Source: Actinacidiphila sp. DG2A-62 (GTDB lineage: Bacteria; Actinomycetota; Actinomycetes; Streptomycetales; Streptomycetaceae). Taken from it: a DNA stretch of 64,000 nt. The notes under the pieces were generated by a model. It saw only the letters and a list, made by a program, of their open reading frames with translations. It did not search any database and was not told the DNA's origin. Location of the stretch: positions 868,001 to 932,000 of the forward strand of contig NZ_JAYMGI010000002.1 in assembly GCF_035825295.1 (NCBI RefSeq), written 5' to 3'. Below are positions 1 to 64,000 of this stretch, one piece after another; position 1 is the first letter of the stretch; every line of letters starts with the position of its first letter. The translations under genes were made by a program, and so were the position numbers.

Positions 1-1
1 C

Positions 2-640
2 CGCATCCCGCTCGGGCCGGACCGGGGCACCGGCCTGGGCAAGCCGCTGAAGCTGCTCAACCGGCCGGTGCGCGAGCGGATCCCGGTGATGATCGCCGCG
101 ACCGGGCCGAAGAACACCGCGCTGGCGGCGGAGATCGCCGAAGCGTGGGAGCCGATCTTCTTCCACCCCGAGCGCGCTGGGGAGGTCTTCGGCGCCGCCC
201 TCGGCGAGGGCGGGGCCCGGCGCGACCCGGCGCTCGGCGAGCTGCAGGTCCACGTGGACGTGCCGGCCGCGCTGGGCGACGACGTGGCCGACGCCCTGGA
301 CGCCGCCCGGCTGCGGCTGGCGCACTACATCGGCGGGATGGGCGCCCGCGGCCGCAACTTCTACTTCGACCTGGCCTGCCGCTACGGGCACGGCGACGCC
401 GCGACGCGCATCCAGGACCTGTACCTGGACGGCCGGCGGCGCGAGGCCGCGGCGGCGGTGCCGGACTCCCTGGTGCGCGGCGTGTCGCTGATCGGGTCGC
501 CCGCCGAGGCGGCCGACCGCATCGCCGCGTTCGCGGCGGCCGGGGTCACCACGCTGTCGCTGAGCCCGATGGGCCGGGCGGCCGGCAGCCGCGAGGGGCG
601 GCTGCGGCTGGTCGAACAGGTCGCCGCGCTGGCCGGCTGA
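2..640 (+). CDS. LLM class F420-dependent oxidoreductase, C-terminal part (5' end outside window)
   Basis: The reading frame is open from the first bases and ends at TGA 638-640, so only the last ~212 residues are present. The stretch RIPVMIAATGPKN followed by a block on residence in the active site (AEIAEAWEPIFF) and the C-terminal SLIGSPAEAADRI and GVTTLSLSPM segments match the bacterial luciferase-like TIM barrel (LLM) family that uses reduced F420 as hydride donor. The substrate cannot be read from the sequence. The acyl-CoA dehydrogenase follows 46 bases downstream on the same strand, so the two may be co-transcribed and act on a shared acyl substrate (inference). Confidence 0.85.
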   Translation, partial: RIPLGPDRGTGLGKPLKLLNRPVRERIPVMIAATGPKNTALAAEIAEAWEPIFFHPERAGEVFGAALGEGGARRDPALGELQVHVDVPAALGDDVADALDAARLRLAHYIGGMGARGRNFYFDLACRYGHGDAATRIQDLYLDGRRREAAAAVPDSLVRGVSLIGSPAEAADRIAAFAAAGVTTLSLSPMGRAAGSREGRLRLVEQVAALAG

Positions 641-686
641 CCGCGAGTGGCCGCCCGCGGGCCGGCCGGAAGGAGCGCTGGGTCCG

Positions 687-1857
687 ATGGAGCGCGGACT
701 GTTCGACGAGGACCACGAGGCGTACCGGAAAACCGTGCGGGCGTTCCTGGACCGCGAGGTGGTGCCCGGCTACCAGACGTGGGAGGAGCAGGGCCTGATC
801 CCGCGCGAGGTGTGGCGGGTGGCCGGCCGGCAGGGGATCATCGGCCTGTCGGCGCCGGAGGAGCTGGGCGGCGCGGGCGAGTCCGACTACCGCTACCGGG
901 TGGTGGTCGCCGAGGAGATCGCCGCCGTAGCCGCCACCTCGCTGGGCGCGGGCCTCGGCGTGCAGGACGACATCGTGCTGCCCTACCTGCTGGATCTGGG
1001 CACCGAGGAGCAGCGGCGACGCTGGGTGCCGGGGCTGGCGGCCGGCGAGCTGATCGGGGCGATCGCGATGACCGAGCCGGACGCGGGCAGCGACCTGCGC
1101 GGCATCCGCACCCGCGCGGTGCCCGACGGCGACGGCTGGGTGCTCAGCGGGCAGAAGACGTTCATCAGCAACGGCGTCCACGCCGACGTGGCGGTGGTGG
1201 CGGCCAGGATCGGGGCGGCCGACGGCTCGGAGGGTCCGGGTGGTCCGGGCGGGGGCGGCTTCGGCCTCTTCGTCGTCGAGCGCGGCGATCCGGGCTTCCG
1301 GCGCGGCCGCAAACTGGCCAAGGTCGGACTGCGTGCCCAGGACACCGCGGAGCTGTTCTTCGACGACGTGCCGCTGCCGGCGCTGGCTGCTCGGGACGCC
1401 CGGCCGCGGCCTGGCTCATCTCATGGAGCGGCTGCCGCTGGAACGGCTGTCGGTCGCGGTGCAGGCCCTCGCCTCGGCCACCGCGGTCCACCGCACGACC
1501 GTCCGCCACTGCTTCAGTCGCCGCGCCTTCGGCCGGCCCATCGGCGACTTCCAGCACATCCGCTTCGTGCTCGCCGAGACGGCCACCGAGCTGGACGTCA
1601 CGCGCGCCTACGTGGACCGCGCGGTGCTCGCCCTCAACGACGGCGCGCTGGGCGCGGTCGACGCCGCCAAGGCCAAGTGGTGGGCCACCGAGCTGCACAA
1701 GCGGGTCGTCGACGCCTGCGTCCAACTGCACGGCGGCATGGGATACATGCTGGAGCACCCGGTCGCGCGCGCGTTCGTCGACGCACGGGTGCAGACGGTC
1801 TACGCCGGGACGACGGAGATCATGAAGGAGATCATCGGCCGCGACCTGGCGGGCTGA
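687..1857 (+). pseudogene. Acyl-CoA dehydrogenase, frame broken near 1385
   Basis: FAD-dependent alpha,beta-dehydrogenation of an acyl-CoA. The N-terminal part (from ATG 687, preceded by GGAAGGAG) carries the FAD-binding AMTEPDAGSDL and SGQKTFISNG motifs up to FFDDVPLPA. The C-terminal part (GRGLAHLMERLPLERL, RRAFGRPIGDFQHIR, LHGGMGYMLEHPVAR, VYAGTTEIMKEIIGRD) continues in the next frame to TGA 1855-1857. One extra base around 1381-1391 explains the shift; together the parts give the usual ~390 residues. The C-terminal motif reads YAGT rather than the YEGT of medium-chain enzymes, so the catalytic base would lie elsewhere, as in the isovaleryl/long-chain type. It could be a functional gene with a sequencing error or a recent pseudogene. 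Confidence 0.85.
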
Positions 1858-1914
1858 CCGGCCGCCGGGGCGGCCGACCGACCCGGCCCGGTGGCGGGAC
1901 CTCGGCCGCGCCGC

Positions 1915-1952
1915 GGGCGCCGCCGGACCGGGCATCCGGTCCGGCGGCGCCC
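1915..1952. terminator. Bidirectional hairpin between convergent genes
   Basis: A perfect 17-bp inverted repeat (1915-1931 and 1936-1952) with the four-base loop GCAT sits between the stop of the acyl-CoA dehydrogenase on the plus strand and the stop of the LAL regulator on the minus strand. There is no clear U-tract, as is common in high-GC actinomycetes. Confidence 0.7.
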
Positions 1953-1958
1953 GTCCGG

Positions 1959-4931
1959 TCAGCTGGCGTGGTACTGCGCCGGCGCCTCGGGAAGCGCCTC
2001 ACCGCCGGGGGGCGGCTCGGTGGCCAGGGGCAGCAGGGCCAGCTGGTCGCGGCGGGTGACGTTGAGCTTGCGGTAGATCCTGGTGAGGTGCTGCTCCACC
2101 GTGCTGACGGTGATGAACAGCTTCCTCGCGATCTGACGGTTGCTCATCCCGCGCGCGGCGAGGACCGCCACGCGCTGCTCGGCCCGGCTCAACGGCACCG
2201 GCCGCGGCATGTCGGCCCGCGCCGCGCCCAGGGCCGACGCCTCGGCACGGACCTGCGCCCCGGCGCCGGACGGCGCGGTGGGCGGTGTGTCGGCAGGCGG
2301 TGGGCCGGCCGACGGCGCCGCCTCGCCGCGCGGGGCGGGCACCAGGGTCCGGCCGCGCGTCCCGTTCTCCGCGCCGCCGCGCACCGGCTCGACGGCGGTG
2401 CGGTCGAGCCCGAGCAGCCGCACCTCGCTGCGACCGCCGATCCGTTGGGCCCGGCGCAGCACGTCCCGGGCCTGGCCCCCGCGACCGGCCCGGTCCAGCG
2501 CCCGGCCGAGGTCGGCCGCGGCGTGCGCCAGTTCCAGCGTCTTCTCGCTCTCCTCCAGCACCCCGACGGCCTGTTCGAGCAGCGCCACCGCGCGCTCCGG
2601 GTCGTCCTCCGCGGCGGCCAGCAGCCGCAGCGCCTGGGCCTGCTCCTCGTGCTGGCCGGGGGCGCTGAGGGAGGACTGCTCCCGGGCCAGCTTCCTGGCG
2701 TCGGCGCGGCGGCCGAGCGCCAGCAGGCTGCGGGCCGCGTCGGCGCGCCAGGACACCGGCTCCACGCCCCACTCGGCGACCCGGTCCCCCAGCCGCCGGA
2801 AGTCGTGCAGGGCGGCCTCGTAGCGCCCGGCGGCGTGGTGGTAGCGGCCGCGGGCCCGCAGGTAGTACATCCCGACGGTGGTCGTGAACGTCGCCTCCGG
2901 CACCGGCACCTGCAGGAAGGCGCGCACCTCGTCCAGCCGGTCCAGCTCGGTGTAGGCCTGGATCAGCACGCCCAGCGGCAGTCCCACGCCGATCCCCCAG
3001 CCGCGGGTGGACATCGAGTCCAGCGCCGCCCTGGCGTCCTCGGCGGCGCCCAGCACGTCACCGCGCTGCAGCGCGGCCAGGGCCTCCGCGGTGCGGAAGA
3101 ACGCCCCCCAACTGGTCGCGCCCTGGGCCTCGGCCTCGGCGCGCAGCCGCGCCGACCACTGCCCGGCCATCGCCAGCCGGCCGTTGCGCAGCAGCACCAT
3201 GACCGCCAGCAGGGACAGGCCGACGGTCCGCTCGCGCAGCGGGTGCTCGTGCAGGTACTTCTCGGCGATGCCGGCGGACTGCCGGGACGGCGGTTCGTTC
3301 ATGCCGCTGCGCAGCCGCAGGTAGGTCTCCAGCAGCGGGGACGGGCCGCCCGACTCCGCGGACCCGGCGCCGTGGCCGTCGATCCCGTCGGGGAACAGCT
3401 CGCCGGCGAGCCCGGGGAACAGACAGCTGAGGAAGATGCCCAGGAGCATCGAGCTGACCGAGCGCTGGTCGGAGACGAGTGTGGCGCGCCGCATCGCGGC
3501 GCGCCACACGTCCAGGGCTCCGGTGACGTCCCCGGACCACAACAGCAGTCCGACCGGCGCCAGGCTGTCCTGGCTGGTCAGATGGCCCGCGTCGGCCGCG
3601 GCTCGCAGCGCGGGCAGCCGGCGCAGCGCCGTCTCCGGGTCGATCCGCCACTCCGCCCGGGCCATCCGGGCCAGCACCGCGGCCAGTTGCCGTTCGTCCG
3701 GGCCCAGTTGTCTCACCCGGCGCAGCAGGCTGACGGCCGGCCCCACCGTGCCCTCGCCGAGGGCCTGTTCCGCGCCCTGGAGCAGGAAGGACACCAGCGC
3801 GTGGTCGGTCACCTCCACCGTCGCGATCTGCTGCGCGACGGTGGCGGCGTCCGCGCCGACCGCGTAGAGCAGGGCGCCGGCCCTGCTCTGCAGGGCGGCC
3901 AGCAGCTCGGGCGCGGTGTCCGCGAGCACCGCGGCGCGCGCCTCGGGGTGCCGGAAGCGGCCCTCGTGGATCACGCCGGTCTGCTCCAGTAAGGTGACCG
4001 CCCGGCAGACCGAGCCGATGTCGATGCCCATGAGCTCGGCCACCCGCTCGCCGCAGGCGTTCTCACCCAGCACGGCGAGCGCGCGGGCGACGTCGAGGAC
4101 GAGCGGGTCGCTGCGGTGCAGGCAGCTCAGCAGCGCGTGGGTGAACGCCATGCCGACGAAGGGTCGCGCGGTCGTGCTGCGGCGCTCCGCCTCGCCCCGG
4201 CCGCGCCAGTCCTCGATCAGCGCGTGCAGCAGCAGTGGGTTGCCGCCGCTCACCGCGTACCAGTGCGGCACCGCCTCGCGCGCGGCCCGGTCGCCGAAGT
4301 GCTCGGTCAGCAGCTCCGCCACCCCGGCCTCGGACAGCGGTCCCAGGGCGATGCGCCGGGTGGGGAACTCCGAGGGGAACTCGGCCCGGAACAACGGCGT
4401 CGCGGCGCGCAGCCGCGGTGACTCGGTGAGCACCATCAGCACCGGGACGCGGGCCAGCCGCCGCAGCAGGACGGCGAGACAGTGCAGGGACGGCGCGTCC
4501 GCGTAGTGCACGTCGTCGATGGTGATCAGCACCGGCCGGCCGGCGCCCTCCAGCAGGTCGAGCATGGTGGCGCAGAGGCGGTGGAAGGCGTAGATGGCGT
4601 CCTGGCCGACGGTGTCGGGTTCGAACCGCCGGGAGGTGCCGAGCGTCTGCAGCAGATTGTCCATCCGCGTGCTGTCGGCCTCGGGTATGTCCGGCGTCCG
4701 CAGCATCTGCCGCAGGACGGCGGTGGGCATGCGGTGCTCGGCCCGTGAGGCGGCGGCGCTCAGATGGACGGCGCCGGCGCGCACGGCCTGCTCCGCGAAG
4801 AGGCGCAGCAGTTCGGTCTTCCCGCTCGCGACCGCGCCGCTGATGATGGCAACCTGTCGTCTTCCCTCCAGTGTTTCGGTGAACAGTCGATTCAGCATGG
4901 CCAGATGGTGGTCTCGCTCGAACAGCATCAT
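1959..4931 (-). CDS. LAL-family LuxR transcriptional regulator with AAA ATPase domain
   Basis: 990 residues. I chose ATG 4931 because GGGAGAA lies nine bases upstream; the open frame extends further 5' without a good ribosome site. An N-terminal P-loop ATPase is visible: Walker A GAVASGKT at residues 32-39 and Walker B VLITIDDVHY near residue 143, followed by helical TPR-like repeats. The C-terminal ~65 residues form a LuxR helix-turn-helix (LSRAEQRVAVLAARGMSN, then VSTVEQHLTRIYRKLNV). This is the architecture of large ATP-binding LuxR regulators such as MalT and many pathway-specific activators of antibiotic clusters. Codon 314 (3992-3990) is TTA, the rare leucine codon read by the bldA tRNA, so translation is probably limited to late development (inference from Streptomyces). 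The target is unknown; neighbouring ABM and LLM genes are candidates. Confidence 0.9.
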   Translation of the reverse strand: MMLFERDHHLAMLNRLFTETLEGRRQVAIISGAVASGKTELLRLFAEQAVRAGAVHLSAAASRAEHRMPTAVLRQMLRTPDIPEADSTRMDNLLQTLGTSRRFEPDTVGQDAIYAFHRLCATMLDLLEGAGRPVLITIDDVHYADAPSLHCLAVLLRRLARVPVLMVLTESPRLRAATPLFRAEFPSEFPTRRIALGPLSEAGVAELLTEHFGDRAAREAVPHWYAVSGGNPLLLHALIEDWRGRGEAERRSTTARPFVGMAFTHALLSCLHRSDPLVLDVARALAVLGENACGERVAELMGIDIGSVCRAVTLLEQTGVIHEGRFRHPEARAAVLADTAPELLAALQSRAGALLYAVGADAATVAQQIATVEVTDHALVSFLLQGAEQALGEGTVGPAVSLLRRVRQLGPDERQLAAVLARMARAEWRIDPETALRRLPALRAAADAGHLTSQDSLAPVGLLLWSGDVTGALDVWRAAMRRATLVSDQRSVSSMLLGIFLSCLFPGLAGELFPDGIDGHGAGSAESGGPSPLLETYLRLRSGMNEPPSRQSAGIAEKYLHEHPLRERTVGLSLLAVMVLLRNGRLAMAGQWSARLRAEAEAQGATSWGAFFRTAEALAALQRGDVLGAAEDARAALDSMSTRGWGIGVGLPLGVLIQAYTELDRLDEVRAFLQVPVPEATFTTTVGMYYLRARGRYHHAAGRYEAALHDFRRLGDRVAEWGVEPVSWRADAARSLLALGRRADARKLAREQSSLSAPGQHEEQAQALRLLAAAEDDPERAVALLEQAVGVLEESEKTLELAHAAADLGRALDRAGRGGQARDVLRRAQRIGGRSEVRLLGLDRTAVEPVRGGAENGTRGRTLVPAPRGEAAPSAGPPPADTPPTAPSGAGAQVRAEASALGAARADMPRPVPLSRAEQRVAVLAARGMSNRQIARKLFITVSTVEQHLTRIYRKLNVTRRDQLALLPLATEPPPGGEALPEAPAQYHAS

Positions 4932-5400
4932 CGAAGCGTTTCTCCCAGAGTGAGGCCCAGCCTGCGCGGAGCCCCCGCTACGCGTGGCAGAGTGTGCAGC
5001 AGGTTCCCGTGCACTGGACTCAGGTCGATCGATGCATACCAACGGGCCTTGGCCCCCGTGTTGGTCCTTCAGTCGTTTCAAATGCAACTGTAGCAACGCG
5101 CGCAGCCAGGTCCGGCTTTCTCCCGGACGTTTACAGGCTTTTGACGCGCCAAAACCGGAAGCACTCGATCAAAGTATGAGGTGACAGACGCGCGGGGACC
5201 GGGCAGCCCAGGGCGCGAGCCTCGCAACATAGGGGTTTTTCTGGAGCTCTAGGGGTGTTCCGGCGGGCGCGCCGGGCATGACGTGAAACATCCCGGCGCC
5301 CGGGGGCCGAGGACTGGACCCGCGTACAGCGGCAGACCCGAGTCCGGCGGCCGTGCATCCGGTATACGATCCGTGACCGTCGTCCTTGCGGCCACAGCGG
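4932..5400. promoter_or_regulatory. Upstream region of the LAL regulator
   Basis: No gene is seen in this stretch. It is less GC-rich than its surroundings at 5055-5100 and 5220-5260. Two copies of the heptamer TAGGGGT lie 20 bp apart (5230-5236 and 5250-5256), and GGGCCTTGGCCC forms a palindrome at 5044-5055. These are plausible regulator binding sites for the minus-strand LAL gene, but no promoter hexamers could be fixed with confidence. Confidence 0.35.
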
Positions 5401-5445
5401 AACGGCCCCGCCGCACCCGGGTCGTCCGGGTGCGGCGGGGCCGTT
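5401..5445 (-). terminator. Terminator of the ABM gene
   Basis: A perfect 20-bp inverted repeat (5401-5420 and 5426-5445) with a five-base loop, GTCGT. It lies 20 bases beyond the 3' end of the minus-strand ABM gene and should form a very stable RNA hairpin. Confidence 0.8.
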
Positions 5446-5464
5446 CGCGGCGGTGCCGCCGGCC

Positions 5465-5767
5465 TCAGCCGGTGTAGTGGGAAAGCACTTCGAAGTACGC
5501 CGACTCGGGCGCCTGGACCCAGAACGGGTCAAGCAGGTTCTTCCACTGGCCGTAGAGGTCCGAGCCGCGGAATTCGGCGACCGCCTGCTCGTCCGTCGCC
5601 CAGGCGAGAATGAGCAGATACCCGCCGGTCGCCTTGGTTTCCCGGAGAAGGTCCACGAACTGGAATCCGGCGGCCTTGGCGACGACCTCCTGAGCCTCAG
5701 TGAAAGCCCTCTCGAATTTCTGCTGCTGGTCCGGCTTCACCGAAAGGAGTGCGTGTTCGATCAGCAT
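5465..5767 (-). CDS. Antibiotic biosynthesis monooxygenase (ABM) domain protein
   Basis: 100 residues from ATG 5767 (AGAGGA upstream). The protein is a single ferredoxin-like ABM fold: MLIEHALLSVKPDQQQKF, a central helix EAQEVVAKAAGF, the strand GGYLLILAWATDEQAV, and the FRGSDLYGQWKNLL block ending in a hydrophobic strand. Such dimeric small proteins are cofactor-free quinone-forming monooxygenases or simple stress proteins; residues that would fix the substrate are not evident. It reads towards the LAL regulator on the same strand but is separated from it by a strong terminator, and it is divergent from the F420 enzyme that starts at 6052. Confidence 0.75.
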   Translation of the reverse strand: MLIEHALLSVKPDQQQKFERAFTEAQEVVAKAAGFQFVDLLRETKATGGYLLILAWATDEQAVAEFRGSDLYGQWKNLLDPFWVQAPESAYFEVLSHYTG

Positions 5768-6051
5768 CGCCAAAAATCCTCTGCGCTGGGTGTTCCGTAC
5801 GGAGAAGACCACGCGGCCTCTTTCACGCCGCATGCTCCTCGTCCATGGTCGAGCGAAAAGCAGCACAAGGGAAGAAGGCACATTGATGTCACAGGGTTAC
5901 CAGCCTGTGCCCCCAGCATGTGCCGGGCACGCGGCGTCCGGTCTGCCCTGTCCAGGTGACGCGGTGGGGAGCGGCGGTGTGGCGGCTGCCGGTCGGGGTA
6001 CCCGCTTGCCACCGTGAATCGCGGGCGGACGACCGACAGAATCGAGGAAGC

Positions 6052-7032
6052 GTGCAGATCGGCTACAAACTGGCCTCCGAGGCGTTCGGCCCGGAAGAGC
6101 TGGTACGGCAGGCGGTGCTCGCCGAACGGGCCGGGTTCGATTTCGTGGAGATGAGCGACCATTTCCACCCGTGGCTGGACGCGCAGGGTCACTCGCCGTT
6201 CACCTGGACGGTGCTGGGCACGATCGCGGCCAGGACCGAGCGCATCGGGCTGGCCACCGGCGTCACCTGCCCCACCGTCCGTTACCACCCGGCGATCATC
6301 GCTCAGGCCGCCGCGACGCTGGCGCTGCTCTCCGACGGCCGCTTCACCCTCGGCGTGGGCGCCGGCGAACGGCTCAACGAGCACGTCGTCGGGCCCGGCT
6401 TCCCCGGCTCGGTGCCGGAGCGGCACGCGCGGCTGCGCGAGGCGCTGGAGATCATCCGGCTGCTGTGGCGCGGCGGTTACCAGTCGTACCGGGGCGCCCA
6501 CCTGACGCTGGACGACGCCCGCGTCTTCGACCTGCCGTCCCGACTGCCGCCGATCGCGGTGGCGGCCGGCGGCAAGGAGGCGGCGCGGCTGGCCGCCGAA
6601 CTCGGCGACGGTCTGTTCGCGACCGAGCCCCGCGGCGACCTCGTCGAGACGTTCCGGGAGGCCGGCGGCAGCGGGCCGCGCTACGCCGAGGTGCCCGTGG
6701 CCTGGGCGGGCGACGAGCACACCGCCGCGCAGGCGGCGCTGAAGACGTCGCGGTGGGCGGTGACCGGCTGGAAGGTGATGAGCGAGCTGCCCAACCCGGC
6801 GAACTTCGAGGCCGCGTCCGCCACGGTGCGCGAGGAGGACATGCTGTCCCAGTTCGCGTGCGGGAACGATCCGGCGCGGTACGTCGAGGTGGCGCGGCCG
6901 TTCGCGGACGCCGGGTTCGACCACCTGGTGATGCAGAACGCCGGCCCCGACCCCGACGGGTTCATCGACTTCTACCGCTGGGAACTCGACCATCGGCTGC
7001 GGGCGCTCACGCCGTCGGGCGCCGCCGCCTGA
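6052..7032 (+). CDS. F420-dependent LLM oxidoreductase, glucose-6-phosphate dehydrogenase-like (TIGR03557-type)
   Basis: 326 residues from GTG 6052 with GAGGAAG just upstream; the open frame starts earlier but has no ribosome site. The N-terminus (IGYKLASEAFGPEELVRQA, then FVEMSDHFHPWLDAQGHSPF and WTVLGTIAART) is characteristic of the F420-dependent G6PDH family, and the GVGAGERLNEHV loop follows. Family members reduce F420 with a sugar phosphate or other alcohol. Whether this is a true Fgd or one of the many paralogues cannot be decided here. It stands alone between the divergent ABM gene and the convergent NB-ARC regulator. Confidence 0.85.
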   Translation: MQIGYKLASEAFGPEELVRQAVLAERAGFDFVEMSDHFHPWLDAQGHSPFTWTVLGTIAARTERIGLATGVTCPTVRYHPAIIAQAAATLALLSDGRFTLGVGAGERLNEHVVGPGFPGSVPERHARLREALEIIRLLWRGGYQSYRGAHLTLDDARVFDLPSRLPPIAVAAGGKEAARLAAELGDGLFATEPRGDLVETFREAGGSGPRYAEVPVAWAGDEHTAAQAALKTSRWAVTGWKVMSELPNPANFEAASATVREEDMLSQFACGNDPARYVEVARPFADAGFDHLVMQNAGPDPDGFIDFYRWELDHRLRALTPSGAAA

Positions 7033-7059
7033 CCGCCGCGCGCGGGGCGGGCGGCGGTC
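7031..7059. terminator. Hairpin at the end of the F420 enzyme gene
   Basis: GACCGCCGC (7031-7039) and GCGGCGGTC (7051-7059) form a 9-bp stem with an 11-base loop overlapping the stop codon, between two convergent genes. It is a candidate terminator with no U-tract. Confidence 0.45.
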
Positions 7060-7146
7060 ACGACCGGGAGGCGTCGAGGGCGTAGGCAGGAACCGGGAGG
7101 CGCCGGCACCGGGGCGGAAGGCTCCCGCGTCGCGCCGACGCCGACG

Positions 7147-9780
7147 TCAGGGCCGTGCAGGGCCGGAGCCGCGCAGCCGCTCCAGGCGCAGGACGGCCAG
7201 CAGGGCGAGCGTCTCGCGCCGGGTGTCCCCCGTCTCCCGGAACAGCCGCGCCGCGTCGGCCTGCGCCCGGATCGCCTGGCCGAACAGCCCGCCGGCGCCC
7301 AGGCAGCGGCCGAGGTTGGCCAGCGCCTGCGCCTGGCCGTGGCGGTCCCCGAACTCCCGCGCCACCGCGAGGTCCTGGCGGTGCGTGTCGGCGGCCTCCT
7401 GCCAGCGGCCCAGCGCCAGCAGGGTCAGGCCCGCGTTGTTCAGCGCCCGCGCGCGGGCGTAGCGGTCACCGGTCTCCTCGAAGACGGCCAGCGCCCCCGT
7501 GTGGGCGGCGTGGGCGGCCGTGACGTCCCCCGCCTCCTGGAGCGCCACTCCCAACTGGCTCAGCGCGGTGGCTTCGTGGTGGCGGTCGGCACTCTCCCGG
7601 AAGCCCTCGCCCGCCCGCCGCAGCGCGTCGACGGCCTCGGCGGTCCGGCCGAGCGCGGTCAGGGCGACGCCGAGGTTGAGCAGCGCCTTGGCCTCGCGGT
7701 GGCCGTCCCCGACCGCGCGGTGGACCGCGCCGGCGGCCCGATGGGCGGCGGCCGCCTCCGCGTACCGGCCGGACTCCATCAGCGCGAGACCCAGGTTGTT
7801 CAGCGCCTGCGCCCGGCCGTGGGCGTCGCCGGCCTGCTCCAGGACCTCGGCGCCGGCGCCGGCGTCCTCGACCGCCTGCGGGAAGCGCCGGGTCTCGATC
7901 AGCGTCAGCGACCGGCTCACCAGCGCCATGCCCAGGTCTGCGGGACCGCCCGCGCGACGGATCAGGGCCAGCGCCTCGTCGTGCGCGGCGAGCGCGGCGT
8001 CGTACTCCCGCAGATCCCGGTGCGCCCCGGCCAGGTTGCTCAGCACCAGGCCCTCCTGCCGTGCGTCGCCGGCCTGCCGGAACAGCCGCAGCGACGCGCG
8101 GTACGCGTCGGCGGCGGCCGAGAAGCGGCGCGAGGCGCCCAGCGCCATGCCGAGGTCGTTGAACGCGTTGGCCTGGTGGGAGGCGCCGCGCGGCTCGCCG
8201 CGCTCCACCGCCGCCTGCGCCAGCGCGACCCAGTCGGCGAGGTGGCGGCGCAGCCCGAAGAAGCGGCGCAGCACGTAGAGGAGGATCGACAGGTCGCGGC
8301 CGGGCGCGGACAGGGCGGTCGCCACCAGGGCGGCCCGCTCGCCCTCCAGCCAGGCCAGTGCGTGCGCGCGGTCACGGAAGCGGTCGGGCGGCGGGTCCCG
8401 CCGGGCGGGGTCCAGATGGGCGTCCGCCTTCGCCGCGTCGACGGTGAACCGCGTGCGCAGCCGCTCCAGCGCCTCCTCACGCCGGTCGGCGGCGGCGTGG
8501 GCACGCCCTTCCTCCTCGGCGAACAGCCGGACCAGGTCGTGCATCGACCACCGCTCGCCCTCGTGCGCGGACAGCATGGGCGACGGCGCCGGAGCGGCCG
8601 GCTGGAGGAGGTGGGCGCGGGCGAGCCCGGCCAGCAGCCGCCGCCCCGCGCCGGGCGGGGCGCCGAGCAGGGCCTCGGCCGCGAGCGTGGAGACGTCCGC
8701 GCCGGGCGCCGCCGCGAGCAGCCGCAGGGCGCGCCGCAGCCGTTCGTCCCCCAGCCGCCGGTACGACAGCCCGATCGACGCGCGCACTTCGAGCGGCCGG
8801 CCCTCCTCGTCGTCCCCGTCGTACGCGAGGGCCTCCAGCCGAGCCTGCTCCAGTTCGGCCGCCGCCTCGGACAGCGGGCGGCGCGGCGGTTCGCGCAGAC
8901 CCGCCGCCACGATGCGCAGCGCCAGCGGCAGGCAGCCGCACAGCCGCGCCACGCGCTCCGCGTCCTGCCGGTGGTCCCCGACCCGGTCGTCGGCGACGCC
9001 GCCGACGCGCAGCGCCCGGTCCAGCAGATCCACGGCGTCGGGCAGGTCGAGGGGCCCGAGCAGGACGCGGTGGGCGGGCAGCGAGGACAGCGAGTGCCGC
9101 GACGTGACCAGCGCGCGGTGCGGGCCCGCCGGGAGCAGCCGGCCGATCTGGCCGGGCTCGTGCACGTTGTCCAGCACCATCAGCAGCGGCCGGCCCGCAC
9201 GCGCCAGCTCGCCGAGGTGCCGGCGCCAGCGGTCGCACTTCTCCTCGGGGTCGTCCGGCACCTCGGCGCCGGGGACGCCGACCGCGCGCAGCAGCCGGTC
9301 GGCGACCGCGCCGGTCCCGACTGCGGGCTGGTTGCTGTAGCCGCGCAGGTCGGCGAAGACGACGCCGCCGGGGAACCAGCCGCGGTCGCGCGCCAGGCCG
9401 GCGGCGTACAGCGCCAGGGCCGTCTTCCCGACGCCGCCCATGCCGGCGACCGCGGACACGACGACGGCGCCGACGTCGGCTTCGCCTTCGGCTCCGGTCG
9501 CGGATGCGGCTCCTGTCGCGGATGCGGCTGCGGTCGAGGCGCGCGGCGCGTGCGCGGGCCGCCCGGGGTCGAGCCGGTCCAGGATCTCGGCCAGCTCGGC
9601 CGCCCGGGCGGTGAACGCGGAGGGCAGCGGCGGCAGGGTGTCGACGGCGGGCGGCACGCTCTCGCCGGCGGCGTCGGCAGCCGCAGCCGCACGGCTCCCG
9701 GGCCGGCCGCCCGGCGCGGAGCCGGCCGCCGCGCGCGCCGCGGCCGGCTCGGCCCGTAACCGCTCCGCGTCCCCGCCCAT
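7147..9780 (-). CDS. NB-ARC ATPase with C-terminal TPR repeats (AfsR/SARP-like regulator lacking the DNA-binding domain)
   Basis: 877 residues from ATG 9780, which has GGGAGGGGCGG directly upstream. An in-frame ATG at 9861 would add 27 residues rich in Ser-Arg and is less likely. Domains in order: an Ala/Pro-rich leader, an NB-ARC ATPase with Walker A GMGGVGKTAL and Walker B PLLMVLDNV, a winged-helix-like region, and about ten C-terminal tetratricopeptide repeats (for example ARALNNAGLTLLALGRWQEA). This resembles the ATPase-TPR half of AfsR without the N-terminal SARP DNA-binding part, so it probably works as a signal-sensing ATPase or with a partner regulator. Codon 8 (9759-9757) is TTA, making translation likely bldA-dependent. 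Confidence 0.85.
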   Translation of the reverse strand: MGGDAERLRAEPAAARAAAGSAPGGRPGSRAAAAADAAGESVPPAVDTLPPLPSAFTARAAELAEILDRLDPGRPAHAPRASTAAASATGAASATGAEGEADVGAVVVSAVAGMGGVGKTALALYAAGLARDRGWFPGGVVFADLRGYSNQPAVGTGAVADRLLRAVGVPGAEVPDDPEEKCDRWRRHLGELARAGRPLLMVLDNVHEPGQIGRLLPAGPHRALVTSRHSLSSLPAHRVLLGPLDLPDAVDLLDRALRVGGVADDRVGDHRQDAERVARLCGCLPLALRIVAAGLREPPRRPLSEAAAELEQARLEALAYDGDDEEGRPLEVRASIGLSYRRLGDERLRRALRLLAAAPGADVSTLAAEALLGAPPGAGRRLLAGLARAHLLQPAAPAPSPMLSAHEGERWSMHDLVRLFAEEEGRAHAAADRREEALERLRTRFTVDAAKADAHLDPARRDPPPDRFRDRAHALAWLEGERAALVATALSAPGRDLSILLYVLRRFFGLRRHLADWVALAQAAVERGEPRGASHQANAFNDLGMALGASRRFSAAADAYRASLRLFRQAGDARQEGLVLSNLAGAHRDLREYDAALAAHDEALALIRRAGGPADLGMALVSRSLTLIETRRFPQAVEDAGAGAEVLEQAGDAHGRAQALNNLGLALMESGRYAEAAAAHRAAGAVHRAVGDGHREAKALLNLGVALTALGRTAEAVDALRRAGEGFRESADRHHEATALSQLGVALQEAGDVTAAHAAHTGALAVFEETGDRYARARALNNAGLTLLALGRWQEAADTHRQDLAVAREFGDRHGQAQALANLGRCLGAGGLFGQAIRAQADAARLFRETGDTRRETLALLAVLRLERLRGSGPARP

Positions 9781-9804
9781 CCGCCCCTCCCGGCCCCAGC
9801 TCCC

Positions 9805-9836
<32 letters not shown>

Positions 9837-10078
9837 ACTTCTCGGACGCCGTCGCGGACATGGTCCCACGGCCCGCGGGCAGGGAGCAGAGTGGTCGGCC
9901 CGCCTGTGCGGAACCCGGCCTGCCCGTGGGCCGGGCGGCCGGCGCCGCCGCGTGGGCGTGACCGGCGGGCTTGGGGCGCGTTCACAGCGTGTGACGCTCC
10001 CGGCGCCGAGGCCTTCGCGGAATCACCGCCGGGCGTCCGGGGTTGGGGGAAGGGTCACGACCACCAGAGGGAGAATCG

Positions 10079-10912
10079 ATGAAGTTCGGAATCTCGACGT
10101 TCGTCACCGACGACGGCATCGGACCGGCGGATCTGGGGCGCGCGATCGAGGAGCGCGGGTTCGACGCGCTGATGATCGCCGAGCACACCCACATCCCGGC
10201 GAGCCGGGAGTCGGCGTACCCGGGCGGTGGGGACCTGCCCGCGCCGTACTTCAAGACGCTCGACCCGTTCGTCACGCTCGGCGCGGCCGCGGTGGCGACC
10301 GAGCGGATCCAGCTGGTCACCGGCATCGCCCTGCTGATCCAGCGCGATCCGATCGTCACCGCCAAGGAGGCCGCCACCATCGACCTCATCTCCGGCGGGC
10401 GTTTCGTCTTCGGCGTGGGCGCGGGCTGGAATCTGGAGGAGATGCGGAACCACGGCACGGACCCGAAGACCCGCGGCAAGCTGCTCGACGAGCGGATCGA
10501 GGCGATCAAGGCGCTGTGGACGGACGAACCCGCCGAGTACCACGGCGAGTTCGTGGACTTCGACCCCGTCCACCTGCGTCCCAAGCCGGTCCGGCGGCCG
10601 CACCCGCCGATCTTCGTCGGCGGGGACTCCGCCGCCACCGAGCGGCGCGTGATCCGGCACGGCGCGGGCTGGATCGCCAACCCGCTGCCCGTCGAGCGGC
10701 TCGCCGCCCGGATCTCCTCGATGCGCGAGGCCGCGGGCCGAGAGGTCCCCGTGGCGATGTTCGGCACCCCGGTGGACCCCGACCGCTGGCACGCCTACCA
10801 GGAGCTGGGCATCGAGACCCTCGGGCTCATGCTGCCCTCCGTGCCGCGTGACGAGAGCCTGAAGCTGCTCGACGAGTTCGCGGAGGCGGTCAGCCGCTTC
10901 GAGCGCGGCTGA
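10079..10912 (+). CDS. LLM class F420-dependent oxidoreductase (TIGR03619-type)
   Basis: 277 residues from ATG 10079, preceded by AGAGGGAGAATCG. It is a single TIM-barrel LLM domain: FGISTFVTDDGIGPADLGRA, FDALMIAEHTHIPASRES, a Pro-rich active-site loop ending YFKTLDPFVTL, GGRFVFGVGAGWNLEEM, and RPHPPIFVGGDS. The pattern is typical of actinobacterial F420 (or FMN) flavin-dependent oxidoreductases of the Rv2161c/TIGR03619 group. The substrate is unknown. It is divergent from the NB-ARC regulator with 298 bases between their starts, so joint control is possible but not shown. Confidence 0.85.
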   Translation: MKFGISTFVTDDGIGPADLGRAIEERGFDALMIAEHTHIPASRESAYPGGGDLPAPYFKTLDPFVTLGAAAVATERIQLVTGIALLIQRDPIVTAKEAATIDLISGGRFVFGVGAGWNLEEMRNHGTDPKTRGKLLDERIEAIKALWTDEPAEYHGEFVDFDPVHLRPKPVRRPHPPIFVGGDSAATERRVIRHGAGWIANPLPVERLAARISSMREAAGREVPVAMFGTPVDPDRWHAYQELGIETLGLMLPSVPRDESLKLLDEFAEAVSRFERG

Positions 10913-11145
10913 CCCCGGGGGGCGACGGGACCGCCGCCCGGGGCGGGGAGGCCGCCGCCGGACTCGCCCCCCCGCACCGGCGTGCTCGACCGCGGGGCGA
11001 GCCCCGACACGCTGGGCCATCAGGGTGCCGCGAGTCGGCCGCCCCGGGGCGTCGGCCCGGTCAGCGCGTCGGTGCGGGAGCGGATCTGGGAGTGTGTGAC
11101 GGGACCTGCGCCCGTTCCCGTGCCGCTCTCGTCAGGAGGCTCCGC

Positions 11146-12129
11146 GTGCCCGACGTGCCGCTGTGGCTGTGGCTCGCCTTCGTCGCGGCCGTGATCGGGT
11201 CGCTGGCGGTCGACCTCCTGGCCCACCGCGACACCCATGTGATCGGCTTCCGGGAAGCCGCGCTGTGGAGCGCGTTCTGGGTCGGCCTCGCGCTGGCCTT
11301 CGCCGGGCTGGTCTTCGGCGTCCTGGGCAGGACGGCGGGGGTGGAGTACACCACCGCGTGGCTGCTGGAGAAGAGCCTGTCGGTCGACAACCTGTTCGTC
11401 TTCGCGCTGATCTTCGGGTATTTCAGGGTGCCGCGGGAGTACCAGCACCGGGTGCTCTTCTTCGGCGTCATCGGAGCGCTGGTCTTCCGCGGGCTCTTTC
11501 TGGCGGCGGGCGTGGCGGTGGTCACCCGGTTCTCCGCGGTGCTGTTCGTCTTCGCCGCCATCCTGCTGTACAGCGTCTACAAGATCCTGCGCGGCGAGGA
11601 CGAGAGCTTCGACCCGGGGCGGAGCCTGGCCGTGCGCCTGCTGCGCAGGGTGGTCCCGGTCCGCGAGGAGTACAGCGGGGCGAAGTTCTGGGTCACCGAG
11701 GGCGGCAGACGCCTCGCCACGCCGCTGCTCGCGGTGGTGGCCGCGGTGGAGGCGGCCGACCTGGTCTTCGCCGTGGACAGCGTGCCCGCCGTGCTGGCGG
11801 TCAGCGACGACTCCTTCATCGTCTACAGCAGCAACGCGTTCGCCATCCTGGGCCTGCGCGCGCTCTATTTCATGCTGGCAGGGCTGCTCGACCGCTTCCA
11901 CTACCTGGGCAAGGGGCTGGCGCTGATCCTGGCGTTCATCGCCGTCAAACTCATCCTCCAGGCCGCCCACAAGACGATCGACCACGCGGTGCCGGAGATC
12001 CCGTCCCTGGTCAGCCTGGCCGTCATCGTCGTCGTCCTGGCCGCGTCGGTCGTCCTGAGCCTCGTGCGCCCGCCCGCGGCCGCGTCGTCCGGCAGCGCTC
12101 CCCCGCCGGACGCGGGACCGGGCGCGTGA
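11146..12129 (+). CDS. TerC family integral membrane protein
   Basis: 327 residues from GTG 11146, which has AGGAGG six bases upstream. The protein is largely hydrophobic with eight or nine predicted membrane helices. It carries the two family-defining acidic motifs: SLSVDNLFVFALIFGYF and DLVFAVDSVPAVLAVSDDSF, each with a membrane-embedded Asp. TerC/Alx proteins are linked to metal (manganese) export and to tellurite or pH stress; no other ter genes are nearby. The C-terminal ~20 residues are Ala/Pro-rich. It converges with the Gfo/Idh/MocA end of the next gene. Confidence 0.9.
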   Translation: MPDVPLWLWLAFVAAVIGSLAVDLLAHRDTHVIGFREAALWSAFWVGLALAFAGLVFGVLGRTAGVEYTTAWLLEKSLSVDNLFVFALIFGYFRVPREYQHRVLFFGVIGALVFRGLFLAAGVAVVTRFSAVLFVFAAILLYSVYKILRGEDESFDPGRSLAVRLLRRVVPVREEYSGAKFWVTEGGRRLATPLLAVVAAVEAADLVFAVDSVPAVLAVSDDSFIVYSSNAFAILGLRALYFMLAGLLDRFHYLGKGLALILAFIAVKLILQAAHKTIDHAVPEIPSLVSLAVIVVVLAASVVLSLVRPPAAASSGSAPPPDAGPGA

Positions 12130-12166
12130 AGCACGCTGCCGGGGCCCGGCGGGCGCGGCTGCCCGT

Positions 12167-14407
12167 TCATCCCCGCTGTGCCAGGGCGATCAGGCGCTGG
12201 AGGTGCAGGCCGCGGGCGGCGTCCAGCGGACCCGGGACCTGGGCGCGGACGGCGGCGGCGAACTCGGCGCGCAGCAGCGGCCAGCTCTCCCGGTGGCTGG
12301 CGCCGTGGCTGTCCCACACCAGTTCTCCCGCGTCGCCGAAGAGTTCGACCCGGGTCCGGGCGCGCGGCAGGCGGACCGCGCCGGACAACGACGCCTGGCT
12401 GACCGCTCCGTTCTCGTGGCGGCAGGACAGCTCGATCCAGCGGCGCGGGTCGCCGGTGGCCTCGACCGCGACGATGGTGCCGACGGCGGCGTCGAGCAGG
12501 TCCAGCAGATGCGGACCGAGGTCGAGCAGCGCGCCCTCGGTCAGCCGCCAGCCGGTCGCCGCCTCGCCGCCGAGGAAGGCGCCGTGCAGGTAGCAGGATC
12601 TGGCTCCGGTGACCGGGGTCCTTGCTGCCTGCTCCAGGAAGGCCCGGGTGGTGGGGTGGTAGCGCTTGGTCAGCACCATCTGCGATACGACCCCGGTCTC
12701 GGCGACGGCGGCGGCGACCGCCTCGGCCGCCGGCAGGTCCGCGCCCAGCGGCTTGTCCAGCAGCAGGGCGCGGCCGGCGCGTGCGGCCCGCACCGCCAGG
12801 GGGGCCTGGACGGCGGGCGGCACGGCGAACGCCACCGCCTCGCAGGAGGCGAACAGGTCGTCGACGTCGGTGACGGCGGTGGCGCCGTGCGCGGCGGCGA
12901 GTGCGGCGGCGGCCTGCTGCCGCCGGGCCCAGACGGCAGTCAGGGTGGTCTCGGGCCCGGCGGCCAGCATGGGGGCGTGCATGTCGCGCGCCCAGGGGCC
13001 CGCGCCGACCAGACCGACGCGGACCGGCGCGGGGGCAGGGGGAAGGGAGGTCATGGGAAAGGCTCCGCGGCGGGAGGAGGGCGCCGGCCGGTCAGCCGAC
13101 GAGGGTGTCGTCCCCGCCGGCGCGGGCTCGGCGGGACGGGTCGTATCGGGTTGGGCCGTATCGGGCTGCACCGTATCGGGCTGGGCCGTTGCCGCGAGCG
13201 CTTCGGCGGGCGCGCTCGCGGCGAGGCCGCTCAGCCGCAGATCCGCCTGCTCGGGGGCGTAGAGGTGCTCGACGACCATCTCGCACGCGCCGATCAGCGC
13301 GGCCCGGTCGCCCAGCCGCGAGGTGACGATCTGCAGGCTGCGGGTGGCCCGCGGCAGCGCGCGCTGGTACATCAGCTCCCGCACACCGGTGAGGAACTGG
13401 GTCTCCGCCAGGTCGCCGGCGATCATCAGCACGCCGGGGTTGAGCAGGGTCACCGCGGTGGCCAGAACCTCGCCGCAGCGCTGACCGGCCTCGCGGGCCA
13501 GCCGCACGGCGTCCGGATGCCCGTCGTCGAGCAGGGCCCGTACGTCGGTCCCGGAGGCGGCGGGGACGCCGAGCGCGGCGAGCTGCCCGGCGACCGCACG
13601 ACCGCTGGCGACCGCGGCGAGGCAGCCGTAGGAGCCGCACATGCAGCGAGCGTCCGGCCGGTCGTGCAGGCGGATGTGGCCCAGGTCGCCGGCGCCTCCG
13701 TCGATGCCGCGGAACGCCTTGCCGTCGACGACGACGCCCGCCCCGATGCCGGTGGAGACCTTGACCAGCATGAAGGTCGAGCAGTCGGAGTGACCGCGGC
13801 GCTGTTCGCCGAGCGCCATCAGGTTCGCGTCGTTGTCGACCAGCACCGGCAGGGCGGCGTCGGTGCCGGCCCGTGCGGCAAGTGCCGCGCGCAGCCGTTC
13901 GCGGATCGGATGGGCGTCCCAGCCCGGCATGATCGGCGGGCGGATGACCAGGCCGGAGTCGAACTCGACGGGTCCCGGCACCGACAGCCCCACGCCGCAG
14001 ACCTTCGCGGCGGGCTGCCCGCTGCCCGCCAGCAGGTCGGCGAACCACCCGGCCAGGGTGTCCAGGACCGTGTCGGGGCCGTCCGCGATGCGCAGTTCGC
14101 CGCGCCGCTCGGCGACGACGTTCCCGGCGAGGTCCAGGACCGCCGCATGGGCGTGGGTGGTGTCCAGGTCGGCGCAGAGCACGGCGGCGTGCCCGGTGTC
14201 GAAGGCCAGCCGGACCGACGGACGGCCGCCGGTGGACATCTGACCCGGTGTCGAGGTCACCCAGCCCGCCTCGAAGAGCTGGTCGAGCCGGTTGCCGACG
14301 GTCGAACGGGACAGGCCGGTGAGGGTCTGCAGCTCGCCGCGGGTGCCGGCCTGGCCGGTCCTGATCAGCTCCAGCAGGTACCCGGCGGTGCTCCGGGGGG
14401 ATGGCAT
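12167..14407 (-). CDS. ROK-family regulator fused to a Gfo/Idh/MocA dehydrogenase (single 746-residue frame)
   Basis: ATG 14407 has GGAGGAG upstream. Residues 1-70 are a winged helix (TLTGLSRSTVGNRLDQLF). Residues 75-390 are a ROK domain with the sugar-kinase-type glycine loop STGIGAGVVVDG and the zinc motif CMCGSYGC. A linker rich in Ala/Pro with three QPDT repeats follows, then from residue ~452 a complete NAD(P)-binding Gfo/Idh/MocA oxidoreductase (VGLVGAGPWARDMHAPM; LLDKPLGADLP; catalytic region YLHGAFLGGE). An internal ATG at 13054 with GGAG upstream could start the dehydrogenase separately, and a TGA in another frame at 13092-13094 would end a ROK gene naturally. So this is either a true fusion or two genes joined by a frame error in the repetitive linker. 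It lies downstream of the ABC permeases and probably controls and serves the same sugar locus. Confidence 0.8.
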   Translation of the reverse strand: MPSPRSTAGYLLELIRTGQAGTRGELQTLTGLSRSTVGNRLDQLFEAGWVTSTPGQMSTGGRPSVRLAFDTGHAAVLCADLDTTHAHAAVLDLAGNVVAERRGELRIADGPDTVLDTLAGWFADLLAGSGQPAAKVCGVGLSVPGPVEFDSGLVIRPPIMPGWDAHPIRERLRAALAARAGTDAALPVLVDNDANLMALGEQRRGHSDCSTFMLVKVSTGIGAGVVVDGKAFRGIDGGAGDLGHIRLHDRPDARCMCGSYGCLAAVASGRAVAGQLAALGVPAASGTDVRALLDDGHPDAVRLAREAGQRCGEVLATAVTLLNPGVLMIAGDLAETQFLTGVRELMYQRALPRATRSLQIVTSRLGDRAALIGACEMVVEHLYAPEQADLRLSGLAASAPAEALAATAQPDTVQPDTAQPDTTRPAEPAPAGTTPSSADRPAPSSRRGAFPMTSLPPAPAPVRVGLVGAGPWARDMHAPMLAAGPETTLTAVWARRQQAAAALAAAHGATAVTDVDDLFASCEAVAFAVPPAVQAPLAVRAARAGRALLLDKPLGADLPAAEAVAAAVAETGVVSQMVLTKRYHPTTRAFLEQAARTPVTGARSCYLHGAFLGGEAATGWRLTEGALLDLGPHLLDLLDAAVGTIVAVEATGDPRRWIELSCRHENGAVSQASLSGAVRLPRARTRVELFGDAGELVWDSHGASHRESWPLLRAEFAAAVRAQVPGPLDAARGLHLQRLIALAQRG

Positions 14408-14499
14408 CGGACGGGTCTCCTCCGTACGGGTGGGGCGCGGTGGGCAGCGGCGCGGGCGGTGGCGCGGCGGGGCGTGCGGCGGGTGCCGCGGGTTGCGGC

Positions 14500-15366
14500 T
14501 CAGCTCTTGTCAGCGCCGCTGGTCAGTCCCTCGGTGAGGAACCGCTCCGCGGCGTAGAACAGAACTATCACGGGGATGGTCAGCACCACGGACCCGGCCA
14601 TGAGCACCGTGGTGGGCACCTCGATGGCGTTGTCCATCTGCGACAGCCCCAGCGAGACCGTCCACTTGGAGGGGTCGGCGGCCAGGAAGAGCAGCGCGAA
14701 CAGGAACTCGTTCCAGGCGATCATGAACACGTACAGGCCGGTGGCGATCAGCGACGGCGCGGCCAGCGGCAGCACCACCCGCCACAGGGTGCGCAGCCGC
14801 GAGCAGCCGTCCAGGGCGGCGGCTTCCTCGATGCTCGCCGGGATGGTGGTGAAGTAGTTCCTGAGCATGTAGATGGACACCGGCACGGTCTGCGCGATGT
14901 ACACCACCGCGAGGCCCACCAGGCTGCCTTGCAGGCCGAGCCGGGCGAACATCACGAACAGCGGCACCGCGAGCAGGGTCGACGGGAACAGGTAGACGGC
15001 CAGGAACAGCGCGCTGATCTGGCCGTTCCCGGTGAACTTCAGCCGGCTGATCGCCCATGAGCCGGGGATCGACGCGGCCAGGGTGAGCACCACCGTGCCG
15101 AGCGAGACCAGGGCCGAGTTGCGCAGCATGCCCAGCAGCCCCTGGCCGCCCTTGGACGTCGGTTCCAGGATGTCCTTGTACGTGCTCAGGGTGATCTCGT
15201 GCACGGGCACCCACAGCCGGCCGGGGTGCAGCAGCAGTTCGCCGGTGGGCCGGAACGACAGCATCACCATGTAGTAGAACGGCAGGACCGTGGCCAGCAG
15301 CAGCGCGGCGATCACCACGTACCGCAGCGCGCCGAACAGGCGGTCCTCGAACTGTGCGCGGCTCAT
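14500..15366 (-). CDS. Carbohydrate ABC transporter permease (MalG type)
   Basis: 288 residues. About six membrane helices are visible, with the N-terminal VVIAALLLATVLPFYYMVML segment and the cytoplasmic EAA loop EEAAALDGCSRLRTLWRVVL that docks the ATPase. The start ATG overlaps the stop of the upstream permease by four bases, so the two are translationally coupled. The arrangement solute-binding protein, MalF-type permease, MalG-type permease is the standard CUT1 sugar importer. No ATPase gene is present in the window, as expected where a shared MsiK-type ATPase is used. Confidence 0.93.
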   Translation of the reverse strand: MSRAQFEDRLFGALRYVVIAALLLATVLPFYYMVMLSFRPTGELLLHPGRLWVPVHEITLSTYKDILEPTSKGGQGLLGMLRNSALVSLGTVVLTLAASIPGSWAISRLKFTGNGQISALFLAVYLFPSTLLAVPLFVMFARLGLQGSLVGLAVVYIAQTVPVSIYMLRNYFTTIPASIEEAAALDGCSRLRTLWRVVLPLAAPSLIATGLYVFMIAWNEFLFALLFLAADPSKWTVSLGLSQMDNAIEVPTTVLMAGSVVLTIPVIVLFYAAERFLTEGLTSGADKS

Positions 15367-16334
15367 GCCTCTTCCTCCTGGACGCGCTTGGCGAAGAACA
15401 CGAAGTAGACGCCGAGGAGCACCATCAGGATCACCGCGAGCACCAGGGCCTGCGCGGCGGCGGCGCCGACGTCGTAACTGGCCGTCAGGAAGTCGTAGAC
15501 GCGCACGGACACCACGTCGGTGCCGGAGTCCCCGCCGGTGAGCAGGTAGACGTCGTCGAACTTGTTGAAGGTCATGATGAACCGCAGCACCGACAGCAGG
15601 GCGATGACCGGCATCAGCTGCGGCAGCAGGATGTGGCGGAACCGCTGGGTGACGGTGGCGCCGTCCACGGTGGCGGCCTCCTCGATGCCGGCCGGGACGG
15701 CCTGCAGCCGGGCCAGCAGGAAGAGGAAGGCGAACGGGAAGTAGCGCCAGATCTCGAAGGCGACCACGGTCAGCAGCGCGAGCGGCAGGTGCATGTGGAC
15801 GCCGAGCACGTTCGCACGGTAGGAGTCAGTGGACAGGAACGCGATCGGCTTGTGCCAGCCGAACAGGTGGCGGCCCCAGTTGTTCACGATGCCGGTCTGC
15901 GGGCTGAGGGCGGTCTCCCACACGAAGGTGACCGCCACCACCGGTGCCACGTACGGCAGCAGCATGGTGCTGCGCACGATCCCGCGTCCGCGGAACGGGC
16001 GGCGCAGGGCGAGCGCCGCGACGAGCCCCAGCACGATGGAGCCGACGGTTCCGCCGACGGTGTAGAGCAGCGTGGTCCACAGCGAGGACCAGAAGCCCGG
16101 CGAGCTGAAGACCAGGTTGAAGTTGCGCCAGGTCCAGTTGCCGAAGAGGTTCATCGTCTGCAGGTCGATCAGCCGGGCGCGCTGGAAGGCCAGCAGAACG
16201 GTCCAGGCGATCGGCAGGACGACGATCACCAGGACGACCAGCAGGGTCGGCGAGATGAAGGCCAGCCCGGCCCGGTTGTCGCGCCGCTGCGAGGGCGAGC
16301 GGCGGCGGCGCCGTACGGCGGTGGGTGTGCTCAT
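15363..16334 (-). CDS. Carbohydrate ABC transporter permease (MalF type)
   Basis: 323 residues from ATG 16334 with GAGGAAA upstream; the frame is open further 5' but those residues overlap the binding-protein gene. A basic N-terminus (VRRRRRSPSQRR) precedes six hydrophobic segments, beginning with LAFISPTLLVVLVIVVLPIA. The EAA motif is EEAATVDGATVTQRFRHILL. It pairs with the MalG-type permease to form the membrane channel of the CUT1 importer. There is an ~90-base gap from the binding-protein gene, and a four-base overlap with the next permease. Confidence 0.93.
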   Translation of the reverse strand: MSTPTAVRRRRRSPSQRRDNRAGLAFISPTLLVVLVIVVLPIAWTVLLAFQRARLIDLQTMNLFGNWTWRNFNLVFSSPGFWSSLWTTLLYTVGGTVGSIVLGLVAALALRRPFRGRGIVRSTMLLPYVAPVVAVTFVWETALSPQTGIVNNWGRHLFGWHKPIAFLSTDSYRANVLGVHMHLPLALLTVVAFEIWRYFPFAFLFLLARLQAVPAGIEEAATVDGATVTQRFRHILLPQLMPVIALLSVLRFIMTFNKFDDVYLLTGGDSGTDVVSVRVYDFLTASYDVGAAAAQALVLAVILMVLLGVYFVFFAKRVQEEEA

Positions 16335-16423
16335 GGGGGTTTCCTCGGGTCTCGGGCGCGCGTCCTCGGGCGCCGTGCTGCCGCTGCCGCGGGGGACGTC
16401 CACCTGCTCCCCGACCGGGCCGC

Positions 16424-17920
16424 TCACTGGGCCAGCGTCTTCCGCAGGGCGGAGACGGCCCGCTGGGCCTGGTCCGCGGCGTCCTTCGCGGACGTGCCGT
16501 CGCCGCCGGTCATCGAGCCGATGGCCTGGGGCACCGGGAGCGAGCCCTCGGTCGCCCCGACCAGCGCGCCCTGTCCCTGGGTGATGCCCCAGCGCTGCAT
16601 GTTGCCGACGCCGGCCAGCAGTCGGTCCAGGAAAGCACCGGGGAACAGCTGGTCCATCGGCTTGAGGGTGTCGACGCCGATCTTCATGGTCCGCCAGTCG
16701 GTGACGTACTTGCGGGGCTCGGCGGCGGTGCCGTCGCGGACCGGGATCTTGCCCTCGGGCTCCATGCCGATCCAGCCCTCGTAGCCGCCGGACATCATGA
16801 ACTCGACGAACTTCTCAGCCGCGGCGGTGTGCGCGGTCTTGGTGATGGTCCAGGACGAGATCTCGCCGAACTGGGCGGGGGCGGCGCCGTCGGGTCCCTT
16901 GATCGCCGTGACGATGCCGGAGTTGCGCGACAGGAACGTCTTGTCGGACCTGCACTGAGGGCAGTTGGGCAGCACGTCGTCGCGCAGGCCGGCCAGCGAG
17001 TCCAGCAGATAGGTGGACCAGACCACCATGGCCGACTGGCCGGCCTGGTAGGTGGCGCGGGTGGTGTCGACGGTCTGGGTGCCCGCGGGTCCGGTCGCGG
17101 CCAGCCGCGCGTAGGTGCTGAACGTCTTCTCGCAGGCCGGGCTGGTCAGCGAGACCTTGCCGGCCGCGGTCACCAGCTTGCAGCCGTTCGCCACGGCGAA
17201 GTCCTCGAAGCTCTGCTGGGTGAAGACGTCGCGCGGGTCGGTGGCGAGCGAGATGCCGCTCGTCGAGCCGGTGTCGAGGGTCTCGGCCGCCTTGACGATG
17301 GCGGCGTACGTGTCGGGCACGGGCAGGTGCGCCCGGGCGAACAGGTCCTTGCGGTAGACGAGGATCTGCTGCCACGAGTCGCTGGGGACGGCCAGCGGCG
17401 CGGCGCCGTCGCTGGTGAGCTTGAGCGCGTTGGGGTTGAAGGTGGTGCGTCCGAGCGCCTGCAGCACCCGCGCGGTCGCGCCGGTGTCCAGCAGGCCGTT
17501 GGTGTACATCTGCCAGACGGGGGCGAGCGGGATGCCGCCCATGACGTCCGGCAGCTTGCCGGCCGCGGCGGCGGACTCCATGAGCTGCGGGAGCTGCCCC
17601 TCGTCCACCCCCACGAGCTTCACCTTGACGCCGGACTGCCGCTCGAAGACGTCGATGAGCTTGCGCGTCGCGGCCATCCGGTCGGGGAGGTTCTCCTCGC
17701 TCCACACCGTGATGCTGTTGCCGGTGCGCGAGGTGGCGCCCTGGCCGCAGCCGGCGAGCAGGCCGGCGCCCAGGGCGACGGCGGCGGCAGCGGCGACGCC
17801 GCCGGTGAAGCGGCGTCGGAGCCGGCGTCGGGGCCGGGCTCCGGTGCGGCGCCCGGGCCGGCTCCCGGCCGCGCCGACACCCCCGTCCCTGCCCGCGCCT
17901 CTGAGCAACCACATGCGCAT
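16424..17920 (-). CDS. Extracellular sugar-binding lipoprotein of an ABC importer
   Basis: 498 residues from ATG 17920 (TGAGGAC upstream). After a long arginine-rich N-terminus comes a hydrophobic stretch and the lipobox LLAGC (Cys near residue 58), so the mature protein is a membrane-anchored lipoprotein. The rest is a family 1 solute-binding fold (ITVWSEENLPDRMAATRKLI, then LPDVMGGIPLAPVWQM). The N-terminal region, with more than ten arginines before the hydrophobic segment, suggests a possible Tat-type or elongated Sec signal. It is the first gene of the transporter operon and is divergent from the dehydrogenase/glycosidase operon, whose products probably process the imported sugar. Confidence 0.92.
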   Translation of the reverse strand: MRMWLLRGAGRDGGVGAAGSRPGRRTGARPRRRLRRRFTGGVAAAAAVALGAGLLAGCGQGATSRTGNSITVWSEENLPDRMAATRKLIDVFERQSGVKVKLVGVDEGQLPQLMESAAAAGKLPDVMGGIPLAPVWQMYTNGLLDTGATARVLQALGRTTFNPNALKLTSDGAAPLAVPSDSWQQILVYRKDLFARAHLPVPDTYAAIVKAAETLDTGSTSGISLATDPRDVFTQQSFEDFAVANGCKLVTAAGKVSLTSPACEKTFSTYARLAATGPAGTQTVDTTRATYQAGQSAMVVWSTYLLDSLAGLRDDVLPNCPQCRSDKTFLSRNSGIVTAIKGPDGAAPAQFGEISSWTITKTAHTAAAEKFVEFMMSGGYEGWIGMEPEGKIPVRDGTAAEPRKYVTDWRTMKIGVDTLKPMDQLFPGAFLDRLLAGVGNMQRWGITQGQGALVGATEGSLPVPQAIGSMTGGDGTSAKDAADQAQRAVSALRKTLAQ

Positions 17921-18071
17921 GAACCGTCCTCACTTGCACGACGTGCGTTAACGACGTGTTGCATAACAGCACCACTTTTGCGTGTTGACAAGACTTAAGT
18001 CTGGGATATCTTCGACACAAGTCGACGTCATCTGCCTGTCAGTGGCGCTCATCTCGGAGCCCGGAGTCATC
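17921..18071. promoter_or_regulatory. Divergent promoter region with palindromic operator candidates
   Basis: Plus-strand promoter candidate: TTGACA (17985-17990), 16-bp spacer, TATCTT (18007-18012). The perfect palindrome AGACTTAAGTCT (17991-18002) fills the spacer, an ideal repressor position. Further left an imperfect palindrome is centred on GTTAAC (about 17943-17960), close to the start of the binding-protein gene. The region is AT-richer than the coding sequence on both sides. The ROK-type protein encoded in the left arm is the obvious candidate ligand-controlled repressor (inference). Confidence 0.6.
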
Positions 18072-19117
18072 GTGGAACGCATCGTCCAGTTCACCGGCCC
18101 TCGCCAGGTCGAGGTCGCGCCCGTCGAACCGCAGCCGCTCCCGCCGGGGCACCTGCGCGTCCGCACCCGCTTCTCCGGCATCTCCGCGGGCACCGAACTG
18201 ACCGCCTACCGCGGCACCAACCCGTACCTGACCCGCACCTGGGACCCCGGGTCCCGGCTCTTCCGCGACGACGAGGCCGGCATCGCCTACCCGGTCGCCG
18301 GCTGGGGCTACTCCGAGGTCGGCGAGGTCACCGAGGTCGCCCCCGACGTGGCCGGCGCCCAGGGGTGCCGGCCCCCGGCGACGTGGTCTGGGGCATCTGG
18401 GGCCACCGCAGCGAAGGCGTGGTGCCGGTCGCGCGGATGACCGGCCACCTGCTGCCGGCCGGACTCGACCCGCTGGCCGGCGCCTTCGCCCGGGTCGGCG
18501 CGATCGCGTACAACGCCGTGCTCGCCGCCGACATCCACCTCGGCGAGCAGGTCGCGGTCTTCGGCCAGGGGGTCATCGGGCTGCTCGCCACCCGGCTCGC
18601 CCGGCTCAGCGGCGCGGAGGTCATCGCCGTCGACGCGCTGCCGGCCCGGCTGGAGGCGGCCCGCGGCCACGGCGCGTCGCACGTCCTGGACGCCCGCGCG
18701 GGCGGCGTCGCCGAGGCCGTCAGGGAGCTGACCGACGGGCGCGGCGCGGACGTGGCGATCGAGATCAGCGGCGCCTACCCCGCGCTGCACGAGGCCCTGC
18801 GCACGGTCTGCGTCGGCGGCCGGGTGGTGGCGTCCGGCTTCTACCAGGGCGAGGGCGTGGGACTGCGACTCGGTGACGAGTTCCACCACAACCGGGTGCA
18901 GCTGGTCTGTTCGCAGATCGGCGGCGTGCCCGCGCAGTTGGCGCACCGGTGGGACGTCGAGCGACTGCAGAGCACTTTTCTGCGCCTGGTCGCGGCCAGC
19001 CGGGTCGACACCGGCGGCCTGGTCAGCCACCGGGTGCCCGTCGCCGAGGCGCCGGCCGCGTACGCGCTGCTCGACGAGCGGCCGGCCGAGGCGCTCCAGG
19101 TCGTCCTGGAGTTCTGA
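18072..19117 (+). pseudogene. Zinc-type alcohol dehydrogenase family protein, frame broken near 18363
   Basis: Medium-chain dehydrogenase/reductase. GTG 18072 has GGAG upstream. The N-terminal GroES-like part (FSGISAGTELTAYRG) ends in a one-base deletion in the G run at 18362-18365; the Rossmann part (VVWGIWGHRSEGVV, VFGQGVIGLLATRLA, then ALRTVCVGGRVVASGFYQG) continues in another frame to TGA at 19115-19117. The position that holds a catalytic zinc cysteine in classical members is Ser here (SGIS), so the enzyme may be of the non-classical, zinc-independent subgroup found in sugar catabolic loci. It is the first gene of the right arm of the carbohydrate locus. Restoring one G gives a full-length protein of ~348 residues. 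Confidence 0.8.
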
Positions 19118-19245
19118 GACCCGGCGGCCCGTTCCCGGCCCGCGTCACGCGTCGCGCGCGGCCCGCCGCCAACCGCCTTCCCGAACCGCCCCCGAACGCC
19201 CCGAATCCCCGCCCTCCGGACCGCTTGAGAAAGGCTCTCCCCTCC

Positions 19246-20047
19246 ATGCTCAACCTCGCCTGCCAGGAGCAACTGCTCCCCGGCGACACCCTTCAGGCCA
19301 AGTGGGAGTTCGCCCAGGAGGCCGGGTACGACGCCATCGAGCTGCGCGGCAAGGGCGGCTTCTCCTTCCGTGACCGGCTGCCGGAGCTGCGGGCCGCGCT
19401 CGCCGACGGCGTGGTCATGCCCACCGTGTGCGTGGACATGCTGCACTTCTTCGGCGCCTTCGACGCCGAGCAGCGCCGTGACGCGATCGAGCAGATGAAG
19501 TCGCAGCTGAGCGTGATCGCGGAACTGGGGGGCCTGGGCGCACAGACGCCGGCCTCCTACGGGATGTTCTCTCGCCGCCTGCCCCCCTTCGAGCCGCCGC
19601 GCTCCACGGCCGAGGACCGCGAGGTGCTGCTGAGCGGCCTGGCCGAACTGGGCGAGCATGCCCGGGCGGAAGGCGTCGCCCTGTTCCTCGAACCGCTCAA
19701 CCGCTACGAGGACCACATGGTCAACCGGCTGGAGCAGGCCGTGGAGCTGATCCGGGACGTCGGTCTGGACTCGGTGCGGATCGGCATCGACAGCTACCAC
19801 ATGAACATCGAGGAGGCCGATCCCGCCGCCGCGATCCTGGCCGCCGCGCCGTACATCGGCCACGCCCAGGTCAGCGACTCCAACCGGTTCCAGCCCGGTG
19901 CCGGGCACCTGGACTGGGGGGCCTGGCTCGGCGCCCTGGACGCCGCCGGCTGACGGCGGATACCTCGCCGTGGAGTGCCGGCTGACCGGCGATCCGGAGC
20001 AGGCGGTGGCTTCGGTGCCGGCGTTCCTGCGGCGGGCGGCGGCATGA
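19246..20047 (+). pseudogene. TIM-barrel sugar isomerase/epimerase, frame broken at 19952
   Basis: ATG 19246 begins MLNLACQEQLLPGDTLQAK, followed by GYDAIELRGKGGFSFRD, FLEPLNRYEDHM (metal-binding Glu) and IGIDSYHMNIEEADP, all typical of the xylose isomerase-like/hydroxypyruvate isomerase AP-endonuclease-2 fold. An extra G at 19952 creates a premature TGA (19951-19953); removing it restores GYGGYLAVECRLTGDPEQA and the natural stop at 20045-20047, which overlaps the next start by four bases. Members interconvert keto- and aldo-sugars or epimerise them. The context suggests it acts on a product of the neighbouring dehydrogenase or glycosidases. Confidence 0.8.
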
Positions 20048-21394
20048 CGGCCCTGCTCGACGCCGGCGTCCGACCCGGCCGCGAGCGGCGCCGACGGCTG
20101 CGCGCCGACGCGGCCCGCGTGCTGCTCGCCAACTGGTCGGGCGCGGGCACCGTCCCGTCCCGATCGCTGTACCCGCACCAGTGGAGCTGGGACTCCGCCT
20201 TCATCGCCATCGGCCTGCGGCACCTCTCGCCGCGCCGCGCCCAGCAGGAGCTGGAGTGGCTGCTGAGCGCACAGTGGGCCGACGGCCGTATTCCGCACAT
20301 CGTCTTCAACCCCTCGGTGCCCGCGGGCGCCTACTTCCCCGGGCCGGACTTCTGGCGGTCCGCCGACGCGGGCGCGGACCGCGGTGCGCCCGCGCTCGCC
20401 CAGACCTCGGGGATCGTGCAGCCGCCGGTGCACGCCCTGGCCGCCTGGCTGGTGCACCGGGCCGACCCGCGCGAGTCGGCACGCCGCGGCTTCCTGTCCA
20501 GGGTCGCGCCGCGCCTCGCCGCCTGGCACGCCTACCTGGGCGAGCGGCGGGATCTCGGCGGAGGCGGGCTGAGCGGCGTGGTGCACCCCTGGGAGCCGGG
20601 CTTCGACAACAGCCCGTGCTGGGACGCGCCGCTGGCCCGTGTCGTGCCAGGCCGCCGAGGACTCCTACCGGCGCGTCGACCTCGACCACAGCGTCCCCGC
20701 CGACCGGCCGACGGACACGGACTACGCGCGGTACGTGCGGCTGGCCCGGGACTACCGCGACCACGGCTACGACGACGCCGCGCCGCACGCCTTCCGCGTC
20801 GAGGACCCCGGGTTCAACGCGCTGCTCATCATCTCGGAACACGCGCTGGCCGACATGCTCGCCGAGCTGGGCGACGACCCGGAGCCGGCCAGGTCCCGCG
20901 CCCGGCGGCTGACCGCGGCTCTCGTGGGCCGGTTGTGGGACCCCCGAAGGGGCCTGTTCGCGCCGCGCGACCTGAGCGACGACCGGCTGCTGCCCGTGGC
21001 CTCGGTGAGCGGCCTGCTGCCCCTGGCCGTCCCGGGACTGCCCCCGGAGACCGCCGAAGCCCTGATCCGCACCGCGACCGGCGAGCGCTTCGGGCTGGGC
21101 CGCGTCCACATGGTGCCCAGCTACGACCTGACCGCGGCGGAGTTCGACGCCAACCGCTATTGGCGCGGCCCGAGTTGGTTCAACACCGCGTGGCTCGTCC
21201 ACCGCGGGCTGCGCGCGCACGGCGATCCGCAGCAGGCGGAGGAGTTGCGCCGCGGCATCCTGCGGGACGCCTGGGCGAGCGGTTTCGCGGAGTACGTCGA
21301 TCCGCACACCGGTGCGGGTCGCGGCATCCGCGACTTCAGCTGGACCGCGGCACTGGCGCTCGACCTGCTGGAGGATCCGGGGGACGAGCAGTGA
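20044..21394 (+). pseudogene. MGH1-like glycoside hydrolase, frame broken near 20640
   Basis: About 450 residues. The protein starts at ATG 20044, coupled to the isomerase stop. (Alpha/alpha)6-barrel signatures are visible: YPHQWSWDSAFIAIGLRHL, ELEWLLSAQWADGRIPHIVF, HPWEPGFDNSPCWDAPL, and after the break YWRGPSWFNTAWLVHRGL, ending FSWTAALALDLL. These are typical of the trehalase/GH63/mannosylglycerate hydrolase-like group. One inserted base at 20635-20642 shifts the frame between LAR and CQAAEDSYRR. The substrate is uncertain; in this locus it would be a short alpha-glycoside brought in by the ABC importer. The next gene again overlaps by four bases. Confidence 0.8.
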
Positions 21395-23450
21395 GCCGGG
21401 AGGAGGGCACGGCCGGCGACGGCGACCGCGTGCTGGTGGACCGCGGCACCTTCGCGCTGCTCGGCCGCGACGGAAGCGTCACCGGCCGCCGCGGCGCCAC
21501 ACCCGACGGGCTGTTCGTGGACGACGCCCGGCACCTCAGCCGCTGGCGGATCACCGCCGACGACCGACCGCTGACCGTGCTCACGGCCGGCGGGGGACTG
21601 CCGTCTGCGTCCTGCCGGCCACTCGGGACGAGCCCTCGCCGTTCACCGTGACGCGGGACCAGGCGGTCGCCTCGGGCGTCCTGGCGGAGCGGCTGACCGT
21701 GCTCAACAACCTGCCGCGGCCGGTGACGGTGGTGCTCGGCCTCGACGTCGACGCCGACTTCGCCGACCAGTTCGAGCTGCGCTCCGACGGCAGGACCTAC
21801 GACAAGCCGGGCGCCGAGCGCGGCACGGAGATCGGCACCCCGGCTGCGGGCGGCACGGGTGTCACGTTCCACTACCGGCGGCCGGGCGGCTGGTCGGCCG
21901 CCACGTCGGTGAGCTGCGACCCGCCGCCGGACGCGATCGCCGAGCCGGACCCCGGGACGGGATGTGTGCTGACCTGGCGTCTGCGGCTGCCCGCGCACGG
22001 CGCCAGCCGGATCGACCTCACGGTGCGCGCCACCCCCGGCGGGCGGACTGTTCCCGCCGGCGGCCCGGCGAGGCCGCAGATGCTCACGAGCGCGCAGCCC
22101 TCCCGCGCCGCCTCGCCGCCCGCAGCCGTGCGCGCGGACCTGGCGGCCGACGCCGCCGCGTACGCCGACGGCTTCGCGCTGCCGGCGCACGGTGGGACGC
22201 CCGGTGCGGCACCGGGCCTGCCCGGCTTGGAGAAGTCGGTCCGGCGCGGCATCGCCGACCTCGCCGCGCTGCGCGTGCCCGCCGCGGGGCCCGACGGCGA
22301 ACCGCTGCTCGTGCCGGGCGCCGGAGCCCCGTGGTTCCTCACCCTCTTCGGCCGCGACTCGCTGCTCACCTCGCTCTTCTGCCTGCCGTACCGCCCTGCC
22401 ACGGCCGCGGACACCCTCCTGGCGCTGGCCGCCGCGCAGGGCTCGGCCCGTGTCGCCGCCCGGCTCGAAGAGCCGGGGCGGATCCCGCACGAGCTGCGCC
22501 GCGGGGAGCTCGCGCACTTCGGGCAGGTGCCGTACGGCCGCTACTACGGCTCGGTCGACGCCACCGCGCTGTTCCTCGTGCTGCTGCAGGCGTACACGGA
22601 GCGCACCGAGGACACCGCTCTCGCCCGCAGGCTCGAACCGCACGCCCGTGCCGCCGTGGCGTGGATGTTCGCCGACGGCGGGATCGACGACCACGGCTGG
22701 CTGGTCTACCGCTCCGACGAGCAGGCGGGCGGCCTGGCCAACCAGAACTGGAAGGACTCGGCGGGCGCGGTGTGCTTCGCCGACGGCAGGCAGGCGACCG
22801 GCGCGATCGCCGTGGCCGAGGCGCAGGGCTACGCCTACGACGCGCTGCGCCGGACCACCGCGCTCGCCGAGGAGGTGTGGGCGGACCCGGAGTGGGCCCG
22901 GTCGCTGCGGCACGCCGCGGCGGACCTGCGCCGGCGCTTTCCCGAGGAGTTCTGGCTGTCGGCCGCCGACTTCCCGGCCCTCGCCCTCGACGGCGAGCGG
23001 CAGCGGGTCGACGCCCTGGCCTCGGACGCGGGACACCTGCTGTGGTCCGGCATCCTGGACCCGGACCGGGCGCGGCGGGTCGCGCGCCGCCTGCTGGAAC
23101 CGGACTTCTTCTCCGGCTGGGGCATCCGCACCCTGGCCGCCGGCCAGATCCCGTACCACCCGCTGGCCTACCACCGCGGCGCCGTCTGGCCGCACGACAA
23201 CGCGGTGATCGCGCTCGGAATGGCGGCGCAGGGACTGACGTCCGAGGCCCGCACCGTGGCGGAGGGCCTGGTCGCCGCCGCGCGGGCCCGCGGCTGGCGT
23301 CTGCCGGAGGTCATCTCCGGGTACGGCCGGGAGGTGCATCCCGAGCCCGTGCCCTATCCGCACTCGTGCTCGCCCCAGGCCTGGGCCGCGGCCACCCCCC
23401 TCGCCCTCCTCACCGCCGTGGGCCCGCGACCCGCCGGGTCCGCCGGGTGA
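21391..23450 (+). pseudogene. Glycogen debranching-type protein (amylo-alpha-1,6-glucosidase-like), frame broken near 21594
   Basis: About 686 residues. The N-terminal ~65 residues (VLVDRGTFALLGRDGSV, LFVDDARHLSRWR) belong to a GDE N-terminal beta domain. After a one-base loss in the G run 21592-21596 the frame continues (AVCVLPATRDEPSPFTVTRD) through an (alpha/alpha)6 barrel: WFLTLFGRDSLLTSLFCL, GGLANQNWKDSAGAV, WGIRTLAAGQIPYHPLAYH, GAVWPHDNAVIALGMA. Asp in GRDS and Glu/Asp in the barrel are the usual catalytic positions. Members of this bacterial group are annotated as amylo-alpha-1,6-glucosidases but many act on other glycosides. It is the last gene of the four-gene operon. Confidence 0.82.
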
Positions 23451-23507
23451 GACGGTGCGGCAGGGGCGGGCACGCGGGTCGCCGGGCCGGCGCGGGGCGT
23501 CCCGTCG

Positions 23508-23711
23508 TCACGGGTGGTCCGGCTGCTGCTCGGGCGGGACGCCGCCGCCGGGTCCGCCGCCCTTGTCGCCCTTCTCCATGCCGTGCGGGCGGGCGCTGGG
23601 GCCGCCGGGCCCGACCTTCCCGTCCTGGCCGGCCTTCTCCTGGGCCGACTCCTGTACGGCGGCGCCGCGGTCGCTGCGCCGCACCTCGTTGGACTGCGGC
23701 TTCTTGCCCAT
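23508..23711 (-). CDS. Small hydrophilic protein of unknown function
   Basis: 67 residues from ATG 23711 with AGGAAGG upstream. It starts MGKKPQSNEVRRSDRGAAV, is rich in charged residues and Gln in the first half, and ends in a Gly/Pro-rich tail. No domain is recognised and it is probably disordered. It stands between the carbohydrate operon (convergent) and the SDR gene (divergent). Confidence 0.6.
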   Translation of the reverse strand: MGKKPQSNEVRRSDRGAAVQESAQEKAGQDGKVGPGGPSARPHGMEKGDKGGGPGGGVPPEQQPDHP

Positions 23712-24018
23712 GTCGGGTCCTTCCTGCCGTAGGAGCGGAACCCGCCCGGTCCCCCGCGCCCCCGTGCGTGCGGCGAGTCCCGTGGTCTTCGCGACGCCTT
23801 TCCGCGGCGTGTCCCGCGAAACCCCCGTACGAGCAGCAATCGATCCCTCCCCCGCGCTCATGAGCGCCCCGGAAGCGGGTACCGGGAGGCCGTGACCGCG
23901 ACGCGGACCGCGGGGACGCCCGGGGCGCGCCCCGGGAGTCGGCCGGGGCGCCGCTGCGCCGGTGCGCGCGAGAGCCGAGTCCGACAGCCGAGTCCGACAG
24001 CCGAGGAGGAGCGAAGCC
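23712..24018. other. Divergent intergenic region
   Basis: This 307-base gap between the starts of the small minus-strand gene and the SDR gene must hold both promoters. I could not fix promoter hexamers. The right end carries the 13-bp tandem repeat described separately. Confidence 0.4.
23973..24005. repeat. 13-bp tandem repeat in the SDR leader
   Basis: The unit AGCCGAGTCCGAC occurs at 23973-23985 and 23986-23998, followed by a partial third copy (AGCCGAG) that runs into the ribosome binding site AGGAGG of the SDR gene. Copy-number change would alter the 5' leader length. Confidence 0.75.
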
Positions 24019-24858
24019 ATGACGCAACCGCCGCAGGAGCAGAAGCTGCCGGGCACCGAGGACCGGATGGAGCCGCGACCGGACCACGGCGAGCAGAGTT
24101 ACCGGGGCTCGGGCCGGTTGGCGGGCAAAGCCGCGGTGATCACCGGGGGCGACAGCGGGATCGGGAAGGCCGTGGCCATCGCCTACGCCCGCGAAGGCGC
24201 CGACGTGCTGATCTCGTACCTGGACGAGCACGAGGACGCCCGCGACACCGCCCGCTGGGTGGAGGACGCCGGCCGGAAGGCCGTGCTGGTGCCCGGCGAC
24301 CTGGCCGACCCCGCGCACTGCCGGGCGGTGGTGGCCGAGGCCGTGTCCGCCTTCGGCAGGATCGACGTGCTGGTCAGCAACGCCGCCTACCAGATGACCC
24401 ACACCACGCTGGAGGAGATCCCCGACGAGGAGTGGGACCACACCCTCGCGCTCAACCTCGGCGCGCTGTTCCACCTGACCAAGGCGGCGCTCCCGCACAT
24501 GAGTCCGGGCTCGTCGATCATCGGCTCGTCGTCGGTCAACTCCGACCAGCCGTCCCCGACCCTGCTGCCGTACGCGGCGACGAAGGCGGCCATCGCGAAC
24601 ATGATCGCCAGCCTGGCCCAGCTGCTCGCCGAGCGCGGCATCCGCGCCAACAGCGTGGCGCCCGGTCCCATCTGGACGCCGCTCATCCCGGCCACGATGC
24701 CCGCCGAGCACGTCGGGGAGTTCGGTTCCAACGTCCCGCTCGGACGTCCGGGCCAGCCGACCGAGGTCGCCCCTGTCTACGTGATGCTGGCCTCCGACGA
24801 GGCCTCGTACGTCTCGGGCGCGCGCGTCGCGGTCACCGGCGGCAAGCCGATCCTGTGA
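24019..24858 (+). CDS. SDR family NAD(P)-dependent oxidoreductase
   Basis: 279 residues from ATG 24019 with AGGAGGAGCG upstream. The Rossmann motif is VITGGDSGIGKAVAIAYA, the NNAG-type motif reads SNAAYQM, and the catalytic Tyr-Lys pair is in LPYAATKAAI. The N-terminal ~35 residue extension (QPPQEQKLPGTEDRMEP) is typical of the stress-inducible YdaD/YhdF (general stress protein 39-like) branch, whose substrates are not known. It probably reduces or oxidises an alcohol/ketone in the cytoplasm. It converges with the LacI regulator. Confidence 0.9.
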   Translation: MTQPPQEQKLPGTEDRMEPRPDHGEQSYRGSGRLAGKAAVITGGDSGIGKAVAIAYAREGADVLISYLDEHEDARDTARWVEDAGRKAVLVPGDLADPAHCRAVVAEAVSAFGRIDVLVSNAAYQMTHTTLEEIPDEEWDHTLALNLGALFHLTKAALPHMSPGSSIIGSSSVNSDQPSPTLLPYAATKAAIANMIASLAQLLAERGIRANSVAPGPIWTPLIPATMPAEHVGEFGSNVPLGRPGQPTEVAPVYVMLASDEASYVSGARVAVTGGKPIL

Positions 24859-24903
24859 CGCGCGGCGCCGGCCCGTCGTCGGCGCGGGCGGGCCCCCGCG
24901 CGG

Positions 24904-25931
24904 TCAGGGCGCGGACGCGGAGGTGCTCTCGCGCACGACCAGGTGGTGCGCGGTGGTGACGCGGCGTGCGGGCAGGTGGTCGAGGCGGCCGTAGACCCGG
25001 TCGGCCAGGCACTGCAGGGCCGCCGCGGCGATCTCCTGCTTGTGCGGGGAGACCGTGGTCAGCCGCGGGGTGGAGTAGCGGCCGTCCTCGATGTCGTCGA
25101 AGCCCGCCACCGCGAGGTCCCGCGGCACCCGCAGTCCGCGCCGCAGCGCCTCGTAGAGCGCGCCGAGGGCCAGTTCGTCGCTGAAGCAGAACACCGCCTC
25201 GGGGGCCGGCCGGCGTCCAGCAGGCGGCTCATCGCCCGGCGGCCCTCCTCGCGGTGCAGGGACTCCACCGGGACCTCCAGCCGCGGGTCGGCCGGCACGC
25301 CCGCCGCCGCGAGCGCCTCGCGCATGCCCTGCGCGCGCAGTGCCGCCGTGCCGTTGGCCAGGTGCGGCTGCAGGCCCACGGCGGCGATCCGGGTGCGGCC
25401 GGGCGCGAGCAGGTGGGCGGTGACCTCGCGGGCGGCGGCCACGTTGTCGATCGCGACGTGGTCGGCGGCGCCGCGCGGGTCGCTCTCGCCCAGCACCACC
25501 AGCGGTGTGCCGTCCGCGTGCCGGCGCAGCTCCCGGGTGCCGATCGACCACGGGCTGATGATCATCGCGTCGACCGCGTGCCGCCTGCTCTCGGACAGGA
25601 ACCGCAGCTCGCGCTCGGCTGATCCGCCGGTCTGCTCGATCAGCAGCGTCCAGCCGCGCTCCTCCGCGGCCTCCACCAGCAGTCCCGCCAGCTCGCCGAA
25701 GTAGGGCGAGTGCAGCTCGGGGATGGCCAGGCCGATCAGCCCGGTGCGCCCCTGGCGCAGGTTGCGGGCGGCGAGGTTGGGCCGGTAGCCCAGCTCGTCG
25801 ATCGCGCGCTGGACCCGCTCGCGGGTGGCGGCGGCCACCGGCGCGGTGTTGCTGACGACGTTGGACACGGTCCGCATGGACACGCCGGCCCGCTCGGCCA
25901 CGTCCTTGAGCTTCGCGGCCACCGCCACCAC
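24904..25931 (-). pseudogene. LacI family transcriptional regulator, frame broken near 25205
   Basis: About 340 residues. The N-terminal helix-turn-helix is LKDVAERAGVSMRTVSNVVS, followed by the hinge LGYRPNLAARNLRQGRTG and a periplasmic-binding-protein-type effector domain (IGLAIPELHSPYFGELAGLL). One missing base around 25201-25212 shifts the frame before PEAVFCFSDELALGALYE; the C-terminal part then runs to the stop at 24904-24906. GTG 25931 or the adjacent GTG 25928 are the likely starts (GAGGCGGAAG upstream). It is divergent from the phytanoyl-CoA dioxygenase-like gene, which it may repress. Confidence 0.8.
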
Positions 25932-26043
25932 CTTCCGCCTCAACGGGCTCCGCAGACGCCCCGATCATTCCACGCCCTGCGTGACGCCTGCGCGCGGTCG
26001 CCGCGACTGGTCGGCCGGGTCGCCTCCACCGACTATTGCCACG

Positions 26044-26061
26044 TTGCATTCTTCGTTGCAA
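26044..26061. promoter_or_regulatory. Inverted repeat in the divergent LacI/dioxygenase region
   Basis: TTGCA (26044-26048) and TGCAA (26057-26061) form an inverted repeat with an 8-bp spacer, in a short AT-richer stretch between the two divergent genes. Its size and place suit a LacI-family operator, although the spacer is longer than the classical CG-centred site. Confidence 0.45.
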
Positions 26062-26122
26062 TAGTAGCCGGACACCGTGGCCGGCACCGGACGCCGGCCG
26101 CGTCCAGGACGAGGAGAACGCC

Positions 26123-27046
26123 ATGCAGTCCACCCCCCGAAACACCGCCGGCGCCGCCGGGAACACCGACGCCGCGGGCGCCACCGCCGGCACCGGAGGC
26201 GCCGCCGACGCCGCCGCCACCGCCGCCCCCACCGCCACCGCCGACGTCGCCGCGGCCGTCGAGGCCCTGTACACCGACGGCATCACCGCGCTCCGCGGCG
26301 CCTTCACGCCCGAGTGGGCGGACCGGATGCGCGAGGACATCGAGGCCGCGTTCGCCGAGGCGCGGCAGCGTCCGGGCGGCGCGGTCGGCCGCGGTCCGAA
26401 CCGCTACTACGTGGAGATCCACCCGGAGCAGATGCGCGGCTTCGCCGACCTGGCCGGCCACCCGTGGGTGCAGGGCGTGTGCGAGGCCGTTCTCGGTCCC
26501 GACTACCGGATCGTCGAGTTGGGCTTCGACGTGCCCCTGGAGGGGGCTGTGGACCAGCCGTGGCACCGCGACTTCCCCTCCCCGCGCGAGACGTGGGGCG
26601 AACGGCGGCTGACCTCCCTGGCGTTCAACGTCACCGGCGTCGACACCCGCGAGGACATGGGCCCGTTCGAGATCGCGCCCGGCACGCAGTGGGAGCGCGG
26701 CGACGACTTCGACCACGAGATGTTCCCGCCCCGCTCGTCCTTCCCGCGCTACGCCGCGCGGGCGGTGCGCAAGTACCCGCGGCGCGGCGACGTCTCGGTG
26801 CGCTCGGCCCTCACCATCCACCGCGGCACCGCCAACCACTCGGCCACCGCGCGCCCGGTGCTGGTCCTCGGCGTCGACGCGCCGGGCGCGGGCAACGACG
26901 CGCACCACGGCATGGCGATCACCCCCGCCGCCCTGCGCGGCCTGCCCGAGTCCGTCCGCGCCCACCTGCGCTGCCCGGTGGTGGACACGCTGCCGCCGCT
27001 GGTGCAGAAGCACACGATCGAGGGCCTGGTGATGGGCGAGGCGTGA
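26123..27046 (+). CDS. Phytanoyl-CoA dioxygenase family protein (Fe(II)/2-oxoglutarate type)
   Basis: 307 residues from ATG 26123 with GAGGAG upstream. The first ~45 residues are low-complexity Ala/Gly/Thr. The double-stranded beta-helix core follows: VEALYTDGITALRGAFTPEW, then the metal triad seen as H148-x-D150 in QPWHRDFPS and H233 in ALTIHRGTANHS, with the arginine in ARPVLVLG for 2-oxoglutarate. Members hydroxylate small molecules, often in secondary metabolism. The divergent LacI regulator may control it. An inverted repeat that may end its transcript follows at 27072-27089. Confidence 0.85.
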   Translation: MQSTPRNTAGAAGNTDAAGATAGTGGAADAAATAAPTATADVAAAVEALYTDGITALRGAFTPEWADRMREDIEAAFAEARQRPGGAVGRGPNRYYVEIHPEQMRGFADLAGHPWVQGVCEAVLGPDYRIVELGFDVPLEGAVDQPWHRDFPSPRETWGERRLTSLAFNVTGVDTREDMGPFEIAPGTQWERGDDFDHEMFPPRSSFPRYAARAVRKYPRRGDVSVRSALTIHRGTANHSATARPVLVLGVDAPGAGNDAHHGMAITPAALRGLPESVRAHLRCPVVDTLPPLVQKHTIEGLVMGEA

Positions 27047-27071
27047 CGCCGGTCACCGACGGTCCGCGGCA

Positions 27072-27089
27072 CGGCGGTTGAAACCGCCG
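27072..27089. terminator. Short hairpin upstream of the gas vesicle operon
   Basis: CGGCGGTT (27072-27079), a GA loop and AACCGCCG (27082-27089) form a perfect 8-bp inverted repeat. It may terminate the dioxygenase transcript or act as an operator for the gvp promoter, which must lie in 27090-27180. Confidence 0.45.
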
Positions 27090-27189
27090 CAATTCGCTGA
27101 GCATACGTTCGAAGGGTCCAGGGCAGGCGACCTGCAACCGTGACCCGCACGGTCCGGTCTCCGGCCGGCCCGATCCGTCTGGACGAGGC

Positions 27190-27483
27190 ATGACGACAAA
27201 GGACAGCAGCAGCACTGACGCCGAGGCCCGGGCTTCCATGCCCGAGGTCATGCGCACCATCACCCGGCAGATGAGCGAGATGTTGGGGCTCCAGCCCGCG
27301 GGCGTGTCCGCGGTGGAGTCCACGGAGCAGGGCTGGCGGGCGCACCTCGAAGTGGTCGAACTGGAGCGCATCCCCGAGACCACGAGCGTGATGGCCACCT
27401 ACCGCGTCGACGCGGACGCGAGGGGAGAGGTCGTCGGCTACGAGCGGATCCGCCGCTACTCCAGGGGCCAGGTGGACCGTTGA
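27190..27483 (+). CDS. gvpO: Gas vesicle protein GvpO
   Basis: 97 residues; GAGG precedes ATG 27190. The protein is a compact GvpO domain: a helix EVMRTITRQMSEMLGLQPAG, then VESTEQGWRAHLEVVELERI, and SVMATYRVDADARGEVVGYE followed by RRYSRGQ. GvpO is needed for gas vesicle expression in archaea, and in Streptomyces it is the first gene of gvpOAFGYZJLSK clusters, as here. A 142-base gap separates it from gvpA, leaving room for a second promoter. Confidence 0.9.
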   Translation: MTTKDSSSTDAEARASMPEVMRTITRQMSEMLGLQPAGVSAVESTEQGWRAHLEVVELERIPETTSVMATYRVDADARGEVVGYERIRRYSRGQVDR

Positions 27484-27625
27484 CCGGTGCTTCGCGGGCC
27501 CGACGGACCGACGTGTCCGTACGGCGGCGGCAACAGCCGCGCCAAGGCGCGCCTCCCCCGGCCGGTCCCCGAGCGGCCCGGTCCCGGAGGCGCTACGCAA
27601 CGGAACAGGAAAGAGATGATCCGAC

Positions 27626-28090
27626 GTGAGTGTCGTCGCACAGAGCAGCTCGTCCGTGTCCCGTGGAGGGGGCTCGGGCAATCTCTACGACGTACTTGAA
27701 CTGATCCTCGACCGGGGCCTGGTGATCGACGCCTTCGTCCGGGTGTCCCTGGTCGGGATCGAGATCCTCAAGATCGACGCCCGCATCGTGGTGGCGAGTG
27801 TGGACACGTATCTGCGCTTCGCCGAGGCCTGCAACCGGCTCGACCTGGAGTCCGGGCGCAAGGCGCCCTCGCAGCTGACGGACCTGGTCGGCGAGGCCAC
27901 CGAGTCCGGCGCGAAGGGGAAGTCCAAGGGGGCGCTGAGCGGCGCCGTCGAAGCCATCACCGAGTCGCTGCACGGTGGCGACGACGACTCCGACGACGAG
28001 AAGAGCGGGCGCCGCAAGTCCGCGTCCTCCTCCTCGTCGTCCTCGTCGGGCGCCGGCCGTCGCACCGCGACCCGACGCAGGGAAGAGTGA
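27626..28090 (+). CDS. gvpA: Gas vesicle structural protein GvpA (GvpA/J family) with long C-terminal tail
   Basis: 154 residues from GTG 27626. The core [20 protein letters not shown] and [20 protein letters not shown] is the conserved alpha-beta-beta-alpha wall protein motif. Classical GvpA is ~70 residues; this one carries a further ~85-residue tail that is acidic ([13 protein letters not shown]), then Ser-rich, then basic ([10 protein letters not shown]). The tail suggests a surface-exposed or regulatory extension or a GvpJ-like role. The gvpF start follows three bases after the stop. Confidence 0.9.
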
Positions 28091-28093
28091 GCC

Positions 28094-28807
28094 GTGGCCA
28101 CCTACGTCTACGCGATCGCCGGCCGTGAGCACCCGCTGCACCTGGACGGCGCCGGCGGTGTCGGCGATCCGGCACGCGAGTTGAGGACGCTGCGGGCGGA
28201 CGAGCTGGAGCTGGTGGTCAGCGACGCGCCGGAGGGCCTGCGCGCCAAGCGGCGCGACGTGGTGGCCCACCAGGGCGTGCTGGAGCGCCTGTTGGAGCAG
28301 GGACCGGTGCTGCCGATGCGCTTCGGTCTGGTCGCTCCCGACGACGGCCGGGCGGTCGAGGCGGTCCGCGAGAAGGCCGGCGAGTACGCCGACCGGCTGC
28401 GCGAACTCGACGGCTGCCGCGAGTACAACGTCAAGGTGACGCGCGTCGAGGAGGAGTTGCTGCGGCAGATCCTCGCGGAGGTCCCCGAGGCCCGCCGGCT
28501 CCAGGCGCTCAGCCGCGAGCGGCCCGACGACCCGAACCGGAAGATGGCCCTGGGCGAGTTCCTGGCCCACCAGGTCCAGGCGCGGCACGAGCAGGACGCC
28601 GAGCGGATCGTCGCCGGCCTCGCGCCGTCCGCGGTGCGCTGCACCGTGGGGCAGGCGACCGGCGACGCGTTCCTCAACGTCTCCTTCCTGGTGTCCCGGG
28701 ACCGGGCCGCCGCGTTCGTCGAGGCGGTGCACCAGGAGGCGGAGCGCCGCGGCGACGGCTACGCCTTCCGCACCCACGGGCCGCTGCCGCCGTACAGCTT
28801 CGTCTGA
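28094..28807 (+). CDS. gvpF: Gas vesicle protein GvpF (GvpF/L family)
   Basis: 237 residues from GTG 28094, with GGAAGAG overlapping the end of gvpA. Family motifs: the N-terminal TYVYAIAGREHPL, VLPMRFGLVAPDD, the middle EYNVKVTRVEEELLRQIL and the C-terminal strand NVSFLVSRDRAAAFVEAV ending GPLPPYSFV. GvpF binds GvpA and is thought to act as a chaperone in early nucleation of the vesicle. It is tightly coupled to gvpA, as expected for a direct assembly partner. Confidence 0.92.
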   Translation: MATYVYAIAGREHPLHLDGAGGVGDPARELRTLRADELELVVSDAPEGLRAKRRDVVAHQGVLERLLEQGPVLPMRFGLVAPDDGRAVEAVREKAGEYADRLRELDGCREYNVKVTRVEEELLRQILAEVPEARRLQALSRERPDDPNRKMALGEFLAHQVQARHEQDAERIVAGLAPSAVRCTVGQATGDAFLNVSFLVSRDRAAAFVEAVHQEAERRGDGYAFRTHGPLPPYSFV

Positions 28808-28900
28808 CCCGCCCGGTCCTTCTCCGGCGCCCGGCCGCCGGCCGTTCCTCCGGCCGGTCCGGCCGCCGCGCCCCCGACCCTCCAGGAAGGTCTCCACGCC

Positions 28901-29155
28901 ATGGGACTCGTCACCGGGCTGCTCACCCTGCCGCTGGCGCCGGTACGCGGCGCGATGTGGGTCGTCGACCAGGTGGTCACGCAGGCCGAGCGGGAGCTGT
29001 ACGACCCCGCGCCGGTACGCGAGGCGCTGGTCCGGCTGGAACAGGAGCTGCTCGACGGACGCATCGGGGAGGAGGAGTTCGACCGGCGCGAGGACGAGCT
29101 GCTCGACCGGCTGGAGTGGCTGGAGGCGCGCTCCCGGTCGCTCCCCCCGGACTGA
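28901..29155 (+). CDS. gvpG: Gas vesicle protein GvpG
   Basis: 84 residues; AGGAAGG precedes ATG 28901. The N-terminal hydrophobic segment GLLTLPLAPVRGAMWVVDQV is followed by an amphipathic acidic helix (LVRLEQELLDGRIGEEEFD). This matches the small GvpG assembly protein, which binds GvpF/L-type proteins during nucleation. It keeps the conserved gene order after gvpF. Confidence 0.9.
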   Translation: MGLVTGLLTLPLAPVRGAMWVVDQVVTQAERELYDPAPVREALVRLEQELLDGRIGEEEFDRREDELLDRLEWLEARSRSLPPD

Positions 29156-29214
29156 ACCACCACCGCCCGCGGCCGTACGGGCCGCGGCGACGACAAGGAA
29201 GCGCAAGGCACGTG

Positions 29215-29862
29215 ATGACGAATGCGAAGATAGGGATCGCCCTGGCGGGCGGCTACGTCCTGGGACGGACGAAGAAGGCCAAACTCGCCCTCGGCCTGGG
29301 GATGTACCTGGCCGGCAAGAAGCTCGATCTGAACCCGGCGGCGCTGGGCAAGGCGCTCGCGGGCTCGCCCGTGCTCGGCGAACTGCGCGGGCAGGCGGGC
29401 GAGCAGTTGCTCACCGCGACCAAGAGCGCGGCCAAGGACGCGCTGACCAAGCGCGTCGGGAGCATCGCCGACTCGCTGCACAGCCGTACGCAGGGCCTGG
29501 GTCCGGGCTCCGACGAGGCCGCGCAGGCCGAGGGAGCCGACGAGGCCGACCGGGCCGACCGGGCCGGCGACGACACCGAGGACGACGCCCAGCGGGACGG
29601 CGGGCGGGACGCCGCGCCGAGCCGCGGCACCACCGCCGGGCGGACCGCGAAGAAGACGGCCAAGAAGGCCGCGAAGCGCCCCGCGAAGAAGACCGCCGGG
29701 TCGGCCTCCGGGCGGGCGGACGGCGCCCGCTCCTCGGCGTCGTCCGCCCGCAAGTCCGCGTCGGCGTCCGGCCGCAAGGCGGCGGGCACGGCGCGCGGCG
29801 CGGCCTCGCGGACGACCCGGGCCACCCGCGGCACGGGCGGCAGGGGAGGCGACCGTGGCTGA
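29215..29862 (+). CDS. gvpY: Gas vesicle cluster protein, GvpY-like
   Basis: 215 residues from ATG 29215 (a GTG lies directly before it). The N-terminal ~85 residues form a Gly-containing hydrophobic segment (IGIALAGGYVLGRTKKAKL) and a helix (KALAGSPVLGELRGQAGEQL). The middle is acidic (ADEADRADRAGDDTEDDAQ) and the C-terminal third is a Lys/Ala/Arg-rich histone-like tail (KKTAKKAAKRPAKKTAG). Position between gvpG and the GvpZ-like gene matches gvpY of Streptomyces clusters. Its function is unknown; the basic tail could bind nucleic acid or the acidic GvpZ tail. The last eight bases overlap the next gene. Confidence 0.7.
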   Translation: MTNAKIGIALAGGYVLGRTKKAKLALGLGMYLAGKKLDLNPAALGKALAGSPVLGELRGQAGEQLLTATKSAAKDALTKRVGSIADSLHSRTQGLGPGSDEAAQAEGADEADRADRAGDDTEDDAQRDGGRDAAPSRGTTAGRTAKKTAKKAAKRPAKKTAGSASGRADGARSSASSARKSASASGRKAAGTARGAASRTTRATRGTGGRGGDRG

Positions 29863-31093
29863 CACGAAGCTGAGCACCCTCAAGGGCGCGCTCACCGAGA
29901 CCCCCGAGGCGCAGCGGCTGAAGGAGGAGCTGTCCGGCTACCTCCAGGCGCGCGCCCGCAAGACGGTCAGCGACCTCGGCGACCGACTGGGCCAGGGCCT
30001 CAACCGGCTCGGCGAGTCCGGCGGCGGCGCGGCGTCCACGGCGGTGGCCAAGGGACGCGAGGCGCTGGACGAGGGCCGCTCCCCGGCGCGGGCGCTGGCC
30101 GCGGCCGGCAAGAGCCACCTCAAGGAGACCCTGAAGGGGAAGGCCAAGGAGATCTTCGGCAAGGGACGCAAGAGCGGCGGAGGCGGAGGCGGCGCCAAGC
30201 GGGTCACGATCGTCGAGGACATCGACGTCGGCGTCCCGGTGCGCGAGGCGTACGACCAGTGGACGCAGTTCCAGGAGTTCAGCACCTTCGCCAAGGGCGT
30301 CGTCAGCGTCGAGAGCGTCGACGACACGTCCGCCAACTGGAAGGTGAAGGTCGCCAAGTCGACCCGCAGTTGGCGGTCCAACGTCACCGAGCAGGTGCCG
30401 GACGAGCGGATCGCCTGGACCACGGAAGGGGCCAAGGGGACGGTCCGCGGGGCCGTGACCTTCCACCCCCTCACCGAGGACCTGACCCGGGTGCTGCTGG
30501 TCCTGGAGTACTTCCCCAAGGGCTTCATGGAGAAGACCGGCAACATCTGGCGCGCCCAGGGCCGCCGTGCCCGGCTCGACCTGAAGCGCTACCGCACGTT
30601 CGTGATGCTGCGCGGCGAGGCGCCGGACGGCTGGCGCGGCGAGATCCGCGACGGAGAGGTCGTCGTGGACCACGAGGACGCGGTCCGCGAGGAGGAGGCG
30701 TCGGCCGGGGCCCGTGACGAAGAGCCCAGGGACGACGAGCCCCGCGAGGAGGAGCCCCCCGAGGACGAGCTCCCCGAGGACGAGGCCGCGGAGGACGAGG
30801 CTCCGGAGGACGAGGCGGCCGAGGACGAGCTCCCCGACGAGGAGTACGCGGACGACGACGAGTTCGCGGACGAGGACCTGGCGGAGGACGCCGAGCCGGA
30901 CGAGGACGAGCTGCCCGAGGACGAGCCGGCCGAGGACGACTTCCCCGAGGAGGACGTGGAGGCCGCCGAGGACGCCGAGGACGAGGACGCCGAGCCTGTC
31001 GAGGACACCGACGACCCCGACGAGGAAGAAGAGCCGGCCGAGGAGGGCGGCCGGCGGCGGGCCGGGGCGCGCACCGGGCGCGGAAGGAGCTGA
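29855..31093 (+). CDS. gvpZ: GvpZ-like protein: SRPBCC/cyclase-type domain with hyper-acidic tail
   Basis: 412 residues from GTG 29855, overlapping the gvpY end. Residues 1-105 are a charged helical region. Residues ~115-265 form a polyketide cyclase/SRPBCC fold (VTIVEDIDVGVPVREAYDQW, QFQEFSTFAKGV, then GFMEKTGNIWRAQGRRARL). The final ~140 residues are almost entirely Glu/Asp with Pro and Ala (for example PEDELPEDEAAEDEAPE) and end in a short Arg/Gly tail. The SRPBCC domain usually binds a hydrophobic ligand; the acidic tail is likely disordered and may pair with the basic tail of the preceding protein. No role in vesicle formation is proven. Confidence 0.8.
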   Translation: MADTKLSTLKGALTETPEAQRLKEELSGYLQARARKTVSDLGDRLGQGLNRLGESGGGAASTAVAKGREALDEGRSPARALAAAGKSHLKETLKGKAKEIFGKGRKSGGGGGGAKRVTIVEDIDVGVPVREAYDQWTQFQEFSTFAKGVVSVESVDDTSANWKVKVAKSTRSWRSNVTEQVPDERIAWTTEGAKGTVRGAVTFHPLTEDLTRVLLVLEYFPKGFMEKTGNIWRAQGRRARLDLKRYRTFVMLRGEAPDGWRGEIRDGEVVVDHEDAVREEEASAGARDEEPRDDEPREEEPPEDELPEDEAAEDEAPEDEAAEDELPDEEYADDDEFADEDLAEDAEPDEDELPEDEPAEDDFPEEDVEAAEDAEDEDAEPVEDTDDPDEEEEPAEEGGRRRAGARTGRGRS

Positions 31094-31099
31094 TCCCAC

Positions 31100-31591
31100 G
31101 TGAACGGATCGATGGCCGAGCGGATGGGGTCGCCCATGGCCGCGGCCCCCTACGGCCAGGCCGCCGGCACCGCCAACCTGGCCGACATCCTGGAGCGGGT
31201 GCTCGACAAGGGCATCGTCATCGCCGGCGACATCCAGATCAACCTGCTCGACATCGAGCTGCTCACGATCAAGCTGCGGCTCCTCGTCGCGTCCGTGGAC
31301 AAGGCGAAGGAGATGGGCATCGACTGGTGGGAGCACGACCCGTCGTTGTCGTCGGGCGCCCACGGCGGCGGTGCGGTGGCGGACGGCTCCCGCTCCCGCG
31401 GCTCCGACGCCGTGCCGGCCGGCCGCGGCTCGGCCGGCGCCCTCCCCGGTGAGCCGGGCGCCGACCAGGACGCCGGCGCTGGCGGGAGCGCCGACCGGGA
31501 CGCCGACCAGAGCGCGGAGATCGAGCGGTTGCGGGCCGAGGTCGCGCGGCTGCGCGCCGGCCGCGACGACTCCGGGGAGGCGGACCGATGA
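31100..31591 (+). CDS. gvpJ: Gas vesicle protein GvpJ (GvpA/J family)
   Basis: 163 residues from GTG 31100. After a 25-residue leader the GvpA-type core is NLADILERVLDKGIVIAGD, then INLLDIELLTIKLRLLVASV and DKAKEMGIDWWEHD. GvpJ is the minor GvpA paralogue needed for assembly of the conical ends. The tail (~85 residues) is Gly/Asp-rich and ends in a coiled-coil heptad (EIERLRAEVARLRAG). The stop overlaps the gvpL start by four bases. Confidence 0.9.
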   Translation: MNGSMAERMGSPMAAAPYGQAAGTANLADILERVLDKGIVIAGDIQINLLDIELLTIKLRLLVASVDKAKEMGIDWWEHDPSLSSGAHGGGAVADGSRSRGSDAVPAGRGSAGALPGEPGADQDAGAGGSADRDADQSAEIERLRAEVARLRAGRDDSGEADR

Positions 31592-32427
31592 GCGCGCCGA
31601 CCCGGACGGCGACGCTCGTCTACGTGTACGCGGTCGGCCGCGACGTGGCGGCCCTGGACGCGGTGGCGCGACGGTCCGGCGCCGCCGGGCACGGCGGCGC
31701 GCCGCTGCGGGTGGTGGAATCCGGCGGCCTGGGCGCGCTGGTGTGCGACGTCCCGGCCGACCGGTTCGGCGAGGAGGGCCTGAAGCGGCGGCTCGACGAC
31801 CTGGCGGCGCTGGAGGAGCTGGCGCGGGGACACCACGGCGTGGTGGCCGCCGCGTTCGACGCGGTGACCGTGCTGCCGATGCGGCTGGCGTGCGTCTACG
31901 CCGACGACGCGGGCGTGCGCGGCATGCTGGCGACGGAGGCCGGCGGCTTCTCCGCCCTGCTCGACTCGCTGGAGGGGCACCGGGAGTTCGGCGTCAAGGT
32001 ATACGCCGATCCGCGGTCGGCGGGATCTCCGCCCTCGCCCGCCCGGCCCGAGGGCGCCGAGGGTGAGGGCGCGCGCCGCGCGGGCGGCCCGGGCATGGAC
32101 TACCTGCGCAGGCGCCGCGCCCAGCGCGACGGCGCGCGCCGCGCGTACGCGGAGGCCGAGGCGATGGTGCAGCGCGTCGTGGAACGCGCCTCCGCGTTCG
32201 CCACCGCGCACGCCCGCCACCGGCCCCAGCAGGGCGCCCTCGCCTCGGGGCCGGGCGAGAACGTCGCCAACCTGGCGTTCCTGGTGCCCCGCGCGCGGCA
32301 GGAGGCGTTCACCGCCGCGATGGAGGCGCTGGGGGCCACGCGTCCCGGCGTCCGGGTGGAGGTGACGGGCCCGTGGGCCCCCTACTCGTTCGCCACCGCG
32401 CAGGACGGAGCGGTCGATGGGCCGTGA
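31588..32427 (+). CDS. gvpL: Gas vesicle protein GvpL (GvpF/L family)
   Basis: 279 residues from ATG 31588, coupled to gvpJ. Motifs: LVYVYAVGRDVAALDAVA, VVAAAFDAVTVLPMRLAC, GHREFGVKVYADP, and the C-terminal NVANLAFLVPRARQEAF followed by VTGPWAPYSFA. A proline/glycine-rich insertion (residues ~140-170) is longer than in gvpF. GvpL acts with GvpF in an assembly complex around GvpA. The end overlaps the gvpS start by 11 bases. Confidence 0.9.
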   Translation: MSAPTRTATLVYVYAVGRDVAALDAVARRSGAAGHGGAPLRVVESGGLGALVCDVPADRFGEEGLKRRLDDLAALEELARGHHGVVAAAFDAVTVLPMRLACVYADDAGVRGMLATEAGGFSALLDSLEGHREFGVKVYADPRSAGSPPSPARPEGAEGEGARRAGGPGMDYLRRRRAQRDGARRAYAEAEAMVQRVVERASAFATAHARHRPQQGALASGPGENVANLAFLVPRARQEAFTAAMEALGATRPGVRVEVTGPWAPYSFATAQDGAVDGP

Positions 32428-32683
32428 CGAGCCGGGCGGCGCGTCCTGGGCGGACCGCACGCTCCCGTCCCCGCCTTCGCCGCCATCGCGGGTGCCGGCG
32501 TACGAACCCGCGCCGGTGGGGCGGCAGGTCGCGCTGATCGATCTGCTGGACCGGCTGCTCAACGGCGGCGCGGTGCTGACGGGCGACATCGTCCTGTCGA
32601 TCGCGGACGTGGACCTGGTCCACATCGACCTGCGGGCCGTGATCCGCTCCCTCGGCCCCGACGCGCCGTCGCCGTGGGCCTGA
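32417..32683 (+). CDS. gvpS: Gas vesicle protein GvpS (GvpA family)
   Basis: 88 residues. After a ~37 residue Pro/Ser-rich leader comes the GvpA-like core ALIDLLDRLLNGGAVLTGDI and VLSIADVDLVHIDLRAVI. This short third GvpA paralogue, lying between gvpL and gvpK, corresponds to gvpS/M-type minor wall proteins. The start overlaps gvpL; translation is probably coupled. Confidence 0.85.
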   Translation: MGRDEPGGASWADRTLPSPPSPPSRVPAYEPAPVGRQVALIDLLDRLLNGGAVLTGDIVLSIADVDLVHIDLRAVIRSLGPDAPSPWA

Positions 32684-32771
32684 TCCACCCGCCGGACGCG
32701 GGTCGTGTCCATGCGCGGGCCGCGGGTCGCGTCCATGCTCGTGCCGCGGGCCGTGCCACCGAGGGGAGGCC

Positions 32772-33188
32772 GTGTCGATGACCGACGGGGAAGCCGTGCC
32801 GGCGGCCGACGAAGAAGCCGTGTCTGCGGCCGGCGACGCCGGGTGGGAGGAGCTGGCCGCGGCCGCGTCCCAGGCCGTCACCCGGGCCGCGTCCCGGGCG
32901 GGGACGGGGCTCGCCGCCCGGCTGGACACCGACCCGGACACCGTGGAGCGCGACTTGATGAAGCTCGTGCTGACGCTGGTCGAGCTGCTGCGGCAGCTCA
33001 TGGAGCGGTCCGCCCTGCATCGCGTCGACAAGGGCGACCTGAGCGAGGAGCAGGAGGAGCGGATCGGCCGCACTCTCATGGTGCTGCACGACCGCATGCG
33101 GGAGCTGTGCGCGCAGCAGGGGCTGACGATGGCCGATCTCAACCTGGACCTCGGGCCGCTCGGCTCGCTGCTGCCGTACGACGGGTGA
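32772..33188 (+). CDS. gvpK: Gas vesicle protein GvpK
   Basis: 138 residues from GTG 32772 with GAGGGGAGG nearby. The conserved GvpK core is ERDLMKLVLTLVELLRQLME, then RVDKGDLSEEQEERIG and LGLTMADLNLDL-type C-terminal block, here QGLTMADLNLDLGPLGSLLP. GvpK is an essential accessory protein in most gas vesicle clusters. There is an 88-base gap after gvpS, and no gvpN, gvpC or gvpH homologue follows. Confidence 0.92.
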   Translation: MSMTDGEAVPAADEEAVSAAGDAGWEELAAAASQAVTRAASRAGTGLAARLDTDPDTVERDLMKLVLTLVELLRQLMERSALHRVDKGDLSEEQEERIGRTLMVLHDRMRELCAQQGLTMADLNLDLGPLGSLLPYDG

Positions 33189-33264
33189 GGGCGGTCCGGC
33201 CGTGACGGCGACGCGCGGGCCCGGCAAGGGGTTTGCGAACAGGTGAGCGGTAAGACGAAGTGTC

Positions 33265-34020
33265 ATGGACGACGACAAGAGCACCTCGCGAAACGAACCG
33301 GACACCTCGTCCTCCGGCGCGGCGAAGAGCCGTGGGACCGCGGCCGAGAGCGGCACGGAAACGCGCGCCCCGGCGTCCTCCCGGTCCGGGAGGACCGGCG
33401 GTTCCAGCACGTCGGGCGGGTCGGCGAAGAAGACCGGCCCCGCGCGCACGTCCGCCGCCAGGAAGGCCACGGCCGGCAAGGCCGGCGCCCGCAAGCCGAC
33501 CACCCGCAAGGCCGCGGCGCGCAAGCCGGCGGCCTCCACGACCGCGGCCCGCTCCGGCGACGCGAGCCGCGGCGCGGCAAGCGGCGGCACGGCGAGCGGC
33601 GGCACGGCGAGCGGCGGCACGAGGGCCGGGAGCACGGCGCAGCGCGCCGCGAAGGCGACGTCGAAGACGACATCGAAGGCGGCGTCGAGCGCGGCCGGCG
33701 ACTCGGCCGTCACGGACGCGGCGCACACCGCGAAGTCCACCGTCGCGGCGGCCAAGAGCGCCGGCGGCGACACGGCGCGCGCGGTGGCCGGCACGGCCGC
33801 CGCCCGGCTGGACGCGGGTCGGCGCGCCGTCGCCTCGCTCCCGAAGGCCGCCACGTCGGGCGTGCTGGCCCTGAACCGGCTCCTCCACCTCAAGGGGGCG
33901 GTCGTGGCCGGCGCCGGAGCGACCGCCGCCGGCCTCGTCGCGGTCGGCTACACGGTCGGGCGCAAGTCCGTGGACCACGCCTTCGGGCCCCTCACCCGCG
34001 CCACCGGCGGCCGTCTCTGA
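33265..34020 (+). CDS. Ala/Lys/Ser-rich histone-H1-like protein
   Basis: 251 residues from ATG 33265. The N-terminal 150 residues are low complexity: Ser/Thr/Gly, then a KATAGKAGARKPTTRKAA basic segment, then three ASGGT repeats. The C-terminal ~50 residues contain a helix (ARLDAGRRAVASLPKAAT) and a hydrophobic segment (GAVVAGAGATAAGLVAVGYT) that could insert in a membrane. The composition is similar to the GvpY tail, and it is the last gene before a 182-base gap, so it may belong to the gas vesicle operon. Function is unknown; nucleoid or surface association is possible. Confidence 0.65.
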   Translation: MDDDKSTSRNEPDTSSSGAAKSRGTAAESGTETRAPASSRSGRTGGSSTSGGSAKKTGPARTSAARKATAGKAGARKPTTRKAAARKPAASTTAARSGDASRGAASGGTASGGTASGGTRAGSTAQRAAKATSKTTSKAASSAAGDSAVTDAAHTAKSTVAAAKSAGGDTARAVAGTAAARLDAGRRAVASLPKAATSGVLALNRLLHLKGAVVAGAGATAAGLVAVGYTVGRKSVDHAFGPLTRATGGRL

Positions 34021-34202
34021 GGCCGTTCGCCCGCTCCCGCCCCGTCGCCCGCAGCACGGGTGTGCGCCGACGGGGTGAAGGACGCCGCGCCGGGGAACCC
34101 GGCGCCGCCGCGGACCGACGGGTGGTGTGACGGCGCCGACCGGCCCCGTCACACCACGACCGGAGGCGCGGCACGCGCCTCCCGGACACCAGGAGCGGCG
34201 CG

Positions 34203-34418
34203 ATGAGCACCAAGGACTACCTCGTCACCGGCATGACCTGCGGGCACTGCGCGGACAGCGTCCGCCGCGGACTCACCGCCGTGCCCGGAGTGGCGGACGT
34301 GACGGTCGACGTCGCGGCGGGCGCGGTCACCGTCGCCGGAACGGACCTCGACGACGCCCTCCTGCGCGCGGCGATCACCGAGGCCGGATACGAGGTGGCC
34401 ACCCCTGTCGCCCTCTGA
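34203..34418 (+). CDS. Copper chaperone, heavy-metal-associated (HMA) domain
   Basis: 71 residues, a complete ferredoxin-like HMA domain. The metal-binding motif GMTCGHC (residues 10-16) has both cysteines; the rest (SVRRGLTAVPGVADVTVDV, ITEAGYEVA) fits CopZ-like chaperones that hand Cu(I) to a P-type ATPase. No CopA-type ATPase is in the window. A strong hairpin follows immediately. Confidence 0.9.
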   Translation: MSTKDYLVTGMTCGHCADSVRRGLTAVPGVADVTVDVAAGAVTVAGTDLDDALLRAAITEAGYEVATPVAL

Positions 34419-34429
34419 CGCCGCGACGG

Positions 34430-34470
34430 CGCGCCGTCCCGGCCGGGCCGTGCCCGCCCGGGACGGCGCG
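34430..34470 (+). terminator. Terminator after the copper chaperone gene
   Basis: A 13-bp perfect inverted repeat, CGCGCCGTCCCGG (34430-34442) and CCGGGACGGCGCG (34458-34470), with a 15-base loop, lies 11 bases after the stop codon. Confidence 0.75.
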
Positions 34471-34527
34471 TGGCCGGTGGCGCGCGAGGCGCAGGCGTGC
34501 GGCGGAAGGGCGGGGAAAACGCCCGGC

Positions 34528-35370
34528 ATGGACGCTGAAGAGCAGGAGCCGCGCCCGGAGCGCGGGACGGGGCGGGAGGGCGGACCGGGGCCCGCGCGGC
34601 CGGCGGTGCTGGCCGGCGTGCTGATCGTGGCGCTGGGCGTCGTGGCGGCCGTGGTGCTGACCGGGAACACCGGCGGCCACTCCGACCACGGGCCCGCGGC
34701 CGGGCTGTCCGGCCTGTCGGCGCGTGGCGCGTCGCCCTTCCGGGCCGGCGACGCCGGGACCGTCGTCCTCGACGGGGTGTCGGGCAGCGTGCAGGTGACG
34801 GCCGATCCCGACGCGGACACGGTGAGCGGCAGCTTCCACCGCCAGGACGGCACCTCGGCGCCGCTCCAGGGCACGATGAGCACCGCGGGCGACGGCGCCG
34901 GGCCGGGCGGCCGCACCCTCACCGTCCGCTGCCTGGACGACGACGGCCCCGCGCCCTGCGCCGGGACCCTGCGACTGACCGTGCCCGAGCACACCGCGCT
35001 GCGGATGCGCCAGACGTCGGGGTCGACCGTCATCGACGGGCTCGGCGGCGATCTCGACCTGGACGCCGCGTCCCTCCAGCTCACCGTGCGCGGCCTGCGC
35101 TCCCCGCACGCCGACGTGAACGTGGTGTCCGGCAGCGCCGACCTCGGCTTCGCGGACGCCCCGGCCGACCTCGACCTGCACGCCTCCTCGGCCTCCGTCG
35201 CGGTCCGGCTCCCGCAGGTCGACGGCGGCTACGCGGTGACGACCGCGGCGGCCTCCGCGAACGTCCGGGTGGGGGTCCCGCGCGCCTCGGGGGCCGCCCA
35301 CCGGGTCGCCCTGACCGTGACCTCCGGCTCCCTGTCGGTCCAGAACGCCTGCGCCGGCGGGCGGCGATGA
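34528..35370 (+). CDS. DUF4097-like membrane-anchored beta-strand repeat protein
   Basis: 280 residues from ATG 34528. One N-terminal membrane helix (VLAGVLIVALGVVAAVVLTG) follows ~30 charged residues, so most of the protein is outside the cell. The outer part consists of repeated short beta strands (TVVLDGVSGSVQVTADPD, HTALRMRQTSGSTVIDGLG, VNVVSGSADLGFADAPADL) resembling the DUF4097 repeat fold. No catalytic residues are seen; two cysteines (RCLDDDGPAPC) may form a disulphide. The stop overlaps the next short gene by four bases. Confidence 0.65.
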   Translation: MDAEEQEPRPERGTGREGGPGPARPAVLAGVLIVALGVVAAVVLTGNTGGHSDHGPAAGLSGLSARGASPFRAGDAGTVVLDGVSGSVQVTADPDADTVSGSFHRQDGTSAPLQGTMSTAGDGAGPGGRTLTVRCLDDDGPAPCAGTLRLTVPEHTALRMRQTSGSTVIDGLGGDLDLDAASLQLTVRGLRSPHADVNVVSGSADLGFADAPADLDLHASSASVAVRLPQVDGGYAVTTAAASANVRVGVPRASGAAHRVALTVTSGSLSVQNACAGGRR

Positions 35371-35627
35371 ATCCACCGGGAAAAGCGGGGAACGCGCACG
35401 TCATGACCGATCACGACGACGACGTCAAGACGCCCCACGCCCCCGGCTCCCAGCCGAGCACCCGCCCGGACTCCGACGAGCCGCAGACGATCACCGCCCC
35501 CACGCCCCCCGTGGCGTGGACCACGGGTCCGCCGAAGGAAGGCGACGTGACCGACGAGGAGCACCCGCCGAAGCACGCCGGAAAGCACGCCGGAACCGGC
35601 GACGACGACGCGGCGACCGGCGACTGA
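35367..35627 (+). CDS. Short hydrophilic hypothetical protein
   Basis: 86 residues if ATG 35367 (overlapping the previous stop) is used, 74 if ATG 35403. The product is Asp/Pro/His-rich (MTDHDDDVKTPHAPGS, KHAGKHAGTGDDDAATGD) and probably disordered. No domain is recognised. Support comes only from coupling and codon pattern. Confidence 0.4.
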   Translation: MNPPGKAGNAHVMTDHDDDVKTPHAPGSQPSTRPDSDEPQTITAPTPPVAWTTGPPKEGDVTDEEHPPKHAGKHAGTGDDDAATGD

Positions 35628-35717
35628 CCCCGTCCGACGCGGCGACCGGCGGCCCGGCGACCGGCGCCTGACCGGCCACGGCCGCCGGGCCGGTGTCCGG
35701 TGCTCCCTCGCCTGCGT

Positions 35718-35745
35718 GCGCTGGGGCGGGCGGACGCCCCAGCGC
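35718..35745. terminator. Hairpin between convergent genes
   Basis: GCGCTGGGGCG (35718-35728) and CGCCCCAGCGC (35735-35745) form a perfect 11-bp stem with a six-base loop, eight bases after the 3' end of the minus-strand peptidase gene. Confidence 0.7.
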
Positions 35746-35753
35746 CGTTGCCG

Positions 35754-36470
35754 CTACTCCCGCAGGTACGTCTCGCTGAAGCTGGTGCCGCTGGAGCCGA
35801 GCGCGCTGGTCCGGGCCTCGTAGGCGCCGTTCGACGGGTCGAGCGCGACCGGGTTGAAGGAGCCGAGCGAACTCCCGTTGACCGTGGCCGAGGTGAAGGT
35901 GAGGGTGCCGAAGTTCGGGTAGGCCCCGGTCGGCGACTCGATGATGACCTCGGCGCTGGTCCGCTGGGCGGACAGGGACTTGGACGTGGTGTAGGTCCAG
36001 CCGCGCGTGGAGTCGGTCAGCTTCAGGGTGTACTTGCTGCTTCCCGCGTAGGTCACCGAGGCGGTGATGTGGTCGCCGGCCGACACCGGGTACGAGGTGC
36101 GGCTGAGGTAGACCGGGTTCGCGGGGTACATCTCGTACCAGGCCTGGTGCACCGGGCTGCCGCTGGAGCAGTCGGTCGCCACCCCGGTCTGCTCCACCGT
36201 GGACGAGCCGTATCCGTCGATGCCGACCCAGGGGGCGTAGAGGTCGTCGGTGGAGTTGCAGGTCGCGTTGGCCTCGGTCCAGGCAGCCGAGACCGAGGTG
36301 AAGCCGCTGCCCTGGGCCGCGTACCCGCCCCAGTTGTAGCCGTTGATGTTGTAGTGCAGGGGGCGGAAGGACAGCCCCGTCGCGGCCGCCGCGCTGGCCG
36401 GCACGGCGGGCGCGGCGAGGGTGGCCGCCGCGACCGCGACGGTGGCGACGCGGGACAGGAATCTGCGCAT
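35754..36470 (-). CDS. Secreted G1 family (eqolisin-type) glutamic endopeptidase-like protein
   Basis: 238 residues from ATG 36470 with AAGGAG upstream. A Sec signal peptide (MRRFLSRVATVAVAAATLAA, cleavage near ASA-AA) precedes a beta-sandwich: NWGGYAAQGSGFTSVSAAWT, YAPWVGIDGYGSSTVEQTGV, YEMYPANPVYL, VIIESPTGAYPNFGTL. The Gln of VEQTG and Glu of IIESPTG match the catalytic Gln/Glu pair of G1 peptidases, and two cysteines are available for a disulphide. Family enzymes are acid endopeptidases secreted by fungi and some actinomycetes. It is a single-gene unit with terminators on both sides. Confidence 0.8.
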   Translation of the reverse strand: MRRFLSRVATVAVAAATLAAPAVPASAAAATGLSFRPLHYNINGYNWGGYAAQGSGFTSVSAAWTEANATCNSTDDLYAPWVGIDGYGSSTVEQTGVATDCSSGSPVHQAWYEMYPANPVYLSRTSYPVSAGDHITASVTYAGSSKYTLKLTDSTRGWTYTTSKSLSAQRTSAEVIIESPTGAYPNFGTLTFTSATVNGSSLGSFNPVALDPSNGAYEARTSALGSSGTSFSETYLRE

Positions 36471-36655
36471 GCTGGCTCCTTCGTGGGGACGATCAGGATG
36501 CTCGAAGCGCCAACCCCTGAGCCGTGTGGGGGATTTGGGGCGGCAGTACAGAATCACCGACCGCCATGCACCTGTCAATATGCTCTCGGCACGGGGTGCC
36601 GCGGCGCCGTCCGGGCCCGCGCAGGCAGGCCCCGCACCGACAGACCCCGCGCTCA

Positions 36656-36689
36656 GAGGAAGGCCCGGGCTTTCGCCCGGGCCTTCCTC
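36656..36689. terminator. Strong terminator downstream of the molybdopterin operon
   Basis: A perfect 15-bp inverted repeat (36656-36670 and 36675-36689) with a TTTC loop lies 14 bases after the stop of the small minus-strand gene at 36703. Confidence 0.8.
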
Positions 36690-36702
36690 GTCCGTTCCGG
36701 CG

Positions 36703-37191
36703 TCACACGCTGGTGAGCGCCTGCGCGGAGAGCTGTTTGACGAGGGTGTCGGTCCACCGCATCTGACGCAGCGTCTGGGGGTGGCAGTCCGCGGCCAGTT
36801 CGAGCAGGCGGCGGTCCCTGGACGCCTGGGCCGCCTGCGCGAGCATCTCCCAGTACAGCGAGTTCCCGGCGGCGGACAGGTGGAGTTCGCGCAGGTCGTG
36901 CAGGAGGAGCAGGGCCGGCTCCGGTCGTCTGCCGACGGCCTCGCCGGCTTTCTCCCGCAGCGTGGCGACCAGGCCGGGCGGCCGGCTGCGCGGTCCTGAC
37001 AGGTCGAGGCCGTAGTGGCCGGCGATGTCGGCGAGGCGCCGGGTGTGCTCCTGCGACCAGCGGGCGAGGTCGGTGGCGATGTGGCGCACCTCGTGCTCGG
37101 CGCCGTGGCGTTCGGCGACGCGCAGCAGGTCGTCCGCCAGGGAGCGTTCGCCGTGGTGGAGGGCGCGCAGTGTCAGTTCGAGGCCTTTCAC
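36703..37191 (-). CDS. Helical protein of unknown function coupled to molybdopterin oxidoreductase
   Basis: 162 residues, all predicted helical. It reads like a four-helix bundle: LTLRALHHGERSLADDLLRV, HEVRHIATDLARWSQEHTRR, LLLLHDLRELHLSAAGNSLY, DRRLLELAADCHPQTLRQMR. Several His and Glu residues recur in helix positions as in ferritin-like proteins, but a full di-metal site is not proven. Its start overlaps the stop of the oxidoreductase by four bases, so it is probably a dedicated partner, for example an assembly or electron-transfer subunit (inference). Confidence 0.65.
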   Translation of the reverse strand: MKGLELTLRALHHGERSLADDLLRVAERHGAEHEVRHIATDLARWSQEHTRRLADIAGHYGLDLSGPRSRPPGLVATLREKAGEAVGRRPEPALLLLHDLRELHLSAAGNSLYWEMLAQAAQASRDRRLLELAADCHPQTLRQMRWTDTLVKQLSAQALTSV

Positions 37192-39661
37192 GACCGTCCT
37201 CCTCGCTCGCCGGGGACACTGCTGTGCGCGTGCGCCCGGGGGCCTCCGGCGGTCGCCGGGACGCCCCGCGCGCGCACGGGGGCCGAGGCCGTGGTCGTCG
37301 GCGCGGGCGCGGGGCGCCCGTCACCGCGTTCCAGCAGGCGGACGCCGGCCGTGCCCGTCTTGAAGATCGGCTGTTTGGAGACGGGGTCCCAGTCCGTGAT
37401 CGTGGTCTCGTTGGCGGCGCGGGGCCCGGCGGGGTCCGCCGCTCCGCCGGACCGGTCCCAGTAGCCGTAGTGGAACGGCAGGAACAGGACGCCGGGCCGC
37501 ACCGCGCTGATCCTCAGCCGGGCGCGGACGGCGCCGCGCGGGCTGCCGACCTCCAGCAGATCGCCCTCGGCGAGGTCGAGCGCCGCCGCGTCCTCCTCGC
37601 TCATCTCGACCCACACCTCGGGAGCGGCGGCGTCGAGCTGGGGCGCGCGGCCGGTCTTGGTCCGGGTGTGGAAGTGGTACAGCGTGCGACCGGTGGTGAG
37701 CCAGAAGGGGTGGTCGCGCGACGGCGTCTCGTGCGGCGGGCTGTACGCGGCGGCCCGCAGCATCGCCTTGCCGTCGGGGTTGAGCGAGCGGTACTCCACC
37801 TCGCTGATCTCCGCCCCGGTCACCAGGTCCTTGCCGAACGACTCGCAGGCGTCCGGGTGCGCCCACCGGACCCCGTCGGCGTAGAGCCGCTCGGTCCCCT
37901 CGGGGTGCTGCTCGTCGCACGGCCACTGGATGCCGCTGGGCGCCGCCCGCAGCCGTTCGTGCGACAGGCCGGTGTAGTCGCAGGGGCGCCCGGCGCTGCA
38001 CCGCTTCCACGCCTCGAACGCCGAGGACGGGTCGTGCCAGCCCACCAGCGGCCCGCCGTCCTTGTCCCGGAAGTCCATCCGGCGGGCGTAGTCCAGGAAG
38101 ATGTCCAGGTCGGGGCGGGCCCGGCCGGGCGGCTCGACGGCCTTGTCCGACAGGTGCACGGTGCGGTCGGCGTTGGTGAAACAGCCGGTCTTCTCCCCCA
38201 GGTGGCCGCGGGCAGCACCACGTCGGCGAACTGCGCGGTCTCGGTCACGAAGAGGTCCTGGACGACGGTGAACAGCCCCGGCCTGCCGAGGACCGAGCGG
38301 ATCCGGTCCAGTTCGGGCAGCGAGACCGCGGGGTTGGTGCCGCTGATCCACAGCATCTTGACGCTGCCCTGCTCGGCGTAGCGGAAGATCTGCATCGCGT
38401 GGGTGGGCGGCGCGTAGTGCGGAATGGTCAGCGGGTCGACGTTCCAGACCCGGGCGAGGTCCGCCACGTGTTCGTCGTTCTCCCAGTTGCGGAAGCCGGG
38501 GAGGTCGCCGTCGGCGCCGCACTCGCGGGTGTTCTGCGCGGTGGGCTGCCCGTTCATCTGCAGCACGCCGCAGCCGGGCCGCCCGAGCATGCCGCGCAGC
38601 ACGTGCAGGTTGTCGACCTGCACGGCCGCGGCGGTGGCCTGGTGCGACTGGTAGAAGCCCTGCAGCACCGTGGACAGGAGCCTGCGGGCGCCGCTCAGCA
38701 GCTCCGCCGCCTCCTCGATCCGGGCGGCCGGCACGTCGCAGACGTCCGCGGCCCACGCCGGGGTGCACGCGTCCACCTCTTTCGCCAGCTCCTCGTACCC
38801 GACGGCGTGCGCGGCGACGTACTCCTCGTCGATGGCGCCGGTGCGGATCACCTCGTGCAGCAGGGCGTTCATCAGCGCCACGTTGGTGCCCGGCCGCGGC
38901 GCCAGGTGCACGGCCGCGTGGGCGGCGACCACCGTGCGCCGCGGGTCGACCGCCAGCAGCCGCGGCGGGTCGGCGCCCTCCAGCCGGTCCAGCATCCGCA
39001 TCCACAGCACCGGCTGGGTCTCGGCGACGTTGTGCCCGAAGAGCGCGATCACGTCGGCGTGGTCGACGTCCTCGTAGGAGCCCGGCTGGCCGTCGCAGCC
39101 GAAGCTCTGCTTGAGCGCCTCGTCGGCGGTCGCCGTGCACAGCCGGGTGTTGCCGTCGAGGTGGTTGGTGCCGATCCCGGCGCGGGCGAGCACCGCGAGG
39201 GTGTAGTACTCCTCCAGGAAGAGCTGGCCGGTGGTGTAGAAGCCGATCGACCCGGGCCCCGACGCGGCGAGCAGCTCCTTGGAGCGGGCCACGATCCGGT
39301 TCATCGCGGTGTCCCAGTCCGACTCCACCAGCCGGTCGCCCTCCCGTACCAGCGGCCGCGTCAGCCGGTCGGCCGCGTGGTTCGCCTGCCAGCCGAAGAG
39401 GTCCTTCGGGCCGAGGCGGCCGCGGTTGACCCGGTCCTCGGCGCGGCCCCGCACCCCCACGATCCGGCCCTCGGCCACCGCGATGTCCATCGCGTCACCG
39501 TTGGAGTGCAGCAGCGACGCCGACCGCACCCACGACCGGACCTGCGAGGCGTCCACCCCCTCGGCCAGGTAGCTGTCCACCCGCTCGGGCCATCGCCCGC
39601 CCGCCGCGTAGGGGGTGCGCTCACCCCACGGCCGCGCGATCCGATCCGTCGTCGACTCCAT
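37188..39661 (-). pseudogene. Molybdopterin oxidoreductase (assimilatory nitrate reductase-like), frame broken near 38197
   Basis: About 825 residues from ATG 39661 (AGAGG upstream). Molybdopterin oxidoreductase blocks: LGPKDLFGWQANHAADRLTR, FYTTGQLFLEEYYTL, the probable molybdenum-ligand Cys in NTRLCTATADEALKQSFG, GHNVAETQPVLWMRML, and after the break EKTGCFTNADRTVHLSDKA, then the C-terminal dinucleotide-binding domain (LTTGRTLYHFHTRTKTGRA). The missing base lies in the C run 38195-38199. The N-terminus has no CxxC cluster, so the usual [4Fe-4S] site of NasA/NapA enzymes is absent, as in a Streptomyces-type subgroup. The last ~45 residues are a variable tail. Substrate unknown. Confidence 0.82.
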
Positions 39662-39917
39662 CAGTCCGCTGCCTCTCGCCTGAGCTTTGGTCCACGGGTA
39701 CCCGCACAGGGCGACACATGCCCCGGGGGCGACGGTCTTTCCGCGGGCGCGACCGCTCCCGGCGTGCGGGCCCGGCGGACAATCGGCGGGATGCCCGGCG
39801 GGCGGTCGCGCGTGCGTCGCGCGGGCCGGCGCACCGGTCGTCGCGAGGGCCGGAGGGCGGGCCGGCGCGGAGCCGGCGCGCGGTGGGCGATCACGCCCGT
39901 GCTCGTACGATGGTGTG

Positions 39918-41072
39918 ATGCGTGAGGCTGACGCGACGACGCCGCAGGGGCCGACGGCGCACGTGTCCGTACTGCGGCTGCTCGCGGCCGGCCTGGAGGG
40001 GCTGGCCGGCGCGGGGCCGGGCGGGGCGAGTCCGGTCGGGGCGAGACCGGTCGGCGCGGGGCCCGGCAAGCCGGCGGAGCTGGCGCGTCCGGAGGAGCTG
40101 AACCGTCCGGAGGAGCTGGACCGTCCCGTTGACGGCGCCGCGCCGGACCGCCCGGCCGACGCCGCGGGGCGCCTGCCGGCCGACGACACGGTCCGTGTCC
40201 CCACCGCCTCCCTGAGCAGACTGTGGTCGCTCGGGCTGGTCGCGACCGACGACCCCTGCCTGGGAGTGAAGGCCGCCGGGCGGTGGCGCCTGGGCCGGCT
40301 CCAGCTGATGGACTACCTGGTCGCCAACGCTCCCACGCTCGCCGAGGCGCTCAGGGTGATGGAGCGGTACGCGGCCCTGCTGAACACCGCCCCCAACGAG
40401 ATCCGGCTGACCGGCGGCGCGGGGAGCCCGGGGACCGTCACCTACCAGATCCGCTCGGGCGACCCCGAGGTCGACGCGGTGGCCAGCCAGTACGCGCTCG
40501 CGGCGGCGCTGTTCCGCGCGCGGTACGTCGCCGGGCGGGAGATCCGCCCGTTGCACGTCGGGCTGACCTCCGCCGCTCCGCCGCGGCACCGGGAGCTGGC
40601 CGACCGCTTCGGCGCGCGCCGGATCGACTTCGGCGCCGAGACCACCACCATGACCCTCGCGTCCGCCGACCTGTCGCTGCCGCTGCCGGATGCCGACCCC
40701 CGGCTCGGCGCCGTCCTGCGGCAGCACGCGGCCGAGGTGATCGCGGCGCAGGCGTCCGCGCCGGCCGGGGCGGTCCCCTCGCCCTTCACGGACCGGCTCC
40801 GGCGGGTGATCGCCGCGCATCTGGCCGACGGCGGCCTGTCGCTGCCGGAGGTGGCCGGGGCGCTGGCGCTGAGCCCGCGCAGCCTGCAGCGCCGGCTGGC
40901 CGGGGAGGGCACGACCTGGAGCGATCTGGTCGACGAGGTGCGCCGCGAGCGCGCCGCGGCGCTGCTGGCCCGGGGGCTGAGCCGGACGGCGGTCGCGGCG
41001 CGGCTGGGCTTCGCCGACGCGCGGGCACTGCGCGGCGCGCTGCACCGCTGGCGCGCCGGCCCCGGGCTGTGA
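39918..41072 (+). CDS. AraC family transcriptional regulator (arabinose-binding-domain type)
   Basis: 384 residues from ATG 39918; no strong ribosome site is seen, so the message may be leaderless or start slightly elsewhere. A Pro/Ala-rich N-terminal region with RPEELNRPEELDRP repeats is followed by the effector domain (LGVKAAGRWRLGRLQLMDYL, YAALLNTAPNEIRLTG, RPLHVGLTSAAPPRHRELAD) as in OruR/ArgR-like AraC regulators. The C-terminal double helix-turn-helix is LPEVAGALALSPRSLQRRLA with VAARLGFADARALRGALHRW. The next gene is a hydrolase on the same strand, the likely target, with a repeat array between them. Confidence 0.85.
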   Translation: MREADATTPQGPTAHVSVLRLLAAGLEGLAGAGPGGASPVGARPVGAGPGKPAELARPEELNRPEELDRPVDGAAPDRPADAAGRLPADDTVRVPTASLSRLWSLGLVATDDPCLGVKAAGRWRLGRLQLMDYLVANAPTLAEALRVMERYAALLNTAPNEIRLTGGAGSPGTVTYQIRSGDPEVDAVASQYALAAALFRARYVAGREIRPLHVGLTSAAPPRHRELADRFGARRIDFGAETTTMTLASADLSLPLPDADPRLGAVLRQHAAEVIAAQASAPAGAVPSPFTDRLRRVIAAHLADGGLSLPEVAGALALSPRSLQRRLAGEGTTWSDLVDEVRRERAAALLARGLSRTAVAARLGFADARALRGALHRWRAGPGL

Positions 41073-41087
41073 GGTCCCCGCACACCC

Positions 41088-41205
41088 GTGAGAGCGGCAC
41101 GTCGCCGCCACAGGTGCGGGTGGCGCGTCACCACCGCTGAGGGTGGCGCGCCGCCGCCCGTGAGATTGGCGCGCCGGAGCCGCCTCGTGGCGCGCCGGAG
41201 CCTCC
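41088..41205. repeat. Degenerate GGCGCG box array between AraC regulator and hydrolase
   Basis: Five boxes related to GTGAGnnnGGCGCG occur with GGCGCG (one GGCACG) at about 41096, 41122, 41145, 41168 and 41189, i.e. spaced 21-26 bp, close to two DNA turns. The two right-most units share the 14-bp string GGCGCGCCGGAGCC. The array lies just upstream of the hydrolase and downstream of the AraC gene, so it may be an operator array. Confidence 0.5.
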
Positions 41206-41266
41206 GGGCGGGCGGGTCGGGCTCGCGATGATCGAACGCAGATCACCGCGAGCGAAAGGCACGCAC

Positions 41267-42454
41267 ATGACAGTCGCCGATCAGGAGATCGTCGAGCGGT
41301 TCCCGGTGGGTTACCACCCGCTGCACCCGAACGTCTCGCTCAACTTCCAGCTCAACCGGTTCTACGGCTGGGCGAACGAGGAGCGGATGCTGGAGGAGAT
41401 GCGGGCCGCGGGACGGCGCATCCACAGCTACTCCGACTGGACGCGGGAGATACTGGCGCTCAGCGACGAGGCGCTGGCCGCCGAACGCCACCTGCCGGCC
41501 GCGTACTACGCCCGCGCGGCGCAGTTCTTCCTCGACCCGGACGACCCGCGGTTCGAGCCCGCCGGGCAGCGCTTCCTCACCCACGCCGAGGCCGGGAACC
41601 GGGTCACCGCGGCCGACCGCCACCTCGTCCCGTACGGGGCGGCGCGGCTGACCGCCTACCGCTTCACCCCGCGGCGGCCGCGCGGCGCGATCGTCGTCTT
41701 CGGCGGCTACGACAGCTACATCGCGGAATGGCTCCCGGCGGCGCTCGCCCTGCGCGACGCCGGGCTGGACACCGTCGTCTTCGACGGCCCCGGCCAGGGC
41801 ACGGTGCTGGAGGCGGGCACCCCGATGACCCCCGAGTGGCACCTGCCGGTGGCCGCCGTCCTGGACCACTTCGGCCTGTCCGACGTGACGTTGGCGGGCT
41901 TCTCCCTCGGCGGCGGCCTGGTCATGCACGCGGCGGCGTACGAGCCCCGGGTCAGCCGGGTCATCGCCTGGGACATCCTCCCCTCCCTCCTCGAAGCGTC
42001 CGGCAAGCTCTTCCAGTCCATCGGTCTGGGCGCGATCACGGCGAACCTCGACACCCTCCCCGCGACGGTGTTCGACGCGGCCGTCGAGGAGGCGTGCGCG
42101 AACGACCTGCTGACGCAGTGGTTCGTCCGGCAGGGCAAGCGCGTGATGGGCGCGGCGACGCCGGCCGAGCTGTTCAGGGCCTGGCGCGCGTACCGCACCG
42201 ACGAGGTGTCGCCCCTCGTCACCCAGGACGTCCTGCTGCTGGCGGGCGCCGCGGACCACTACGTGCCGCTGCACATGCTCGGCGACCAGGTGCTGACGCT
42301 GCCCGCCGCGCGCTCGGTCACCGCGCGGATCTTCACGGAGACCGAACAGGCCCAGAACCACTGCCAGATCGGCAACCAGGGCCTGGCGCTCCAGGTCATC
42401 CTCGACTGGCTCGACACGTCCGGCGGCCGCACGCCCGCCCCCGCCGCCCGCTGA
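41267..42454 (+). CDS. Alpha/beta hydrolase
   Basis: 395 residues from ATG 41267 (GCGAAAGG upstream). An N-terminal helical cap (residues 1-135) precedes the alpha/beta core: IVVFGGYDSYIAEWLPAALA, VVFDGPGQGTVLEAGTPM, the nucleophile elbow GFSLGGG with Ser213, the acid in LLLAGAADHYVPL, and the base His in QAQNHCQIGNQG. The layout resembles FrsA/2,6-dihydropseudooxynicotine hydrolase-like C-C or ester hydrolases. The substrate is unknown. It is probably controlled by the upstream AraC-type regulator. Confidence 0.85.
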   Translation: MTVADQEIVERFPVGYHPLHPNVSLNFQLNRFYGWANEERMLEEMRAAGRRIHSYSDWTREILALSDEALAAERHLPAAYYARAAQFFLDPDDPRFEPAGQRFLTHAEAGNRVTAADRHLVPYGAARLTAYRFTPRRPRGAIVVFGGYDSYIAEWLPAALALRDAGLDTVVFDGPGQGTVLEAGTPMTPEWHLPVAAVLDHFGLSDVTLAGFSLGGGLVMHAAAYEPRVSRVIAWDILPSLLEASGKLFQSIGLGAITANLDTLPATVFDAAVEEACANDLLTQWFVRQGKRVMGAATPAELFRAWRAYRTDEVSPLVTQDVLLLAGAADHYVPLHMLGDQVLTLPAARSVTARIFTETEQAQNHCQIGNQGLALQVILDWLDTSGGRTPAPAAR

Positions 42455-42600
42455 TCCGCGGGGCGGCGCGGAACCGGCCCCGGTGGCTCCCCCGGCCGAA
42501 GCGTCCGGGCTTCGGCTTCGGCGGCCCCGGGGACGGTCAGGGAGCAGCCCGCGGCGCTTGCGCCGGGACACCGCATGAGCTCCGACGGCCCCGGGAGCGG

Positions 42601-42816
42601 TCAGGAACGACGACGCCGACGTGCGCCCCACGACCGGACGGGGTGACGCTCCAGCAGCGCCGCGACGATGATCCCCGCACCCCCGGCCACCCCCACACCG
42701 CCGACGACGCGGTACGCCCAGTCGCCGTTCAGCACCGCCCACACCGACCACAGCAGGCTGAGGCCGAACCTCACATGCCCGACAGCCCTGCGCCACCGCG
42801 GAACCGGCTCCGCCAC
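42601..42816 (-). CDS. Small membrane protein
   Basis: 71 residues from GTG 42816, which has GGGGAGGGGGAC upstream; GTG 42876 would lengthen it by 20 residues but lacks a ribosome site. Two hydrophobic segments (HVRFGLSLLWSVWAVL and GGVGVAGGAGIIVAALL) separated by a short loop (NGDWAYRVV), and a basic tail (SWGARRRRRS), indicate a two-span membrane protein with the C-terminus inside. No family is recognised. Confidence 0.55.
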   Translation of the reverse strand: MAEPVPRWRRAVGHVRFGLSLLWSVWAVLNGDWAYRVVGGVGVAGGAGIIVAALLERHPVRSWGARRRRRS

Positions 42817-42879
42817 GACCGTCCCCCTCCCCGGCCTCCGGGGCGCCTCCGGCAGCTCGCCGGCACCCGGGTGCACCGC

Positions 42880-43041
42880 CTAGTGCGCCAACACCACAGC
42901 GAGCCAGCACAAGCAGAGCCCCGCGGCGGTGAGGCCCGCGCGCGCCGCCCGGGACGGCACGCCGCGTCGCAGCGTGCGCGACGCCAGCGCGCAGCCGCCC
43001 AGCATGAGCACGCTGACGGCCAGAGTCCGACTCTCCGTCAT
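42880..43041 (-). CDS. Tiny membrane protein (53 residues)
   Basis: ATG 43041 has the strong site GGGGGGAAGG upstream; TAG 42880-42882 ends the frame. The product has two hydrophobic segments: SRTLAVSVLMLGGCALAS and AARAGLTAAGLCLCWLAVVL, with an Arg-rich loop between. Start, ribosome site, and position 63 bases before the start of another small membrane protein on the same strand support a real two-gene unit. Confidence 0.5.
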   Translation of the reverse strand: MTESRTLAVSVLMLGGCALASRTLRRGVPSRAARAGLTAAGLCLCWLAVVLAH

Positions 43042-43334
43042 GACGCCTTCCCCCCTCGACGCACCGCCCGCCGCGGCCGGCCCGGTCGTCCCCGGCCCGG
43101 TTCCCTCCCCGCTCGCGTGTGGCGCACCCGGAGTGTCTCATCGCCCACCCGCCGGCGGACGCGCGAGTCCAGCGCGGCCCCGGCGGTGCGCTGCCCACCA
43201 TCGCCCGCCGACGCGAGCCGCGCCGCGCCGCCGCCGCGTCCCGCCACACCCGCCCCAGGAGTTGACTGCGCAGCACCAAAGCGACCAGGATCGACCGCGC
43301 GAGAGTGACAACGTTGTCGCACGGAAGGATCGCC

Positions 43335-45698
43335 ATGAGAACGTTGAAACGCGTGCTGGCCGCCCTGACGCTGGCCACCGCGGTGACCGTGACCTCCGCC
43401 GCGGCCGGGGGTGTCGCCGACGCGGCCGAGCGAGGGCCGGCGTTCGCGAAGGACCCGACCACGCTGGTCGACACCTCGATCGGCAACAACGGCGACGGGA
43501 CCACCTTCCCCGGCGCCGCGGTCCCGTTCGGCATGGTGCAGTTGAGCCCCGACACCCAGCTGAACCAGTACGCCTCCTACGACTACGCCCAGCACAGCAT
43601 CCTCGGCTACAGCATGACCCACCTGTCGGGCGTCGGCTGCCAGACGATGGGCAACTTCCGCTTCATGCCCACCACCGGCGCCGTCACGTCGTCGGACCCT
43701 GCGCGCTACGCCGCGCAGTTCAGCCACGACCACGAGACCCGCGCGCCGGGCTACTACGGCGTGACCTTCGACAACGGCATCCACAGCGAGCTGACCGCGA
43801 CCGAGCGCACCGGCCAGCAGCGCTACACCTATCCCGCCGGGTCGGGCGCCGAGAACGTGCTCATCGAGGTCGGCCAGAGCAACGGCAGCACCTACGCGGG
43901 CGACGTCCACGTGGTCGGCGACGACACCGTGGAGGGGTGGCTCCAGGGCGGCGACTTCTGCGGCGAGACCGGCAAGGAGCGCTACCGGATCTTCTTCAGC
44001 GCGAGATTCGACCGCCCCTTCGCGAGCTTCGGCACCTGGACCGACGACACCCTCACCGCGCACAAGAGGGACGCCTCCCGCGGCAGTTCGCGGGCCGGCG
44101 CGTGGGTCACCTTCGACCCGGCCAAGGGCGGCCGGGTCGGGGCGTCGGTGGGCCTGTCGTACACCTCGATCGACGGCGCGCGGCTGAACCGCGGGGCCGA
44201 GCAGCCCGCGTCCTTCGACAAGGCCCGCGACGCCGCGCACCGTTCGTGGCAGGACGAGCTGGGCCGCATGCGGGTGGCCGGCGGCAGCACCGCCGACCAG
44301 CGCACGTACTACACCGCGCTCTACCACTCGCTGCTGGACCCGGCGATCGGCTCCGACGTCGACCACCGCTACCGCGGCTTCGACGACGCCGTGCACCGGG
44401 CGACGTCGACGTACTACCAGATGTTCTCGCTGTGGGACACCTACCGCTCGCAGAACCAGCTGGTGGCCCTGCTGGAGCCCGGCCGGGCCGCCGACATGGC
44501 CAGGTCCGTGCTGCACATCTACCAGGACGGCGGATGGCTGCCGCGCTGGGCACTGGCGAACAGCGAGACCAACGTCATGAGCGGCGACCCGGTCACGCCG
44601 TGGATCGTCGACATCTACAACCGCGGCCTGCTCGACCGGACCACCGCCGACCAGCTCTTCGACGCGCTGTGGAAGAACGTCAACGAGGTCCCCGCCGACC
44701 AGTCGATCTTCCGCGGCCGCGACGGCAACCCGTCGTACGTGCGCAACGGCTGGGTCGCCTACCAAAACCTGCCGGGTTACACCTACGGCGACAGCCGTCA
44801 GGCGGGCTCGGCCACTCTTGAGTACGCGCTCGCCGACTGCGCGCTGTCCACGATGGCCAAGCGGCTCGGCCACCGGGACCAGGCCGCGACGCTGGCCTCG
44901 CGCTGCGACAACTTCACCAAGCTGTGGGAAACCGGCGTGACTTCGCACGGCTTCACCGGCTTTCCGGTCGCCAGGAACGCCGACGGCTCGGTGGCCGGCG
45001 ACCCGGACCCGACCCAGACCGCGCCGTTCCACGAGGGCACCGCGTGGCAGTACCAGTGGCTCGCCCAGCAGGACCCGCAGACCCTGTTCGGGCTGATGGG
45101 CGGCCGGGCGCAGGCCGAGCAGCGGCTCGACACGTTCTTCGACCTGCCGACCGTGCTCACCGACCCGGCGAAGGCGGCGTCCGACTCGTGGGTGACCGGC
45201 GCCTACGACTACCACAACAACTTCGCCTTCAACCCGAACAACGAGCCGGACTTCAGCGCGCCGTGGATGTACGCGTGGACGGGCGCGCCGTGGAAGACCT
45301 CGGCGGTGCTGCGCGCGCTGCGGACGCTCTTCACCGACGATCCTTACGGCATGCCCGGCAACGACGACCTCGGGGCGACCTCGTCGCTGCTCGTCTTCGC
45401 CATGGCCGGCGTCTTCGAGCCGCAGCCCGGCTCGGCGGCCTACGTGATCAGCGCGCCCATGTTCGACAAGGTCGAGATCAGACCGGCGCACGGGCGGACG
45501 ATCAGGATCGAGGCCCCGGGCGCCGACGCGTCGAAGCTGCAGTACGTGTCCTCGGTGCGCACGAACAGGGGCGCGCTGGACCGCAGTTGGCTCTCCCACG
45601 CGGATCTGCTGCGCTCCGGCACGATCCAGGTGGGCCTGTCCGACCGGCCCTCTAACTGGGGCGTCGACGCCGCCCCGCCCGCCCTGGCCCAGGACTGA
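43335..45698 (+). CDS. Secreted GH92 alpha-mannosidase
   Basis: 787 residues from ATG 43335 (GGAAGGA upstream). A signal peptide (MRTLKRVLAALTLATAVTVT, cleavage near ADA-AE) is followed by a GH92 protein: VDTSIGNNGDGTTFPGAAVP, SYDYAQHSILGYSMTHLSGV, SLWDTYRSQNQLVALLEPG, DGGWLPRWALANSETNVMSG, and the calcium/catalytic region FNPNNEPDFSAPWMYAWTG, MPGNDDLGATSSLLVFAMAG. GH92 enzymes are Ca-dependent exo-alpha-mannosidases that trim alpha-1,2/1,3/1,6 mannosides from glycans. The C-terminus is a beta domain. It is monocistronic and ends at a hairpin. Confidence 0.92.
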   Translation: MRTLKRVLAALTLATAVTVTSAAAGGVADAAERGPAFAKDPTTLVDTSIGNNGDGTTFPGAAVPFGMVQLSPDTQLNQYASYDYAQHSILGYSMTHLSGVGCQTMGNFRFMPTTGAVTSSDPARYAAQFSHDHETRAPGYYGVTFDNGIHSELTATERTGQQRYTYPAGSGAENVLIEVGQSNGSTYAGDVHVVGDDTVEGWLQGGDFCGETGKERYRIFFSARFDRPFASFGTWTDDTLTAHKRDASRGSSRAGAWVTFDPAKGGRVGASVGLSYTSIDGARLNRGAEQPASFDKARDAAHRSWQDELGRMRVAGGSTADQRTYYTALYHSLLDPAIGSDVDHRYRGFDDAVHRATSTYYQMFSLWDTYRSQNQLVALLEPGRAADMARSVLHIYQDGGWLPRWALANSETNVMSGDPVTPWIVDIYNRGLLDRTTADQLFDALWKNVNEVPADQSIFRGRDGNPSYVRNGWVAYQNLPGYTYGDSRQAGSATLEYALADCALSTMAKRLGHRDQAATLASRCDNFTKLWETGVTSHGFTGFPVARNADGSVAGDPDPTQTAPFHEGTAWQYQWLAQQDPQTLFGLMGGRAQAEQRLDTFFDLPTVLTDPAKAASDSWVTGAYDYHNNFAFNPNNEPDFSAPWMYAWTGAPWKTSAVLRALRTLFTDDPYGMPGNDDLGATSSLLVFAMAGVFEPQPGSAAYVISAPMFDKVEIRPAHGRTIRIEAPGADASKLQYVSSVRTNRGALDRSWLSHADLLRSGTIQVGLSDRPSNWGVDAAPPALAQD

Positions 45699-45702
45699 GT
45701 CC

Positions 45703-45737
45703 CGTGGTGCGGTCCCTCGCGCGGGGGCCGCACCACG
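45703..45737. terminator. Terminator after the GH92 gene
   Basis: CGTGGTGCGG (45703-45712) and CCGCACCACG (45728-45737) form a perfect 10-bp stem, five bases after the GH92 stop codon and ahead of the convergent lectin gene. Confidence 0.65.
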
Positions 45738-45785
45738 CGCCTCGACGCCGGGCCGGCGGCAGGACAGCGGCGGATCAGCGACAGA

Positions 45786-46718
45786 TCAGCGGCGGGCCCA
45801 GTGCTGGCCCCACGTCCCGGTGCAGGTGTAGAGCTTGACCGCCGCGCCGTCCGCGGAGTTCGCCTGCCACAGGTCGACGCACTTGCCGGACTGCTCGGCG
45901 TGGATCAGGCCGTCGCTGCCGAGGGTGAACTGCTGGGCGGGGTTGCCGCTGCAGTACGCGATCTGGACCACCGTGCCGTCGGTGGTGGCGCCCCAAGCCG
46001 CGTCCATGCACAGGCCCTTGGTGCGGATCGTGCCGTCGGAGGCGAACGTCCACTGCTGGTTGACGTTGCCGTTGCAGGACCACAGCTCCAGCGGGGTGCC
46101 GTCCGAACCCGCCGAACCGCTCAGGCACTTGCCGGACCGCGGGTTGTAGATCGTGCTGCCCGCGGGCGGCTTGGGCGCGGCGGGCGCCTTCTGCGTCGGC
46201 GCCTTGGTGGTGGTGGCGCTGCGCGGCTTCGAGGTGGTCGTGGTCGTCGTGCGGTGGGTGGTGGTCGTGCGGGTGCTGGTGCCGCCGCCACTTGCGGAGC
46301 CGCCGGTGCCGCCCGCGCCGCTGGAGCCGCCGCTGCCTCCGGTGCCTCCGGCGCCGCCGCCGGAGACGTGCTCGGGCGGCGCGGTGGGCGCGTGGGTGCG
46401 GGCGGCCGGATGCGCGGTGGTCGCGGACGGCGTGGGCGTCGTCGTGGTGGCGCTCGCGGCGGCCGTGGTGGCGGGGAGGGTCGCGGACGGTACGGCCGCG
46501 GTCCGCGCGGCGTCGGCGACCGTGTCGGCCGCGGGTCCGCCCTTGGCGCCGGAGCCGGCGGTGAGCAGCGAGACGAGCAGCACGACGGCGCCGACCACGG
46601 CGGCCGCGCCGGTCACGGTCGCCCAGACGCGGACCCCGGGCAGCAGTCCGCGGGGCGGGTCGCCGGGGTTGCGGGCGAAGGTGTCGGAGAAGCGGCTCGG
46701 GCGGTCGGGGCCGGTCAC
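45786..46718 (-). CDS. Membrane-anchored ricin-type beta-trefoil lectin
   Basis: 310 residues from GTG 46718 (GGAG upstream). A ~30 residue cytoplasmic start, one membrane helix (VTGAAAVVGAVVLLVSLLTA) and a long extracellular Thr/Ala/Gly-rich stalk (SATTTTPTPSATTAHP; GGGAGGTGGSGGSSGAGG) lead to a C-terminal beta-trefoil (residues ~190-310) with QxW motifs: NQQWTF, AQQFTL and GQHWAR, and cysteine pairs SGKCLS/LWSCNG and GKCVDL/LYTCTG. Such domains bind galactose- or mannose-type sugars. It is the third gene after the giant protein and the beta-helix/AAA protein, 84 bases downstream, so it probably belongs to the same operon as a surface-displayed sugar-binding component. Confidence 0.8.
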   Translation of the reverse strand: MTGPDRPSRFSDTFARNPGDPPRGLLPGVRVWATVTGAAAVVGAVVLLVSLLTAGSGAKGGPAADTVADAARTAAVPSATLPATTAAASATTTTPTPSATTAHPAARTHAPTAPPEHVSGGGAGGTGGSGGSSGAGGTGGSASGGGTSTRTTTTHRTTTTTTSKPRSATTTKAPTQKAPAAPKPPAGSTIYNPRSGKCLSGSAGSDGTPLELWSCNGNVNQQWTFASDGTIRTKGLCMDAAWGATTDGTVVQIAYCSGNPAQQFTLGSDGLIHAEQSGKCVDLWQANSADGAAVKLYTCTGTWGQHWARR

Positions 46719-46802
46719 GGGTGACTCCGGGGGTCTGAGGGGCGGGGGTGCGGGTGGGGTGCGGGTCGGCGGTCGGGTCGGGGCGGCGGTCTCACAGGTG
46801 CC

Positions 46803-49800
46803 TCACAGGTGCGCCGCCACCTGCTGCGGCAGGTCCTCGGTCTGCAGGCGCACCAGGTCCTCCGCGGTGGGGTCGGCGAGTTCAGCCACCCGCTGGGCCT
46901 GCCGCGCGGTCATCTCCTGGAAGACCTGGCGGGCCGAGCGGCCGTTGCCGAAGCCGCGGCCGCGCGGCAACCGGCCGAAGAAGGCGGCGAGTTCGGTGCG
47001 CGCCTGCTCGGTCAGCTCGTAGCAGTGCTCGGCCGCCTGGTGCTCGACGATCGAGACCAGTTCCGCGTCGTCGTAGTCGGTGAAGGTCAGGGTGTGGCTG
47101 AACCGGGAGGCCAGGCCGGGGTTGGAGGCGATGAAGCGGCCCATCTCGTGGGGGTAGCCGGCGGCGATCACCACGATGTCGTCCCGGTGGTCCTCCATCA
47201 GCTTGACCAGGGTGGCGACGGCCTCGGTGCCGAAGTCGTTGCCCATGTGCGCGGGGGCGAGGGCGTACGCCTCGTCGATGAACAGCACACCGCCCAGCGC
47301 CTGGGTGAAGGCGGCGGTGGTGCGCGGCCCGGTGTGGCCGACGTACTCGCCGACCAGGGCGCTGCGGTCGACCTCGACCAGGTGGCCGCGGCGCAGCAGG
47401 CCGAGCGCCTTGAGCAGGCGGCCGTAGAGCCGGGCGATGGTGGTCTTGCCGGTGCCGGGGTTGCCGGCGAAGACCAGGTGGCGGCCGAGCGGCGGCGCGG
47501 GCAGCCCGGCCTCCTCCCGCCGCCGGACCGTCTGCATCAGCTTGACCAGGGCGCCGACATCGCGCTTGACGCTCTCCAGGCCGACCAGCGCGTCGAGTTC
47601 GGCGAGCAGGTCGTCCAGGTCCTCCTCGACGGGCTCGGCGGGTCCGACGGCCGATTCGCCGGCCGGGTCCCCGGCCGGCGCGGCGGGCGCGCCGCCGTAC
47701 GGCACGGGCTCGGCGGACGGCGCGGGTCCGCCGGGGCCTGTCGGGCCGCCGGGGGCGCCCGGTCCGAGCGGGTGGCCGGGTCCCGCGGGGCCCACCGGGC
47801 CGCCCGGCGCCCCAGGCCCACCGGGCCGTACGGGTCCGCCCGGTCCCCCGGGGGCGCCAGGGCCGCCGGGGCCCACGGGCCCGCCCGGTCCCGTGGGGCC
47901 GCCGGACGCGGCGGCCGTGTGCGGCATGCTCGGCCGCCGCACGCCGTATGAGAAGCAGCCGTCGAAGGCCGGCCGCGCGCCGTCCTCCAGGCGGAGGTCC
48001 TCGGCGCAGTCGCGGACCCGGCAGCGGCGGAAGTGCGGCGCGGCGTCGCGCGCGACGTGCAGGGCGGGGAAGCCGGAGCCGGCCACCTCGCAGGAGGCGA
48101 ACACGCCGCCGGCGCCCTCGGCGAGGTAGATGCCGGTCTTGGCGCAGCCGTCGACCAGCAGCCCGGTGACGTCGGGGGCGGCGCCGGTCCACACCACCAC
48201 GCCTGAGCCGGCGCTGGCCTCGACCGAGCCGCCGCGCACCCGGGCCGTGCCGCCGGTGTCGACGACGATGCCGGCCGCGCCGGGCCCGGCGACCCTGACC
48301 TGCTCCAGGGCCGCGGCGCCGCCGCCGGCGATCCGCACGCCGATGGTCCCGGCGCGCAGCACCGCGCAGTGGTCGAGCACGGTGGGCGTCTGCGACTCCG
48401 CGTGGACGCCGGTCCCGGCTCCGGCGACCCGGCAGCCGCCGGCGGTGACGGCGGCCCGGTCGGCGGCGTGCAGGCCGGACATCGCGGCGCCGTCCACGGC
48501 GCAGTCGGCGAGTTCGACGCGGGCCGAGCCCACCGCGTGGACGCCGTGCTCGGGGCTGTCGCCGATCCGGCACTCGCGCAGCCGCACGGTGGCCTCGTCG
48601 GCGGCGTGCACGGCGCTGAACGCGGCGCCGGAGACCCGGCAGTCGACGAGTTCGGCGACGGCGGCGCCGAGCACCAGCAGGCCGTTGGCGCGCGATCCGG
48701 TGACCGCGCAGCCGGTGGCGGTCAGCCGCGCGCCGTCCTGGACCAGCAGGCCGCTGGTGGCGGCGCCGGTGATCCGGCAGTCGGCGAGTTCGGCGCGGGC
48801 CGAGCCGGTGAGCCGGACGCCGACCGCGCCGGGCGCCTCGATCCGCAGGCCGGAGGCGACGACCCGGCCGCCGTCGTCGGCGAGCAGGGCGCTGCCGCCG
48901 GTGTCCCGCACGGTGCAGTCGGTGAGCGCGAGGCCGGCGCGGTGGCGGACCCGGATGCCGGAGCCGGTGGCGCCGAGCAGCCGCAGCCGGTCGGCGGCGA
49001 ACCGGGCGGCGCCGGTGAGCAGGATGCCGATGCCGTCGGCGGCCTCGACGCGGGTGTCCTCGGCGCGGCCCCTCGCGGTGCCGGACAGGTGGAGGGCGGC
49101 GCCGCCGGTGGCGGTGACGCGGCAGCGCTGGAGGAGCAGCGCGGGGTGCGCCGGGCCGTCCATGGCGTCCGGGTCGTCCCGGCCCGCGGGACCGGCCGGG
49201 CCGCCGCCCGGCTCGTGGAGACGGCGCAGACCGCCGAGGCCGCTCCCCCGGTCGAGGCCGTCGCGACCGCGCGGGCCGCCCGAGCCCGCGCCGCCGGAGC
49301 CGCCGAAACCGTCCTCGCCGCCGAAACCGCCCGCGCCGCCGGCGTCGCCCGCGCCGCCGCCGTCCTCGGTCCCGAAGGGGTCCCCGCCGCCGACGCCGTA
49401 GTCCGGATCGGCCTGCGGGCTGCCCGGGTGCGCGTCGCCGCGTCCCGCGCCCTTCGCCTCGATGCCGCCGCCGGAGACCGCGCAGTCGTGCAGCGCGAGC
49501 GCCGACCCGTCCAGGACCAGCACGGCCGGGGTGTACGAGCCGGCCGCGTCGCCGCCGCGCACCGCGAACCCGTGCACCGCACAGGTGCGGGCGGTGACCG
49601 TGAGCGCGGGCGTCTCCTCGTCGTCGGAGAGCAGCACCACGCTGCCGGGCCCGTGCTCGGTCATCAGCGTCAGCGACCGGTCGACGGTGAGGTTCTCGCG
49701 GTACTCGCCGGGCGCGACGAGCACGGTGTCGCCGGCCCGGGCGGCGCGCACCGCGGCGGTCAGCGTGCGGTGGGCGCCGCGGCCCTTGGGCGCGACGGTG

Positions 49801-49817
49801 TGGACGCGGTCGGTCAC
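46803..49817 (-). CDS. Right-handed beta-helix repeat protein fused to a CbxX/CfqX-type AAA+ ATPase (EccA-like C-terminal half)
   Basis: 1004 residues from GTG 49817, whose GTGA overlaps the stop of the giant protein gene. Residues 1-~640 form a parallel beta-helix (start AAVRAARAGDTVLVAPGEY; many repeats such as VELADCAVDGAAMSGLHAAD) interrupted by a Gly-rich loop near residues 140-200. Residues ~637-698 are a collagen-like Gly-X-Y tract. Residues ~735-1004 are an AAA+ domain with Walker A FAGNPGTGKTTIARLYG, Walker B GVLFIDEAYALAP, sensor region GYPHEMGRFIASNPGLASRF and the C-terminal lid GFGNGRSARQVFQEM. The AAA+ part is that of EccA/CbbX proteins, but EccA normally has an N-terminal TPR. 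It probably acts in the type VII pathway of this locus, perhaps engaging the giant substrate (inference). Confidence 0.85.
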   Translation of the reverse strand: MTDRVHTVAPKGRGAHRTLTAAVRAARAGDTVLVAPGEYRENLTVDRSLTLMTEHGPGSVVLLSDDEETPALTVTARTCAVHGFAVRGGDAAGSYTPAVLVLDGSALALHDCAVSGGGIEAKGAGRGDAHPGSPQADPDYGVGGGDPFGTEDGGGAGDAGGAGGFGGEDGFGGSGGAGSGGPRGRDGLDRGSGLGGLRRLHEPGGGPAGPAGRDDPDAMDGPAHPALLLQRCRVTATGGAALHLSGTARGRAEDTRVEAADGIGILLTGAARFAADRLRLLGATGSGIRVRHRAGLALTDCTVRDTGGSALLADDGGRVVASGLRIEAPGAVGVRLTGSARAELADCRITGAATSGLLVQDGARLTATGCAVTGSRANGLLVLGAAVAELVDCRVSGAAFSAVHAADEATVRLRECRIGDSPEHGVHAVGSARVELADCAVDGAAMSGLHAADRAAVTAGGCRVAGAGTGVHAESQTPTVLDHCAVLRAGTIGVRIAGGGAAALEQVRVAGPGAAGIVVDTGGTARVRGGSVEASAGSGVVVWTGAAPDVTGLLVDGCAKTGIYLAEGAGGVFASCEVAGSGFPALHVARDAAPHFRRCRVRDCAEDLRLEDGARPAFDGCFSYGVRRPSMPHTAAASGGPTGPGGPVGPGGPGAPGGPGGPVRPGGPGAPGGPVGPAGPGHPLGPGAPGGPTGPGGPAPSAEPVPYGGAPAAPAGDPAGESAVGPAEPVEEDLDDLLAELDALVGLESVKRDVGALVKLMQTVRRREEAGLPAPPLGRHLVFAGNPGTGKTTIARLYGRLLKALGLLRRGHLVEVDRSALVGEYVGHTGPRTTAAFTQALGGVLFIDEAYALAPAHMGNDFGTEAVATLVKLMEDHRDDIVVIAAGYPHEMGRFIASNPGLASRFSHTLTFTDYDDAELVSIVEHQAAEHCYELTEQARTELAAFFGRLPRGRGFGNGRSARQVFQEMTARQAQRVAELADPTAEDLVRLQTEDLPQQVAAHL

Positions 49818-52800
49818 GTCTGCGGCGTCCCTTCGCCGTCGGGGCCCGGCCGCGGCGCGGGCTGCGGGGTGGGTACTGGCGCCGGTTCCGGTACGGGGGC
49901 GGGCTCCGGCACGTACCACGACGGGTGCAGGTCGGCGCGGAACAGGTTGGTCAGCGCCCAGGTCGTCATCTTCTCCGGCAGCTTGAAGGCGAACTGCGCG
50001 ACGAAGTCGCCGAAGCCCTGCCGGTGCCACAGCCGCGCGCCAAGACCGTTGAGCACCAGGTTCTTGCCGAGTCCCGTGGTGACCGTGCCGGTCAGCGAGG
50101 AGGCCGCGCTGATCAGTCCGTCGAGCGCGGCCGCGCCGCCGGACAGCGTCACGGAGTGGCCGTCGGCGTCGGTGACCCCGAACACGGCGGCGTTCATGCT
50201 GCCGTTGACCCAGCCGCTGAGGACGCTGACGCCGCCGCTGTAGGCGAAGTCGTAGGTGCCGCCGCGCCAGCGGATCGGCGTCTCGTTGCCGGCCCACTCG
50301 TTGGACCAGTGCTTGTCGTGGTTGAACGGGTGCCGGTTCCAGCCCTTGCCGCCGTCGACGTTGGCCAGGCCCATCCGCCAGTCGCCGCTGTGCCGGAGCA
50401 TGTCCAGGCGGTTGTCGTGGACGAGGGTGCCGACCGCGGTCTTCAGCCCGGAGCTGACCGAGGCGTTGGCGAACGCCTTGAGGGCGTCCTTGCCGGTGAA
50501 CGGCTTGTTCTGGATGTCGGCGACGATCGCGTTGATCGCGAGGTTCGCGGTGAACTCCAGGATGAACTCCTGGAAGAACTCGATGGCGGCCTTCTCCGCG
50601 ATGAGCTTCCACTGCGGCTGGTACAGCGCCTCGCCCAGGCGCGGCGCGTCGAAGCCGGCGAAGTCCCACTGGAGCCGGTTGGCCTCGCGGATGCGCCGGC
50701 CCAGCCGCGCAGCTCGGTGAACGCGCCGCGGAAGTCGACCTCGCGGCCGGTGAGGTGGAACCGGCCGAAGGCGTCGGACTCCCAGACGAAGCCGCCCGCG
50801 GTGCGCTGGGCGATGACGTGCCCCGCGGCGTCGTAGTGCCGCCACTGGCCGAGCCAGCTGTCCTTCTCCAGGAAGCCGCCGCCGGGCAGTGCCGTGCGCT
50901 CCCTGACCACCGCGCCGTGGTCGAACTCCTTCCAGGTGCCGGCTGGCGGGGCCTGGTCGCCGCCGCCGAGGAACTCCCTGACCCGGCCGTTGACCGCGGT
51001 CGCGGGCACCTCGCGGACGACGACGGGGGCCGCGCCGTGCGCCACGACGGTGTCCTGGAAGCGGGTGGCGCCGTCGACCCAGGTGTTCGACCAGCCGCCG
51101 CGCCCGTCGCCCAGGGAGGGGTCCCACCACTGCCGTACGTGCGCGCCGTCGCCGTAGTCCACCGGCCGTCCGGCCCGGTCGAACTTCTGCCACTGCCAGC
51201 TGTGCGCGCCGGTCGCCGGGTCGGTGACCCGCCAGGAGTCGACGTAGTGGCTGTCCAGGACGGTGCGCACCCGCACCGCCTGGTCGCCGGCCGGGCCGCG
51301 CTCGAAGTGCACGAAGGAGTCGTCGTACGGGGTGGGGCCGTTGTAGCCGCGGCCGTACCTCACCGGTCCGGTGGCGGGCGCGCCGGCGCCGTCGCCGCGG
51401 TCGGTCCAGAACCACGAGCGGGTGTCGGCGCGGCCGTCGTAACCGGTGAAGTTCCAGCGGGTGTTGCCGCTGGGGACGCTCATCTCGACGGTGTGCGGGG
51501 CGCCGTCGGCGCCGGGCCATTGGTCGGTGCGGCCGACGATGGCGCCGTGCGGGTCCTTGAGCACCGAGACGTGCGGGTCGGCGAGGCCGCCGGTCACCTT
51601 GAACTCGCGGACCGTGCCGTCGGCGTAACCGGCCCGCGCCACCTGCCAGTTCGCCGCCTGGTTCGGGTGGTACCAGTCGTTCGGGCCGGCCGCAGGGTCG
51701 AAGCGGTCCTCCCAGATCCGGCCGTCGGGCATGCCGGCGGTGTCGACGCGGTGGCCGGAGGGGTGGCCGGCGCCCTCGGTCCACGGGGTGAAGTGCGGGT
51801 CGGCGTGGACGCCGGCGGGCAGCGGCACGGTGTCGCCGACCTTGAGCGTGTTGCCGTTGCCGAGCTTGAACGAGCCGCGCACCAGGGTGCCGTCGGGGGC
51901 CAGGTCGAAGAAGCTCTCGTTCATGCCGGTGAAGCGGTAGCCGTGGGTCTGCGCGCCGGTCGCCGTATCCGTCCGCGTCCAGTGCGACATCTGGAAGCGG
52001 GTGTCGCCCTTGAGCCAGGCGCGGCCGTCGAAGGCGGCCTCGGGGATGCCCATGCCGATCACCGGGTTGCGGCGCACCCACTGCGGGGGGCGCTGCTCGG
52101 ACCAGCGGGTGACCTCCAGCAGGCCGCCTCCGCCGGGGAGTTGCTCCAGGGCGCCGGTGGGCTTGCCGTGCGGGGACTGGGAGTTCCACAGGGTGTGTCG
52201 GACCGGGCCGCCCGGCGTGGTGACGGTGACCGTGCGCGGGGCGCCGTTCGCGTCGAGGGTGAACTCCTTGTACTGCAAGGCGTTGCCCTGCGGCAGGTGG
52301 GCCGGTCCCCACTGGCGCTGGGCGACCGCGCCCGCGCCGTCGTGGCCGAGCCGGTCGGTCCAGCCGCCGTCCCAGTCCCAGGTCCGCGTGCCGGTGGCGT
52401 TCGGCACCGGGACGCGGTCGGGCTTGTCGTAGCGCATCCAGCGCCAGATGCCGCCGTCCTTGTAAGCGAAGACGCTGCCGCCCACGCCCTGCCGGAAGTC
52501 GTGCACGGTGCGCAGGTGGTGGTCGACGCCCTTCCAGTCCTTGCCGTCCATGGTGCCGTAGTGGCGGGTGCCCCAGTTGACGGTGGCGCCGGTGCCGTCG
52601 ACCTGGGTCCACCGGGTGCGCTGGCTGCCGTTCCAGCGGACGAAGCCGGTGCTGTCGATGGAGCGCACCGAGTCCAGGGCGCCGCCGCCGGGCAGCGGCC
52701 TGCGGTCGAAGATCTCCACGGTGGTGCCGCCGGGCTTGGCGACCAGCCGGACGCGCCCGGCGTCGTCGGCGACGTCGATGGCGCCGGAGTGCAGCAGGTC

Positions 52801-55800
52801 GCGGCCGGCTCCGGTGACGGCGGCGCCGTTGCCGTCCACCAGCTGCCAGCTGCGCTGCCCCGGCCGCAGGTCGAAGTGCCGGTCGGGGACGGCCCGGCCG
52901 TCGCGGGTGACGTTGATCCGCTGCACGGTGAGCCTGCCGTCGGCGCCGAACTGGCGGTACTCCCCCGCCGTCGGGCCGCCGCCGGGGCGGGTGATCCGCC
53001 ACTCGCCGCCGTGGTGGGTGAGGTCGGCGAGGGGGTTGCCGTGCGCGTCCAGGCCGAGGTGGACGGGGCCGGCGGGGCGGCGCCGGCCGCGGCGGGCGCC
53101 GGATGGCGGGTGACGCCGAACTGTCCCAACTGCCGGTCGTCGAAGCCGTGCAGCATCACCGCGTGGTCGCCGAGCGCGCCGGTGGCCGGGTCGAAGGTGC
53201 GGTAGTCGCCGCGGGCGGTGTCGGTGACCCGCACGGTGGCCGGGGCGCCGTCGGCGGCCAGGTCGACGCGTACGGCCTGGTGCGGCACCGGGGCCCAGTC
53301 GCCGTCGACCAGGGTGCCCGCGTGCGCGCCGGGAGGGGTCTCGGCGTAGCCGAAGAAGTGGCCGTTTTCGTCCAGCAGTTGCCGGCCGTCGCCGATGTGG
53401 GTGCGGGTGGCGTCGTAGAGCGTGTACGCGGCGGGGCGGCCGGGGGCGCCGCCGGTCTCGACGCGGATGCCGCCGCCGAGGTGGTCCATCGCGCGGCCGG
53501 GCCGCAGGTCGCCGGCGAGCCCCTCGACGTGGCCGGCGCCGATGGCGTCGGCGGGCATCACCGCGAAGCCGTGCACGGTGCCGTCGGCGCCGCGCAGCGG
53601 GGCGCCGATGCCGACCGCGGCGCCGGTCGCGGGGTCGTAGCGGACGAACTCGCCGCCGGTGCCGTCCTGGATGACCTTCAGTCCGGTGACCGTGCCGGCG
53701 CCGTCGGTCTCGGCGACGACAAAGTGGCCGGGCACCGGCGTGCCGTCCGGGCCGATCCAGCGGGCCGGGGCGCCGTTGCCGGGCGCGGGGAACTCCAGGG
53801 CCCCGGTGTCGATGCCGCCGGTGGTGATCCGGTGGCCGTCCCACAGGTGGTCGCCGATCGGGTCGAAGACCTGGTAGCCGGGCGCGGCGCCGGCCGCGCC
53901 GGGGTGGTCGACGCGCAGCGAGCCGTCGCCGAGCACGGTGACGGTGTGCGGGGCTGCCGCGCTCTCGCCGGGCAGTTCCAGGTGGGCGTGGACGCCGTCC
54001 CGGGTGTAGGCGATGTGGACGGCGCTGCCGCGCGGGACGCCGCCTCCGCCGCCCAGCGGCACGACCTCCACGAGCCGGCCGCCGTCGACGCCGTCGACCG
54101 TGATGACCGGCACGTCGGAGGCGCCGCCGGGCAGCCGCGGGCGCTCCTTGAGCGACTGGAGCATCAGGTCGCGCAGCGCGTGGTCCATCGCCACCGGGTT
54201 GACGCCGACCTCCCGCAACTGCCGTACCGCGTCGGCGAACGTCTGCCGGGCCTCGCCCAGGCGCACCTGAGCGTGCTCCAGGGGACTGACGCCGTGGGAG
54301 GGACCGCCGGGGAAGGAGGCGAGGTAGTCGACGTGCTGCTCGGCCTGTCGCAGGTCGTGCGCGGCGAGCTGGAAGCGGCCCCACGCCTCCGTCCGGGGCG
54401 CCCGCATCGGGTCGTCGGCGGCGCCGAACAGCGCGGCCCTGCTCTCGCTGTCGGCGTGCCATGCCTGGTCCAGCTCGCCGCCGGTCAGCCGCGGCGGCCG
54501 CGTGCGCGGCGGCTGCGCCGCGGGCAGGGCCTGCGCGGCGGCGACGTGGGCGGGCTCGACGTTCGCGGCCTCGACGTTCGCGGCCTCGACGTGGGCGGGC
54601 CGCACGGCGGCGGGCTGTCCGTGCGCGCCGTCGACGTGCGCGGGCGGCACGGTGGCCGGGTCGACGCGCGTGGGCTGTCCGTGGGCCGGGTCGAGGTGCG
54701 CCGGGTCGACGTGGGCCGGATCGACGCGCGGCGGCTCGCTGTGTGCGGGCGTGGCGTGGACGGGTGTGGCGTGGACGGGTGTGGCGTGCACGGGTGTGGC
54801 GTGCACGGCCTGCGGAGTGGGCGCGGCGTGCACCGGCACGGGCGTCGGCGCCGCCTGGAAGCCGGACCCGCCGAAGTGTCCCAGGCCGCCGTGGTCCAGC
54901 AGGTCCATGGCCGCGCCCAGGCGCTGCGCGGGCGGCAGGTCGAGGCCGCCGGGCGCGGTGAAGGCGGCCGGCGCCTTGCCCTTGCCGCCGAGGCCGGCGA
55001 CCGGCTCGGCCGGCTGCGGCAGGTCGGTGCCGGCGTGGGTGCCGTAGTGCGCGGTGGCCACCGGCGGGACGCTCGCCCCGGGCGTGGGCGCCGTGGCGGC
55101 GGCGACCGTGTGCGGCGTCACGTCGTGCGTCGGCGCGACCGGCGTCGTGTTCACGTTCACGTCCACGGAGTGCGGGGGCGCGGTCGTCGCGCGGACGTCG
55201 ACGGTGTGGACGCTCGCCGCGTTCACGGTCGTCGTGTGCACGTCCACGGAGCGCACGTCCACGCCGTGCACGTCCGCCGCGTTGACACTCGTCGTGTGCA
55301 CGTCGACCGTGTGGACGTCCGCCGCGCTCACGGTCGTCGTGTGCACGTCCACGGCGTGGATGTCCGCCGTGTGCGGCGCGGCCGGGGGCGGGGCGGCGGT
55401 GACCGGCGTGGTGGTCGCGTCCACGGTGTGGACGACGGACGGCGGCGGGGTCGCCGTGATCGTCGCGGGGGTGACGTCGGCCGTGTGGGCGAGGACCGGC
55501 GTCGGCGTGATGTCGGCGATGGCGTGGCCGGCGCCGGCCGTGGCGGCCGGACCGAGGTCGGCGGCCACGTGGTGCGCGATGGTGGCGGTGATGTGACTGT
55601 CGGACAGGCCGCCCAGGTGCGGGGTCGGCACGGTCGCGGTGGTGACCTCCAGGTGCGAGATCGGCGAGATGTGGACCGTGGCGCCCGCGTCGACGCCGAC
55701 GTGCACGGCGGGCGGCGTGGTGGTGGCGATGTGCGCGGCGTCCGGGACGGGGATCGCGGCGTGCACCGCGGCGGGCGGCAGCACCAGGTCGGTGGCCTGG

Positions 55801-57533
55801 TGGATCACGGCGGGCGGCGCGATGCTCGCGGTCAGCTGGTGGATCGTCGGGTTCGGGATGCCGCTGACGCCGGCGTGTTCCGCGCCCACCGCGATGTGCA
55901 CGGGCGGCGGGGTGAACAGGCCCGCGACCGGCTCGGGCAGCTTGCTGAACGCGGGCGCGGCGTCGACGGTGACGCCGTCCGCGCCGTGCGTGATGGTGGC
56001 CCAGTCGCCGATGGTGACCGAGGACAGTTTGCCGACCGGGATGTCCAGCAGCGCGTCCATCCGCAGGCTCGCCTGGTGGGAGAAGGTCAGCGGCGCGCCG
56101 AAGTCGGTGCCGATGGTGAGCGCGGGCGGGTTGGGCACCAGCAGACCCGGCGCGGTGAAGCCGGCGGCGCCGGGCGCGTGCGGCAGCGGCATCGGTCCGA
56201 GCGCGTTGGTCCACTGGTCGACCTGGATGCGGGTGGCGGCCAGGTCGTGGGTCGGGATGTCGACCAGCGGGTTGACGTTGTGCACCGTCGCCGGGGTCGG
56301 GATGTGGCTGACCCCGCTGCCGACGGCCTGCACGGTCGGCCGTACGGTGGCCGGGGGCACCGCGCCGAACCGGAACTTGCCGAAGACGCCGCGGTCGATC
56401 ACTGCGATCTTGGTGGCGCCGAAGACGCCGAACTCGCCGATCTCGTCGCCCTCGGCGGGCAGGAAGATCCGCAGCCACTTGGCGCCGCCGAACTCCGCCT
56501 TGGCCCAACTGGCGGAGTTGACGCCGAACTTGGCCACCGCCGGGCCGATGCCCTTGACGAGTCCGGGGATGCCGGTGATGCCCTTGATGACGAACAGCGC
56601 GCCGGACTTGACGATGGTCGCGCCGAGTTGGCCCAGGCCCTTGCCGACGCCCATCACCCACAGGCCGCCGGCCTTGGTCCAACTGCCGGTGGCCAGCGCG
56701 AGGTCGTGCAGCGACGGCAGCGCGACGAACGGCTTGGCGATGCCGCGCAGCATGTCCTTGAACAGGTCGAGGGAGGCGATCGAGGCGGCCTTGATGCCGT
56801 TCTTGAGGAGGTTGGCGCCCTTGGTCAGCAGGGAGAGGATCGGCAGCGCCCGGGTGCTCGGAGCGATCAGGCCGAGCGCGGACAGGAACAGGTCGAGGAT
56901 GCCGGCCTTGCCCTCGGCGAAGTCCACCGCGGTCTTGATGAACAGCGTGAGGTTGACCGCGATCGCCAGCAGCGCCACCGGGCCGCCGAAGATCAGTGCG
57001 GGGATCACCAGGGCGATGGCGATCCACTGGAAGATCTCCCAGAACTCCGCGCACGGCGACACCGGGGACTTGATGTGCCCGGAGGACTTGCGCAGCGTGG
57101 AGGTCGCGGTCTTCGCCGCCTCCGACTGGGCGCTGCCGGCCGCCTTGGCGTTGGCGGCCAGGGTGTCGCGGTCGGGGTCGTCCTGGGACAGGCCTCTGCC
57201 CTGGTCCAGCGCGGCGTCGGCCTTGCTCTGCGCGTCGGACATGGCGTCGGCGTAGGTGCTCAGGGCGCCGCTGGACCACTCGAAGGCGTCCGCGATGCTC
57301 TGCACGAAGCCGCGCAGCCGGCCGCTGATCTGGTTGCGCAGCTCCTCCGCGGTCTGTCCGACGAAGGTCTCGGGGCCGGTCTTGTTCAGCACCGTCTCCA
57401 TCGCCGTGTCGATCTTCCTGGCGGTCTTGCCCAGGGAGCCGATGGACTCGGCGACGGTACGGATGCGTGCCGGGTCGCCTGGCGTGGGGTCGCCGTGCAG
57501 ACCGAGGGCGTCCCAGTCCGTCGGGCGTGACAT
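49814..57533 (-). pseudogene. Giant putative T7SS-secreted protein with His-rich repeats and W-rich repeats, two frame breaks
   Basis: About 2573 residues from ATG 57533 (AGGAGG seven bases upstream). Residues 1-~110 match the putative T7SS secretion-signal domain (WDALGLHGDPTPGDPARIRT; helical WXG-like pair). Residues ~160-240 are hydrophobic (WIAIALVIPALIFGGPVALL). Residues ~545-1018 are a low-complexity stalk full of VHT/VHAT/DPAH repeats. From ~1020 a helical region leads to beta repeats with many Trp and Asp-Gly turns (TWDWDGGWTDRLG; RWNFTGYDGRADTRSWFW). A C-terminal region (YQPQWKLIAEKAAIEFFQEF; FKLPEKMTTWALTNLFRADL) ends in a PAPVPEPAP tail. Single bases seem lost at 53074-53077 and 50700-50702; the flanking frames join cleanly, so the gene may be intact in the cell. 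It resembles a polymorphic-toxin or wall-associated protein, but no toxin fold is recognised. Confidence 0.75.
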
Positions 57534-57899
57534 CCGGGCCTCCTGGTGCCGCCGAGTGGTGCCGAGTGGTGCCGAGTGGTGCCGAGTGGTGCCGAAGCGC
57601 GTCCGCCTTGACCACGTACGGGAGCGCGCCGCGGTTCAGTCCCGCCCCGGTTCTCTTTCCGCCCGCCCCGCCCGCCGCGGGAGTCCGGTCGAACGCCCCG
57701 GCGCGGGCCCGGGATCGGCGGCGACACAGGCCCCGGGGGCGGCGGCGCGGGCGGGCTCCGAGGGCGGCGGCGCGGGCGGGGTGAACCGTCCGGGGCGCTG
57801 GGACGTGAAGGGAGGGGGCCGCACGGCCCGCCCCGGGGCACGCCCCGGCCCGCAGCGGACCGCCGCGCGCACCGAGCCGGCAGCCAAGGAGGACGGACA
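57534..57899. promoter_or_regulatory. Divergent promoter region of the type VII locus
   Basis: A 366-base gap lies between the start of the minus-strand giant-protein operon and the plus-strand WXG-like gene, so both promoters should be here. The left end contains the 10-bp tandem repeat annotated separately. The right half is extremely GC-rich and I see no clear promoter hexamers. Confidence 0.4.
57551..57590. repeat. Four 10-bp tandem repeats in the leader of the giant gene
   Basis: The unit GCCGAGTGGT is repeated exactly four times (57551-57590), followed by a partial copy (GCCGA). On the minus strand the array ends about 17 bases upstream of the start codon, just ahead of the AGGAGG ribosome site. 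One unit is close to one DNA turn, so copy changes would shift leader length in 10-base steps. Confidence 0.85.
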
Positions 57900-58748
57900 G
57901 TGGTCGACTTCGCCCTCGACTACGGGGTCCTGCACTCGGCCCGCAAGGACCTGCACGACCTCGCCGACGAGATCGGCCCCACCCTCAAGAGCAGCGACTA
58001 CGCCACCCTCGGCGAGGACAGCTCGGGCGTGGCCGGCGACGTGTTCGGCAACGCGGAGCTGGCCGCCGCCTTCAGCACGCTGTACTACCGCTCCAAGCAC
58101 CCGATGGAGAAGGCCGAGGACGACCTGCGCAAGCTCGGCGACACCTTCGGCGCGGTCGCCGACGGCTTCTTCAACATCGACGCGCAGATCGCCGAGGGCG
58201 CGGGCGTGATGGGCCAGAACCTGGGCCTGGACGACTGGCGCGGCAAGCACGACGCGTGGCTCGGCCACGACAAGTGGGTGGCCGACAACAAGCTCTGGCA
58301 GCAGTACCTGGCCAACAAGGGCGCGTGCGACGTGGACGACATCTCCACGCTGCCGGACTTCTGCAAGGCCACCGACCCCGGCCCCGAGCCCACCGATCCC
58401 GGCCCGCCGCCCACCGACCAGGTGATCCACACCCCGGACGGCGGCACCGTGCACACCACGCTGACGCTGGACGACAAGTACAACGTGACCACCGAGAAGA
58501 CCACCGTCACCACCGGCGGCGGCCAGACGTACACCTCCACCACCGCGTACAAGCCCGACGGCCGCTCGTACGTCACCGACACCACCTACGCCGACAACAG
58601 CAGCAGCCACGCCGACGTGACGATCAACGCGGACGGCACCGGCACGATGACCGTGACCGACGGCGACGGCAAGGTGAGCACCTACTCCCGCAGCGGCCCC
58701 GGCGCCAAGTGGGACCAGACCTCCGGCGAGGGCATGGACGACGACTGA
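57900..58748 (+). CDS. WXG-like helical N-terminal domain with C-terminal beta repeats, probable T7SS substrate
   Basis: 282 residues from GTG 57900 (AAGGAGGA upstream). Residues 1-~150 are helical with two blocks (LDYGVLHSARKDLHDLADEI; PMEKAEDDLRKLGDTFGAVA) like WXG100/LXG-type proteins, then a region with tryptophans (LDDWRGKHDAWLGHDKW) and a Cys pair. A Pro-rich hinge (DPGPEPTDPGPPPTD) joins ~110 residues of Thr-rich beta repeats (TTLTLDDKYNVTTEKTTVTT) resembling YD-type turns. It is divergent from the giant gene and 103 bases before the WXG100-size gene, so the pair are likely co-exported partners. No catalytic motif is seen. Confidence 0.65.
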   Translation: MVDFALDYGVLHSARKDLHDLADEIGPTLKSSDYATLGEDSSGVAGDVFGNAELAAAFSTLYYRSKHPMEKAEDDLRKLGDTFGAVADGFFNIDAQIAEGAGVMGQNLGLDDWRGKHDAWLGHDKWVADNKLWQQYLANKGACDVDDISTLPDFCKATDPGPEPTDPGPPPTDQVIHTPDGGTVHTTLTLDDKYNVTTEKTTVTTGGGQTYTSTTAYKPDGRSYVTDTTYADNSSSHADVTINADGTGTMTVTDGDGKVSTYSRSGPGAKWDQTSGEGMDDD

Positions 58749-58851
58749 CCGACGCCGCCCCCCGCGCTCCGCGCTCGCCCTGCCGCCGGCGCGCTCCCCC
58801 GCTTCCCTCCGCTGTCACCCTTCCGACCGACGATCCCTGGAGCCTTCCGCC

Positions 58852-59163
58852 ATGCCCAACATCTCCCTCGACTACGAGCAGATCGACACCGTCTCCGGCA
58901 AGCTGGACGCCGCCAACGAGAACATCGTCCCGATGCTGAACCAGCTGCTGACCGACGTGAACGGGCTGCTGGACAACGGCCTGGTCTTCGAGCAGTCCAG
59001 CCCGGCGCTGCGCGAGTCCTACCAGAAGTTCAACACCGCGCTGCTGCAGGCGGTCCAGGGCATCAAGGACTTCGCCTCGCAGTTCCGCGGCATCAAGGAC
59101 TCGATGTCGCAGAACGACGCGGACATGGCGCAGAAGATCCGCGACGCCGCGAACAAGGGCTGA
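58852..59163 (+). CDS. WXG100 family-like protein (EsxA/EsxB type) without tryptophan
   Basis: 103 residues from ATG 58852. The size and pattern of two helices joined by a short turn (LDYEQIDTVSGKLDAANENI; SPALRESYQKFNTALLQAVQ; IKDFASQFRGIKDSM) fit WXG100 export partners. The turn reads NGLVFEQSS; there is no Trp anywhere in the protein, so the name-giving motif is lost. It probably forms a dimer with another WXG-type protein and is recognised by EccC. It follows the WXG-like gene at 57900 and a strong hairpin follows it. Confidence 0.75.
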   Translation: MPNISLDYEQIDTVSGKLDAANENIVPMLNQLLTDVNGLLDNGLVFEQSSPALRESYQKFNTALLQAVQGIKDFASQFRGIKDSMSQNDADMAQKIRDAANKG

Positions 59164-59237
59164 CCCCGCGCGGTCCGCTCCGCCCGGCCCGGCCCGGAGC
59201 CGGTCCGCCCGGTCCGGCTCCGCCCGCTCCACCGACG

Positions 59238-59271
59238 CCGCGCCGCCCCTTTCTGCCAGGGGGCGGCGCGG
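59238..59271 (+). terminator. Terminator after the WXG100-like gene
   Basis: CCGCGCCGCCCC (59238-59249) and GGGGCGGCGCGG (59260-59271) form a perfect 12-bp stem with a 10-base loop, between the WXG100-like gene and the TetR gene. Confidence 0.75.
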
Positions 59272-59335
59272 TCGGCGTTGCGCGGGAAAGCCTTCAGCCG
59301 GACGCTGCGCGACGCCTCTCCTGCTCGGACGAGTC

Positions 59336-59382
59336 TTGCTCGGGCGAGCAAACGCGCGTACCGTCTTGCTCATGCAAGCAAG
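59336..59382 (+). promoter_or_regulatory. Two TetR-type operator palindromes over the tetR start
   Basis: Site 1: TTGCTC-GGGC-GAGCAA (59336-59351), perfect arms. Site 2: CTTGCT-CATGCA-AGCAAG (59365-59382), perfect arms with the ATG start codon inside. Both share the half-site TTGCT/AGCAA. They are the expected autoregulatory sites of the TetR protein; site 2 would also block translation start if bound at DNA level over the start. Confidence 0.75.
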
Positions 59383-60016
59383 AGATAGCGCGGTCAAGCA
59401 GACGGGCGGGCGGGGGCAGCGCGGCACCTTCACCGAGGCAGGGCGCCGCGCGCAGATCGTCGCCGCCGCCATCGAGGTCATCGCCGAACTCGGCTACCAC
59501 CGCGCCTCGTTCGCGCGGATCGCCGATCGGGCGGGGCTGAGCAGCACGGGGCTGATCTCCTACCACTTCAACGGCCGCGGCGATCTGATGCGCGAGGTCG
59601 TGAGCGAGGTGATCAAGCTGGCCGACGGCTATATGCGCCCCCGTATCGAGGCGCAGACGAGTTACGCCGCCCGGCTGCGGGCGTTCATCGAGGGCAACCT
59701 CGACCTGTGCGCCGACCACCCGCAGGAGCTGGCCGCGCTGGTCGAGGTGATCGCGAACTCGCGCGGCGAGGACCCGGGGATGGTCGCCTTCCTCGACGTC
59801 ACCGAGGGCACGCTCGCGATCCAGGTGGAGCAGCTCCGCAAGGCCCAGGCCGCGGGCGAGTTCGGCGCGTTCGAGCCGTGGACGATGATCCGCGCGATCC
59901 GCGCCGCCATCGACGACGTGGTGCGGCGCGCCGTGCGGAACCCCGCACTCGACGTGCGGGCCGCCGGCCGCGAGCTGGCGGACCTCTTCGACCGTGCGAC
60001 CAGGAGGACGGCATGA
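59372..60016 (+). CDS. TetR family transcriptional regulator
   Basis: 214 residues from ATG 59372, which lies inside an operator palindrome; the ribosome site is poor, so the message may be leaderless. The N-terminal helix-turn-helix is GRRAQIVAAAIEVIAELGYH followed by FARIADRAGLSSTGLISYHF. The C-terminal ligand domain (RLRAFIEGNLDLCADHPQEL; AAIDDVVRRAVRNPAL) is of the BetI/TetR_C type. The stop overlaps the start of a membrane protein by four bases, so it likely represses itself and that protein, as a drug- or lipid-responsive pair. Confidence 0.9.
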   Translation: MQARDSAVKQTGGRGQRGTFTEAGRRAQIVAAAIEVIAELGYHRASFARIADRAGLSSTGLISYHFNGRGDLMREVVSEVIKLADGYMRPRIEAQTSYAARLRAFIEGNLDLCADHPQELAALVEVIANSRGEDPGMVAFLDVTEGTLAIQVEQLRKAQAAGEFGAFEPWTMIRAIRAAIDDVVRRAVRNPALDVRAAGRELADLFDRATRRTA

Positions 60017-60765
60017 CAGCGGCGCGGACGCAACGGGAAACGGCTCCGGCACCGGCACCGGCCGGCGATGCCGGCACCGCCACCGGGCCCTGTGCGACCG
60101 GCACGGCGGGTGACGAGCAGGCCGCCGCGGCCGAGCGCCGCCGGCGGACGACCGCCCTGCGCCGACGGCTGGTGGGCCAACTGGTCTTCGAGCTCGTCCT
60201 GCCGCTCGGCTCCTACTACGCGCTGCGCGGGATCGGGGCCGGCCAGTGGCTGTCGATGATCGTCGGCAGCGTGCTGCTCCTGCCCTGGATCGGCTGGGGC
60301 CTGGTGCGGCAGCGGCGGCTGGAGACGATGGCGGTGTTCACCCTGAGCATCGTGGTGGCCGGCAGTCTGATCTCGCTGCTGACGGGCAGCCCGCGGGTGC
60401 TGATGATCCGCGACAGCTGGCTGACCGGCGCGATCGCCGTATGGGTCCTCGGCACCCTGTTCACCCGCCGCCCCTTCATGATGACGGCCTCGCGCGGCAT
60501 CGTCATCGCCAAGGTCGGCGAGGAGGGGCTGGCCGCGTGGGAGGCCCGCTGGGACGTCGAGCCCCTCTTCCGCCACCACCTGCGCTTCATCACGGCCGTC
60601 TGGGGCGCCGGCTTCCTGCTGGACGCCCTCGCCCGCATCGCCCTCGCCTACACCATCCCGGTGGACGCCTTCCCCCTGACCAGCACCCTCCTGTGGCTGG
60701 CGATCCTCGGCTGCCTGATCGTGTTCCACAACGTCTACATCACCAGGAACGGCCTCAAGCTCTGA
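60013..60765 (+). CDS. VC0807-like integral membrane protein
   Basis: 250 residues from ATG 60013 (AGGAGGAC upstream), coupled to the TetR gene. A ~45 residue Ala/Thr/Pro N-terminus is followed by five or six membrane helices: FELVLPLGSYYALRGIGAGQ, VGSVLLLPWIGWGLV, MAVFTLSIVVAGSLISLLTG, WLTGAIAVWVLGTLF, and two C-terminal helices. The pattern (LPLGSYYALR, SPRVLMIRDSWLTGAI, RRPFMMTASR) fits the VC0807 family of unknown function. It is probably induced by the ligand of the TetR regulator. Confidence 0.8.
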   Translation: MTAARTQRETAPAPAPAGDAGTATGPCATGTAGDEQAAAAERRRRTTALRRRLVGQLVFELVLPLGSYYALRGIGAGQWLSMIVGSVLLLPWIGWGLVRQRRLETMAVFTLSIVVAGSLISLLTGSPRVLMIRDSWLTGAIAVWVLGTLFTRRPFMMTASRGIVIAKVGEEGLAAWEARWDVEPLFRHHLRFITAVWGAGFLLDALARIALAYTIPVDAFPLTSTLLWLAILGCLIVFHNVYITRNGLKL

Positions 60766-60795
60766 GCGCCGCACCGCCGGGGCGAAGACCACGGA

Positions 60796-63700
60796 TCAGT
60801 CCTGCTGCTTGAGCGGGGTGAGCGGCACCTGCACGGTCTGCACGGTGCCGGCCGGGCCCGAGGTGAAGGCGCGGCCGGCCGGGGCGTAGGACCGCACCTG
60901 GTTGAACGACAGCCGGGCCCCGATCAGGTCGCCGTCGCCGGTGGCCTTGGGCGACAGCAGCAGACCGCGCCGCGAGCGCTTGGCCGCGGTGAGCCAGCTG
61001 CCCAGACCGAGTGTGAGGGTCTCGGTGGGGGCGGCGGCGACCAGGCCGAGACCGCGTTCGCGGCCCGCGACGGCGACGCCCTTGAGCACCTGCTCGGCGG
61101 CGCCCATGGCGATCAGGTCGGCGTCGTCGACCATCACGACGCCGGGCCCGCCCAGCGCCTCCAGCGCCTCGCGCACCGCGTCGGCGGACGGGTCGGGATC
61201 GCTGAACACCCGGGCCCCCGGGTGCGCCGCGAGCGAGCGCAGCGGCGAGTCGCGGGGCGCGAGCACCACCAGCGAGGTGCCGCCGGCCAGCAGGGACACG
61301 GCCAGGCAGGCCAGCACGTTGCTGCGGCCCGAGCCGGGGCCGCCGGCCACCACGAAGGTCGGCGCGGGGCCGGTGAAGTCGACGCCGACCGCTCCCCCGT
61401 CGTCGCCGCCGATGCCCAGCAGCCCCCACAGCGGGCGGCGCAGTTCCCGCGGCACCTTCTCGTAGGCGTCGGCGAAGGCGACGGTCGCGGGCAGCGGCGC
61501 GACCGGGAAGGGCCGCCGGGCGGCGGGCACCCGGGCGTCGCGGGAGGCCGCCGCCGCGGCGATCTCGCGCAGCGCCGCGGCCTGCGCCTGGCCGCTCTCG
61601 TCGTCGGCGAGCACCGCGATCTGCGTCTCGGTGCGGCTGATCAGGTGCCAGCCGCGGCCGTCGGGCACCGAGGCGGGCACCTGGCTGGGCAGCATGCCGA
61701 GCAGGCTGTAGTCGGAGCGGTCGCTCTGCCGCAGCAGCACCTTGTTGTCGTTGTGCGCGGCGATCCGGCCGGCGATCAGGGAGCGCTCGGAGGTGGCGAT
61801 GACGTGCACCCCGGCCGCGGCGCCCTCCCGCAGCAGCCGGGTGACGTCGTTGAACAGCCGCCCGTTGTCGTAGTCGTCCAGCACCGGGGCGAGCGCGTCC
61901 CAGCCGTCGATGAACAGCATGACGTGCGCGGGCCGTTCGGCGGCCGGCAGCAGTTCGCGCAGCTCGACCAGGCCGGAGCAGGCGCGGGCCGCGCACATCT
62001 CCTGACGCCTGGTCAGCTCCGAGGTGAGCCGGTTCAGCAGCCGGTCCAGGTGCTCCAGGTCGTGCCGGGAGACCACCGCGCCGCAGTGCGGCAGCTTCGC
62101 GACCGCGGCCAGTCCGCCGCCGGCCGCGTCGATGCCGTACATGTGCAGGTCGGCGACGCCCACCCGGCGGGCCGCGGAGCCGGCGATGGTGCGCAGGGCC
62201 TGGGTGCGGCCCGAGCGCGGCGCGCCGATCAGGTACAGGTGGCCGAAGGTCGCCAGGTCCACGGTGGCCACCCGGCGCTCCTGGAGCTGCGGCACGTCCT
62301 CCAGTGCGTACGGGATCAGCGGCGGCAGCGCCCCGGAGCGGCCGCCGGCGGGCGCGCCGGGGCGTTCCACCTCGGGCAGGTCGTCCAGCCGGACCTTCTC
62401 CTCCAGCGCGGGCAGCCAGGGGCTGGGCTGCGGGGTGAAGTCGTCCAGCAGGCCGGCCGCCTCGCGGATCGCGCCGACCAGCGCCTGCAGGTCGGTGGGG
62501 TGCAGCGGTCCGGGGGCCTCGGCGCCGTCCTCGTCGCCCGAGGGCAGCGCGACCGGGCGACCGAGCCGGTTCCACGGCAGCGCGGCGGCGCGCACCGCGG
62601 CCCGCGCGGCGTTCGCCTCGCCGCCGTCGGCCGGCGGTCGCTCGGCGCCCACCCACGCGGACTGGAAGGGGATCGCGGACCGGTGCCCGTAGCGGACCAG
62701 GGCGCGGCCGGGGGTGCCCGGGGAGATGTGCACGGCGTCGCTGGTGTCGATGATGTCCTGGCTCTCCACCACGTCGGTGACGCGCAGCGCGATGCGCAGG
62801 TTGGTGTTGGCCTTGATGTCGGGGGTGACGGCGCCGGCCTGCCGCTGGGTGGCCAGGATCAGGTGGATGCCGAGCGAGCGGCCGCGCTGGGCGATGCTGA
62901 TCAACCCGGTGATGAACTCGGGGACTTCGCGCACCAGCGTGGCGAACTCGTCGATGACCAGCAGCAGTCGGGGCAGCGCGGGCAGTTGCGGGTCGGCGGC
63001 CCGCTTGGCCCGGTACTCGGGGTGGTCCTTGGCGTCGTGCTCGGCCAGCAGCCGCTCCCTGCGCCGCAGTTCGGCGCCGAGCGACTCCAGGGCGCGCTGC
63101 ACCAGGTGGGCGTCGAGGTCGGTGACCATGCCGAGGGTGTGCGGCAGGTGGGCGCACTCGCGGAAGGCGCTGCCGCCCTTGTAGTCGACCAGCACGAAGG
63201 TGAGTTCGTCGGGCCGGTTGGTCGCCGCGAGCGAGGCGACGAAGGTCTGGAGCAGTTCGGACTTGCCGGAGCCGGTGGTGCCGGCGACCAGGCCGTGCGG
63301 CCCGTCGCGGACCAGGTCCAGGCTGAGCGGCCCGTCGAAGCCGGTGCCCAGCACGAAGGAGGTGGTGGCCGGGCGGCGGCGCCAGCGGGCCGCCAGCGCC
63401 TCGGCGTCCGGGGGTTCCTGCCGCAGCAGTTCCAGCAGTCGGACCTGCTCGGGCAGTCCGCTGTCGTTGTCGGGGCTGACGTCGTGCAGCGGCGCGAGCG
63501 AGCGGGCGACCCGCTCGCACCAGGCCGGCGCCACCAGGTCGGCGCGCACCCCGGACACGTCGGGCATGCCGGTCCTGCGGATGGTCAGGTCGGCGCCGGC
63601 CAGGGTGAGCACGGCCGCGCACTCCTCGGGCAGCAGCCGCTCCTGCTCGTCCAGGCACAGGCTGAACACCCGCACGGCCGGGCCGTCGGTGAGCACCTGC

Positions 63701-64000
63701 ACCATGCCGGGCACGTCGCGCAGCCGGCGGGCACTGTCGGCGACGACGAGGATGTCGGGCGCGGTGAACATGGCCCGGCCCATGGAGGAGCCGAGGGCCC
63801 GCTGCCGGGCCTGGATCTGCGAGACGAGTTCGGTGACGCGGTTGGCGACGCTCTCGGAGTCGTTGCCGACCGCCACCAGCGGGCCGCCCGCGCCCGGCGG
63901 CCGGGCGTGCGGCAGCCAGCGCACCCACGCCCACTCCTGCGCCCGGGTGTCCTCGGTGAGCAGCACGACGTGCAGGTCGCGCGGGCTGTGCAGGACCGCG
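60796..64000 (-). CDS. eccC: EccC-like type VII secretion FtsK/SpoIIIE ATPase (5' end outside window)
   Basis: The frame is open to the right edge; about 1068 C-terminal residues are present. Three FtsK/SpoIIIE modules are visible. The first has an intact Walker A (GTTGSGKSELLQTFVA, near 63264-63296) and Walker B (LPRLLLVIDEFATLV). The second (GAPRSGRTQALRTIAG; VMLFIDGWDALAPV) and third (GGPGSGRSNVLACLA; VVMVDDADLIAMG) have Arg in place of the Walker A Lys, as expected for the degenerate regulatory modules of EccC. The missing N-terminus would hold the membrane helices and DUF domain. EccC is the motor that recognises WXG100 dimers, two candidates for which are encoded 1.6-3 kb away on the other strand. 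Confidence 0.92.
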   Translation of the reverse strand, partial: AVLHSPRDLHVVLLTEDTRAQEWAWVRWLPHARPPGAGGPLVAVGNDSESVANRVTELVSQIQARQRALGSSMGRAMFTAPDILVVADSARRLRDVPGMVQVLTDGPAVRVFSLCLDEQERLLPEECAAVLTLAGADLTIRRTGMPDVSGVRADLVAPAWCERVARSLAPLHDVSPDNDSGLPEQVRLLELLRQEPPDAEALAARWRRRPATTSFVLGTGFDGPLSLDLVRDGPHGLVAGTTGSGKSELLQTFVASLAATNRPDELTFVLVDYKGGSAFRECAHLPHTLGMVTDLDAHLVQRALESLGAELRRRERLLAEHDAKDHPEYRAKRAADPQLPALPRLLLVIDEFATLVREVPEFITGLISIAQRGRSLGIHLILATQRQAGAVTPDIKANTNLRIALRVTDVVESQDIIDTSDAVHISPGTPGRALVRYGHRSAIPFQSAWVGAERPPADGGEANAARAAVRAAALPWNRLGRPVALPSGDEDGAEAPGPLHPTDLQALVGAIREAAGLLDDFTPQPSPWLPALEEKVRLDDLPEVERPGAPAGGRSGALPPLIPYALEDVPQLQERRVATVDLATFGHLYLIGAPRSGRTQALRTIAGSAARRVGVADLHMYGIDAAGGGLAAVAKLPHCGAVVSRHDLEHLDRLLNRLTSELTRRQEMCAARACSGLVELRELLPAAERPAHVMLFIDGWDALAPVLDDYDNGRLFNDVTRLLREGAAAGVHVIATSERSLIAGRIAAHNDNKVLLRQSDRSDYSLLGMLPSQVPASVPDGRGWHLISRTETQIAVLADDESGQAQAAALREIAAAAASRDARVPAARRPFPVAPLPATVAFADAYEKVPRELRRPLWGLLGIGGDDGGAVGVDFTGPAPTFVVAGGPGSGRSNVLACLAVSLLAGGTSLVVLAPRDSPLRSLAAHPGARVFSDPDPSADAVREALEALGGPGVVMVDDADLIAMGAAEQVLKGVAVAGRERGLGLVAAAPTETLTLGLGSWLTAAKRSRRGLLLSPKATGDGDLIGARLSFNQVRSYAPAGRAFTSGPAGTVQTVQVPLTPLKQQD

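What the first reader, a model, noticed from the sequence alone, without database searches (positions are those of the whole stretch)
45786..57533. Type VII-linked three-gene operon: giant signal-bearing protein, beta-helix/collagen/AAA+ ATPase, surface lectin
Seen: overlapping stop/start between the giant gene and the AAA+ gene, then an 84-base gap to the lectin, all on one strand, with WXG-like genes and an EccC ATPase close by. Established: T7SS-signal domains mark EccC clients, and EccA-type AAA+ proteins handle such clients in mycobacterial ESX systems. Inference: the AAA+ protein, with a beta-helix in place of the EccA TPR, is a dedicated partner for the giant substrate, and the lectin holds it or its target at the cell surface. 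I do not know a described system with this set.
Basis: partly seen in the sequence, partly recalled or inferred. Interest (0 to 1): 0.72.

Follow-up and report, generated by a model that had tools for sequence, protein, structure and literature searches.

The report
Type VII cassette for giant proteins
Actinobacteria of many genera share a gene cassette that sets a type VII-like secretion ATPase beside a giant protein and an AAA+ protein that likely readies the giant for export, often with a predicted membrane lectin; the set matches none of the type VII subtypes in the one published catalogue we read, so it would be a new route for exporting very large, probably toxin-like proteins.

Summary
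Giant, beta-helix/AAA+ gene and lectin lie in order on the minus strand, with a 4-base GTGA stop/start overlap and an 84-base gap. But here the giant is split over three reading frames; in all 27 relatives checked the matching stretch is one open frame. Other genes of this genome are split too, so assembly indels are likely.

The pairing is not chance: the beta-helix/AAA+ gene directly follows the giant in 26 of 26 relatives with room downstream. Upstream lie a WXG100 gene (27/27), a small gene without known family (25/27), an EccC/EssC-like ATPase (26/27), a one-TM protein (22/22) and an ECF sigma factor (19/22). The lectin is looser: a TM protein directly follows in 13 of 29 (ricin match in 11). 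Giants with unrelated bodies (up to 6,345 aa), some ending in Scabin-like domains, use the same module. The ATPase misses every curated EccC/EssC cut-off and branches apart from both. Three of 28 cluster-bearing draft genomes show neither EccD nor EccB.

Best reading: a separate type VII variant for giant, probably toxin-like clients, with a dedicated AAA+ partner. Export and AAA+ action are untested.

The parts
45786..46718 (-). Membrane lectin: short N-terminal tail with the signature FSDTFARNPGDPPRGLLPGVRVW, predicted TM aa 34-52, Ser/Thr/Gly-rich linker, Ricin_B lectin aa 189-307
   Evidence: Pfam Ricin_B_lectin E 9.7e-25; TM and charge by hydropathy; signature shared with relatives
46803..49817 (-). 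Beta-helix/AAA+ protein, 1004 aa: beta-helix (best stretch aa 333-480; NosD-like 284-431), collagen-like linker, CbbX/EccA-type AAA+ with Walker A GNPGTGKT at 785 and lid 937-996
   Evidence: GTG start overlaps the giant's stop
49814..50704 (-). Giant, C-terminal piece in a third frame: conserved, predicted helical region
   Evidence: matches in relatives; helical bundle in the model of relative L004
50695..53100 (-). Giant, middle piece in a second frame: predicted beta-rich, Rhs-like repeats
   Evidence: model of L004 and Foldseek E 6.6e-9 to an Rhs core, but TM-score 0.06
53076..57533 (-). Giant, N-terminal piece: T7SS_signal aa 19-116, hydrophobic stretch near aa 171-195, Ala/Pro/Thr/Val-rich linker aa 441-1010
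   Evidence: Pfam PF21725; hydropathy and composition
57900..58748 (+). 282-aa gene divergent from the giant, no known family, conserved in the cluster
   Evidence: no Pfam match over cut-off and no NCBIfam match; 25 of 27 relatives
58852..59163 (+). WXG100 protein, 103 aa
   Evidence: PF06013 E 2.5e-5, 24.9 bits under a 27.3 cut-off; TIGR03930 E 1e-5 under cut-off; 27 of 27 relatives
60796..64000 (-). EccC/EssC-like FtsK ATPase, C-terminal part; the gene runs on to 65637 in window numbering (1613 aa in all)
   Evidence: 26 of 27 relatives. The one-TM protein (66461-67801) and ECF sigma factor (67798-68463) lie beyond the window edge

Best explanation
The locus is a conserved type VII-like secretion cassette whose EccC/EssC-like ATPase is predicted to export the giant protein, while the translationally coupled beta-helix/AAA+ protein likely binds the giant in the cytoplasm and keeps or makes it export-ready. 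Shown by calls: the conserved gene set and order, the T7SS_signal head on the giant, the ATPase and AAA+ families, reuse of the module by giants of unrelated body. Inferred: export by this ATPase with the WXG100 protein and the small divergent gene as partners or co-substrates; the one-TM protein (EccC-DUF-like in its model) as a membrane subunit; the beta-helix as the client-binding part that stands where EccA has TPRs; the membrane lectin as an outward-facing anchor or receptor that helps hold the giant or its target at the surface; the giant as a toxin-like cargo in an Rhs-like shell; the ECF sigma factor as the cluster's own switch.
For: Adjacency of giant and AAA+ in 26 of 26 relatives with at least 3 kb downstream (11 genera, 5 families), 12 with the 4-base overlap and 3 with a 1-base overlap. 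Upstream set: EccC 26/27, WXG100 27/27, 282-aa gene 25/27, one-TM protein 22/22, sigma 19/22. T7SS_signal at the giant's head. Giants of unrelated body (L133/L141; 6,345 aa on a Streptomyces plasmid, L182) carry the same N-terminus, ATPase, WXG100 and beta-helix/AAA+, so what stays constant is signal head plus module, as a client-partner reading expects. AAA+ rows of giant loci all fall in one supported 52-row clade (46 giant rows, 3 EccC-only, 3 other), apart from those of canonical T7SS. Cassette ATPases form their own supported group. Three of 28 cluster-bearing genomes have neither EccD nor EccB matches. Scabin-like domains end three of the unrelated giants.
Against: No experiment and no complex model: AAA+-giant contact, export and membrane topology are untested. 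The AAA+ module is nearer CbbX than EccA1. 37 of 53 beta-helix/AAA+ loci in the AAA-centred sample lack a giant as judged here (L180 has an unclassified 1,972-aa ORF upstream), and a group of them lies in a conserved chromosomal setting with no T7SS gene detected, so the family as a whole is not tied to giants. 24 to 25 of 28 cluster-bearing genomes do carry EccD matches, so most could lend a canonical pore. The window's own giant is frame-broken. The TM-score of the giant model to Rhs cores is only 0.06. The window giant's C-terminus is conserved across genera, unlike a typical variable toxin tip, and no immunity gene was recognised.
Confidence: 0.58

Rival explanations
1. The AAA+ protein is a CbbX-like remodeller that folds, matures or holds the giant (or guards the cell against it) in the cytoplasm, with no part in export; coupling only keeps the two in step.
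For: Nearest solved relatives are CbbX chains (E 3e-58), ahead of EccA1 (2e-42); SpoVK and CbbX models outscore EccA; overlapping stop/start in 15 of 26 fits co-folding as well as export; no separate immunity gene was recognised in the cluster.
Against: The same AAA+ family sits beside canonical T7SS clusters and the ATPase/WXG100 set is nearly always present, which points to secretion.
Confidence: 0.22
2. The giant leaves through the genome's canonical ESX (EccB/C/D) machinery; the cassette's own ATPase is an accessory or regulator.
For: This genome has EccD and EccB only at the two canonical clusters at 2.22 and 6.89 Mb, none near the window; 25 of 28 cluster-bearing genomes have an EccD match, 23 over the cut-off.
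Against: Of the 5 genomes without EccD over cut-off, EccB was sought and missing in 4: three clean cases and one with an EccD match 0.35 bits under cut-off. All are drafts. The cassette has its own full-length ATPase and an EccC-like one-TM protein.
Confidence: 0.15
3. In this strain the giant is a decayed pseudogene: both frame breaks are real.
For: Two frame changes in one gene while all 27 relatives checked hold the stretch in one frame.
Against: At least four other genes of this genome are also split: EccC at 3.396 Mb and EccC at 6.884 Mb (the latter could be a natural EccCa/EccCb split), AAA+ at 2.22 Mb, EccB at 2.224 Mb. That is the pattern of an indel-prone assembly (completeness 95.57% in 2 contigs). 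Codon bias persists through all three pieces.
Confidence: 0.12
4. The lectin is a hitchhiker, not part of the system.
For: A TM protein of this kind directly follows AAA+ in only 13 of 29 loci; in others the next gene is unrelated or on the other strand.
Against: Where present it keeps an N-terminal signature before the TM, while the outer domain varies (ricin mostly; weak B_lectin in L041, weak Golvesin_C in L160 and L175). It occurs in 18 of 43 giant loci, at one end of the cluster or the other, after two of 20 pattern hits were dropped by eye as false; the same pattern hits 2 of 37 non-giant loci.
Confidence: 0.25

Closest known systems
T7SSa (ESX), with EccA
   Same: FtsK/EccC-type ATPase, WXG100 protein, a cytoplasmic CbbX-type AAA+ ATPase beside the locus
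   Different: No EccB, EccD, EccE or MycP recognised in the cluster; ATPase below EccCa and EccCb cut-offs; AAA+ has a beta-helix in place of TPRs and scores 216.7 against an EccA cut-off of 466.65; client of about 2,400 aa or more
T7SSb (Ess/Yuk) and its LXG/Rhs toxins
   Same: EssC is the best-scoring ATPase model (513 bits); a single WXG100 protein; Rhs-like clients
   Different: 513 against a 778 cut-off; no EssA, EssB or EsaA match among the cluster genes scanned; ATPase branches apart from two Firmicute EssC
T7SSc-j catalogue (Garrett 2024, PMC11217815), T7SSd above all
   Same: Uncanonical T7SS sets around an EccC/EssC ATPase and WXG100; T7SSd is Actinomycetota-only; TsfV of T7SSf is an AAA+ component
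   Different: T7SSd is described with a kinase (TsdD), TsdH and the large TsdI; none was recognised here. The held text has no occurrence of Streptomyces, beta-helix or lectin
Polymorphic toxins with a T7SS_signal head
   Same: N-terminal T7SS_signal, long repeat body; three unrelated-body giants end in a Scabin-like domain
   Different: The window giant's own C-terminus is conserved across genera and matches no family; no immunity gene recognised
CbbX / SpoVK AAA+ ATPases
   Same: AAA+ module: TIGR02881 254 bits, TIGR02880 226 bits; CbbX nearest solved
   Different: Fused to a beta-helix and collagen-like linker; below both cut-offs

Membership tests
T7SSa (ESX) | EccC ATPase over curated cut-off (TIGR03924/TIGR03925) | tested here: not met
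   383.2 < 509.15 and 315.2 < 346.55 for the full 1613-aa protein
T7SSa (ESX) | EccB and EccD in the cluster | tested here: not met
   In this genome EccD only at 2224936 and 6888211, EccB only at 2223617-2224902 and 6889589; none near 868-936 kb
T7SSa (ESX) | EccE and MycP in the cluster | tested here: inconclusive
   The cluster genes scanned matched neither at the thresholds used; no genome-wide search was made for these two
T7SSb (Ess) | EssC over curated cut-off (TIGR03928) | tested here: not met
   513.4 < 778.4
T7SSb (Ess) | EssA, EssB, EsaA in the cluster | tested here: not met
   No match among the cluster genes scanned against NCBIfam; none named in the annotated plasmid copy either (an incomplete gene table)
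T7SSd | Kinase TsdD, TsdH and large Sec-dependent TsdI beside the ATPase | tested here: inconclusive
   No kinase match among cluster genes scanned; no Tsd sequences were compared. A Rothia plasmid ATPase beside a kinase and an Rhs gene branches nearest to this group on a long branch
Type VII secretion, in the wide sense | EccC/EssC-like FtsK ATPase plus WXG100 protein | tested here: met
   FtsK_SpoIIIE E 5e-56 and TIGR03928 E 1.2e-153; WXG100 E 2.5e-5, under its cut-off; both in nearly all relatives
Type VII secretion, in the wide sense | ATPase-dependent export of the substrate | not testable with these tools
   needs secretome of wild type and mutant
EccA | TIGR03922 over cut-off | tested here: not met
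   216.7 < 466.65
EccA | N-terminal TPR domain | tested here: not met
   Beta_helix E 7.7e-32 and no TPR match
EccA | Gene beside T7SS genes | tested here: met
   window cluster; both canonical clusters of this genome
Polymorphic toxin | Secretion-signal head, long repeat body | tested here: met
   PF21725; beta-rich model
Polymorphic toxin | Variable C-terminal toxin domain | tested here: inconclusive
   Across the module bodies and ends differ, but in the window giant's own family the C-terminus is conserved
Polymorphic toxin | Immunity gene beside the toxin | tested here: inconclusive
   none recognised among cluster genes; unknown immunity families would be missed

The most novel reading that the evidence does not exclude
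An uncatalogued type VII subtype of actinobacteria that needs no T7SSa pore and is specialised for giant cargo (about 2,400 to 6,345 aa): its own sigma factor, an EccC-like membrane partner, an ATPase, a WXG100 protein, a beta-helix/AAA+ unfoldase coupled to the cargo gene, and a swappable membrane lectin that docks cargo or target. Different toxin bodies are swapped behind one signal head.
Probability: 0.42. Interest if true: 0.86.

Novelty: new variant of a known kind. Interest (0 to 1): 0.68.

Why it matters
EccA's job in type VII secretion is still given as unknown in the 2024 survey (passage seen in PMC11217815). Here a related AAA+ protein is coupled one-to-one to a single, very large, easily tracked client, which turns the question of what these AAA+ proteins do into a direct test. 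If right, it also adds a type VII variant that spreads through Streptomyces and kin, plasmids included, and carries some of the largest predicted bacterial secreted proteins.

Tried and rejected

Literature: nine searches of a library that lacks most subscription papers and all preprints; no description of this set turned up in the listings. PMC11217815: outline, passages and sections 7, 9 and 16 seen. PMC8401907: passages only. All other papers: search listings only. Background on EccA's TPRs and on Scabin as an ADP-ribosyltransferase is recalled, not from a call.
Full report
What is there. On the minus strand the window carries a giant gene (57533 to 49814), a 1004-aa beta-helix/AAA+ gene (49817 to 46803) and a 310-aa lectin gene (46718 to 45786). 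The giant's stop and the AAA+ start share a GTGA, and 84 bases separate AAA+ and lectin. The giant's head is a T7SS_signal domain, followed by a hydrophobic stretch and an Ala/Pro/Thr/Val-rich linker. The AAA+ protein has no long hydrophobic segment at its start and carries Walker A and B motifs, so it is taken as cytoplasmic (inference). The lectin has five Lys/Arg before and one just after its single predicted TM, so its ricin domain is predicted to face outward.

Correction to the observation. The giant is not one reading frame here. Coding signal runs in one frame to about 53.08 kb, in a second to about 50.70 kb, in a third to the stop. In 27 relatives checked, the stretch that matches the second and third pieces is one open frame; in 26 of the 27 that frame also runs through the N-terminal match or to the contig edge (L029 is the exception). 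Other genes of the same genome are split as well: EccC at 3.396 Mb, EccC at 6.884 Mb (possibly a natural split), AAA+ at 2.22 Mb and EccB at 2.224 Mb. Assembly indels are the simplest reading. Intact copies exist in relatives.

The neighbourhood. A scan of genome contigs with an alignment of 19 giants gave 80 loci, the best 80 of 105. Forty-two belong to the giant's family by the criteria; the other 38 match the N-terminal domain or fall under those criteria (L047 among them was treated as giant-type). In 26 of 26 with at least 3 kb downstream the beta-helix/AAA+ gene comes next on the same strand; 12 overlap by 4 bases, 3 by 1 base, the rest lie within 49 bases. These 26 are filed under 11 genera in 5 families. 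Of 27 with at least 7 kb upstream, 27 have WXG100, 26 the ATPase, 25 the 282-aa gene; of 22 with 9.9 kb, 22 have the one-TM protein and 19 the sigma factor. The window's TetR gene and the membrane-protein gene between WXG100 and ATPase gave no match in these loci.

The lectin. Among 29 loci with an AAA+ gene in L003-L047, a TM protein follows directly on the same strand in 13, with a ricin match in 11 (L024 has only 300 bases left downstream). Its N-terminal signature before the TM is shared while the outer domain varies. In L010, L011, L012 and L014 a protein with the signature sits at the other end of the cluster, and L013 has a weaker match there. In all, 18 of 43 giant loci show it after two of 20 pattern hits were dropped by eye; the same pattern hits 2 of 37 non-giant loci. 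So the lectin belongs to the system in part of the family only.

The reverse test. The beta-helix domain was sought in 61 genomes of the family including the window's own; 60 have some match. Sixty stretches were fetched, the better hits first, so the sample is not random; three of them are extensions. Fifty-three hold a beta-helix/AAA+ gene. A giant lies directly upstream in 16 of the 53; 13 of these match the window giant and three (L130, L133, L135) do not. L180 has a 1,972-aa ORF there that was not classified. Others sit beside canonical EccB/C/D clusters, both of this genome's included, and a group lies in a chromosomal setting without T7SS genes detected. The samples overlap: L125, L127 and L134 carry AAA+ domains identical to L004, L018 and L031. 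In a quick tree of 83 AAA+ domains all 46 giant-linked rows fall in one supported clade of 52, apart from the canonical T7SS rows.

Other giants, same module. The giant of L133/L141, about 5,900 aa by coordinates, has the same N-terminus (42% over 275 aa) but a different body; ATPase (54%), WXG100 (47%), the 282-aa gene (28%) and the one-TM protein (30%) lie upstream. A Streptomyces sp. NBC_00019 plasmid has, in order, RICIN protein, beta-helix protein, a 19,038-base hypothetical CDS (6,345 aa), hypothetical protein, WXG100, FtsK/SpoIIIE protein and hypothetical protein; tblastn ties head, AAA+, lectin, WXG100, ATPase and one-TM protein to the window's. A Streptomyces clavuligerus plasmid has the set too, with a 2,800-aa giant. 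The ends of the L133, L135 and L182 giants match Scabin-like, which makes toxin-like cargo probable for these; L130's giant, the window giant and the L004 giant show no such domain.

Which secretion system. The full ATPase (1613 aa) scores under all curated cut-offs: EssC 513.4 of 778.4, EccCa 383.2 of 509.15, EccCb 315.2 of 346.55. In a quick tree of 45 ATPases the cassette type forms a supported 29-row group with some giant-less actinobacterial relatives, apart from canonical EccC with one mycobacterial EccC, and apart from two Firmicute EssC; long branches meet there, so the root and deep order are open. Of 28 cluster-bearing genomes 25 have an EccD match and 23 one over cut-off. EccB was sought only in the five without EccD over cut-off: four have none, among them three with no EccD match at all and one with a full-length EccD match 0.35 bits under cut-off. 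These are drafts of untold completeness. The standard 14 control genomes rang for neither family; the other cluster genomes and the window's own genome are the positive controls.

How it most likely works. Shown: gene set, order, coupling, families. Inferred: the sigma factor turns the cluster on; the giant is made, met at once by the AAA+ protein made from the overlapping start, held or unfolded, handed with WXG100 to the ATPase and one-TM protein, and exported; the lectin outside holds it or its target. The constant signal head over unrelated bodies is the best argument that the AAA+ protein and ATPase serve the client class and not one body.

Against what is known. The 2024 survey of T7SS subtypes (PMC11217815; sections 7, 9, 16 and passages seen) lists T7SSa-j. 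Only T7SSd is a further Actinomycetota type, defined with a kinase, TsdH and TsdI, and the held text never mentions Streptomyces, beta-helix or lectin. EccA is given there as of unknown function. Nine literature searches brought no description of this set, in a library that lacks most subscription journals. The fair filing is a new variant of type VII secretion.

Organism.

Noticed in passing
window 57551-57595: A 10-base unit (GCCGAGTGGT on the + strand) repeated 4.5 times with 100% match, in the gap between the giant's start and the divergent gene at 57900; a possible site of length variation in a shared promoter region.
   Followed up: no
G000:C2:3395987-3401015 (L124): A second EssC-type ATPase of the same genome lies beside another T7SS_signal protein but without a beta-helix/AAA+ gene in the 20 kb fetched.
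   Followed up: partly
L121 and L122 (2.22 and 6.89 Mb of the same genome): Both canonical T7SS clusters carry a beta-helix/AAA+ gene of another clade, apparently in EccA's place.
   Followed up: partly
genome G000: Eight T7SS_signal matches in the genome, seven over the cut-off; the giant is one of them.
   Followed up: no
L133, L135, L182: Giants of about 3,100 aa or more (one edge-cut, one 6,345 aa) with the same kind of AAA+ neighbour end in Scabin-like domains.
   Followed up: partly
window 43305-45698: A GH92 glycosyl hydrolase, convergent with the lectin gene.
   Followed up: no
L123, L139, L147-L156, L162, L177: A conserved chromosomal beta-helix/AAA+ paralogue group, in this genome too, with no T7SS gene detected nearby and no known role.
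   Followed up: partly
L021 (Streptomyces sp. SID13031): Its AAA+ groups with Kribbella in the tree; the record's name may be wrong.
   Followed up: no
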